A DNA stretch of 37,609 nt from Candidatus Brevefilum sp. (GTDB lineage: Bacteria > Chloroflexota > Anaerolineae > Anaerolineales > Anaerolineaceae). The position numbers were made by a program, and so were the translations under genes. Below, piece after piece: positions 1-37,609 of this stretch (position 1 is its first letter; the number at the start of each line of letters is the position of its first letter). The notes under the pieces are model-generated. The model was not told the DNA's origin. It made no database searches and saw only the letters and a program-made list of their open reading frames with translations. The DNA lies in NCBI GenBank assembly GCA_019428905.1, contig JAHYJN010000027.1, forward strand, positions 1 to 37,609, read 5' to 3'.

Positions 1-603
1 CGCACGCAAAATCTGCAAGATAAGGATGTGATCCGAGCCCTGGGTGCTGTGCCGCGCCACCGTTTTGTGCCTGAGGGGATCGTGGACAGCGCTTACCAGG
101 ATACCGCACTGCCGATCGGTTACGGGCAGACCATCTCACAGCCATCGCTGGTAGCATTGATGACCGAGCTGCTGGATTTAGATCCCGGTGACAAGGTGTT
201 GGAGATCGGCACAGGCTCGGGTTACCAGGCGGCAATATTGGCAGAGCTGGGGGATGTGGCGGTGTATACGATCGAAATTGTGCCCGAGCTGTACCAACGA
301 GCCACAGCCATCCTGGATGAACTGGGCTACAGCAATGTCTACACCAAACAGGGGGACGGTTATTACGGCTGGGAAGATTTTGCCCCTTACGATGCGATTA
401 TTGTGACCGCCGCGCCAGATCACATGCCGGCACCACTGGCTGACCAGCTGGCGGAGGGCGGTGTGATGGTGATCCCGATCGGCCCACAGGGTCACTACCA
501 AACCTTGTGGAAGTTTGTTAAGCAGGATGGGGAACTGACGGCCTATAATATGGGCTTTGTGGCCTTTGTGCCCTTTACCGGTGAGGGTGTCGAAGGGCCT
601 TAA
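1..603 (+). CDS. pcm: Protein-L-isoaspartate O-methyltransferase, 5' end missing
   Basis: Methyltransferase of the PCMT family, which uses S-adenosylmethionine to methylate isoaspartyl residues in aged proteins so that they can be repaired in the cytosol. The frame is open to the first base of the window (residues RTQNLQDKDVIRALGAVPRH), so the true start lies upstream; the GTG at 28 is only the first start-like codon inside the window. Visible family motifs are VPRHRFVPE near the N-terminus, the QTISQPSLVALMTELL substrate-loop segment, and the SAM-binding loop VLEIGTGSGYQAAILAEL. About 200 residues are present against the usual 210-230, so only a short N-terminal piece is missing. The C-terminus ends in a short extension (FTGEGVEGP). 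It is convergent with the next gene, with 60 bases between them and no clear terminator. Confidence 0.93.
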   Translation, partial: RTQNLQDKDVIRALGAVPRHRFVPEGIVDSAYQDTALPIGYGQTISQPSLVALMTELLDLDPGDKVLEIGTGSGYQAAILAELGDVAVYTIEIVPELYQRATAILDELGYSNVYTKQGDGYYGWEDFAPYDAIIVTAAPDHMPAPLADQLAEGGVMVIPIGPQGHYQTLWKFVKQDGELTAYNMGFVAFVPFTGEGVEGP

Positions 604-663
604 CGGTGAAGCCTGTTGCTGGGGGAAAGAATAACGGACAGATCCTACTTTGCTATGTTTCGT

Positions 664-3099
664 TTAACGGCGAGAGGGCAGCCATGCCAGGGCATAGCAC
701 CCCATCCCAATCGCCAGTGTCAGGCTGAACCCGAAGCTGAGTGCCAGCAGTGAGGCCAGGATCGAAGCCAGCACCGAGCTGGTCCCGTTGACGGCCCAGA
801 TCCAGGCTACCATCCAGCGTTCGGTATCTCCCTGAGTGTCCCCAGCCCTGCGCCGCATCCAAGCCAGTCCAGCCGGGAAGGGGATGCCCATCAGGAAGCC
901 CAGCGGCGCCAGCAGCAGGATGGTGACTGCCAGCCGCAGCAACAGGTGTAGGCCAAGTGTCGCGGACAATATGCTGGGTAAGAGCAGGATATACAATAAC
1001 AGCAACCCGACCAATCCCATCAGGGCCTGGGATAAGCCCAGCTTACGGCTGCCGTAACGGCTGCCTAACCCCGAGAAGAGCAGGATGCAAAACAAGATCG
1101 CGGTTAGGGCATAAGCCGGCTGGTCGAGGTAGAGGATGAAGCGCTGGATGAGGGGCATTTCCACCAGCATGAACCCCAGGCCGATCAGGCCGAAATAGAG
1201 CGGGATGCGGCGGTTCCCAGGTCGGATGCTGCCTCGTTTGATCAAAGCCACCGGCAGCAGGATCAGCACAACTGAAAGCAGCAGCGCCAGGAGCAGGATG
1301 ACCAGGATCACCAGGTAGCCGGCGCCGCCGAAGGGCTGCCAGGTGATCCCCAGGTTGCGGATAGTTTCCGGCAGTTGAGACCATTTGAAATAATGGCTGA
1401 AGAACGGGCGGTCATCCGTTGGGGGTTGTACGGCAAAGGAATAGGCGCGATAAAAGTCTGCGCGGGGATTGGCGCCCAGGAAATTCGTAAAAGCCTGGTG
1501 GTAAATGGGTTCAGGGAGGATGTTGAAGCGGTTCAGTTGTGATGTTTCAAACGTCGGAGCAATAACGAGGTCGAAAGCCTTCTGGGCGGAAAATTCACGC
1601 ACAAAATCTACCTCGGTTTGGGTAAAAGGTGTCTTTTTGATCAGGATTGTGCCGGTGTTGTAGCCCCGGGTGGCGATGATCTGGGTGTGCGGGTCCAATC
1701 CCAGCTCTTCCAAGGCGGTGACACCCAGGGTGAAGATGCGCAGCCACTCGCTGGGGGTCTCCTGCAGCCAGCGAGTGACCACCAGCAGCCCGTTGGGACG
1801 CAGCCCATCGATCATATCCGTGAAGGATTCAAGCGTGTAGCGGTAGTCTTCTCCCAAAGAATAGGCACCAGAGCCGACCGGGTGGTAGCTGTCGGTGAGG
1901 GGCAGCTGGATAATGTCAAAACGCTCCCGGGCGCCCCGCAAGTAGCTGCGGCCGCTGGCAAGAACCCAATCGACTTGTGGTCTGTGGTAGACCTGAGCGG
2001 ATGCCGCAACAATTAATGGGTTGCCCTCCACGGCGGTCACCTGGCCGGCCCCCAGCGCCAGGGCGACCAGGATATCCATCCCGCCGCGCGGTTCGAGGAT
2101 CAGCACCTCTGCGCCGGGCTGCAGGCGATATGCTGCCGCCGCCGGCAGGTAATCTGCAAAGGCGACCTGTGTGCCTGGTGGCAAAATGGCGCTCAGGTTC
2201 TCGCCATCAACAAACAGCCCAGCGATGCGCGGCAGGGGTTCGCGGTAGCGGTAGCTCAAACCGGGCACCGAATGCAGGCTGGGGCTGCTGACCACCTCGA
2301 CTTTTGAGATGCTGTTCCAGTGTGTGCTGAGGATTTCCGCCTGGGGGTTTTGCAGGGCGTAGGAAATGCTTTTATAGGGTGAGATATGCAGTTGGAACCA
2401 GGGGGGGATATGACCCCAAGCGATCTGAGCGGCCAAAAGGATGGATGCTATCCCCAAGATGACTGAAAAGGTCCCCTGCAGGGTGGCTGACCGCTTCCAG
2501 GATCTGGTGGGGGTGGGCTGGATGAAGCATATACCAGCCAATGCAGCGACTGCCGCGCTGAGGGCGACCATGCCCTCCGCACCCAGCCAGCCGGGGGCAA
2601 TCACCGCCAGCAGACAGCCCAAGGCTGAGCCGACCAGGTTGACTGCGTAGATTTCGCCGCTGGCGCCGCTGAACCTCCTTAACAACATGCTGACCAGCAT
2701 GCCGCTGAAAAAGAAGGGAAAAGCCAAAGCCGCGTAATGCAGCAGCAGGATCAGGACCTGGAGGGGATCGACAAAGATGCTGAAGGCGTCAAAGGGCAGG
2801 TGGTTGATCAGCAGGTAAGAGGCGAATATGCTGATGCCGGTGCCGATTGGCAGCCAGGGGAAGATTTTTTCCTCGACTTCACCTGGTTTGATTTTGCGCA
2901 GCGCCAGGAAGGTGCCGCTGGCACCCATCCCTAACAGGGCAATGCTGACGGCCATAAAAGCGAAGTGATAAAACTGGGAAACGGAGAACAAACGGGTCAG
3001 GTTGATCTGGAAGGTCAAGGCGGCCGCTGAAACCAGCAGCAAGCCTATCCCCTGCCAGGATCGGCTCGTAAAGGTTGGTTGGGACCTATTCACAGACAT
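664..3099 (-). CDS. Membrane-bound spermidine-synthase-like methyltransferase-fold protein
   Basis: An 811-residue polytopic protein of the fused membrane/spermidine-synthase type. About six hydrophobic segments fill residues 15-230. A soluble Rossmann-like domain follows at about 325-480, with EVLILEPRGGMDILVAL (331-347) at the SAM/dcSAM-loop position and VEGN at 357-360. At least seven more hydrophobic segments run from about 595 to the end. The polyamine-synthase signature is only partly kept: the region around LTDSYHPVGSGAYSL (401-415) replaces the usual D-x-x-D-P-x-G-P pattern, and the glycine loop is atypical. The substrate is therefore unknown, and real spermidine synthase activity is doubtful. 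The start at 3099 has a weak upstream purine stretch (AAGAAA). No operon partner; the gene is convergent with pcm. An unrelated S-adenosylmethionine-dependent function is possible. Confidence 0.8.
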   Translation of the reverse strand: MSVNRSQPTFTSRSWQGIGLLLVSAAALTFQINLTRLFSVSQFYHFAFMAVSIALLGMGASGTFLALRKIKPGEVEEKIFPWLPIGTGISIFASYLLINHLPFDAFSIFVDPLQVLILLLHYAALAFPFFFSGMLVSMLLRRFSGASGEIYAVNLVGSALGCLLAVIAPGWLGAEGMVALSAAVAALAGICFIQPTPTRSWKRSATLQGTFSVILGIASILLAAQIAWGHIPPWFQLHISPYKSISYALQNPQAEILSTHWNSISKVEVVSSPSLHSVPGLSYRYREPLPRIAGLFVDGENLSAILPPGTQVAFADYLPAAAAYRLQPGAEVLILEPRGGMDILVALALGAGQVTAVEGNPLIVAASAQVYHRPQVDWVLASGRSYLRGARERFDIIQLPLTDSYHPVGSGAYSLGEDYRYTLESFTDMIDGLRPNGLLVVTRWLQETPSEWLRIFTLGVTALEELGLDPHTQIIATRGYNTGTILIKKTPFTQTEVDFVREFSAQKAFDLVIAPTFETSQLNRFNILPEPIYHQAFTNFLGANPRADFYRAYSFAVQPPTDDRPFFSHYFKWSQLPETIRNLGITWQPFGGAGYLVILVILLLALLLSVVLILLPVALIKRGSIRPGNRRIPLYFGLIGLGFMLVEMPLIQRFILYLDQPAYALTAILFCILLFSGLGSRYGSRKLGLSQALMGLVGLLLLYILLLPSILSATLGLHLLLRLAVTILLLAPLGFLMGIPFPAGLAWMRRRAGDTQGDTERWMVAWIWAVNGTSSVLASILASLLALSFGFSLTLAIGMGCYALAWLPSRR

Positions 3100-3546
3100 T
3101 TTCTTATTGATGAGTGTTATCTTGCCTCAAAGCACCCATCCTATGATTAGTGTATCATCCTTTACAGTGAAGTTTCAGAGGAAATTGAAGAACATAATAC
3201 GGTCGTAACCCTTTACTAAAATGACACCTAATCTCTAAATAATAAAATATTTGGTAAAACCCAGAAAGGATGTAGGGGCAACCCTCCGTGGTTGCCCTGC
3301 TCAAAGAGTGCTTCGCGAGGCGGACACGGAGGTCCGCCCCTACGGGTAAAAATTAATAGGAATAAACAAAACTACAACTCTCTCTTTTATCGCAAGCCAA
3401 TATGTCATTACTATTTGGGTTAGCTCGTTGACAGGGTGAAAGGTTTGTGAATTTATTCTTGCTGGTTCTTTCAGGAGGCTTTGTACTCAGGAGACCAGCG
3501 AGCATGGGAGGCTGGTATTGGACCCCGCCAACCCACCCTACAGAGG
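3100..3546. other. Non-coding stretch with repeat-like sequence
   Basis: About 450 bases between the start of the spermidine-synthase-like gene and the end of the BTAD regulator. No convincing gene is present. It holds the folded repeat at 3272-3343. At 3494-3516 there is a short hairpin (ACCAGC/GCTGGT), and just downstream a CCAACCCACCCTACA segment (3528-3542) that looks like half of another dispersed GTAGGGTGGG-type repeat. The latter is an impression from similar genomes. The hairpin could help end transcription from the regulator gene, but no T-run follows it on the minus strand. Confidence 0.6.
3272..3343. repeat. Folded inverted repeat, 72 bp, GTAGGGGC...GCCCCTAC
   Basis: The ends GTAGGGGC (3272-3279) and GCCCCTAC (3336-3343) are perfect inverted repeats. 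Inside are two local hairpins: GGGCAACC/GGTTGCCC on the left, and GGCGGAC/GTCCGCC on the right. In addition CCTCCGTG (3283-3290) pairs with CACGGAGG (3325-3332), so the element can fold either as two side-by-side hairpins or as one long stem. This compact layered symmetry is typical of a small dispersed palindromic element. I recall similar elements in Chloroflexota genomes, but only one full copy is in this window, so its repeated nature is inferred. Confidence 0.7.
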
Positions 3547-6500
3547 TTAATTTAGCTGGAGCGAGTCTAACAGCGTCTGGGCTTCTTGTAAATCCGCCGT
3601 GTGGAAGCCCTCGGTGAACCAGCTGTAGACCTCAGCCAGTACTTGTAAAGCTTCTGCCGTACGCTCCTGGCCCTGTCCCATGCGCGCCAGGCTGATGGCG
3701 GCGCGCAGTTCAAAAGCCTTTGCGCCTTGCTCACGGGAAATCTGGAGGGCGGTTTCGAAACAGATTTGAGCGTCTTGTTTTTCAGCCTGTCCATCTTCCG
3801 CTCGTATCAAAAGCAGTTCTCCCTTTGTGCGCCAGGCTTCAGCCTGGAACCACAGTTCACCGGTCTTCTCTCCAAGGGTGATGCTTTCAATCACCCGATC
3901 AATCCCGCGTTCTCTTTGGCCGGCCGCCAGGCAAGCCTGGGAAAAGTAAACTAGGAATGCGGTGCGGTTGAGGACGGTCTTGGTGGCATAATAGGCTTCG
4001 ATCACATTGTTCATGGCCTCGATTGCCTGATCCGAATCTTCTTGATGCATGAATTTGACCCAATTCATAAAGAATAGAGCGGCATACTCAAAATTTTTGA
4101 ATCCAAACCTGCCGGCAACCTGGTTAAGCTGGTAGGCGTGCTCCTGGACTTGCTCCAGGTCGCCTCTTAAAACGCCAATCCAGCAGGCGCGGCTGGTGAC
4201 ATAACAGGTTGTCATGGGGTGCCCGACGATTTCTGCCATCTCGAAGGCTTGGATGCTGGTCCTTTCAGCCTGCAGCGGGAATCCCATTAACCACAGACAA
4301 TTGCTGAGGTAGGTCAGCGCCATTGCGGCTGGGGCGAAGCCAAAGCGGTGGGATAAGAAGCGCTGCTGGTGGATCTCCTGTGAAGCGGCCGCACGCTCAA
4401 ACAGGACGCGTGCTTCTTTCAACCGGCCTTGATAAAAAGAGCTGGCCTGAAAGTAAGCAAGGGTGATCATAGCCGGGTCCTGGGTATGTTGGGCGAGCCT
4501 GAACAGCCGAGCCACCAGGCGATCCACTTCGGCATGTTCTGAGCGGCCTAACCTGAAGGTCGCCAATAGCCACAAGGCTGGGATGAGCTGTGATGTGTCA
4601 TCGCCCTGTTCTATCAGCACTTGGGCGCGATTGTAAGCCCTTTCAAGCTCGGGTGGACCCCAACCCTTAAGCGCGGTCAGTGGCGGACCCAGGCTGAGCT
4701 GCAAATCCAGTTCTACTTTGTCACGCTGTGGGGAGGGGGGTAAAGACGGTAATAGGTCCAAGGCTCGGTAAAAATGCTGGATGGCTTCCTGGTGTGCTGA
4801 AAGGCGCATGGCATTCTTCCCCGCTTGGGTGTAATATTGGACCGCTTTGTCTGTGAGCTGGGCGAGTTCGAAATGACGTGCCAGGGTGTGGACTATTTCC
4901 GGATATTGGTTCAGGTGATCCTGGTAGCGCTGTTCCAACTCAGCCCCAACCAGGCCGTGTAAACGCGTTTTCTCAAGGATATCCAGGTGGTTATACAAAT
5001 AAATCTGGAATAACATATGCCTGAAACGGTAGTGGGTCAACTGCTGGTCGCCAAGGTTTGAGATACCTTGCGGGGTAATCAGGCGATGGCGTTTGCAAAC
5101 TTGCTGGGATAAAAGGTCAAACACCTCTTTTTCGGGCTTTCCCATCACCAGGGCAAGGGCCTCGACATTGAATACTTCACCCTGCACACAGGCAGGCGGC
5201 ATCAGTTCTTGGCACTCGATCGGCATCAGGCTGATGCGCCTGGCGATCACGGCTTCAACCCGGGCGGGAAGCTTATGCCACTGAAGGTTAGCGCCTTCAA
5301 TCCACTGACCAGCTGGATTTTTATAGATTTCTTTCCTGAGCTGCATCCCACGCAGCAGTTCGATGGTAAACAGGGGATGTCCACCGGTATGTTGATAAAG
5401 CATTTCATTGAAATTTGGGCTGAAGGCATTCGTCTCACTATCCAGCAGGGCATCGACGAAATCTCGGCCTTCACTTGTCGCCAGGTCAATCGTATTGTCG
5501 GAAAAACGCACGGACAATTCGTTGATCACCCCCACCAATTCATGGGAAACTTCTTTGCTGTCCGACCACACTTCTTCGGGACGGAAAGCGCCTAGGATCA
5601 GGATGGGTTTGGCCGCAGTCTGCCGTCCAAGGTGGAATAGCAATCCGGTTGAACCTGAATCAATCCATTGCAGGTCATCCAGGATCAGAATCAGGGGATG
5701 ATCCTTAGCGAGCATGCTCAACACCTGGGTGAATTGATCGTTCAATACCGGTTGGCTCACACGTGTTGATGCGGGTTTGGTGATGAGCGCTTGGATCGCA
5801 TCTAAGACATCTGCTGAGACACCAGGATGTACGCCGGCAAGCTTGAATTGATTGATAAATGGCAGAAAGCGTTTGATCAGGTCAGGTCCATGATGGACCA
5901 GGCTGGTCAGGGACTCGGGTAAGAAACGCCACACCCGCTTGAGATGCGCCAGGCTGATGATCCCACCAGGCAATAGCGGCTCAACATCCCCTGCCAGAAT
6001 ACGAGTTATGTTCATAAATGGAAAGAAGGGATCACCCTGACCGGTAAAGGCGTTGCATTGGCCCCACAAGACCAGCAGGTCAGGATTCTGCACGATCGCC
6101 TGGCTGACAAACGCCGTCAGCAAGTGTGTTTTACCGCTGCCTGGCTCACCTATGATAAAGGCGGCCGACCCCGTTCCTCCCAGGGCTTTTTCCAGCCAGG
6201 TTTGCAATTGTGCCATTTCCTTGTGCCGGGCGACAAACAACCCGGGCTCAAAACTTGCGTCTGCAATTTCGTGCAACCACCCAGGCAGGGGACCTGGGTC
6301 AATTGGTTTAATATTTTGTGCGATGAGGGTTGGCTGATAGGGTGCTGATGGACCCTCAAATGAACCCTGTTTAATGCGTTGAAACAAACTTACAGTCTCT
6401 CGTTCGGGTTCGATTCCCAAATCCTCAGCCAGGCGATTCTGACAGGTCTCGAACAGTGCCAGGGCTGCGCTTCGGCGTTCCAGGGTCATTAGAATGCGCA

Positions 6501-7131
6501 TGCCGTGGCGGTAGGCTGCCTCATCCCACGGTTCCTGATCGATCCATGTTTCCGCAAAATTCAAGGCCAATTCAGGTTGCCCCTTTTTTTGATAGGTTGT
6601 GGTTAGCAGGCGTAATACCCCGACCCATTTCTGGTGTAAATGTTCGCGGATTTTAATCATCCAGGTTTCAAAGGACGGGCTGTGGATGGTAAAACCAGCC
6701 ATGAATGACCCCTGATAAATCTGCAAAGCCTGCTCTAGAGGCGCATGACCTAAGTGACTGGCTGATGAATTGGGTTGGGGGAGATCTTTGTCAGAAAGTT
6801 CAAGGAAGGCATTCACATCCAGCCAGTAATCTGATGCTGGGTTGAATTGAACTGTAGATTGGGTGGTAAGGATAAAAAGAGGTTCGCTTGAGCTTTCGCC
6901 TAGTAAGCGGCGTAAATTCCATAGGGCGTTGCGCAGGTTTGCCTGCGCTTTTTCTTCTGAGCAATTCGGCCAAAAGAGATCAGCGAGATATGACCTGGTC
7001 CAAGGATGGTTGGCTTCTACCACTAGGAAAGCCAGAAGCGCACGAATTTTATCCGAGCGAAACGCCGTCAGCTTGTGACCGTTTTGCTCGATTTGGAAGG
7101 ACCCCAGCAGCCTGATTGACAATTTTGCCAC
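3547..7131 (-). CDS. BTAD-domain transcriptional regulator with ATPase and helical-repeat regions
   Basis: A large (1194-residue) cytosolic regulator of the SARP/AfsR-like class. Residues 1-95 form an OmpR/SARP-type winged helix (KLSIRLLGSFQIEQNG..., ending in LRNALWNLRRLLGE). Residues about 100-260 are the bacterial transcriptional activator domain, ending near AEDLGIEPERETVSLF. An AAA/STAND ATPase follows with Walker A GEPGSGKT at 328-335 and Walker B LILILDDLQW near 480-489. The remaining ~500 residues are helical, TPR-like repeats, probably a ligand- or partner-sensing scaffold. The start at 7131 is preceded by GAGGGTCCTGTGGCAAAATG-type sequence with a GAGGG ribosome site. It is divergent from two secreted proteins (7317, 7924), which are the natural candidates for its targets. 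Autoregulation or regulation by another factor is suggested by the palindrome overlapping its promoter. The ligand is unknown. Confidence 0.88.
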   Translation of the reverse strand: MAKLSIRLLGSFQIEQNGHKLTAFRSDKIRALLAFLVVEANHPWTRSYLADLFWPNCSEEKAQANLRNALWNLRRLLGESSSEPLFILTTQSTVQFNPASDYWLDVNAFLELSDKDLPQPNSSASHLGHAPLEQALQIYQGSFMAGFTIHSPSFETWMIKIREHLHQKWVGVLRLLTTTYQKKGQPELALNFAETWIDQEPWDEAAYRHGMRILMTLERRSAALALFETCQNRLAEDLGIEPERETVSLFQRIKQGSFEGPSAPYQPTLIAQNIKPIDPGPLPGWLHEIADASFEPGLFVARHKEMAQLQTWLEKALGGTGSAAFIIGEPGSGKTHLLTAFVSQAIVQNPDLLVLWGQCNAFTGQGDPFFPFMNITRILAGDVEPLLPGGIISLAHLKRVWRFLPESLTSLVHHGPDLIKRFLPFINQFKLAGVHPGVSADVLDAIQALITKPASTRVSQPVLNDQFTQVLSMLAKDHPLILILDDLQWIDSGSTGLLFHLGRQTAAKPILILGAFRPEEVWSDSKEVSHELVGVINELSVRFSDNTIDLATSEGRDFVDALLDSETNAFSPNFNEMLYQHTGGHPLFTIELLRGMQLRKEIYKNPAGQWIEGANLQWHKLPARVEAVIARRISLMPIECQELMPPACVQGEVFNVEALALVMGKPEKEVFDLLSQQVCKRHRLITPQGISNLGDQQLTHYRFRHMLFQIYLYNHLDILEKTRLHGLVGAELEQRYQDHLNQYPEIVHTLARHFELAQLTDKAVQYYTQAGKNAMRLSAHQEAIQHFYRALDLLPSLPPSPQRDKVELDLQLSLGPPLTALKGWGPPELERAYNRAQVLIEQGDDTSQLIPALWLLATFRLGRSEHAEVDRLVARLFRLAQHTQDPAMITLAYFQASSFYQGRLKEARVLFERAAASQEIHQQRFLSHRFGFAPAAMALTYLSNCLWLMGFPLQAERTSIQAFEMAEIVGHPMTTCYVTSRACWIGVLRGDLEQVQEHAYQLNQVAGRFGFKNFEYAALFFMNWVKFMHQEDSDQAIEAMNNVIEAYYATKTVLNRTAFLVYFSQACLAAGQRERGIDRVIESITLGEKTGELWFQAEAWRTKGELLLIRAEDGQAEKQDAQICFETALQISREQGAKAFELRAAISLARMGQGQERTAEALQVLAEVYSWFTEGFHTADLQEAQTLLDSLQLN

Positions 7132-7177
7132 AGGACCCTCTTTTTTGCTTCAATGAAAGAAGAAAACTTACATAATT

Positions 7178-7206
7178 ATTATACAAAATTTTGTATATCG
7201 CTGCAA
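7178..7206 (-). promoter_or_regulatory. Probable sigma-70-type promoter of the BTAD regulator
   Basis: On the minus strand, -35 TTGCAG (7201-7206) and a perfect -10 TATAAT (7178-7183) are separated by 17 bases, about 47 bases upstream of the regulator start codon. This is the best promoter match seen in the window. The spacer and -10 box are overlapped by the palindrome at 7180-7197. Confidence 0.6.
7180..7197. promoter_or_regulatory. 18-bp perfect palindrome, candidate operator
   Basis: TATACAAAATTTTGTATA reads identically on both strands over all 18 bases. It covers most of the spacer and the first four bases of the -10 box of the minus-strand promoter at 7178-7206, a classical repressor position. 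It also lies about 120 bases upstream of the divergent secreted-protein gene at 7317, where a weaker plus-strand promoter (TTACAT at 7168-7173, TGTATA at 7192-7197) would overlap it too. AT-rich sequence can form palindromes by chance, so operator function is inferred. Confidence 0.5.
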
Positions 7207-7316
7207 TCAAATTAATGAATCCATGCTTTCTCCATATTTTCGAGATGCAGATCTTGTACAAAGTAATGGGAAAAGTGTTCCCAAAACCTGTCAACGATTA
7301 GAAAAAGGAGTTTGAA

Positions 7317-7814
7317 ATGAAGAAAGTATGGATTCTTTTATCTGTTGTCCTGATGCTAGTCATCAGCCTGGCTGTGCCGGCCCAAATCGTGAGTGCAGAG
7401 GTCATCCGCACCGACGTTGAGATGAATGGAACGCCCACAAGCATGCAGGTTTGTGAAAGGCAATGGAGCGAGGGGGGGATTACACACTTACGCGATTGCT
7501 CAATTTCTTTGAATTATTCGTCAACAGACGATCGGTTCATTGGATCAACCCTGATGGTTTTGAGCCGGAATGATTTCCCGGATGGCTCAGCGCGCGGACA
7601 TGGGAGCTGGGTCAACCATCCCACAGCTTATCCAGATGGCCATTGGGTCGGAACCTTCACCGCATCTGTTGATTCCTCGGGTGTGATGCGGGTGAAAATG
7701 CGAGGGCAAGGCTACGGCTCTTTGGACGGATTGTTCTTCAGCGGTCATCTTGAGGGCAACATGCTCTCTACGATCTACGGTGTGATCAAAGAAGTGCCGA
7801 CTTATGAACCTTAA
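7317..7814 (+). CDS. Secreted protein of unknown function, paralogue 1
   Basis: A 165-residue protein with a clear N-terminal signal peptide: MKK, a hydrophobic stretch to about residue 25, and a probable cut after VSA, before EVIRT. The mature part has about 140 residues, is rich in Gly, Ser and aromatic residues, and has no recognised catalytic motif. It is probably a beta-rich extracytoplasmic domain. The C-terminal half contains GHWVGTFTASVD, then RGQGYGSLDGL, then YGVIKEVP, a pattern shared with the next gene at 7924. This shows that the two are tandem duplicates. Two cysteines (in QVCERQW and LRDCSIS) could form a disulphide. Translation starts at ATG 7317 behind an AAAGGAG site. Function unknown; control by the divergent BTAD regulator is a guess from position. 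Confidence 0.75.
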   Translation: MKKVWILLSVVLMLVISLAVPAQIVSAEVIRTDVEMNGTPTSMQVCERQWSEGGITHLRDCSISLNYSSTDDRFIGSTLMVLSRNDFPDGSARGHGSWVNHPTAYPDGHWVGTFTASVDSSGVMRVKMRGQGYGSLDGLFFSGHLEGNMLSTIYGVIKEVPTYEP

Positions 7815-7923
7815 AGTCACGTGATGAATAAATTTTCACTCAATTAATCAGATAAGGAATTCCTAAAGCATTGACTGAGGTTTCCCTTATTTGATGTACA
7901 GAATATTTAGAGAGGAAACTAAC

Positions 7924-8412
7924 ATGAAGAAACAGCTTATTCTCGGTATGGTTTTATTGCTGGTCGCCATGAGTTTCGTTGTTCCAAGCCAGTCTGCCAG
8001 CGGTGAAGTCATCCGTACAACGTACGAAGCCACGGCGACGAACCTGTGTCCTGGATACCCAGGGTGTACATCTGGTGAGTGGTCATTCCCTGGCGGTAAC
8101 TTCCATGTGCGGGACATGGTCACAATTTACAGTAGCACCAGTGCAGATGGACGTGTTTCAGGCATTAATACGACGGTGATGAGCGCCAATTGGGATGCGT
8201 CCTTTGTGGGTGTAGGTTGGGGCACTTACCGTTTAGAATCCGATGTTTTTGATGGCTATTGGAAAGGAACCTATACCGTCCAGATGGATGAGTGGGGGTA
8301 CATCTGCAAGATCAGGGGTAAAGGTTACGGCGCATTTGAAGGCCTGCAGCTTAAAGCCATCGAGATCAATGGTTCGGTCGTAGGTGTGATTAGTGAATTG
8401 CCGTCCCATTAG
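7924..8412 (+). CDS. Secreted protein of unknown function, paralogue 2
   Basis: A 162-residue protein. I chose ATG 7924 because it follows AGAGGAAAC at a normal distance and begins a standard signal peptide (MKKQLILGMVLLLVAMSF..., probable cut near SASG before EVIRT); the frame could be extended to a TTG at 7891 but that would spoil the signal. It shares with its neighbour at 7317 the EVIRT start of the mature chain, GYWKGTYTVQMD, RGKGYGAFEGL and VGVISELP, so the two are paralogues that have diverged strongly. The mature N-terminus adds a Cys pair (LCPGYPGC) that paralogue 1 lacks in that position. A TTGACT box at 7871-7876 and a 10-bp palindrome AGGAATTCCT (7855-7864) lie upstream, so it may have its own promoter. 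Function unknown. Confidence 0.75.
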   Translation: MKKQLILGMVLLLVAMSFVVPSQSASGEVIRTTYEATATNLCPGYPGCTSGEWSFPGGNFHVRDMVTIYSSTSADGRVSGINTTVMSANWDASFVGVGWGTYRLESDVFDGYWKGTYTVQMDEWGYICKIRGKGYGAFEGLQLKAIEINGSVVGVISELPSH

Positions 8413-8426
8413 GGCCTATTGATTTT

Positions 8427-8465
8427 GGGCAGTGTCTCAACGCGCCAAGCATTGAGACATTGCCC
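8427..8465 (+). terminator. Strong hairpin after the secreted-protein pair
   Basis: A 17-bp stem with one G-T wobble and one mismatch: GGGCAGTGTCTCAACGC (8427-8443) against GCATTGAGACATTGCCC (8449-8465), with a 5-base loop. It starts 15 bases after the stop of the second secreted protein and ends 46 bases before the next gene. There is no T-run after it, so it may be an mRNA-stabilising or attenuating hairpin instead of an intrinsic terminator. Confidence 0.55.
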
Positions 8466-8511
8466 ATCTCATAGCGTCAGTTACAAGGTATCGAAGAGGC
8501 GAGGTGCTGCC

Positions 8512-9219
8512 ATGGCTATTACCGGAGAACAACTTCTGGAGGTGTTTGCAACTTACAACCTTCAAATCTGGCCGATGCAAATATTGGCTTACCTGCTGGG
8601 GGTTGTGGGGGGGTATCTAGCCTTTCGTAAAGGACGGCTTTCACAGCGGGTGATCCCAGGGATCCTGGCGTTTTTCTGGTTGTGGGTGGCGTTTTTATTT
8701 TGGCTGCCCAGTAGTTTACAGGGTTTTACGATCGGTTACCTGTTCATGGCGATGTTTGCCATCGAAGGGGTGTTGTTCCTGATCCAAGTTATGAAGCGGC
8801 AGCTTGCATTTGGGACTTACAGCAAGACCCATACGATCCTGGGGTCCATTTTCATGCTGTACGCGCTGCTGGGATATCCCTTGCTTGGGCTGGCGATTGG
8901 GCATGTTTATCCCCGCACACCACCATTTGGCTTGACACCTTGCCCTTTGATCGTTTACACTTTTGGATTGCTGCTGCTGACCCGGTCCAAAGTGCCTAAG
9001 CGCCTGATGGTGATCCCCTTTTTCTATTCGCTGTCCGGGGTCGTGTGGATTTCGATAGGAATTTGGGAGGATGTGGGGTTGGTCTTGAGCGGATTGGTGG
9101 GTGTGTTCTTGATCTGGCGGCGCGATCGAAAACCTGAAGAAACCCTTCCACTTGATGGCAGCACACCTCAGCACAGTAACTGGAGTTTGGATCTAGGTGA
9201 CACAACAAACGAGAAATGA
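8512..9219 (+). CDS. Multi-pass membrane protein, DUF6064-like
   Basis: A 235-residue integral membrane protein with about seven hydrophobic segments, starting after a short amphipathic N-terminus (MAITGEQLLEVFATYNLQIWP). ATG 8512 is preferred over the in-frame upstream codon at 8419 because the latter would translate the strong hairpin at 8427-8465. The conserved-looking motif around PRTPPFGLTPCPLIVYTFGLLLL and the paired helices resemble the DUF6064 family; this is from memory of the family pattern, with moderate certainty. The last 30 residues are hydrophilic (RRDRKPEETLP...) and probably cytosolic. It precedes a second small membrane protein by 53 bases and may be co-transcribed with it. 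No function is known for the family. Confidence 0.7.
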   Translation: MAITGEQLLEVFATYNLQIWPMQILAYLLGVVGGYLAFRKGRLSQRVIPGILAFFWLWVAFLFWLPSSLQGFTIGYLFMAMFAIEGVLFLIQVMKRQLAFGTYSKTHTILGSIFMLYALLGYPLLGLAIGHVYPRTPPFGLTPCPLIVYTFGLLLLTRSKVPKRLMVIPFFYSLSGVVWISIGIWEDVGLVLSGLVGVFLIWRRDRKPEETLPLDGSTPQHSNWSLDLGDTTNEK

Positions 9220-9272
9220 TATGGCTTTTTGTAAGTAAAAGATCTCAGGAAAATTAATGCCAAGGAGGCGTA

Positions 9273-9638
9273 ATGAACCTAAAGATATTAATCATAATCA
9301 TGGCGATCTTTAGCCTGGTGTGGGGTGTGGGATTTATTCTCATCCCGGGTTTGTTTGGCGCTTTGTATGGGTTTGCCCTGGATGATGGCGGCATTTACAT
9401 GACACGCCAGTTGGGGGTGGTTTTTTTGATGTTGGGCATCATCCTGTGGCTGGCTAGGCAAGACACCGGTTCAAAATCCCTACGGGCAATCCATATTGGT
9501 TTGTTGATCGGCAATACTTTGGGAGCGGTTGTGGCTTTGGTTGGGCAGTTTACCGCACCGGTCAGTAGTTTGGGTTGGGTGGGTGTGGTTTCCTACTTTG
9601 TGCTGGCGTTGGGTTTTGGCTATTGCCTTTTGAAGTGA
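9273..9638 (+). CDS. Small four-helix membrane protein
   Basis: A 121-residue, almost entirely hydrophobic protein with four predicted membrane helices (about residues 4-26, 44-60, 70-92 and 98-120). The pattern IMAIFSLVWGVGFILIPGLFGALYGF, then GGIYMTRQLGVVFLMLGIILWLAR, resembles small uncharacterised membrane proteins of the DUF4345/DoxX-like type, but I cannot assign a family firmly. The start codon ATG 9273 follows a very good AAGGAGG site. Likely the last gene of a short transcript that begins upstream with the membrane protein at 8512. Confidence 0.7.
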   Translation: MNLKILIIIMAIFSLVWGVGFILIPGLFGALYGFALDDGGIYMTRQLGVVFLMLGIILWLARQDTGSKSLRAIHIGLLIGNTLGAVVALVGQFTAPVSSLGWVGVVSYFVLALGFGYCLLK

Positions 9639-10177
9639 GGATGGTGTGTAACCAATTTTCACAGCCTGCATAATTGGAAATTTCCCTTAGCCATTGAGCA
9701 AATTAGATGTTTCATAAAGGGTAATAATTCAAACTGTCAGCTAACAACCTTGGTATATTTAATGTTGTATGTTCGACAAATCTTTGAACAAAATCAGCAA
9801 AGATTTGGTTGAGAAACTTCCAATACCCCCCATTTTTTGATCGCAGATAAGTCCGGTTTTTTATATAAAACCTTTGTCGGTATGGTAATTTGATCAGACA
9901 GGAAAGCAAAGCTGTCTGATTTTTTGATTTTCTTCCCTGATCGTGATTGCGGTCTATGATTAGCATCAGAGGAGGAGGTCATCTGCCTTTAGATGTATTT
10001 AATCATTTTGTTATGATTTAGGGGATTACGTTAGCCAGTTAACACAGGGTAATATCAATCTAAAGAAGGAACAGACAAAGGCTAAAAAACTGATATACTA
10101 AGCATGCTTTGGAAATCACAGCCTTGCTGTTGATCCATGCGTGTTAGCGATGGAATAATCATTAAGGAGTCAAATTT
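9639..10177. other. Gene-free stretch ending in the tldD leader
   Basis: About 540 bases without a credible gene. It is AT-rich compared with its neighbours. It contains a small inverted repeat CCAATT/AATTGG (9652-9677), a near-palindrome GGTTTTTTATATAAAACC (9855-9872), and the terminator-like hairpin at 9893-9925. Close to tldD there is a possible -10 box TATACT (10093-10098) and the ribosome site AAGGAG ahead of ATG 10178. Short minus-strand frames here (for example 9712-9966) lack a ribosome site and family features. A small RNA ending at the 9893 hairpin is possible. Confidence 0.5.
9893..9925 (+). terminator. Rho-independent terminator-like hairpin
   Basis: ATCAGACAG (9893-9901) and CTGTCTGAT (9912-9920) form a perfect 9-bp stem with a 10-base loop, followed directly by a T-run (9920-9925). 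It reads on the plus strand. It lies 255 bases downstream of the last membrane-protein gene, which is far for its terminator, so it could instead end an unrecognised transcript within the gap. Confidence 0.6.
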
Positions 10178-11632
10178 ATGCAACAAAAGATAAAAGAACA
10201 AATCGATCGAATCCGATCGCAGGGTGCGGTTTATGTGGATTCCCGCTGGTATCCCAACGAGGAGACCCATAATCTGACGATGTGGAATGGCAACTTAAAG
10301 AATGCCAGTGCAACCCGGGAAAGCGGGATTGGCGTGCGGGTGCTGTTCAAAGGCGCCTGGGGATTTTCGGCCTCGTCTGATATCAACAACCTGCCGGGAT
10401 TGTTTGAAAAAGCCTTGGATAATGCCCGGACTGCGGCTGAACGCGTCACTTTTCCAGTCCGGCTGGCGGAGAAAGATGCCATCCAGGGGTCCTTTTCCAG
10501 CCCAAACCGAATTGACCCGTTTACGATCCCCTTCGATCAAAAAGTGGGATTTCTAAAAAAGATGGATGACCTGCTGAATCAGCCTGGTGTGTCTCAGCGC
10601 GTGGCCGATCTGACCTTTATCCGCAAACAAATCCTGTTTTACGACTCTGAGGGGAGCGAAATCGAGAAGAATATCATTGAGGTATTCCCTTCAATTGGGG
10701 TGATGGGTGTGGATGCCGATGGGCAGACACACAGGCGAAGTTTTAGCCCAGCACGTCTGGGGGACACGCGCGGCTGGGAGACGATTGACGAAGACCTCTT
10801 TACCACCGAGGCGGAGCGGATTGTGCGGGAGCTCAACCAGGTTCTGACCGCGGATTCCTGCCCCAAAGAGGAACGTTCGGTGATCCTTTTGCCAGGCATC
10901 ATGTTCTTACAAACCCACGAGACCATCGGACATGCGCTCGAGCTGGATCGAATCTTAGGGTACGAGCTCGCCTACGCCGGCGGGTCATTTGTCACATTAG
11001 AGGATTTTGGCACCCTGCGTTATGGCTCCGAAAAGCTGACCGCACGGGCTAATGCGACCGTTCCCAACAGCCCCGGCAGCTTTGGTTACGATGATGACGG
11101 CGTGCCTGCCCAGGACAACCTGCTGATTGATAAAGGGATCCTGGTCGGTGCCATCACCGGCCGGCAGATGGTCGAAGAAGCCAATGCTACAGCCCGCAAG
11201 CAAATCTTCCAGGGCAGCAGCGGGGCTAATCGGGCGACCAGTTTCTACCGGGTTCCGATTGAACGCATGACCAATATCAATATCGACCCTGGGACGGACG
11301 GCACCTTGGAAGATATTATCAAGGACACTGAAAAAGGGATCGTGCTGGATGGGGATAAAAGCTGGTCGATCGGCTCTAACCGGGAGCAATTTCACTTTGC
11401 AACGGAGATCGGCTGGCTGGTGGAGGATGGCGAGATCACTGATGTCGTCAAGAACGCCACCTACCAGGGAGAAACCCTCAAATTCTATAATGCCCTGTCT
11501 GCGGTGGGTGATGAATCCACCTGGGAAGTGCAGTATGTTGATAACTGCGGCAAAGGACAGCCAAACCAGGTCATGCAATTGGGTCACGGTGTGCCTGTTT
11601 GCCGGTTCGATAATGTCAGGATTGGAGAATAA
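10178..11632 (+). CDS. tldD: TldD-family metalloprotease subunit
   Basis: The catalytic partner of the TldD/TldE heterodimeric zinc protease, which cleaves unfolded or modified peptides and in some bacteria processes peptide natural products or the CcdA antitoxin. The 484-residue length is normal for TldD. The metal motif is visible as HETIGH (H247, E248, H252), and the third zinc ligand is a C-terminal cysteine in NCGKGQPNQ (C457). The N-terminal half shows the usual family fold, with GIGVRVLFKGAWGFSA early. ATG 10178 follows AAGGAG at a good distance. It is followed by tldE with three bases between the stop and the next start, so the two are certainly co-translated. No natural-product precursor peptide gene is visible beside it, so a general peptide-clearing role is the default. 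Confidence 0.93.
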   Translation: MQQKIKEQIDRIRSQGAVYVDSRWYPNEETHNLTMWNGNLKNASATRESGIGVRVLFKGAWGFSASSDINNLPGLFEKALDNARTAAERVTFPVRLAEKDAIQGSFSSPNRIDPFTIPFDQKVGFLKKMDDLLNQPGVSQRVADLTFIRKQILFYDSEGSEIEKNIIEVFPSIGVMGVDADGQTHRRSFSPARLGDTRGWETIDEDLFTTEAERIVRELNQVLTADSCPKEERSVILLPGIMFLQTHETIGHALELDRILGYELAYAGGSFVTLEDFGTLRYGSEKLTARANATVPNSPGSFGYDDDGVPAQDNLLIDKGILVGAITGRQMVEEANATARKQIFQGSSGANRATSFYRVPIERMTNINIDPGTDGTLEDIIKDTEKGIVLDGDKSWSIGSNREQFHFATEIGWLVEDGEITDVVKNATYQGETLKFYNALSAVGDESTWEVQYVDNCGKGQPNQVMQLGHGVPVCRFDNVRIGE

Positions 11633-11635
11633 CAC

Positions 11636-13021
11636 ATGACGGAAAAAATTATTTCTGTATTGACCAAACTACGCCAATTTGCCATTGAAAACGGCATTAC
11701 GGCAACTTTTTTCTACCATGAAGAAGACAGCGCCCTGATGCGCTTTGCTAATTCGGCCATCTCCCTTAATACCAACGAACATCTGGTGCGCCTCGATATC
11801 ACCGCTTACGAGGGGTGTCAGCGTGCCAGCTATGAGATGATCACCAACCTGGATGCGATTGAGGACATGCAGCAGGGCGTCTTGCAAGCAGGTGAGATTG
11901 TCAAACATGCCCAGCCCCTCAACTACACCCCGACCATACCGGTTTACCAGGAGACCTTCATTGAAGAGGACGCCTACGATCCTAACCTGGCGGGGATTAG
12001 CAATGACGAGAAACTGGCTTATTTCAACCAGGCCGTAGCGGGGCTTGAATCTGACCAGGTTAAGCTGGGCGGCATCTTCTCCAGCGGTCGGAACATCCTT
12101 GTAGTGATGAATACACAGTCGGAACATGCGTTGGCGCATGTCACTTCCGATGCGCAGATTACGATTGTTTTATCGCACAAAACGCTCAAATGGGAATTGA
12201 TCGCAGAACAATCCGCACAGAAGAAAGATGATCTTGATCCAGAAAAAATACATCAGGAGCTGTCCTTCCTGCTGCACCATTACCAGAGTGACCAAGCTGA
12301 GCAGATTCCATTAGGCAAATACGATATCGTCTTTGGTCCGGCTGCTATTGCTGAGTTGGTCAGCACGATGAATTGGATCGGCTTCAACGGCGGGATGATG
12401 AAACGCGGTTATTCCTTCCTGAGCGAAGACCAGCTCGGGAAACGGGTTTTGGGAAGCCCGTTCACCCTGGTTGATGATCCGACCCAGGTTGAGACCTTCC
12501 CGTTCTCGCAAGATTTGATGGGCATTAAGCGTGAGCCTTTTACGCTTTTTGACCAGGGTGTGTTTAAAGCCTTTACCTGGTATCAGGATGATGCCGATGA
12601 GTTTGGCGCTGAGCCTACCGGTCACACGGTGATGCATAAAAGCCTGGTTGTCAGCGCTGGTGAGACGCCGGTCAATACCCTTGAAGAGCTGGTGAAGGCC
12701 CCGCGGGAAAAGGATATCCTGTATATCCCTTATATTCATTACATGAACTTTGTGAACCCTTCCAAGGGGTTGGTCACGGGCAGCTCGCGCTTTGGCGCCC
12801 TGCTGCTGAAAGCGGATGGCAGCGTGGTGGTGCCCTATAACGTGCGTCTCACCCAAAGCCTGCTGGATATCTTCAGCGAAAAGATCGCCTGGATCTCAGA
12901 TGGGCAAGTCGCCTATAACACGTCGATGAGCTACGGAGCCCGCAACCCCACAGCTTTGATCGTGCCCAATTTTGTGTGCGTCAAAGACCTGGAGATCTCG
13001 CACGCCAACAGTTCGTATTAA
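11636..13021 (+). CDS. tldE: TldE/PmbA-family protease partner subunit
   Basis: The non-catalytic partner of TldD, 461 residues, same overall fold but without the HExxxH zinc motif: the corresponding region near LGKYDIVFGPAAIAELVSTMNWIG lacks the histidines and glutamate. This is the expected distinction between PmbA/TldE and TldD. In known complexes TldE shapes the inner chamber of the heterodimer so that only extended peptides reach the TldD active site. The start ATG 11636 lies three bases after the tldD stop, with GGAG just upstream inside tldD. The C-terminus carries MSYGARNPTALIVPNFVCVKDLEISH, which resembles the family ending. A 12-bp inverted repeat follows the stop and may end or protect the transcript. 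Confidence 0.9.
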   Translation: MTEKIISVLTKLRQFAIENGITATFFYHEEDSALMRFANSAISLNTNEHLVRLDITAYEGCQRASYEMITNLDAIEDMQQGVLQAGEIVKHAQPLNYTPTIPVYQETFIEEDAYDPNLAGISNDEKLAYFNQAVAGLESDQVKLGGIFSSGRNILVVMNTQSEHALAHVTSDAQITIVLSHKTLKWELIAEQSAQKKDDLDPEKIHQELSFLLHHYQSDQAEQIPLGKYDIVFGPAAIAELVSTMNWIGFNGGMMKRGYSFLSEDQLGKRVLGSPFTLVDDPTQVETFPFSQDLMGIKREPFTLFDQGVFKAFTWYQDDADEFGAEPTGHTVMHKSLVVSAGETPVNTLEELVKAPREKDILYIPYIHYMNFVNPSKGLVTGSSRFGALLLKADGSVVVPYNVRLTQSLLDIFSEKIAWISDGQVAYNTSMSYGARNPTALIVPNFVCVKDLEISHANSSY

Positions 13022-13030
13022 GCGCTTGTG

Positions 13031-13089
13031 CCAAGCCCATCGCACCCCGACCCCGTGACCTAACGTGGACAGGGTAACGATGGGCTTGG
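13031..13089. repeat. 12-bp perfect inverted repeat after tldE
   Basis: CCAAGCCCATCG (13031-13042) is exactly complementary to CGATGGGCTTGG (13078-13089), with 35 bases between the arms. It begins 10 bases after the tldE stop. No T-run follows, so it is not a standard intrinsic terminator. An mRNA 3'-end stabiliser or a small mobile palindrome are alternatives. Confidence 0.6.
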
Positions 13090-13565
13090 TTCAGAGCCGG
13101 TTACTGGCATAACTGAACCCGTGCTGGTAGGGGGATCTTGATCCATCAGATTGGATTGTAATAAATGGGGACAGGTAGAACCACCGGGAAATTTATTTTA
13201 GATAAAAATAAATAGTGAGCCATTAAAACGAAGTATAGAGTGCAAAAAATACCAGTTAATTAGTTGAAGCTATCCCATTGTCTTTGCTGCTTACCAATCC
13301 ACTATCCTTTGGGCCACTGTTCTGATCTCCGATAAATTTGTTGGATTTTGTGATGGTCAAAAATCACATTTTGGTCGAAAATGGCATTCAAATCAACGGC
13401 CGGGTCAATAAACTATCCTGAGAATAATATTAAAAATATGCATTCCTTGTTACGGTCTAATCATCTTGTCGCTTAACCCGATTGAGTACAGGTCAGGGAC
13501 CAGGTTGATGGTTGGCATGGTTACGAATGATCGTGATTCTGGTGACAAATGATGCTGGTGATCAA

Positions 13566-13593
13566 TTTCCGTCCGGTGTTCGTAAGGTATAAT
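13566..13593 (+). promoter_or_regulatory. Possible promoter of the ornithine operon
   Basis: A perfect TATAAT at 13588-13593 is preceded at 16 bases by TTTCCG (13566-13571), a poor -35 match. It is the clearest plus-strand -10 box in the leader, about 270 bases upstream of ord. A weak -35 would be consistent with activator control. Confidence 0.3.
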
Positions 13594-13822
13594 GGAGTCA
13601 CAAGTAGGACGGTTATTTTATGCATGCATCGTTTCTAATTGACTCACCACCATCGAAACTTTTCATTAGAATTAAGCATCCTTCCCGTTTAATCACAATG
13701 ATTAACTGTATCAAGCGAAAGTCAACTCTGAAACTTGTGTCTTTTTTCAATCACGACCACTTCAGAACTGATTTGAAATTTACAGAAGCATGATGGATCA
13801 GTCATTCAGCTTAAAGCCTGGC

Positions 13823-13837
13823 TGGTCTTTAAAACCA
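13823..13837 (+). promoter_or_regulatory. Imperfect dyad upstream of ord
   Basis: TGGTCTTTAAAACCA is an inverted repeat with one mismatched pair, located 23 bases upstream of the ord start and just before its AAGGAG ribosome site (13848-13853). It could be an operator or a small mRNA hairpin; on its own it is weak evidence. Confidence 0.25.
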
Positions 13838-13860
13838 CCATTTACACAAGGAGAATAATT

Positions 13861-14904
13861 ATGACAAAACCAATTCGTGTCGTTCAATGGGGGCTCGGAG
13901 CAATGGGAAGTGGCACAGCGAAGCTCATGCTCGAAAAAGAAGGCTTAGAGATCGTGGGAGCCATTTGCACGCGGCCACAACTGGTCGGAAAAGACTTAGG
14001 GGAAATTCTTGGTCTTGATAAGACTCTGGGCATTATTGCCACCAATGATCCGGCCAGCGTTCTGGATAAGGAGAAGGTGGATATCGTCTCTTTAGCCACA
14101 AATTCGTGGGTTAAGACCCAAATGCCAAGCCTGCGGCAGATCATCTCAGCCGGAATAAATGTTGTCACCATTGCAGAGGAAATGGCAGACCCAGCCGCGC
14201 AGAACCCAGAGCTTGCTGATGAAATTGATGAATTGGCTAAAAAGCATGGCGTGACTGTTTTGGGGACGGGTGTGAATCCAGGATTTGTGCTTGACCTGTT
14301 AGTGATCACCCTAACCGGGGGCTGCCATACCGTTGAACGAATCGAAGCACGGCGAGTGAATGACCTGAGTCCCTATGGCGTCTCTGTGATGAGGGGTCAG
14401 GGCGTTGGTACCACACCTGAGGCATTCCGACAGGGTGTGGCAGAAGGGACGATTGTCGGTCATGTTGGTTTCCCTGAATCGATTCACATGATCAGTGAAG
14501 CGCTGGGCTTGGGCGTCGATCGCATTGAGGAAAGCCGTGAGCCGATCATCAGCAATATTTACCGAGAGACGCCCTATGTAAAAGTTGAGCCGGGAATGGT
14601 GGCAGGCTGTGCCCATATCGGCGTTGGTTACTGTGGTGAAAAAGAAGTGGTCCGCCTGATCCACCCGCAGCAAATTCATCCGCACCTTGAAGGGCAGGAT
14701 ACCGGGGACTACATTGATATCTATGGGATGCCCGAAGTCCACATGGCGATCAAGCCCGAGATTGCTGGGGGGGTGGCGACCATCGGCATTACCGTGAATA
14801 TGATCCCGCATATTGTTGCAGCAACGCCAGGTATGAAACGCATGATCGATCTACCTACGCCTGCGGCATTGATGGGATTGAGCGCTTACTCGCGGCAAAT
14901 CTAG
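13861..14904 (+). CDS. ord: 2,4-diaminopentanoate dehydrogenase
   Basis: NAD(P)-dependent enzyme that oxidises (2R,4S)-2,4-diaminopentanoate, with loss of ammonia, to 2-amino-4-oxopentanoate: the third step of the anaerobic oxidative ornithine pathway. The 347-residue length fits the family. The N-terminal Rossmann motif is clear (VVQWGLGAMGSGTAKLM, residues 7-23), as is the dihydrodipicolinate-reductase-like middle part (VNPGFVLDLLVITLTG). The assignment is strengthened by the next genes, which supply every other step of the pathway. ATG 13861 follows AAGGAG with a 7-base spacer. It is the first gene of the operon and is preceded by an unusually long leader (13022-13860). Ord relatives outside this context reduce other substrates, but here the role is near certain. 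Confidence 0.93.
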   Translation: MTKPIRVVQWGLGAMGSGTAKLMLEKEGLEIVGAICTRPQLVGKDLGEILGLDKTLGIIATNDPASVLDKEKVDIVSLATNSWVKTQMPSLRQIISAGINVVTIAEEMADPAAQNPELADEIDELAKKHGVTVLGTGVNPGFVLDLLVITLTGGCHTVERIEARRVNDLSPYGVSVMRGQGVGTTPEAFRQGVAEGTIVGHVGFPESIHMISEALGLGVDRIEESREPIISNIYRETPYVKVEPGMVAGCAHIGVGYCGEKEVVRLIHPQQIHPHLEGQDTGDYIDIYGMPEVHMAIKPEIAGGVATIGITVNMIPHIVAATPGMKRMIDLPTPAALMGLSAYSRQI

Positions 14905-14932
14905 AATTTCATTTTTTTAGGAGGCGTATCTT

Positions 14933-15217
14933 ATGACACAAGTAAAAGCCGGGACGTGGGTTGAAATTGAGAAGATCTTGCTGACGCCTGAGCAGCGGGC
15001 ACCCACTTTGCCGGAAGACACCAAGCAGGTGCCCTATGTATTAAATGTCAGTGGTTTTTTGCTGGAAGATGCTGAGCTGGGCTCACCAGCCCGGATCCGG
15101 ACGCTGATTGGGCGGGAATTGGAGGGCACGTTGAAGACGGTCAACCCGAGCTATGCGCATAGTTTTGGGGAGGTCGTTCCCGAGCTGCTCACGATCGGAC
15201 TCGAGGAGGAAGCATGA
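14933..15217 (+). CDS. ortA: 2-amino-4-oxopentanoate thiolase, small subunit OrtA
   Basis: A 94-residue subunit of the OrtAB thiolase, which cleaves (2R)-2-amino-4-oxopentanoate with CoA to acetyl-CoA and D-alanine. OrtA is a small protein with no cofactor motif of its own. Recognisable features are the opening KAGTWVEIEKILLTPEQRAP, the central GFLLEDAELGSPARIRTLIGRELEGTL and a C-terminus ending near SFGEVVPELL. It is slightly shorter than the ~100 residues of clostridial OrtA. ATG 14933 is preceded by a strong AGGAGG. Its last codons overlap ortB by four bases (ATGA), so the two subunits are translationally coupled, as expected for an obligate complex. Confidence 0.9.
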   Translation: MTQVKAGTWVEIEKILLTPEQRAPTLPEDTKQVPYVLNVSGFLLEDAELGSPARIRTLIGRELEGTLKTVNPSYAHSFGEVVPELLTIGLEEEA

Positions 15218-16644
15218 GCCACCACGATATGTCTTATGCAGCGGTAATGAGCCGCAAAAATGAGATCATGAAAGCCTCACTCGGGATTGATTATGATAAT
15301 TATGTTCAATCCCCGATCGCCTTTGATTACGAGCGCATGATGGATGAGACGGGCTATTCCATTGAGGATGTCGCCCGCATCCAGCGCGAGACCAAGGTTG
15401 GAAACACCCCCCTGTTTGAACTACGCAACCTGACACAGGCTGTGCGACGCATATCTGAGCCGGGAAAAGGCGCCACGATCCTGCTCAAGGATGAGGCAGC
15501 CAATGCCTCAGGTAGTTTTAAAGCCCGTCGGGCGTCGATTAGCGCTTATGAGGCAGCCCGCAAGGGATTCAAAGGGATGATTGCAGCCACCAGCGGCAAC
15601 TATGGCGCGGCGGTCGCCTCACAGGCTGTACAACGAGGCCTGAAGGCGATTATTATCCAGGAGGTATTTGACAGCCGGGGTGTGGGTCAGCCTGAGATTA
15701 TCGAAAAGGGTCGTAAATGTGAAGCCTACGGCGCGGAAGTGCTCAAGCTTTCGGTGGGGCCGGAGTTGTTCTACTTACTGCTGCGCACCCTGGAAGAAAC
15801 CGGATTCTTTAATGCCAGCCTGTACACACCCTTTGGCGTTCGGGGTGTGGAGAGCTTGGGCATTGAAATTGCCCAGCAGGTGCGGGATGGATACGGTAAA
15901 GACCCGGATGCTGTGGTGATCACACATGCCGGTGGGGGTAATCTGACGGGTACGGCGCGTGGTCTGCTGGCGGCTGGGTGCGAGAACACCCGCATTGTGG
16001 CTTGCTCGGTGGATTTGAGCGGCTTGCATATGGCTTCGGATCATGACTTCAATCGCAAATCCTTCACCACGGGCCACACCGGGTTTGGCATCCCCTTTGC
16101 CACCTGGCCTGACCGGGTGGATGTCCCCCGCAATGCCGCCCGTTCTCTGCGCTATATGGATGAGTACCAACTCGTCACCCAGGGTGAGGTGTTCTATGTG
16201 ACCGAGTTATTGACCAAGATGGAAGGCCTGGAGCGCGGCCCAGCTGGCAATACCAGCCTGACAGCCGCCATCACCCTGGCCAGGGGGATGGACCAGGACC
16301 AGGTTGTGGTCGTCCAGGAGACGGAATACACCGGTGCTGGCAAGCATCACAACAGCCAGCTCAGTTTTGCCCGTGAAAACGGGATCGAGGTTCGCCGTGG
16401 TGACCCCAAGGACAGCGTCCCTGGTAAATCCATCGTCATCCCCGAACGGCTGGAGCAGGTCTGGGGTAGCGTCCAGGATATGGACCGGCTGCGGCTTTCA
16501 TACTTGCGAAATGCTGCCAAACAATACCCAATGGAAAGTTGGAAGGCAGAGGATATCCAGTTCCTGGCTGCGGATATAAAGGTCACCACCGATTGGGTCC
16601 ACCAGCAAATGGCTGAACTGCCATCCATTGGCGAGGCAGAATAA
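15214..16644 (+). CDS. ortB: 2-amino-4-oxopentanoate thiolase, PLP subunit OrtB
   Basis: The catalytic PLP-dependent subunit (476 residues) of the OrtAB thiolase. It has the fold-type II (threonine-synthase-like) architecture: the PLP lysine is K103 in ASGSFKARRA (98-107), and the phosphate-contact and glycine motifs include TSGNYGAAVASQAVQRG and the later THAGGGNLTGTARG. With OrtA it forms acetyl-CoA and D-alanine from 2-amino-4-oxopentanoate. The start overlaps the end of ortA. After the stop there is a 153-base gap to oraS that carries a nested hairpin (16658-16730), the largest internal gap of the operon. Threonine synthase or a diaminopropionate lyase would be the look-alikes, but the context excludes them. 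Confidence 0.93.
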   Translation: MSHHDMSYAAVMSRKNEIMKASLGIDYDNYVQSPIAFDYERMMDETGYSIEDVARIQRETKVGNTPLFELRNLTQAVRRISEPGKGATILLKDEAANASGSFKARRASISAYEAARKGFKGMIAATSGNYGAAVASQAVQRGLKAIIIQEVFDSRGVGQPEIIEKGRKCEAYGAEVLKLSVGPELFYLLLRTLEETGFFNASLYTPFGVRGVESLGIEIAQQVRDGYGKDPDAVVITHAGGGNLTGTARGLLAAGCENTRIVACSVDLSGLHMASDHDFNRKSFTTGHTGFGIPFATWPDRVDVPRNAARSLRYMDEYQLVTQGEVFYVTELLTKMEGLERGPAGNTSLTAAITLARGMDQDQVVVVQETEYTGAGKHHNSQLSFARENGIEVRRGDPKDSVPGKSIVIPERLEQVWGSVQDMDRLRLSYLRNAAKQYPMESWKAEDIQFLAADIKVTTDWVHQQMAELPSIGEAE

Positions 16645-16657
16645 CAAAGATAAAATT

Positions 16658-16730
16658 CCAGGTAAGCCCACTCAGACAGCGCGCACAGTGAGATTGATCG
16701 CGTGCGGGTAAGATGGGTGGGCAAGCCTGG
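16658..16730 (+). other. Nested RNA hairpin between ortB and oraS
   Basis: CCAGG (16658-16662) pairs with CCTGG (16726-16730), and GCCCAC (16666-16671) pairs with GTGGGC (16717-16722), separated by a symmetric 3x3 internal loop. Further in, CGCAC (16682-16686) pairs with GTGCG (16702-16706). The whole is a 73-base extended hairpin. It is not followed by a T-run. Position suggests mRNA processing or differential expression of thiolase and mutase halves; this is inference. Confidence 0.5.
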
Positions 16731-16797
16731 ATGAATGCGTCGAGAAAGATTAAGATTCGAGGCAGGTTTTAGTTTAAATTCGAAGGGAGAGACTTTG

Positions 16798-17184
16798 ATG
16801 ATGGATGATCGGTTTGCCCGGTTTGAAGCACGCCGGGAAAAATATAAGGAACTGTCTGACGAAGCACTCAAAGCCCATTTTTGGGATCTGTGCGACCAAA
16901 TCGTGGCACCGATTGTGGACCTCGCCCGCACCCATACCTCACCATCGATCGAGCGGTCGGTCTTGCTGCGCATGGGGATCGACAGCCAGAAAGCCCATGG
17001 CGTTGTCGATCGGGTACAGCAAGCAGGCTTGTTGGGCAAAGGTGCCGGGCATGTTTTGCTGCGTTTAGCTGAAAAACGTGGATCGGATGTCAGGGAAGCA
17101 GCGGAAGCGATCCTGGTGGATAAAGACGTCCTGGTGGGACTTTTCGCCACGCCCCCTGGTTCGCAGGATGAGGAGGTTAAGTGA
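16798..17184 (+). CDS. oraS: D-ornithine 4,5-aminomutase, small subunit OraS
   Basis: A 128-residue subunit of the B12- and PLP-dependent ornithine 4,5-aminomutase, which moves the terminal amino group of D-ornithine to C4, giving 2,4-diaminopentanoate. OraS has no cofactor site; it stabilises the OraE catalytic chain. Family features are the opening DDRFARFEARREKYKELSDEALKAHFW and the middle PSIERSVLLRMGIDS, followed by KGAGHVLLRLAE. I chose ATG 16798 (followed by a second ATG at 16801) because a GGGAGA site lies about 8 bases upstream; an in-frame ATG at 16735 lacks a site and lies next to the hairpin. Its stop overlaps the oraE start as TGATG. Confidence 0.92.
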   Translation: MMDDRFARFEARREKYKELSDEALKAHFWDLCDQIVAPIVDLARTHTSPSIERSVLLRMGIDSQKAHGVVDRVQQAGLLGKGAGHVLLRLAEKRGSDVREAAEAILVDKDVLVGLFATPPGSQDEEVK

Positions 17185-19394
17185 TGAAAGCGCAAAAACC
17201 CCTTAATCCTCAGCAAAAAATGGATATTGAAGCGATCCTTAACGATTTAGAAAACTATCGCCCAATACGCAAAGGCTGGACGTGGCGTAAGGTCCTGGAA
17301 GATGGCATCGAGATGGGACCATTTCATTTTCACAATATGTCCGAGCCGTTAAAGAACAGCATTGGACTTCCCGCTTCGAAGTACTTTGACCAAATCGACC
17401 CGCAGCCGGAATGTGTGATTACAACCGAGATCGCCTCCGGGCGGTTTGAGGATGACCTGCGACGGATGCGGATGGCTGCCTGGCACGGCGCAGACCACCT
17501 GATGGTGATCCGCACCACCGGCCAGAGCCACATTGACGGCCTGATGGAAGGCACCCCGGAGGGTGTAGGCGGCGTGCCAATCACCCGCAAGCAGTTACGT
17601 GCCAGCCGCAAAGCGTGTGACCTTATCGAAGAAGAGGTTGGCCGCCCAATCAATTTCCACAGTTATGTGTCTGGCGTGGCGGGTCCGGAAGTGGCGGTGC
17701 TGTTCGCCGAAGAAGGGGTAAACGGCGCGCACCAGGACCCCCAATATAATGTGCTGTACCGCAACATTAACATGTACCGCTCCTTTGTGGATGCGGCTGA
17801 AGCCAAGTTTGTCATGACGGCGGGTGAAATATTCCAGATCGATGGTGCGCACAACGCCAATGCGACTGCTAAAGCGGGGTGGCTGGTGATGCCCGAATTG
17901 CTGGTGCAGCACGGCATCAACTGCGCTTACTCGATCGCTTCGGGTATGCCAAAAGAGCTGATTGGGCTTTCAACCGTGCCGCCCAACGCGCCGCCCGCGC
18001 CTAAATTGTGGTACGACCTACCCTACGCGGTCGCCTTGCGTGATATCTTCTCGGATTTCAAGATGCGCGCCCAGCAGAACACACGCTACATCGAGTCCGA
18101 TATCGAGGAAGCGATCCGCACCCACACGATTGATACGTTGATCTCGATGCTGACCAGCGCCGATATTCAGAGCACCATCACCCCGGATGAAGGGCGAAAT
18201 GTCCCCTGGCATTACAACAACATCCGCGGCGTGCAAACCGTCAAGCAGACCTGGTCTGCCCTGGATGGGATCAAGGAACTGCTCAGCCTGAAGATGGATG
18301 GCCCGCTGGGCGAGATGGCACGCGATATCAAAGAACGAGCAGTTGCATTCCTGGAGGAAATCCTGGAGGTTGGCGGCTATTTTGCAGCTGTTGAACAGGG
18401 TTTCTTTGTCGATTCAGCCCTCTATCCAGAACGCAGCGGGGACGGCATCGCCCGTGATGGACAGGGCGGTGTGGCGGCCAATTCGATCGTGCCCCGAGAC
18501 CCGGATTACCTGGCGCCGGTGTGCGCCCATTTTGGCGACAATCACCTGCCAGAGGGATTGGAAAACCCGTGTGACCTGATTGATGGCTGCACGCTGTGCC
18601 ACCCAGAAAAGATTGTGTATATCGACGAGCTGGACCCCGAAGATTCTGCGGACCGGCGTTTGGAGCAAACCTACCCCTATCGCAAGGGCGGCCTGATTCG
18701 ACCTGAAGCGGAGTGGGCGGGTGATGGCACCGTCTTGGTGCAGCTGATGGTCCCTGAGAGCGAAGAATATGCGCGTGAAGCCGGTTTGGAAATCGCCAGG
18801 CGGATGGGTTTGGAAGATCCCCAGGTGATCAACTTGATGGTGCTCCACCCGGCAGAGGGCTGTTTCCTGGAAGTGAAGGGGAAAGTGACCTTTGATATTG
18901 ACCGCGATACTCTCAAGATCCCACCCAAGGTCGAGCTGCTGCCCGAGGAAGAACTTCGAGAAGCTGTCAAGCAGGTGGGGCTGAAGGTGGTTGCCGGGAC
19001 GGTTGGTGAGGATGAACACAGTGTGGGTATGCGTGAAATCCTGGATATCAAGCATGGCGGCATTGAAAAGTACGGTGTCAAATATCACTACCTGGGGACA
19101 TCGGTGCCGGTCAGCAAGCTGATCGATGCAGCGATTGAAACCGGCGCGCATGCCATCCTGATCTCAACCATCATCAGCCATAATGACATTCACCGCCAGC
19201 AGATGAAGAAATTGGCCGAATTGTGCCTGGAAAAGGGCATCCGGGACCAGGTGATCCTGATTGCTGGCGGAACCCAAGTGACGCCAGATATGGCAGCCGA
19301 AACAGGTCTGGATGCCACCTTTGGGCGCGGCACCAAGGGCATCCATGTGGTGGATTCGATGGTGAAAACATTAAAGAAGCGCGGCGTTCTGTAA
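17184..19394 (+). CDS. oraE: D-ornithine 4,5-aminomutase, catalytic subunit OraE
   Basis: The large subunit (736 residues) binding both PLP and adenosylcobalamin. The N-terminal ~500 residues are the TIM-barrel mutase region. The C-terminal Rossmann domain shows the base-off B12 motif D-E-H-S-V-G (D610, H612, G615), and eleven residues later K623 (in DIKHGG), which by spacing matches the PLP-binding lysine of clostridial OraE and of lysine 5,6-aminomutase. The terminal LIAGGTQVTPDMAAETGLDATFGRG completes the B12 fold. I prefer ATG 17184 over the GTG at 17181: it overlaps the oraS stop by one base and has AGGAGG at 17171-17176. The enzyme suffers suicide inactivation in studied species, which fits a reactivation factor encoded next. 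Confidence 0.95.
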   Translation: MKAQKPLNPQQKMDIEAILNDLENYRPIRKGWTWRKVLEDGIEMGPFHFHNMSEPLKNSIGLPASKYFDQIDPQPECVITTEIASGRFEDDLRRMRMAAWHGADHLMVIRTTGQSHIDGLMEGTPEGVGGVPITRKQLRASRKACDLIEEEVGRPINFHSYVSGVAGPEVAVLFAEEGVNGAHQDPQYNVLYRNINMYRSFVDAAEAKFVMTAGEIFQIDGAHNANATAKAGWLVMPELLVQHGINCAYSIASGMPKELIGLSTVPPNAPPAPKLWYDLPYAVALRDIFSDFKMRAQQNTRYIESDIEEAIRTHTIDTLISMLTSADIQSTITPDEGRNVPWHYNNIRGVQTVKQTWSALDGIKELLSLKMDGPLGEMARDIKERAVAFLEEILEVGGYFAAVEQGFFVDSALYPERSGDGIARDGQGGVAANSIVPRDPDYLAPVCAHFGDNHLPEGLENPCDLIDGCTLCHPEKIVYIDELDPEDSADRRLEQTYPYRKGGLIRPEAEWAGDGTVLVQLMVPESEEYAREAGLEIARRMGLEDPQVINLMVLHPAEGCFLEVKGKVTFDIDRDTLKIPPKVELLPEEELREAVKQVGLKVVAGTVGEDEHSVGMREILDIKHGGIEKYGVKYHYLGTSVPVSKLIDAAIETGAHAILISTIISHNDIHRQQMKKLAELCLEKGIRDQVILIAGGTQVTPDMAAETGLDATFGRGTKGIHVVDSMVKTLKKRGVL

Positions 19395-19420
19395 TCGAAG
19401 CATGCTAGGTAAGAGGACCT

Positions 19421-20758
19421 GTGAACCGTGACCTGCTAACCATTGAAGTTGGCTCGACCATCACCAAAGCCAACGCTTTCCGACTGCAGCCAGATGGCAT
19501 TTTTGAACACCTGGCACAGGGTTTTTCGGCGACAACCGTAGGAGATGGCGATGTGGGCATCGGCGTCGACCGGGTGATGGCGGATTTAGAAGCGGGTTTG
19601 AATGGGGGATTACACGACCCGCAAATTTTTATCAACAGCTCTGCAGCGGGTGGACTGCGTATGACCGTCCACGGTCTGACGCACAGCATGACCGCCAGGG
19701 CAGCCCGCGAGGCCGCCCTGGGGGCCGGCGCGATCATCAAGCTGGTAACTGTAGGCCGTCTGGATGAAACTGACCTGGAGGAAATCCAGGACATTCAGCC
19801 GAACATCATCCTGCTGGCGGGTGGGGTTGACTACGGCGAAAAGACGATTGTGATGCGTAATGCCGAAAGTTTAGCTTCATTGGGTTTAAAAATCCCCATC
19901 ATCTACGCTGGTAACTCCGCCATCCGCAAACCGATCCTGAAGATTTTTAAAACGGCCGGGTTGGAGACCTTGCTGGCGGATAATGTCTTCCCGGATGTGG
20001 ATGTGCTTAATATCGAGCCGGTACGGCGCTTGATCCAGGACGTGTTTAACCGCCACATTATCCAAGCCCCGGGGATGAGCCGCCTGGGTGAGCTGACCGA
20101 TAACCAGATCCTGCCGACGCCGGGGGCAGTGCTGCACGGAGCAGAATTGTTTGCTGAAGCCCTGGGCGACTGCCTGGTGTTCGATGTGGGGGGTGCCACC
20201 ACGGATGTTCACAGCGTTAGTGATGGCAGCCTGGAATGGGCTGACCGGCTGACCGAACCTGAACCGCGTGCCAAGCGCACGGTGGAAGGCGATTTGGGTG
20301 TTTTTATCAACGCTGAGAACATTATTGCCCTGGCGGATGATTCTGACTTCAACTTCCGCTTAGAGGACCTGCGAGCTGTCCCGCAAACCCAACAGGAGAT
20401 CGAGCTGACCCGCTGGTTGTGCACCAGGGCGGTAGAAACCGCTGTTCGGCGCCATGCTGGGGTTGTGATGGATTTGTATACCCCTACCGGTAAACGGCAA
20501 ATCGTCAAAGGTAAGGATCTGAGCGCTGTTCAGTGGGTGATTGGCACCGGCGGCGCATTGACGCGCATCCCCGGTGGCGAGGACATCCTGCACTCAATTT
20601 GCACAGGTCCTGGAAAATACCTGTTCCCCAATCCGGATGCCCGGGTTTTAATTGACCGCAATTACCTGTTTTCTGCGCTGGGTACCATGGCCAGCACCTA
20701 TCCTGATGCGGTCAAAAGCACCTTCCAGGCATGGGTTGGTCGGCAAATGGCTGAATGA
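19421..20758 (+). CDS. GlmL/MutL-like ATPase of ornithine degradation clusters
   Basis: A 445-residue protein of the GlmL/MutL family (actin-like/ASKHA ATPase fold; unrelated to mismatch-repair MutL). Two phosphate-binding loops are visible: LTIEVGSTITKANAF at the N-terminus and FDVGGATTDVHSV near residue 260. GlmL is encoded beside B12-dependent glutamate mutase in clostridia, and this version is known from ornithine-degradation clusters. Its likely job, by analogy with diol-dehydratase reactivases, is ATP-driven exchange of damaged cobalamin from OraSE; this remains inference. The start is GTG 19421 with an AGAGGA site; the next gene begins 13 bases after its stop. Its place directly after oraE supports a role on the mutase. 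Confidence 0.85.
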   Translation: MNRDLLTIEVGSTITKANAFRLQPDGIFEHLAQGFSATTVGDGDVGIGVDRVMADLEAGLNGGLHDPQIFINSSAAGGLRMTVHGLTHSMTARAAREAALGAGAIIKLVTVGRLDETDLEEIQDIQPNIILLAGGVDYGEKTIVMRNAESLASLGLKIPIIYAGNSAIRKPILKIFKTAGLETLLADNVFPDVDVLNIEPVRRLIQDVFNRHIIQAPGMSRLGELTDNQILPTPGAVLHGAELFAEALGDCLVFDVGGATTDVHSVSDGSLEWADRLTEPEPRAKRTVEGDLGVFINAENIIALADDSDFNFRLEDLRAVPQTQQEIELTRWLCTRAVETAVRRHAGVVMDLYTPTGKRQIVKGKDLSAVQWVIGTGGALTRIPGGEDILHSICTGPGKYLFPNPDARVLIDRNYLFSALGTMASTYPDAVKSTFQAWVGRQMAE

Positions 20759-20771
20759 GAAAGGGTTTTAT

Positions 20772-21854
20772 ATGTACACGCACACCCCACGCTTGGAAAT
20801 TTTCTCGGACCGAATTGCAGAAAACGTCCGGTATATCCTCAAGATGTGCCATGATCACGGCGCCCAGGTGGCCTGTGTTTCAAAGGTGTTGTGCGCTCAC
20901 CCAGCATTACTGGAAACCTTTGTTAATAACGGTGCCGATATGCTGGCTGACTCCCGCACCCAAAACTTGAAACTGATTGCAGAACTGTACCCCCAAATGC
21001 CGCGTTTGCTGTTGCGGCCGCCGGCGCTGGGTGGGGTGGCGGATGTGATTCGCTATGCGGATGTTTCACTGCATTCATCGCTTGAAACCCTGCGGGGGCT
21101 TTCCCAGGCGGCTGAGGGGAGCAGCACCCCCCACCAGGTGATCATCATGGTCGATGTGGGCGACTTGCGAGAGGGCGTCTGGCCGGACCAGGTGGTTTCC
21201 CTGGTGATGGCTGCTGCAAAGCTACCCCACCTGGAAATTGCCGGATTGGGGACCAACCTGGCCTGTTATGGTGGGGTGATTCCTACACCCGAGAATATGC
21301 AGGTGTTGATCAATTGCCGGGATGCCTGCCGGGCAGCGACCGGGTTGCCACTGGAGGTGCTGTCTGGCGGGAATAGCGCCAATTTGCCCTTGCTGGCCAG
21401 CGGTGGCATGCCGCCTGAGATCAACCATTTTCGGATTGGAGAGGCGATTATTTTAGGGCGCAATGTCCTTGATCGGACCGCTTTGCCCGGTACTCGCCAG
21501 GACGGCTTGCGAGTCGTGGCTGAAGTGATTGAACTTGAGTGCAAGCCCTCCATCCCGATCGGTCCGCGCGGTCAGGATGCCTTTGGGAACCAGGTCGAAT
21601 TTGTCGATCGCGGCGTGCGTCAACGCGCCCTGCTGAACCTTGGCCGCCAGGATGTGGATATTGAAGGGCTGATACCGGAAGATGAGGGGATCATTGTCTT
21701 GGGCGGGAGCAGTGACCACCTGGTGCTGGATGTGAGTGATGCGCACACGCCGCTCAAGCTGGGTGATGAGGTCGGCTTCATCCCTTCTTACAGCGCGCTC
21801 TTGGCGGCTTCCACATCCCCATATGTTGAAAAAGTCGTCATCCAGGGGTTATAA
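20772..21854 (+). CDS. orr: Ornithine racemase
   Basis: PLP-dependent racemase (360 residues, alanine-racemase-like TIM barrel) that makes the D-ornithine required by OraSE: the entry step of the pathway. The PLP lysine is K38 in VACVSKVLCAHP; the family-typical LMVDVGDLREGVWP-like segment (here IIMVDVGDLREGVWPDQ) and GLGTNLACYGGVIPT are clear and separate Orr from true alanine racemase. ATG 20772 lies 13 bases after the preceding stop, behind GAGAAAGGG. Upstream in-frame codons inside the preceding gene would add an unrelated leader and are rejected. It is followed by alr with 16 bases between, so two PLP racemases of different subfamilies stand side by side. Confidence 0.92.
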   Translation: MYTHTPRLEIFSDRIAENVRYILKMCHDHGAQVACVSKVLCAHPALLETFVNNGADMLADSRTQNLKLIAELYPQMPRLLLRPPALGGVADVIRYADVSLHSSLETLRGLSQAAEGSSTPHQVIIMVDVGDLREGVWPDQVVSLVMAAAKLPHLEIAGLGTNLACYGGVIPTPENMQVLINCRDACRAATGLPLEVLSGGNSANLPLLASGGMPPEINHFRIGEAIILGRNVLDRTALPGTRQDGLRVVAEVIELECKPSIPIGPRGQDAFGNQVEFVDRGVRQRALLNLGRQDVDIEGLIPEDEGIIVLGGSSDHLVLDVSDAHTPLKLGDEVGFIPSYSALLAASTSPYVEKVVIQGL

Positions 21855-21870
21855 AAGCGAGGAGACAGGC

Positions 21871-22992
21871 ATGCTTTACCAGACCTATGTCCGTATTCAT
21901 CTTGATCATATCCGTTTTAATATTGAGGGTGTCCGCCAGACAGTTGGGGAGCAGCGGCGGATCTTGATTGCCGTTAAAGCCAATGCTTACGGGCACGGGG
22001 CGGTTGAAGTCTCACGCTTGGCGGAGCAGGTTGGTGTGAATTGGCTGGGTGTGGCGACTGTTCCTGAAGCAATCCAACTTCGTGAGGCTGGCATCAGTCT
22101 GCCGATGTTAAAATTTTCGCCTGCTTTTGAAGAAGAGATGCGCGCGGCACTGCATAATAATCTCACCCTGACAGTGTGCGAGATGGAAAACCTCCGGGCA
22201 CTGCAAGCGGTATGTGCCGCAGAAAAGATCACAGGGCGGGTGCACCTCAAAGTTGAAACCGGTATGGGGCGGATTGGGGTGCCTATCGCAGAAGCGCCGG
22301 CGATGGCTGCTTTCATTGAGAATCAATGCCCCGACCTGGTGTTGGAAGGGGTTTTCACCCACCTGCCGGTCAGTGATATTCCCGAGGCTGACTTCACCCA
22401 GTTACAAATTGAGCGCTTTAAGGCGGTGGTGGAAGACATTCACAGCGCAATTGGGCGGCGGGTTGAGCTGGTGCACTGCGCCAATTCGGGGGCTGTGCTC
22501 GGGCATGAGCCCGGGTGGCTGGACATGGTCAGACCGGGGATCATGATCTATGGACATTATCCCGACCCACGCACACCGCGCACCATCCCCCTTAAACCCG
22601 GAATGAGCATGGTTACCCAGGTGTCCTTTATCAAGAAAGTGGCCGCTGGCACCAGCATCGGGTACGGCCGCACCTGGTTTGCCCCCCAGGATACGTGGAT
22701 TGCCACCATCCCGGTGGGTTATGCAGATGGCTTCAACCGGTTATTTTCAAACCGCGGCAGGGTTTTGATCAATGGGCGGTCTTACCCGGTGGTGGGGCGG
22801 GTGTGCATGGACCAGAGCATGGTCGGCCTGGGGTCAGAAACAGATGTGAAGGTCGGCGATCAGGTTGTATTGATGGGTAGGAGCGGGGCAGAGGAAATCA
22901 CCTGTGATGAGTGGGCGGAAATGCTAAATACGATCACCTACGAGGTCACCTGTCAGATCAACCCCCGCGTCACACGTGTTTACGAGGGGTAA
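21871..22992 (+). CDS. alr: Alanine racemase, last gene of the ornithine operon
   Basis: A canonical alanine racemase of 373 residues. The two catalytic bases are visible: K36 in IAVKANAYGHG binds PLP, and Y265 in SIGYGRTWF is the second base. The YADGFNR and GRVCMDQSMV motifs of the C-terminal beta domain are present. ATG 21871 follows GAGGAGACAGG. Alr normally supplies D-alanine for peptidoglycan. Here it sits 16 bases after orr and ends the operon, and OrtAB releases D-alanine. So it probably also runs in the direction D- to L-alanine, feeding alanine into transamination or deamination. Whether this is the only alr of the genome cannot be seen from the window. Confidence 0.93.
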   Translation: MLYQTYVRIHLDHIRFNIEGVRQTVGEQRRILIAVKANAYGHGAVEVSRLAEQVGVNWLGVATVPEAIQLREAGISLPMLKFSPAFEEEMRAALHNNLTLTVCEMENLRALQAVCAAEKITGRVHLKVETGMGRIGVPIAEAPAMAAFIENQCPDLVLEGVFTHLPVSDIPEADFTQLQIERFKAVVEDIHSAIGRRVELVHCANSGAVLGHEPGWLDMVRPGIMIYGHYPDPRTPRTIPLKPGMSMVTQVSFIKKVAAGTSIGYGRTWFAPQDTWIATIPVGYADGFNRLFSNRGRVLINGRSYPVVGRVCMDQSMVGLGSETDVKVGDQVVLMGRSGAEEITCDEWAEMLNTITYEVTCQINPRVTRVYEG

Positions 22993-23000
22993 ATAGGTTT

Positions 23001-23017
23001 GGCTGATCAGCTTTTTT
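23001..23017 (+). terminator. Weak terminator candidate after alr
   Basis: A short hairpin (GCTGATCAGC, 23002-23011, only 3-4 pairs when the loop is allowed for) is followed by six T (23012-23017), nine bases after the alr stop. The T-run is good but the stem is poor, so this is a tentative end of the operon. Confidence 0.35.
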
Positions 23018-23080
23018 AACGAGTTGGTGTGTATAAGAGATCCGTTCAGCAGGTCAGATCGATCATTGAAAAATTAATCT

Positions 23081-24316
23081 CTAAATGGATCTTATGACGA
23101 CAACTGTGAAATCATCCTTAATCTGGGAATGATAAACTGAACCTCCAACGGTCCGCCATAGCTGATCACACAGGGATTGAGCACTGAGCTGATCCTCCCT
23201 TATTAGCTTTGCACACAATTGAGGTAACCTGGGTAATTCAAGGTGGTCATCAATCGTCTCACTCAACCCATCGCTGTAAATGATCAGTGATCCCTTACTA
23301 GGAAGAATGAAACCTCCTGTGTCGATGGCGAACTCATCAAATATTCCCAAGGGTTGGCCCAAGCTGAAGGGGAGGTCAATCATCTGGACGTGGTTGTTCA
23401 AAACAAGCGGCGTTGTATGTCCTGCACGAGCATAAACAAATTCACGGCTTTGGGTGTTAAGAATCCCGAACAAAAGCGTAACAAACATTCCTGAGCGGTT
23501 GATTTGCAATAAATGATTGTTGACCGCCTGTAGTATGGTTGAAGGGGTTTCATGGCGATGTGCTTCAGCTCGGATTAAGGAATAAGTCAATGCCATGAAT
23601 AACGCTGCTGGCATGCCTTTGTCACATACATCGCCGATGACGATCGCGATTTGATGCTCGTCGAGGGGGATGAAATCATAAAAATCACCCCCGACCTGCC
23701 TGGCTGGAATCATCAATGCCCCAAAGTCCCATCCCTTGTATTTGGGTAAACCCTCCGGGAGAATATTACGCTGCATTTCTCCGGCAATTTTCAATTCATG
23801 TTCTAACTTTTCATTCTCGATCATGGCTGCTTGGGCAGCTTGTAAGTCTTCATATGCCTGAAGGAGTTGCCGGTTCTTCTCACGCAAATCTTGGATGGTC
23901 AGGTTTTCAGAATTTTCCAATCGATTTGTGAACAGTCTCAACAGCTTATAAGTGATTTCTGGATGGCGTTGCAGCACCTCATCAAACTGGGTGGTGGGGA
24001 TCATGAGCAGTTTAACTGCGGTACGTGCACGTGCGCTGGCTGTATGCGTACCTTCTTGACTGAACATGCTCATCTCACCAAGAACAGCGCCCTTCTTGCT
24101 GATTGCCACACATCGCTCATCAGCGGTATCTAGGGATTTGATGATTTCAACCTCACCATTCACAAGGAAATAAACTTGGTCAGATGATGAACCTTCAGTA
24201 AACAAGACTTGTCCGGATAAAAAGTGGCATTCTTGCGTAGATTTTTTTAGAGCACGGCATGCGCTGCCTGGCAGGTCTGCAAATAATGGAAATTGACTGA
24301 TTTTTTCTTCATACAT
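23081..24316 (-). CDS. PP2C/SpoIIE-type phosphatase with N-terminal cyclic-nucleotide-binding domain
   Basis: A 411-residue cytosolic signalling enzyme. Residues 8-135 form a cNMP-binding fold (FPLFADLPGSACRALKK, then GQVLFTEG and VYFLVNGEVEI). Residues 140-185 look coiled-coil. Residues 195-411 form a PP2C phosphatase of the RsbU/SpoIIE type, with metal-ligand motifs VGGDFYDF (208-215), GDVCDKGMPAALFMA (228-242), YSDGLSET and the final DDFTVVV all intact. Such enzymes dephosphorylate anti-sigma antagonist (STAS) proteins, but no STAS or kinase gene is next to it. In the phosphate-binding cassette GE is kept (E81) but the usual Arg is His91, so the ligand may differ from cAMP. The start at 24316 has GGAGAGAGC upstream. 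It lies downstream of a nucleotide cyclase gene on the same strand. Confidence 0.9.
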   Translation of the reverse strand: MYEEKISQFPLFADLPGSACRALKKSTQECHFLSGQVLFTEGSSSDQVYFLVNGEVEIIKSLDTADERCVAISKKGAVLGEMSMFSQEGTHTASARARTAVKLLMIPTTQFDEVLQRHPEITYKLLRLFTNRLENSENLTIQDLREKNRQLLQAYEDLQAAQAAMIENEKLEHELKIAGEMQRNILPEGLPKYKGWDFGALMIPARQVGGDFYDFIPLDEHQIAIVIGDVCDKGMPAALFMALTYSLIRAEAHRHETPSTILQAVNNHLLQINRSGMFVTLLFGILNTQSREFVYARAGHTTPLVLNNHVQMIDLPFSLGQPLGIFDEFAIDTGGFILPSKGSLIIYSDGLSETIDDHLELPRLPQLCAKLIREDQLSAQSLCDQLWRTVGGSVYHSQIKDDFTVVVIRSI

Positions 24317-24506
24317 GGTGCTCTCTCCAAAAGTTGCCCCTAAATAAATTTAACCAGAAATAATAATGGTCGTCTTCCGTTTTTTCCCCGGTTGACCTGA
24401 CCATCATGAAATCCGCATTGATGAGTGGTTAAATCTTAAATAAAAATATTAACCGTCACAAACGCATCTGCGGTTGGTGAAAGTCTGCTTTCAATTAGAT
24501 AATAAT

Positions 24507-24950
24507 CTATCTGCCCCAGCCAATCGGGGGGTCACCCACCCAATCTTTGATTTTTGCTTCGGCAACTTGGCCAGTATCGGGTGGTAAAATATGGAATTCA
24601 TGTTCAGTATTATTGAAGATGACCCATTTATTACCATTCCAATAAGCTAATTTCAGTTTTTTGAAGCTCCCTTTGTTTTCCACAACATCTTCGATAGTGT
24701 AACCCACCCGAATCTCGAGCGGGGGATTGAATTTCTTAATCGGTTTCGCTCCATCATATTGATCATCATCTCTTTTGGAATACAAGACAATGTTTGCTAC
24801 AACCCGGATTAATCTGAAGTTATCCGTTTTCTTGGGGAGGTCTTTTGGAATCAGGGCTTTCTTGTCAATTGCAACAATCTCGCCTATTTCCGGAACCTGT
24901 TGTGGCACAAATACGGTGATACCTGGGAAGCTGTAGGGAATTTTATTCAT
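24507..24950 (-). CDS. Hypothetical protein between cyclase and phosphatase genes
   Basis: A 147-residue soluble protein that I do not recognise. It has no signal peptide or membrane segment. It is rich in Lys, Ile and Pro, with a probable beta-sheet pattern (FRLIRVVANIVLYSK, LEIRVGYTIEDV, KLKLAYWNGNKWVIF) suggestive of a small beta-sandwich or carbohydrate-binding-like fold; that is only a guess. The end is short and aromatic (DWVGDPPIGWGR). The start at 24950 has a strong AAAGGAG, so it is probably a real gene. It lies 88 bases after the cyclase stop and 190 bases before the phosphatase start, on the same strand, and may be transcribed with them. Confidence 0.65.
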   Translation of the reverse strand: MNKIPYSFPGITVFVPQQVPEIGEIVAIDKKALIPKDLPKKTDNFRLIRVVANIVLYSKRDDDQYDGAKPIKKFNPPLEIRVGYTIEDVVENKGSFKKLKLAYWNGNKWVIFNNTEHEFHILPPDTGQVAEAKIKDWVGDPPIGWGR

Positions 24951-25038
24951 CGCTAACTCCTTTTAAGATTGATTGTAGATGTTTTTATGGTGTTTTGGCT
25001 GTTCACACCTCCTTTGCAAAGCGATAGATGGCTGAAAA

Positions 25039-28000
25039 TTAAGGATATATCGATTGAAATTTCACCAGAGCTCGGTGCTCTGGGATGGATTCGAGGAATA
25101 TTGTCTGCCAGTTTGCCCGGCTGATCCCCTCGAGGCGGGAATTCAGCTCTTGGCGCCCCTGGTCAAGGATATGCTTGAGTAGGTTAGCTTCTCCTGATGC
25201 TTTGATTGCCTGAGCGCAGGTAAGATAAACTAGGAACGGCAGCTCGAAGCCCTGTGCTCCATCTTGATCGATATACTCAATGACCTGAAGAGCTGTGTTT
25301 TTTGCCCCTTCCAGATCATGCCGCTTTAACGCCATGCGCGCTAACCCAGCTAGAGCTTCCATCATTTGCGGTTTAATACCCAACGCGTCAAATGCATCCC
25401 GTGCTGCTTGATAGGCTGCAGCGGCTGCAGAAATGTTGTCAGCACCTTCGTTTGCGAGTCCGAGGTAAAACTGGCGAGAAGCCAAACCCATTTGATCCCT
25501 AAGAGCTTCCAAACGGGCAAGGCTTTGGTCGATTATTTGGCAGGCTTTTTCCGGCTTTCCCAGTCGCCACTCTGCCAGGCCTAAATTGAGAAGGCAATAT
25601 GCTGTGAGTCGCCGTGCTTCCATGCCACGGGCTAGCTGTAAAGCTCGTTCAAGTTGGCTGTGCCCGATTTCGAACTGACCAATCAAAAGGTAATTGTAAC
25701 CAAGGTTGTTCAACCCGATCGCTTCACCCAATCGGTTGCCTTGCTGTTGATTGATCTCTATTTGTTGATGCATCAAATCGATACTGCGGCTGACATCACC
25801 GATGGCAAGGTAGTACATGGCGATATTTGTCATCGCCCGCGCCAGGATGTTGGGATTGTGCGCCTGTTGAGCGATGTCTAAAGCATGCTCGACGATTGCA
25901 GCTGCAGATTGAAATGCGCCTTCGGCTGTCAGGATGAGGACTTGCATGGGAAGGATTTCAGCTTGGATCATTAAATCCCCAGCAGCGCGTGCGGCATGGA
26001 GCGCATCATTAAATGCCCGGCGTGCGCCAGCGTTATTGCCTTCGTTGTAAGCTTGGCTGCCAATCATGTAGTATGCTTCGGCTATTCGTCTCTGATCGTT
26101 AAGTTGGCGAGCTAAATCCAACAGTGCATTATCATCGACATGTCGTTCTTCGATATACCCTAGAACTCCCAATGCCTCGCTGTGGCCTAATGTCCCACGC
26201 CATCGGCGTTCAACGTCGTCCGGCCGGATCATACTTATTGCCTTCTCAAAAAGATCCTTTGCCTCTTTCATCGAATATTGACTGGCAGCACGTTCCCCAG
26301 CGCGTAATGCCCAATCTCCGGCTGAATCCGGTTGACCACCATCGGCATAATGGCTGGCGATCAGTGTTAAATGTTCCTCGAGACGTTCGCCGGAATTTTC
26401 CTCAATCCAAGCTGCGACTTGGCTGTGATAAGTTTGGCGATGTTTGAGGAGTACAGTTTCATAAGCTGCATCGCGCACCAAAGCATGTTTAAACAGGTAT
26501 TCCTGATTTCCTTCAATGCTGGACCTTTCGAGCTGGTAGATCAAACCGCGCTCCCGTAATGCGGATAAGTGCTCATCGACATGTTCTGCTTCTCCCTCCA
26601 CACTGGTTAATGCCTGGATTAGCCCATCCCAGAAGGTTCGTCCAATTACAGCTGCACGTTGTAAAACAAATTTTTCAGCTGGGGGTAGACGATCCATTCG
26701 GGCTTGCAAAATGCCGATCAAGGTGGGCGGGACGTGAATTTCTGACAGCAATTCAAGGTTGATGTGCCATTCGTCGTTTGATGTCTGAATGACACCCTGA
26801 TCCATCAGCATTTTGATCAATTCTTCGATGAAGAATGGGTTTCCTTCAGCAACATCCGCAATGCAGTTAAACAATGATTCGGGGACAACTTCAACTTTTC
26901 TTAAGATTTCTTCAATCAATGTTCGACTGCGTAATCGTGAAAGGCGGCGTAATTTTATCTGTGAGAAACCCGTAATGCCTTCACCCCAATTCGCTCTGCG
27001 TTCATAAAATTCAGGTCGTGCTGTGCAGACGATCATCAGGCGGGAATTTTCCTCCTGGCTTAATTTCTCCACGATTTCGATGATCAAGTCAAGGGTGCTA
27101 TCGTCCATCCATTGCAAGTCTTCAAATAACAGTAATAATGGACTTTCAGCTAATTTCCGAAAATAATTGACCAAATACAGATGGGCGATCTTAGCAAAGT
27201 CTTGATCGCCTAATAGTCGCTGAACAGCTGGGCTGATCTTAAAATTAAATCCAATAAATTGGCCTACCAGGTCAGCTTCCTGATCACTTAGAACCGCGTG
27301 TGTTCCCTCTCGAAATTTTTCCAGGGCTTCCGTGTTGCTGTCGGTTTCCATGATTTTAAAGACTTTAGCGAATAAATTCCTCAAAACACCAAAGGGTACA
27401 GGCTGTGTATTTGGGATTGCGCGTCCTCGTAAAATGGTCGGTGCAGCAGGTTGTGAGTCTGCCCAATCGCGAAATGTATTTAACAAGCGGGTCTTGCCAA
27501 TGCCAGGGTCACCAAAGATTAGAACTAGGGCTGGATCGCGGCCGATGATTGCATCCTGGTAATAGTTTTGTAAGGTCGCTATTTCAGGTTCTCGCCCAAC
27601 CATGGGCGTTTCGACACCGATGATCCCTCGCCTTGAACGCCTGTGTTGCAGGGGACGGACCTGCTTGACCAAATATGTTCGGGTGATCTGCTGGCGTCCT
27701 TTAACAGTGATGGGTTTTTGTGGGATAACATCGAATAGGCCCTGGACGTGACGATAGGTCTCATGACTGATGAGCAATCCGTCCGGGGGTGCGAGTTGCT
27801 GAAGGCGGGCAGCCAGGTTGACCGCATCACCCAGGGCGAGATATTCGAGATGTTTTTCAGGGTTCAGGTCCCCAACGACAACCAACCCCGTATTGATCCC
27901 AATCCGTACCTGGAATTGATCCAATCCTTCTTCACTTTGCGCCTGCGCAGCATAGGTCTGAATGCGCGTAATGATCTCTATTCCTGCAGCAACGGCTCGT

Positions 28001-28458
28001 TCGGGGTCGTCTTCTAGAGCAATGGGTGTGCCAAAATAAGCCAACACGCCATCACCCATCACTTGGACCACGGTACCGCCAAAAGTCTGAATGGGTTCGA
28101 TAAGACAGGGATAGGCTTTCTGCATGATCTCCAACACCGATTCAGGGTCCAGATTTTCAGACAGCGTTGAATAACTGGCAAGATCGGCAAACAAGATGGT
28201 TACCATCCTGCGTTCATAGCCCTCTGATTGGATAGGGAGGGGGCTGGGAATTTGCTCAGGTTGTGTGGTTGGGCTGGATGAGGATGGTTGTGATAGCTCG
28301 TTCTGGGTTGGGAGGCGCGCGCCACACTGGGCGCAAAATTTCGCACTCAACTGATGTTCCGCTTCACAAACAGGGCAAGCCAGTTTGAGTTGCACACCGC
28401 AGTTGGAGCAAAACGCTGCCCCATTCGCGACCTCAGTCTGACATTTCGGACAGTACAT
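25039..28458 (-). CDS. Class III nucleotide cyclase fused to zinc ribbons, ATPase and TPR region
   Basis: A 1139-residue multidomain protein. Residues 1-47 hold two zinc ribbons (CPKC...CSNC, CPVC...CAQC). A class III cyclase domain runs from about 83 to 265: metal ligands D92 (FADLASYS) and D136 (MGDGVLAYFG), and transition-state residues N214 and R218 (GDAVNLAARLQ), are all kept. The substrate-choosing pair is not: Gln132 stands where adenylate cyclases have Lys, and Leu207 where Asp or Thr is usual. An AAA/STAND ATPase follows (Walker A GDPGIGKT, 316-323; LLLLFEDLQWMDDST as Walker B). The last ~450 residues are TPR-like repeats. The family is common in Chloroflexota and actinobacteria. It probably senses something through the repeats and ATPase. 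Its product could act on the cNMP-domain phosphatase encoded downstream. Confidence 0.9.
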   Translation of the reverse strand: MYCPKCQTEVANGAAFCSNCGVQLKLACPVCEAEHQLSAKFCAQCGARLPTQNELSQPSSSSPTTQPEQIPSPLPIQSEGYERRMVTILFADLASYSTLSENLDPESVLEIMQKAYPCLIEPIQTFGGTVVQVMGDGVLAYFGTPIALEDDPERAVAAGIEIITRIQTYAAQAQSEEGLDQFQVRIGINTGLVVVGDLNPEKHLEYLALGDAVNLAARLQQLAPPDGLLISHETYRHVQGLFDVIPQKPITVKGRQQITRTYLVKQVRPLQHRRSRRGIIGVETPMVGREPEIATLQNYYQDAIIGRDPALVLIFGDPGIGKTRLLNTFRDWADSQPAAPTILRGRAIPNTQPVPFGVLRNLFAKVFKIMETDSNTEALEKFREGTHAVLSDQEADLVGQFIGFNFKISPAVQRLLGDQDFAKIAHLYLVNYFRKLAESPLLLLFEDLQWMDDSTLDLIIEIVEKLSQEENSRLMIVCTARPEFYERRANWGEGITGFSQIKLRRLSRLRSRTLIEEILRKVEVVPESLFNCIADVAEGNPFFIEELIKMLMDQGVIQTSNDEWHINLELLSEIHVPPTLIGILQARMDRLPPAEKFVLQRAAVIGRTFWDGLIQALTSVEGEAEHVDEHLSALRERGLIYQLERSSIEGNQEYLFKHALVRDAAYETVLLKHRQTYHSQVAAWIEENSGERLEEHLTLIASHYADGGQPDSAGDWALRAGERAASQYSMKEAKDLFEKAISMIRPDDVERRWRGTLGHSEALGVLGYIEERHVDDNALLDLARQLNDQRRIAEAYYMIGSQAYNEGNNAGARRAFNDALHAARAAGDLMIQAEILPMQVLILTAEGAFQSAAAIVEHALDIAQQAHNPNILARAMTNIAMYYLAIGDVSRSIDLMHQQIEINQQQGNRLGEAIGLNNLGYNYLLIGQFEIGHSQLERALQLARGMEARRLTAYCLLNLGLAEWRLGKPEKACQIIDQSLARLEALRDQMGLASRQFYLGLANEGADNISAAAAAYQAARDAFDALGIKPQMMEALAGLARMALKRHDLEGAKNTALQVIEYIDQDGAQGFELPFLVYLTCAQAIKASGEANLLKHILDQGRQELNSRLEGISRANWQTIFLESIPEHRALVKFQSIYP

Positions 28459-28510
28459 CGTTTAATCCCGTTCTGCAGGTAGAAATGTACTGTAATTTTC
28501 CTATACCATT

Positions 28511-28539
28511 ATTATAGCAGATCGTATTTATGAATGAAA
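28511..28539 (-). promoter_or_regulatory. Probable promoter of the cyclase gene
   Basis: On the minus strand a perfect -10 TATAAT (28511-28516) is preceded at 17 bases by TTTCAT (28534-28539). The predicted start would be about 45 bases upstream of the cyclase start codon at 28458. The -35 match is only partial. Confidence 0.4.
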
Positions 28540-28586
28540 TATTGAAACTGCATTAAGGGTGAAGGGTGTGGATTAGCAGCTTATTT

Positions 28587-29078
28587 TCATAGAAGTTTCC
28601 CGATCGCATGGGCTAACAGGCCAGCCAACGGGGGTACGACAAATGTGATCCCATAGCGGATCAGGGCGGCTTTCGGGCTGATCAGCGCCATTTCAACCGG
28701 CAGCCGCGAGAGGGACCATAACGACCAAGCTGTCACAAAGCCAATCATGGCGCCTAAGCCCGCACCAGCCTGGTAGAACCCAGCCACGATGGGGAAGACC
28801 GCATAAGGAGAACCCGGGATGAGCCCCCCGGTGAGACAACCGATCAACACCGCTTTGACACCTGCTGCTTCACCCAGCCAGGTGGCGATCAGTTGTTTGG
28901 GCAGCAACACTTGCATCAAGCCTGCGATCAAGAAACCAGCGATTAACAGGATCAGGTTGCTCCACAGGGTAGCCCCAGCCATTTTGATGCCAGCCATAGC
29001 CAGGTTTTCGCCGCGGATAAGCGCGTAAATCAGCAAGCCGAACGCTATTAGGACCGGGATGATGGTCTGAATGTTCAT
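28587..29078 (-). CDS. Half-length permease of the YraQ/ArsP (DUF318) type
   Basis: A 163-residue membrane protein with four to five hydrophobic segments. I chose the ATG at 29078 because AGGAGA lies just upstream and the first helix begins at once (MNIQTIIPVLIAFGLLIYALI); an extension to 29285 adds a charged leader and is rejected. Motifs such as LIGCLTGGLIPGSPYAVFPIVAGFYQAGAG and MIGFVTAWSLWSLSRLPVEM resemble one repeat of the DUF318 permease family. Full-length members have two such repeats in about 300 residues, so this protein would need to pair as a dimer. No arsenic, metal or redox gene is beside it, so the substrate is unknown. It precedes the cyclase gene on the same strand by 128 bases. 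Confidence 0.7.
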   Translation of the reverse strand: MNIQTIIPVLIAFGLLIYALIRGENLAMAGIKMAGATLWSNLILLIAGFLIAGLMQVLLPKQLIATWLGEAAGVKAVLIGCLTGGLIPGSPYAVFPIVAGFYQAGAGLGAMIGFVTAWSLWSLSRLPVEMALISPKAALIRYGITFVVPPLAGLLAHAIGKLL

Positions 29079-29199
29079 CGATGATCTCCTTTGATGGTCA
29101 GGCATGGTGTGTGACTCCTCAATCAAACAGGGATACATTGATTGTAATGTTAAATCGATCGTTATTGTTAATAGAAAACCAGAATTACGAATTTTAATA

Positions 29200-29228
29200 T
29201 TGCGCAATTGATTTGTTGTTTGTATAAT
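29200..29228 (+). promoter_or_regulatory. Possible promoter of the SH3 lipoprotein gene
   Basis: A perfect -10 TATAAT (29223-29228) lies 17 bases after TTGCGC (29200-29205), matching three of six -35 positions. It would give a leader of about 140 bases to ATG 29373. The rest of the 29079-29372 gap shows nothing else I can name. Confidence 0.4.
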
Positions 29229-29372
29229 GGACATAAGCTTGCTGGCAGAAAAAAGCCGCATTCTCTTTCTTCTCGGAAATCTCATCCATCACAGCCTTCA
29301 TCACAGTCTCTGTCGCTATTTTTCTTTTAATCATTTGACGAGAGGATTCAACGATCGAAAAGGAGTTGGGAA

Positions 29373-30275
29373 ATGGATTCAAAGTCTTTGTGTAAGGTTT
29401 TACTGACATTATGTCTCGTCATGTTGACCCTGAGTTTGCCTGCTTGCAGCCTGTTTGATCCAGGCGAAACGGCGTTATCCTCTGAGCAATTGGCGCAAAC
29501 AGCGATTGCACAGACGGTCGCTGTTGAGCAGCAGGTTCAGACGCTGGTTGCGCAAACGCTGGCTACTTCAGGTCAAATCGATGAAGGTCAACCTGAAGCC
29601 ACCCAGGTGCCAGAACCCACCAGTACCGATGCGCCTGAGCCAACCATCACACCTACAGCTACCATCACCCTCACGCCCACACCAGAAAAACCAATGGTCA
29701 GCGTGAGTGTGAATACCAATTGCCGTACGGGTCCAGGTTTGCAATTTGATTTGATCGGGTCGTTATTGATCGGGGAGCAGGCAGAAGTGGTTGGTGTATA
29801 TCCTGACGGCGATTATTGGATTATCAAGAATCCCCGACGGGCAGGTGAATGCTGGCTGTGGGGCAACTATGCAACAATTGTGGGGCAGACAGCAGGTTTA
29901 CCTGTATTCGCGTCTCCACCAACGCCGACCCCTTCCTTTACACCCACCCCAGTCTATAATTGGACCGGCACCTGGACAACATCCTTCGGTAAAACTGGTC
30001 TGATGCATGAAACCCATATCATCAGCCTGACCCAGACGAATGCAACGGTGACAGGATCGTTTTCGCTTGGTGCAAGTACGGTGACCCTGAATGGCACTCT
30101 GTCTACTGATTATATGACGCTGACGGGAACCTGGTCTGTCTTAACCGACTCGGGGACCTTCGTGTTCAAGCTGATCAACATGGATCAATTCATCGGTAAC
30201 AGGGACAATGGTGAGTATGAATGGTGCGGGTACCGGGCAGGCGCTGGGTTCCCATCCCCGTGTATGGGTCCTTAG
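29373..30275 (+). CDS. Lipoprotein with Thr/Pro linkers and bacterial SH3-like domain
   Basis: A 300-residue surface lipoprotein. The signal peptide ends in the lipobox LPAC, with lipidated C25. A helical, Gln/Ala-rich stretch (AQTAIAQTVAVEQQVQTLVAQ) follows, then a Thr/Pro-rich linker, and a bacterial SH3-like domain at about residues 108-170 (VSVNTNCRTGPGLQFDLIGSL, then AEVVGVYPDGDYWIIKNP, then CWLWGNYATI). A second TPTP linker leads to a C-terminal Gly/Thr-rich beta domain (YNWTGTWTTSFGK ... LNGTLSTDYMTLTGTWS). SH3-like domains of this kind often bind cell-wall or surface polymers. This linker-rich design is frequent in Anaerolineae. ATG 29373 follows AAAAGGAG. The ligand is not known. Confidence 0.85.
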   Translation: MDSKSLCKVLLTLCLVMLTLSLPACSLFDPGETALSSEQLAQTAIAQTVAVEQQVQTLVAQTLATSGQIDEGQPEATQVPEPTSTDAPEPTITPTATITLTPTPEKPMVSVSVNTNCRTGPGLQFDLIGSLLIGEQAEVVGVYPDGDYWIIKNPRRAGECWLWGNYATIVGQTAGLPVFASPPTPTPSFTPTPVYNWTGTWTTSFGKTGLMHETHIISLTQTNATVTGSFSLGASTVTLNGTLSTDYMTLTGTWSVLTDSGTFVFKLINMDQFIGNRDNGEYEWCGYRAGAGFPSPCMGP

Positions 30276-30341
30276 AATGAATGGATTGCTGACGAAGTGA
30301 TTTGAATATGCCCTAAATTTTGAGCGTCTGAGGGTTCACCA

Positions 30342-31364
30342 ATGGATTTATGGATGCTGTACGCCCTGATGAAGAAAAGCCGCCTGTTTGAGGAAGCAGT
30401 GGCTCAACTATGGCAGCGCGGCTTAATCTCTGGTGAAATGCACTTGGGGACAGGTGAAGAAGCCATTATTGCAGGGATCGTCTCTCAGCTGATGCCCGGA
30501 GACGCGATGGCTGTCGACCATCGCGGCACCGCAGCTTTTCTTATGCGCGGCATAGACCCCGTTGCGCTGTTGCGCGAAATGCTGGGTCGTGAAGATGGGC
30601 TGTGTGGGGGGCGGGGCGGTCACATGCACCTATACTCAAAAGAACACCTGGCTGCTTCTTCCGGGATTGTCGGTGCCGCTGGTCCACGGGCAGTGGGATT
30701 TGCGCTGGCTGCACAATACTTACGACCTGCATCCGTTGCGATTGCTTTTTTCGGTGAAGGCGCCATGAACCAGGGTATGTTATTGGAATCGCTAAATTTA
30801 GCGGCTGTGTGGAACCTGCCCGTGATTTTTGTGTGCAAAGACGATGGCTGGGCGATCATAACACAACCCCAAGAGGCAGCGCGGGGTGACATGGGAGAAA
30901 GGGTGCATGGACTGGGCGTAAATTATGTAGCGGTTGATGGCCTCGATGTTGATGCTGTTTGGTCAGCTGGAAGCCAGGCGATCGAGCGTGCACGCACCGG
31001 CGGTGGCCCAACATTCCTGCATAACAGATGTGTCCATCTTGAAGGGCATTTTTTGGGTTATGAGCTTCTGCGCGTCACAAGGCGACCGTTTCAAGAATTA
31101 CCAAAGCTAACTGTTCCTGTTCTGCGTTCATTTCTACGTAAGGGTGGAGGGAGCCTAAAAGAACGATTAGCTGGCATGAAAATGATCCTCTCAAAATTAT
31201 GGAGCACGATGCGCGATCCGCGAGAAGATGAAAACAATGACCCCATAATTCGTTTAAGACAACGCCTGATGGTGGACCCTGGGCGTTTAAATGAGGTTGA
31301 CCAAAATGCCCTGACGGAAATTTCGGCTGTCCTATCTGCTGCCTTGGTTGAGGTCACGAGATGA
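30342..31364 (+). CDS. E1-type thiamine-diphosphate dehydrogenase, alpha subunit
   Basis: The alpha subunit (340 residues) of an E1 2-oxoacid or acetoin dehydrogenase, which uses thiamine diphosphate to decarboxylate or cleave its substrate and hands the acyl group to an E2 lipoyl protein. The ThDP motif is recognisable but changed: the usual G-D-G...N-N reads FGEGAMNQG (137-145) and CKDDGWAI (165-172), so both Mg2+-binding side chains are altered (Asp to Glu139, Asn to Asp168). HLGTGEEA and GGRGGHMH are typical AcoA/PdhA features. The gene overlaps the beta subunit by four bases (ATGA). No E2, E3 or lipoate gene is near. The substrate cannot be read from sequence alone; AcoA-like is the closest impression. 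Confidence 0.82.
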   Translation: MDLWMLYALMKKSRLFEEAVAQLWQRGLISGEMHLGTGEEAIIAGIVSQLMPGDAMAVDHRGTAAFLMRGIDPVALLREMLGREDGLCGGRGGHMHLYSKEHLAASSGIVGAAGPRAVGFALAAQYLRPASVAIAFFGEGAMNQGMLLESLNLAAVWNLPVIFVCKDDGWAIITQPQEAARGDMGERVHGLGVNYVAVDGLDVDAVWSAGSQAIERARTGGGPTFLHNRCVHLEGHFLGYELLRVTRRPFQELPKLTVPVLRSFLRKGGGSLKERLAGMKMILSKLWSTMRDPREDENNDPIIRLRQRLMVDPGRLNEVDQNALTEISAVLSAALVEVTR

Positions 31365-32374
31365 GACTTATGTACTTTTCTGAAGCGATTGACGATGCAT
31401 TAGCACAAGCCATGGTCGAAGACCCAAACATCATCGTTTTCGGTGAGGATGTGCTGTTGTTACGCCGTAATCTTCTCGCCAGGTTTGGGCCCGCACGGGT
31501 ACGGGGAACGCCGATCAGCGAAAGCGCTTTTTTAGGCGCTGGGGTGGCGGCCGCCATGGCAGGGCTACGCCCGGTTGTAGAAGTGTGGCAGGTTGATTTC
31601 CTCAGCGTTGGGTTAGATGCATTGATCAACCATGCGGCGAAATTGGAAGCCTTCACCCATGGAAATTGGACGGCGCCAATCGTGGTGCGCGTTCCGTGTG
31701 GTGGGGGTTATGGTGATGGTGGACAGCATGAGCAATCCCTGTGGGGATGGTTGGCGCACATTCCCGGACTTTCGATTGTGGTGCCATCCACACCCGCTGA
31801 TGCGGGCCGATTGATGTTGAGCGCCTTAAGACAAGACGGCCCTGTTGTGTTCTTTGAACATAAACTTCTATCAGAAATCTATCTGGCTGCCTTAGGTTCT
31901 GGTGGGCGGGAGTCGGTTCAATTTGATGTCCCAGCAGAGGGCAACCGTGGACCTGTGCCTGATAAGTGGGCACCGCTCCCGCTGGGTGAAGCCATTATCA
32001 GGCGGGATGGCGGTGATCTTTCCCTGATCAGCATCGGTGTTGGCGTCCATCGAGCCCTAGAAGCAGCACAGGCTTTGGGTAAAGATGGTGTCAGTGCGCA
32101 AGTCCTGGATCTGCGGACAATCCAACCCATTGATAAATTTCAAGTCTGCCAGGCTGCAGCTAAAACCGGGCATGTGCTCATCATTGATGAGGATTATGAA
32201 GGGTTTGGGCTTTCAGGTGAGCTGGCAGCGATTTTGTTAGAGGCCGGCATTTCGGTAAAATATGCCCGAGTCTGTACACAGACCACAATTCCATATGCAC
32301 AACAGCTGGAAAAACAAATGTTGCCTAACACAGAGTGCATTATCGCCAGTGCCAAATCGCTCTTAGTGGGATGA
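31361..32374 (+). CDS. E1-type thiamine-diphosphate dehydrogenase, beta subunit
   Basis: The beta subunit (337 residues) that, with the gene before it, forms the alpha2-beta2 E1 enzyme. Visible are the opening SEAIDDALAQAMVEDPNIIVFGEDV with the Glu that contacts the ThDP ring in the family, TPISESAFLGAGVAAAMAGLRPVVE, the RVPCGGGYGDGGQHEQS potassium/active-site loop, and a C-terminal transketolase domain (LISIGVGVHRALEAAQALGKDGVSAQVLDLRTIQP, HVLIIDEDYEGFGLSGELAA). The length is normal. ATG 31361 overlaps the alpha gene stop, so the subunits are translationally coupled. An in-frame ATG at 31370 is an alternative start. The beta chain looks more conventional than the alpha chain. Function depends on an E2 encoded elsewhere. 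Confidence 0.88.
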   Translation: MRLMYFSEAIDDALAQAMVEDPNIIVFGEDVLLLRRNLLARFGPARVRGTPISESAFLGAGVAAAMAGLRPVVEVWQVDFLSVGLDALINHAAKLEAFTHGNWTAPIVVRVPCGGGYGDGGQHEQSLWGWLAHIPGLSIVVPSTPADAGRLMLSALRQDGPVVFFEHKLLSEIYLAALGSGGRESVQFDVPAEGNRGPVPDKWAPLPLGEAIIRRDGGDLSLISIGVGVHRALEAAQALGKDGVSAQVLDLRTIQPIDKFQVCQAAAKTGHVLIIDEDYEGFGLSGELAAILLEAGISVKYARVCTQTTIPYAQQLEKQMLPNTECIIASAKSLLVG

Positions 32375-32446
32375 TTTAAGCGCTCACACCCTGTTCGGAG
32401 CATGGACACGAAAAGGTAATTCATAAAGCGGAATTGACCAGGTGAT

Positions 32447-33370
32447 TTGAATCATATTTTGTGTGTCCTGATTTTTGCCGGGTTGCTTGTCGCCTGTTCA
32501 GGCGTCCAAGACAACCCCCCGGAGGCGAGGATAGAAGATATGCGTAATGGAGAAGACGAAACCCAGGTCATAATTGTCGCCCATCGTGGCGCACGTTCTT
32601 TAGCACCAGAAAACACGCTCCCCGTGGCAGTTAAGGCGCTGGAAAGCCATGCTGATGGGTGGGAATTGGATGTTGCCATGAGTAAGGATGGGGTGCTGGT
32701 CGTCCTGCATGATGATACATTGGAACGTACGTCGAATGTTGTGGACATTTTTCCTGAAAGAGGGCCCTGGTCTGTGTATGATTTTTCATTGGATGAATTG
32801 CAGCAATTGGATTTTGGCAGCTGGTTTGTTGAAAGTGATCCCTTTGACCAGATTGCCCAAGGGAACCTAACGGCCAATGACATTCAAGCTTACCAGGGTG
32901 TTAAAATCCCCACGCTGCAGGAGGCTTTGGAATTCACCCAATCCAACCATTGGTGGGTCAATATTGAAATTAAAGATGCCAGTGAAACGCCAGCAGATGC
33001 CATCATCGTCCCAGAAGTTGTTAGGCTGGTCGAAACGTTGGGCATGGAAGACCAGGTGCTGATCTCTTCCTTTAATTGGGATTATCTGCGTCAGGTTAAG
33101 GCGCTGAACCCAAACCTGGCAACTGGCGTTTTAACGAATAAACTTGTGATGGATCCTCTGGCCTTGATGGCGGAGCTTGAGGCGCAAGCGTTTCATCCCG
33201 GGATGAAGGTCACCTATGCTGAGCAGGTCAAACTGCTGCGTGAGAACGGCTACGCTGTTAATGTGTGGACCGTCAATGAAGTGGCGGATATGGAAAAGCT
33301 GATCGAGATGGGTGTGACGGGTATCATCACGGACTTTCCCCAACGGTTGTACCCGGTTTTGAATCCGTAA
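32447..33370 (+). CDS. Lipoprotein glycerophosphodiester phosphodiesterase
   Basis: A GDPD-family enzyme of 307 residues that hydrolyses glycerophosphodiesters to glycerol-3-phosphate and an alcohol, probably on the outer face of the membrane. Key motifs: IVAHRGARSLAPENT (first catalytic His and Arg, with the Glu/Asn), WELDVAMSKDGVLVVLHDDTLERTS (metal-binding Glu/Asp and second His), then VNIEIKDA (metal-binding Glu), and at the end VNVWTVNEVADMEKLIEMGVTGIITDFP. The signal has a lipobox-like LVAC ending in C17. The only start upstream of the signal is TTG 32447, because TGA precedes it in frame; its AGGTGA site is too close, so the start is uncertain. No glycerol or phosphate uptake gene adjoins it. 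Confidence 0.88.
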   Translation: MNHILCVLIFAGLLVACSGVQDNPPEARIEDMRNGEDETQVIIVAHRGARSLAPENTLPVAVKALESHADGWELDVAMSKDGVLVVLHDDTLERTSNVVDIFPERGPWSVYDFSLDELQQLDFGSWFVESDPFDQIAQGNLTANDIQAYQGVKIPTLQEALEFTQSNHWWVNIEIKDASETPADAIIVPEVVRLVETLGMEDQVLISSFNWDYLRQVKALNPNLATGVLTNKLVMDPLALMAELEAQAFHPGMKVTYAEQVKLLRENGYAVNVWTVNEVADMEKLIEMGVTGIITDFPQRLYPVLNP

Positions 33371-33410
33371 ACACAAATGTGATTTTGTAACCACTAAGCG
33401 TGCGAGGGGA

Positions 33411-33455
33411 TAGGGGGTGTGGTGTGCCGGCGAAACCGGCCTATCACACCCCCTA
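33411..33455. terminator. Strong bidirectional terminator hairpin
   Basis: TAGGGGGTGTG (33411-33421) pairs perfectly with CACACCCCCTA (33445-33455), and the inner part (GCCGG with CCGGC, 33426-33440) extends it to about 20 pairs with one mismatch and two wobbles, with a CGAAA loop. It lies between two convergent genes (GDPD and the ABC permease), where a shared terminator is expected. Confidence 0.7.
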
Positions 33456-33498
33456 CTTCTTTAACAGCAGTCTATCTGAGTGTGTTAGTGGATAAACC

Positions 33499-34179
33499 TC
33501 AAGCCGCTTCTGTTTCCATCTCGAAGCCCGGAATTTTTGTTTTCCGTTCGAGCCACTTTAACAAGGCGCTCATGGCAAAGACCATAACCAGGTAAATCAC
33601 GGCGATCGCCAGGTAGCTGCCAATCGGGTTGTAAGTGATGGATGCGGCCCGCTTGCCGCGTGCCATCAGGTCCTGCACGGCGATCAGGAATACCACGGCG
33701 CTGGTCTTCAACAAGGAGATGGGCTCGTTGGACCAGGCGGGGATGACCAGGCGCAGCGCCTGGGGCATGATAATGAAGCGGATGGTCTGCCAGCGGGAGA
33801 GGCCGATCGCCCGGCCGGCGGTCATTTGTGATTCGCCGATGGATTGGATGGCCCCACGGATGTACTCGGCCTGGTAGGCAGCGCTGTTAAACCCCAGTGC
33901 CAGGTAAGCTGAAACGGATTGCGAGAGGGTCAGGCCTAGCGACGGCAGCCCGTAATAGATCAGGAACAGCTGGACCAGCAGGGGCGTTCCCCGGAACAAC
34001 TCGATAAACCCGATGGCGATTATGCGCAGCGGCTTTGACCCATAGGCTCTCATTAATGCCAGCGTTAAACCGAGGGCAAACCCCAAAAGGATTCCAACCG
34101 CCGTCAGCTCAAGGGTAACGGCAGTTCCTTTAAGGAATTCTGGTAAGAAGCGCTGTAGAATAACGAAAACACTGCCCAT
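33499..34179 (-). CDS. Polar amino acid ABC transporter permease, second subunit
   Basis: A 226-residue integral membrane permease of the HisM/GlnP type with about five helices. The EAA-like loop contacting the ATPase is visible around QMTAGRAIGLSRWQTIRFIIMPQALRLVIPAW. GTPLLVQLFLIYYGLP is typical of the family. Its start ATG (34177-34179) abuts the stop of the ATPase gene, so it is co-translated with it. It is the last gene of a four-gene importer operon (binding protein, permease, ATPase, permease), all on the minus strand. Two different permeases suggest a heterodimeric channel. The tail is charged (RKTKIPGFEMETEAA). Confidence 0.92.
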   Translation of the reverse strand: MGSVFVILQRFLPEFLKGTAVTLELTAVGILLGFALGLTLALMRAYGSKPLRIIAIGFIELFRGTPLLVQLFLIYYGLPSLGLTLSQSVSAYLALGFNSAAYQAEYIRGAIQSIGESQMTAGRAIGLSRWQTIRFIIMPQALRLVIPAWSNEPISLLKTSAVVFLIAVQDLMARGKRAASITYNPIGSYLAIAVIYLVMVFAMSALLKWLERKTKIPGFEMETEAA

Positions 34180-34944
<765 letters not shown>

Positions 34945-34957
34945 TTCTTTCTCCAAT

Positions 34958-35602
34958 TTATGGATTTGCGGGGATGCGCATCCGTTTATCCAATCCATCC
35001 AATAGGCGATTGGTGACAAATACCAGCATAAAGTAAATCAACCCTGCGACGATGAACGCCAGGAAGGGCTGTTGGGTACTGGCGCTGATCAATTGTGCGC
35101 GGCGCAAGATTTCAGGTACACCCAGTGCATACACTAGAGAGGAGTCTTTGATCACAATCGCTGCCTCGTTGGACCAGGGGCAAATGGCCATGCGAAAAGC
35201 CTGCGGGATGATGATATGTTTGATCGCACGCATCCTGCTCATACCAATCGCCCGTGCGGCCATCATCTGGGCGCCGCTGACGGATAATAAAGCGCCGCGG
35301 ATGATCTCCATCTGGTAAGCACTGCTCACAATCCCTAAAGATATCGAGCCGGCCCAAAAGGGCGACAGGTTGATATTGCCTGAGACCATAAAATACAGGA
35401 TAAACAGCAAAACGATGGGTGGGATGCCGCGCATGACCGTACTGTAGATGGACATGATGCGGGTCAAGACTTTTCCGCCGTAGACGTATAATAATGAAAA
35501 AATGAGGCCTAAGAACAAACCTAGCGGTAAGGCGATCAATGTGACCGATACGGTATAGGCCGTGCCTGAAGCAATGTATTGGATGAACCTACCCACGTCC
35601 AT
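34958..35602 (-). CDS. Polar amino acid ABC transporter permease, first subunit
   Basis: A 214-residue permease of the HisQ/GlnP type and a divergent paralogue of the one at 33499. The cytosolic coupling loop reads [32 protein letters not shown], and the second segment has [18 protein letters not shown]. The start at 35602 follows GGAG. It lies 110 bases after the binding-protein gene, across a hairpin (35659-35696), and 13 bases before the ATPase start. It forms the membrane pore together with the other permease. Confidence 0.92.
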
Positions 35603-35658
35603 ACGTAACTATCTCCATAGCAACACTTATGTTTGGGTACCTGTTAGAACGAATTTTT

Positions 35659-35696
35659 CTGGGAGAAAAGGTGGTTTATTTGATCTTTTCTCCCAG
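35659..35696 (-). other. Hairpin between binding-protein and permease genes
   Basis: CTGGGAGAAAAG (35659-35670) and CTTTTCTCCCAG (35685-35696) form a perfect 12-bp stem with a 14-base loop. It lies 17 bases after the binding-protein stop in the direction of transcription. On the minus strand it is followed by A, not T, so it is more likely a 3'-end stabiliser of the binding-protein message than a full terminator. Confidence 0.6.
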
Positions 35697-35712
35697 GTGT
35701 TGTCGATGAACC

Positions 35713-36504
35713 TTACTCGCTGAAATATTTGACCGCTAAGGCATCGATGAAGCCTTCAGCCTCCAGGTCAGCGATGATCCGGTTGACTTCGGCCTGCAGG
35801 TCAGCGGCGCCATCCGGTAATACAATGTTGATCGGTCCTGTGTAGAGCATGCCCTGATAAATGATCTTGAGGCCGTCATATTGACTGACAATGGCCTGGG
35901 CAGGCACATCATCGGACATCAGGATATCAATCCGACCAACTTGCAGGTCAAGCGCGGCCTGGTCAACCCTTTCATAGCGGGAGAGGTTGGCTTCACTCAT
36001 CAGCCCGGCATCCACCAGCTCAGCGGTGAGCCATTCATCCTGCACGGTACCTGATTGGACACCCACTTTAAAATTCGCTGCGTCTTCGGGTACGGTAAAT
36101 GTGCCGCTGAATCCATCAGTTACGATGAAGGCATCTTGCGAGGTGTAGTAGGGGTCAGAGAAATCCACCAACTGATCCCGCTCTTCAGAGTAGTTGAAAC
36201 AGGAGATCGACATATCGATCTTGCCCTCTTGCACAGCGGCAATCAGGCTATCAAAAGGCATATCCTGCCAATCCAGTGCAACATCCATCCGTTTGGCGAT
36301 CTCTTCCATGAGCTCGATATCAAAACCGACCATCTTACCGGTTTCATCAATGTACTCATAGGGGGGATAGTCCGCTGATGTACCTACCACAACTTTGTTG
36401 GCAGCTTGGATCTTATCGAGGACAGAGCCTTCTCCTGCTTGTTGACACCCCGCAAGCAAGACGCCTAAAACGATCGCAAGTGCCAAAACAATCCTGAATT
36501 TCAT
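35713..36504 (-). CDS. Polar amino acid ABC transporter substrate-binding lipoprotein
   Basis: A 263-residue lipoprotein of the bacterial family-3 binding proteins. ATG 36504 is chosen because GGAGGAGG lies just upstream and the signal begins at once (MKFRIVLALAIVLGVLLAGCQQ, lipobox LAGC). A longer frame reaching 36801 has no signal and overlaps the promoter. The YPPYEYIDETGKMVGFDIELMEEIAKRM block is the family signature, and DMPFDSLIAAVQEGKIDMSIS follows. Such proteins capture amino acids such as glutamine, arginine, ornithine or cystine outside the cell and deliver them to the permeases. Which one is bound cannot be read here; ornithine is attractive given the operon at 13861 but is unproven. 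Confidence 0.93.
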   Translation of the reverse strand: MKFRIVLALAIVLGVLLAGCQQAGEGSVLDKIQAANKVVVGTSADYPPYEYIDETGKMVGFDIELMEEIAKRMDVALDWQDMPFDSLIAAVQEGKIDMSISCFNYSEERDQLVDFSDPYYTSQDAFIVTDGFSGTFTVPEDAANFKVGVQSGTVQDEWLTAELVDAGLMSEANLSRYERVDQAALDLQVGRIDILMSDDVPAQAIVSQYDGLKIIYQGMLYTGPINIVLPDGAADLQAEVNRIIADLEAEGFIDALAVKYFSE

Positions 36505-36552
36505 TTCTTCCTCCTCCGTGAATAGTCGACAACCTGTTGTTTGCTGATCCCT

Positions 36553-36579
36553 ATTATATCGCACCTTTGCCAATAACAA
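36553..36579 (-). promoter_or_regulatory. Probable promoter of the amino acid importer operon
   Basis: On the minus strand, TTGTTA (36574-36579) and a perfect TATAAT (36553-36558) are 15 bases apart, slightly short of ideal, about 50 bases upstream of the binding-protein start. A small hairpin (ATCCC/GGGAT, 36600-36615) lies upstream of it. For the divergent exporter gene I see only a TTGACG at 36705-36710 without a well-placed -10. Confidence 0.45.
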
Positions 36580-36790
36580 TGATCCCAAATATGATTTTGA
36601 TCCCCACTTCGGGATGACAAGTTTAGTATTCGCGGGGAAATTTGTGATGATTGGGTTCTTGTCCTTTGGTTTCTTTAAAACTTGGTTAACCCTGTGAGAT
36701 TGGTTTGACGCTTGTGGTAAAATATTGAACGTTGTAAAACAAGGGTTTATGACACCTTTGCTTGATCCAATTATCTTTTGAGGAGGTCTT

Positions 36791-37609
36791 ATGGCGCCCA
36801 TTCTTGAGGTTCAAAATCTTGTCAAAAAGTATGGCGATTTGAGGGCCGTCAACGGCATTTCGTTTTCTGTTCAGGAAGGTGAGATCTTCAGCCTGCTGGG
36901 TCCCAATGGGGCTGGAAAAACGACCACCATTTCGATCCTCTCCACCCTGTTTGCACCCACAGCCGGGGATGCCTTCGTCTGCGGTCATTCGGTCACCAAA
37001 GAGCCGATGGCGGTCAAGCGAGCCATTGGTGTGGTACCGCAGGAGATTGCGCTATATGAAGACCTGACCGCACTGGAGAATTTGAACTTTTGGGGGAAGA
37101 TGTACGGTTTATCCGGGGGCGAGCTGTCATCGCGCATCGATGAGGTGCTGGAACAGATCGGGTTGAAGGACCGAGCCAAGCAGCGCATCAAAACCTACTC
37201 GGGTGGGATGAAGCGGCGGGTGAATATTGGCGTTGGTCTGCTGCACAAGCCGCGTTTGCTATTTATGGATGAGCCAACCGTTGGCATCGACCCGCAATCA
37301 CGCCGGGCGATCCTTGATTCCGTCAAAGAGCTGAACCGCTCAGGTATGACCATCCTGTACACGACACACTATATGGAGGAAGCGCAGGAGCTCTCGGACC
37401 GGGTGGGCATCATTGATCATGGCGAGCTGATCGCGCTGGGCACCCAAAAAGAATTGACTGCCCAGGTAGGGCAGATGGATACCCTCATCCTTCACCTGGG
37501 TGAGAATGAAGACCCGGTCCACTTGGCACAGAAATTGAGCTCACTGCCGGGGGTGCTGCAGGCCAACCCAACCGACCATGAAGTTGCGATTGTCACACCT
37601 TCTGCGGAG
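36791..37609 (+). CDS. ABC-2-type exporter ATPase, 3' end missing
   Basis: The first 273 codons of an ABC ATPase of the ABC-2/DrrA-like class; the frame is open at the right edge of the window. Motifs: Walker A GPNGAGKTTT, Q-loop VVPQEIALYEDLTALENL, signature YSGGMKRRVNIG, Walker B LLFMDEPTVGIDPQ, and H-loop TTHYMEEAQELSD. A C-terminal substrate-independent extension follows (LILHLGENEDPVHLAQKLSSL). ATG 36791 has a perfect AGGAGG site. Such ATPases drive export of lipids, antibiotics or Na+; the permease partner should lie just beyond the window. It is divergent from the importer operon and unrelated to it in type. Confidence 0.93.
   Translation, partial: MAPILEVQNLVKKYGDLRAVNGISFSVQEGEIFSLLGPNGAGKTTTISILSTLFAPTAGDAFVCGHSVTKEPMAVKRAIGVVPQEIALYEDLTALENLNFWGKMYGLSGGELSSRIDEVLEQIGLKDRAKQRIKTYSGGMKRRVNIGVGLLHKPRLLFMDEPTVGIDPQSRRAILDSVKELNRSGMTILYTTHYMEEAQELSDRVGIIDHGELIALGTQKELTAQVGQMDTLILHLGENEDPVHLAQKLSSLPGVLQANPTDHEVAIVTPSAE

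Follow-up and report, generated by a model that had tools for sequence, protein, structure and literature searches.

An alanine racemase gene at the end of an ornithine fermentation operon in Candidatus Brevefilum sp. and the apparent displacement of the native alr

Results

Gene content of the operon

The window analyzed here is the whole stretch of 37,609 nucleotides of contig JAHYJN010000027.1 (assembly GCA_019428905.1) from Candidatus Brevefilum sp. (Chloroflexota; Anaerolineaceae). At positions 13861-22992 it carries eight ORFs, all on the plus strand, in frame and without internal stops, and the features of the locus are as follows.

13022..13860, no strand assigned: presumed regulatory region, 839 bases 5' of ord, with no listed ORF of at least 90 aa
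13861..14904, plus strand: ord, 2,4-diaminopentanoate dehydrogenase (NF040740, 519 bits vs cut-off 400; PF19328)
14933..15217, plus strand: ortA, 2-amino-4-oxopentanoate thiolase small subunit (NF040739, 117 bits vs cut-off 70)
15214..16644, plus strand: ortB, 2-amino-4-oxopentanoate thiolase PLP subunit (NF040741, 816 bits vs cut-off 550)
16798..17184, plus strand (start inferred; frame checked): oraS, D-ornithine 4,5-aminomutase small subunit (PF16552 OAM_alpha, 131 bits)
17181..19394, plus strand: oraE, D-ornithine 4,5-aminomutase large subunit, B12/PLP (NF040743, 1328 bits vs cut-off 800)
19421..20758, plus strand: or-4, GlmL/MutL-like accessory protein (NF040744 best match; TIGR01319 over cut-off; PF13941)
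20772..21854, plus strand: orr, ornithine racemase (NF040742 best match; PF01168; conserved cluster position)
21871..22992, plus strand: alr, operon-type alanine racemase, 373 aa (TIGR00492, 368 bits vs cut-off 168; PF00842)

The curated NCBIfam equivalog cut-offs were passed by Ord, OrtA, OrtB, OraE and Alr, and OraS passed the Pfam model OAM_alpha. Or-4 scored 539.8 bits, below the NCBIfam cut-off of 600 (NF040744), yet this was its best family match and the broader TIGR01319 was passed, and Orr scored 390.7 bits, below the cut-off of 480 (NF040742), yet again with this as its best family match. The or-4 product is presumably involved in reactivation of the mutase. All seven genes from ord to orr lie together on one strand, which identifies the locus as an oxidative ornithine (or) cluster, and this layout is not due to chance because the same layout recurs in many genomes. 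The gene spacings from ord to alr are 28, -4, 153, -4, 26, 13 and 16 bases, the last running exactly from the orr stop to the alr ATG, with an AGGAG within the gap. The original prediction had described eight close same-strand genes, the last of them a complete alr with K36 and Y265 placed 16 bases after orr; all eight genes are intact and each is identified by NCBIfam or Pfam, and the three details on alr were all correct.

In the 839-base stretch upstream of ord, no Rfam match and no sigma-70-like site on the plus strand were found, and the scan between orr and alr showed no promoter-like site. The promoter scans gave 1 and 4 promoter-like sites in comparison to shuffled means of 1.7 and 2.1, and the terminator scans found none. 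The neighbors of alr in the window are orr and a cNMP/SpoIIE protein. The eight genes are predicted to be co-transcribed.

Family and lineage of the operon alanine racemase

The window Alr scores over the curated cut-offs (TIGR00492/PF00842), has both domains, and carries K36 and Y265, counted from the ATG at 21871, which we take to be the catalytic Lys and Tyr. The solved structures closest to it are those of alanine racemases (266 bits or lower), while lysine or broad-specificity racemases gave 128-156 bits, a range in which some alanine racemases also fall. The DadX model NF002970 was not passed (151.4 bits vs cut-off 600).

In comparison to the native Alr of eight OraE-negative congeners, the window Alr is 35-38% identical and scores about 228-248 bits, whereas the operon-type Alr of four other congeners scores 639-692 bits against it. 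A single clade for both same-genus Alr sets was rejected by the AU test (p 1.9e-70), for which the groups were set by kinship after a first tree had been seen, and with it the idea that the window Alr descends from the native type of its genus was rejected. By these comparisons, the window Alr clearly falls in an operon-linked lineage separate from native Alr.

Distribution in the family and the native alr site

In the family census of 147 genomes, OraE was found in 31, operon-type Alr (defined as over 500 bits) in 24, and both in 22. Among the genomes with any Alr match, operon-type Alr was present in 22 of 27 OraE-positive genomes in comparison to 2 of 109 OraE-negative genomes. Most of the genomes with operon-type Alr (22/24) have a single Alr match; G036, which keeps both native and operon-type Alr, has two, and G082 has three. 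The operon-type alr adjoins orr in 19 of these 24 genomes and is detached from it in G219, G233 and G234. Five OraE-positive genomes with an Alr match (G035, G041, G064, G073 and G245) have the native type only, indicating that a cluster lacking an alr of its own can function.

In all seven of the OraE-negative congeners with both flanks visible, the native alr is flanked by a PHP-domain gene and tgt. The five congeners with operon-type alr, one of which is the window genome, have no alr at this site, where PHP and tgt are direct neighbors facing each other at a distance of 139-354 bases; the search for native-alr remnants at these five sites returned only 19- and 21-residue matches in G005 (E 0.06 and 0.14). 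Pfam identified the two flanking genes as PHP and TGT, and a further gene as BacA, for which the gene name is uppP. One further congener (G003) has a piece of OraE and no Alr match. Judged by these neighborhoods, the operon-type alr has evidently displaced a native, separately located alr.

Two genomes without OraE, G022 (99% complete) and G082 (96% complete), have the operon-type alr as their sole full-length alr. The genes 3' of this alr match those in the operon-bearing G255 and G256, while comparison of the upstream side of G256 with G022 and G082 gave no matches, and the search for orr, or-4 and ord remnants upstream of alr in the two genomes gave only a 15-residue match (E 0.86). The shared synteny is thus on the downstream side only, and from this side it would appear that the operon was lost in G022 and G082.

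Distribution across phyla

In a sample of named loci that overlaps with the family sample, alr lies directly 3' of orr in 31 of 49 scorable loci. These 31 loci carry eight phylum labels between them, and in each of them no more than 84 bases separate the aligned parts of the two genes. In 27 of the 31, the genome has no PF00842 gene other than this alr. Besides Chloroflexota, the phyla are Actinomycetota and, for MAGs, those labelled Riflebacteria, Acidobacteriota, Spirochaetota, Myxococcota, Bdellovibrionota and Methylomirabilota. The recurrence of alr beside orr in related genomes, which the original prediction had proposed as a check, was therefore borne out, while its suggestion of a Chloroflexota-specific arrangement was not. 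Its remark that alr is not known to be standard in the clostridial cluster agrees with the Bacillota loci, in none of which (0/7 scorable) alr adjoins orr.

Among 38 relatives of Mobilicoccus, five have the operon-type alr, all beside orr, one (G270) is intermediate at 334 bits, and the remaining 32 have a distant Alr. In six loci of Halanaerobiales, an Alr-family gene of a separate Alr lineage directly follows oraE, with no orr seen in the fetched locus. The distances among OrtB, OraE, Or-4, Orr and Alr correlate (Mantel r 0.60-0.86, for the 24 loci out of 80 in which all five matches were near-full-length), which fits joint transfer, although shared ancestry alone could give the same values. 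On the distribution as a whole, the operon-linked Alr lineage travels with the ornithine cluster across phyla.

Alanine racemase copies and D-alanine routes in the genome

The PF00842 search found a single alr in the window's own genome, namely the operon copy. This genome is an assembly of 149 contigs and 92% complete, and may therefore lack a second alr of the organism. The same search matched no more than 8 of the 14 control genomes; those missed include Corynebacterium glutamicum and Thermotoga maritima, of which at least the former has an alr, and a divergent second racemase could thus go undetected. The native Alr type lies well within reach of the search, and its loss is thus firmer than the reading of the operon copy as the only racemase.

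The genome encodes a D-Ala-D-Ala ligase (Ddl, 336.7 bits, over cut-off). A D-amino-acid transaminase had no match in this genome and was over cut-off in none of 22 genomes, and with a single alr found, a separate cell-wall racemase was rejected within the reach of these searches. Alanine dehydrogenase as an L-alanine sink was likewise rejected, with no TIGR00518 match in the genome. No DadA-type match was found among the 29 window ORFs scanned.

Discussion

Probable sharing of one racemase by fermentation and cell wall

The only alr found, the empty native site and the presence of ddl suggest that one enzyme serves both the ornithine pathway and the supply of the cell wall. We thus favor, at a probability of about two in three, a dual-role racemase that would link ornithine-derived D-alanine with the cell-wall D-alanine pool. 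The product of the OrtAB thiolase was reported as D-alanine in the part of PMC3091704 considered here, and L-alanine was instead predicted for C. difficile in a passage of PMC8803604. During ornithine breakdown, D-alanine from OrtAB would be converted to L-alanine via Alr, a role that is plausible, and the resulting L-alanine would go to transamination, protein or excretion. When ornithine is not in use, Alr would make D-alanine from L-alanine, feeding the pool for D-Ala-D-Ala ligase. One racemase probably serves energy metabolism as well as cell-wall synthesis; we infer flux through it in both directions, and it would be essential. The original prediction had Alr freeing the pathway from the cell-wall supply and named a sole copy expressed independently of ornithine as evidence to the contrary. 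The first half of this is borne out, as no second copy was found in the genome within reach of the search. Of its interpretation, the recurrence of alr in the cluster is supported and the D-to-L role is plausible, while independence from the cell-wall supply is not supported.

The short distance of 16 bases after orr, the adjacency of the two genes in 31 of 49 scorable loci and the D-alanine reported as OrtAB product (PMC3091704, in part) would suit a dedicated catabolic Alr that runs from D-alanine to L-alanine only, with cell-wall D-alanine made by a separate route, possibly by a divergent second racemase given that the PF00842 search did not match every control genome. We consider this improbable, since the genome showed no separate route (a single alr found, no D-amino-acid transaminase match, native site empty) and since the operon-type alr is the sole full-length racemase found in two OraE-negative genomes. 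Those two genomes, the three in which alr is detached from orr and the five OraE-positive genomes with native Alr only would suit a housekeeping alr with its own promoter that moves with the cluster and has no role in ornithine use. This is somewhat less improbable but still unlikely, as the tight linkage persists across about eight phylum labels, with at most 84 bases between the aligned parts in 31 adjacent loci, as the gap from orr to alr showed no promoter-like site, and as Halanaerobiales have a separate Alr lineage directly after oraE. Those six Halanaerobiales loci, with an Alr-family gene and no orr in the fetched locus, are what would speak for a second ornithine-acting or a broad-spectrum racemase as the last gene. 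Such an activity is very improbable here: the window already has its own orr, Alr is far over the TIGR00492 cut-off (368 vs 168 bits), the closest enzymes of solved structure are alanine racemases, the lysine and broad enzymes score lower (as do some alanine racemases), and the operon alr takes the place of a native alanine racemase.

The locus provides a clear, testable case of a phylum-crossing catabolic operon displacing a gene expected to be essential, with the prediction that D-alanine homeostasis is coupled to ornithine fermentation. For annotation, these genomes usually show no alanine racemase other than the alr of the or cluster, which should not be taken for a spare catabolic copy. 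More tentatively, the ornithine operon might be a cassette that captures an essential gene and makes the native alr redundant, with a similar linkage arising separately in Halanaerobiales from another Alr lineage. If so, the operon would take over the D-alanine route of the cell, fusing fermentation flux with cell-wall supply, and its end would be hard to delete; the relatives that appear to have lost the operon keep exactly alr.

Comparison with known systems

The clostridial or cluster has the same seven enzyme and accessory genes, ord to orr, as the window operon, and was reportedly described in C. sticklandii and C. difficile by Fonknechten in 2009 (cited in PMC3091704). Part of its gene set is given in the portion of PMC8803604 considered. 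The window differs in having alr after orr, an adjacency seen in none of the seven scorable Bacillota loci, and in this being the sole alr found in the genome. No description of alr in an or cluster was found among the matches listed, at the level of titles and opening lines of abstracts, and the 2009 work may already mention it.

The catabolic gene dadX is linked in an operon with dadA. DadX, given as the catabolic alanine racemase acting with DadA in E. coli in part of PMC6146663, resembles the window Alr as inferred here in being an alanine racemase of amino-acid catabolism. DadX feeds D-alanine to DadA, whereas the catabolic direction of the window Alr would be from D to L; DadX coexists with a housekeeping Alr, whereas the window Alr is the only racemase found; and dadA adjoins the window alr on neither side, where orr and the cNMP/SpoIIE protein lie.

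Alanine racemase is well known for its part in cell-wall synthesis and as a target of antibiotics, and its gene is usually seen as a stand-alone housekeeping gene. The window Alr is, like housekeeping Alr (TIGR00492), a full-length member with the catalytic Lys and Tyr, but it belongs to an operon-linked lineage and is set in a fermentation operon.

Organization of the ornithine operon

The operon consists of eight intact genes, and family searches named their products Ord, OrtA, OrtB, OraS, OraE, Or-4 (GlmL-like), Orr and Alr (alanine racemase), of which Or-4 and Orr gave best matches to their own families, yet below the NCBIfam cut-offs. The start of alr is at 21871, and, as originally noted, the gene follows the orr stop by 16 bases and encodes K36 and Y265; the operon ends with it, since its downstream neighbour lies on the other strand. 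No tRNA or Rfam match was obtained across the window. The features of the region are:

10178-13021, + strand, TldD/PmbA-type metallopeptidase pair upstream of the operon
13022-13860, 839 bases ahead of ord without a listed ORF, an Rfam match or a forward sigma-70-like site
13861-22992, + strand, the ornithine operon
23081-24316, - strand, cNMP-binding/SpoIIE-type protein, next gene downstream of alr
33499-36801, - strand, ABC transporter (two permeases, ATPase, family 3 binding protein)

Occurrence of alr beside orr across phyla

GTDB species genomes were scanned with the window OraE, and the eight window proteins were mapped onto the best 80 of at least 589 confirmed relatives, a sample biased towards close relatives. 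The 49 loci of these 80 with orr downstream of oraE, and with either alr found or at least 1.2 kb following, were taken as scorable. In 31 of these 49 loci alr follows orr, and no more than 84 bases separate the aligned parts of the two genes.

Loci with alr next to orr (31; most are MAGs, whose phylum labels may err)
Chloroflexota, 17
Actinomycetota, 4 (Arsenicicoccus, three Mobilicoccus)
Riflebacteria/Ozemobacter, 4
Acidobacteriota, 2 (locus L084 is a piece cut by a contig end)
Spirochaetota, Bdellovibrionota, Myxococcota, Methylomirabilota, one each

The layout is therefore widespread outside the sampled Bacillota, and the suggestion that it is specific to Chloroflexota is refuted. In two scorable Cutibacterium loci alr lies about 3.6 kb farther on, and it is absent from 16 of the 49, including all seven scorable Bacillota loci. 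The 31 unscored loci comprise 13 cut before orr, one cut just after it, eight without orr or alr in view, three that lack alr and have orr upstream, and six from Halanaerobiales (Bacillota too) in which oraE is directly followed by an Alr-family gene.

These six Halanaerobiales clusters (L087 (12216-13307), L093, L101, L102, L103 and L112) have no orr in the fetched locus, and their Alr, which is of a separate lineage, is the sole PF00842 gene in all five genomes searched (those of all these loci but L101); either orr lies elsewhere, or this Alr racemises ornithine too. Separately, Ord was only 46-48% identical in L045, L053, L061 and L084 (Spirochaetota- or Acidobacteriota-labelled), most other genes being about 60-81% identical, and L062 has two ord copies, so that ord may have been exchanged separately from the rest of the cluster.

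Two types of racemase in Anaerolineaceae

In Alr trees of 82 and 79 proteins, built by a quick method with SH-aLRT support only, operon-type sequences from several phyla formed one clade (support 100) that was separate from the native Alr of the window's genus (g1), and forcing the two same-genus sets together was rejected (AU p 1.9e-70). The operon-type lineage may be of actinobacterial origin, because some actinobacterial clade members (e.g., L152, L153, L159, L166) are not beside orr.

Across 147 family genomes, best scores to the window Alr fell into two classes, 516-852 bits (n=24, operon-type) and at most 266 bits (n=112, a few matches being partial or very weak, e.g., G054, G215, G236, G254), and 11 genomes gave no Alr match. 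Ornithine-type OraE was present in 31 genomes, not counting a piece of 53 residues at a contig edge of G002; 22 of the 147 carry both OraE and operon-type Alr, five carry OraE with native-type Alr only (G035, G041, G064, G073, G245), and four with OraE give no Alr match (G038, G051, G241 and the congener G003, in which OraE is a piece), their assemblies being incomplete or fragmented. The contrast recurs in four variable genera (g1, g8, g9, g15), so the association does not reflect a single event counted repeatedly, even though the Fisher values ignore relatedness. The operon-type alr adjoins orr in 19 of the 24 genomes; it lies apart from orr in G219, G233 and G234 and stands alone, without OraE, in G022 and G082. 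A single Alr match was found in 22 of the 24; G036 has a native alr in addition, and G082 has a partial operon-type copy plus one further unlisted match, its PF00842 matches being two only, one of them the partial copy.

Two further observations concern this census. Among the g15 genomes, several relatives (e.g., G029:C3:17021-18929, G085:C10) hold an additional aminomutase-like gene pair that shares about 26-29% identity with OraE and probably belongs to the lysine type; such pairs also occur in genomes lacking the ornithine operon. In G245, which has a native-type alr, oraE (L245, contig G245:C10) sits at the end of a contig; the matched region contains three in-frame TGA stops and the frames overlap, so that either the ornithine operon has decayed or the assembly is wrong.

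Loss of the native alr and probable loss of the operon

Congeners without the operon have alr flanked by a PHP-domain gene and a divergent tgt, with a BacA-family gene following (Pfam assignments). Eight such congeners have an Alr, and alr lies between the flanks in all seven in which both are visible; tgt is seen only as a piece in G001, and the contig stops before tgt in G006. Among the 24 operon-type genomes, tgt was found in 22. In the window genome (G000:C132), G004, G005, G007 and G014, 139-354 bases separate the aligned parts of PHP and tgt, and alr is gone. G219, G232 and G234 likewise lack alr there, with PHP up to about 740 bases from tgt. The native alr still adjoins tgt in G036, which has both racemases. 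The remaining 13 tgt-bearing genomes have neither a native alr near tgt nor an adjacent PHP, and in G231 the contig begins inside tgt.

The operon-type alr genes of G022 (99% complete) and G082 (96% complete) are followed by a run of ORFs of about 162, 372, 103, 509 and 259 aa, which is common to the operon-bearing G255 and G256 (protein identity up to 95%) and missing from G056 (L055), the fifth g8 genome examined. The simplest reading is that the operon was probably lost up to alr, although the upstream flanks do not match those of G256 and a search for or-gene remnants upstream of alr found none; alternatively, the operon may have arrived later beside a pre-existing alr. In an independent sample of 38 genomes, made up of Mobilicoccus caccae and its relatives, operon-type Alr above 400 bits occurred in five, all beside orr and four without a second Alr match; G270 was intermediate (334 bits), and the other 32 had a distant Alr of at most 238 bits.

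Copy number and D-alanine supply

In the window genome (3.04 Mb, 92% complete), a protein search and PF00842 each found a single alr. The PF00842 search covered the genomes of 50 of the 80 named loci, including all 31 with alr next to orr, where the adjacent alr is the only PF00842 gene in 27 of 31 (copy identity checked via position or identical sequence); two were found for L053, L059 and L077, and none for L084. Among 14 control genomes the search gave matches in just eight. Four of the silent ones are archaea, but the other two are Thermotoga maritima and Corynebacterium glutamicum, the latter a carrier of alr, so a divergent racemase may escape the search.

D-Ala-D-Ala ligase (Ddl) exceeded its cut-off in the window genome and in 10 of 14 controls. 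The D-amino-acid transaminase cut-off was exceeded in none of 22 genomes, six giving weaker matches. The window genome, G014 and six operon-less congeners (G006, G009-G013) gave no match at all, which suggests few class IV aminotransferases in g1, unlike g8 and g22 genomes, where weak matches occur.

Proposed role of the operon-borne racemase

The oxidative product is given as D-alanine in PMC3091704. If each ornithine yields one D-alanine, the output would be far above what the cell wall needs. Expressed together with the operon, a racemase would convert this D-alanine to L-alanine, and the same enzyme would also serve Ddl. Its presence would make the native alr redundant, which would explain the loss of that gene, and the operon-type copy could then no longer be lost, which would explain its retention in G022 and G082. 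The original prediction that Alr frees the pathway from the cell-wall route is thus turned around: with one racemase for both tasks, we infer that the two would be joined. The evidence is all genomic, mostly from MAGs. Alanine dehydrogenase was not found in the window genome; PMC3091704 reports it absent from C. sticklandii, which excretes L- and D-alanine. For C. difficile, PMC8803604 predicts L-alanine instead.
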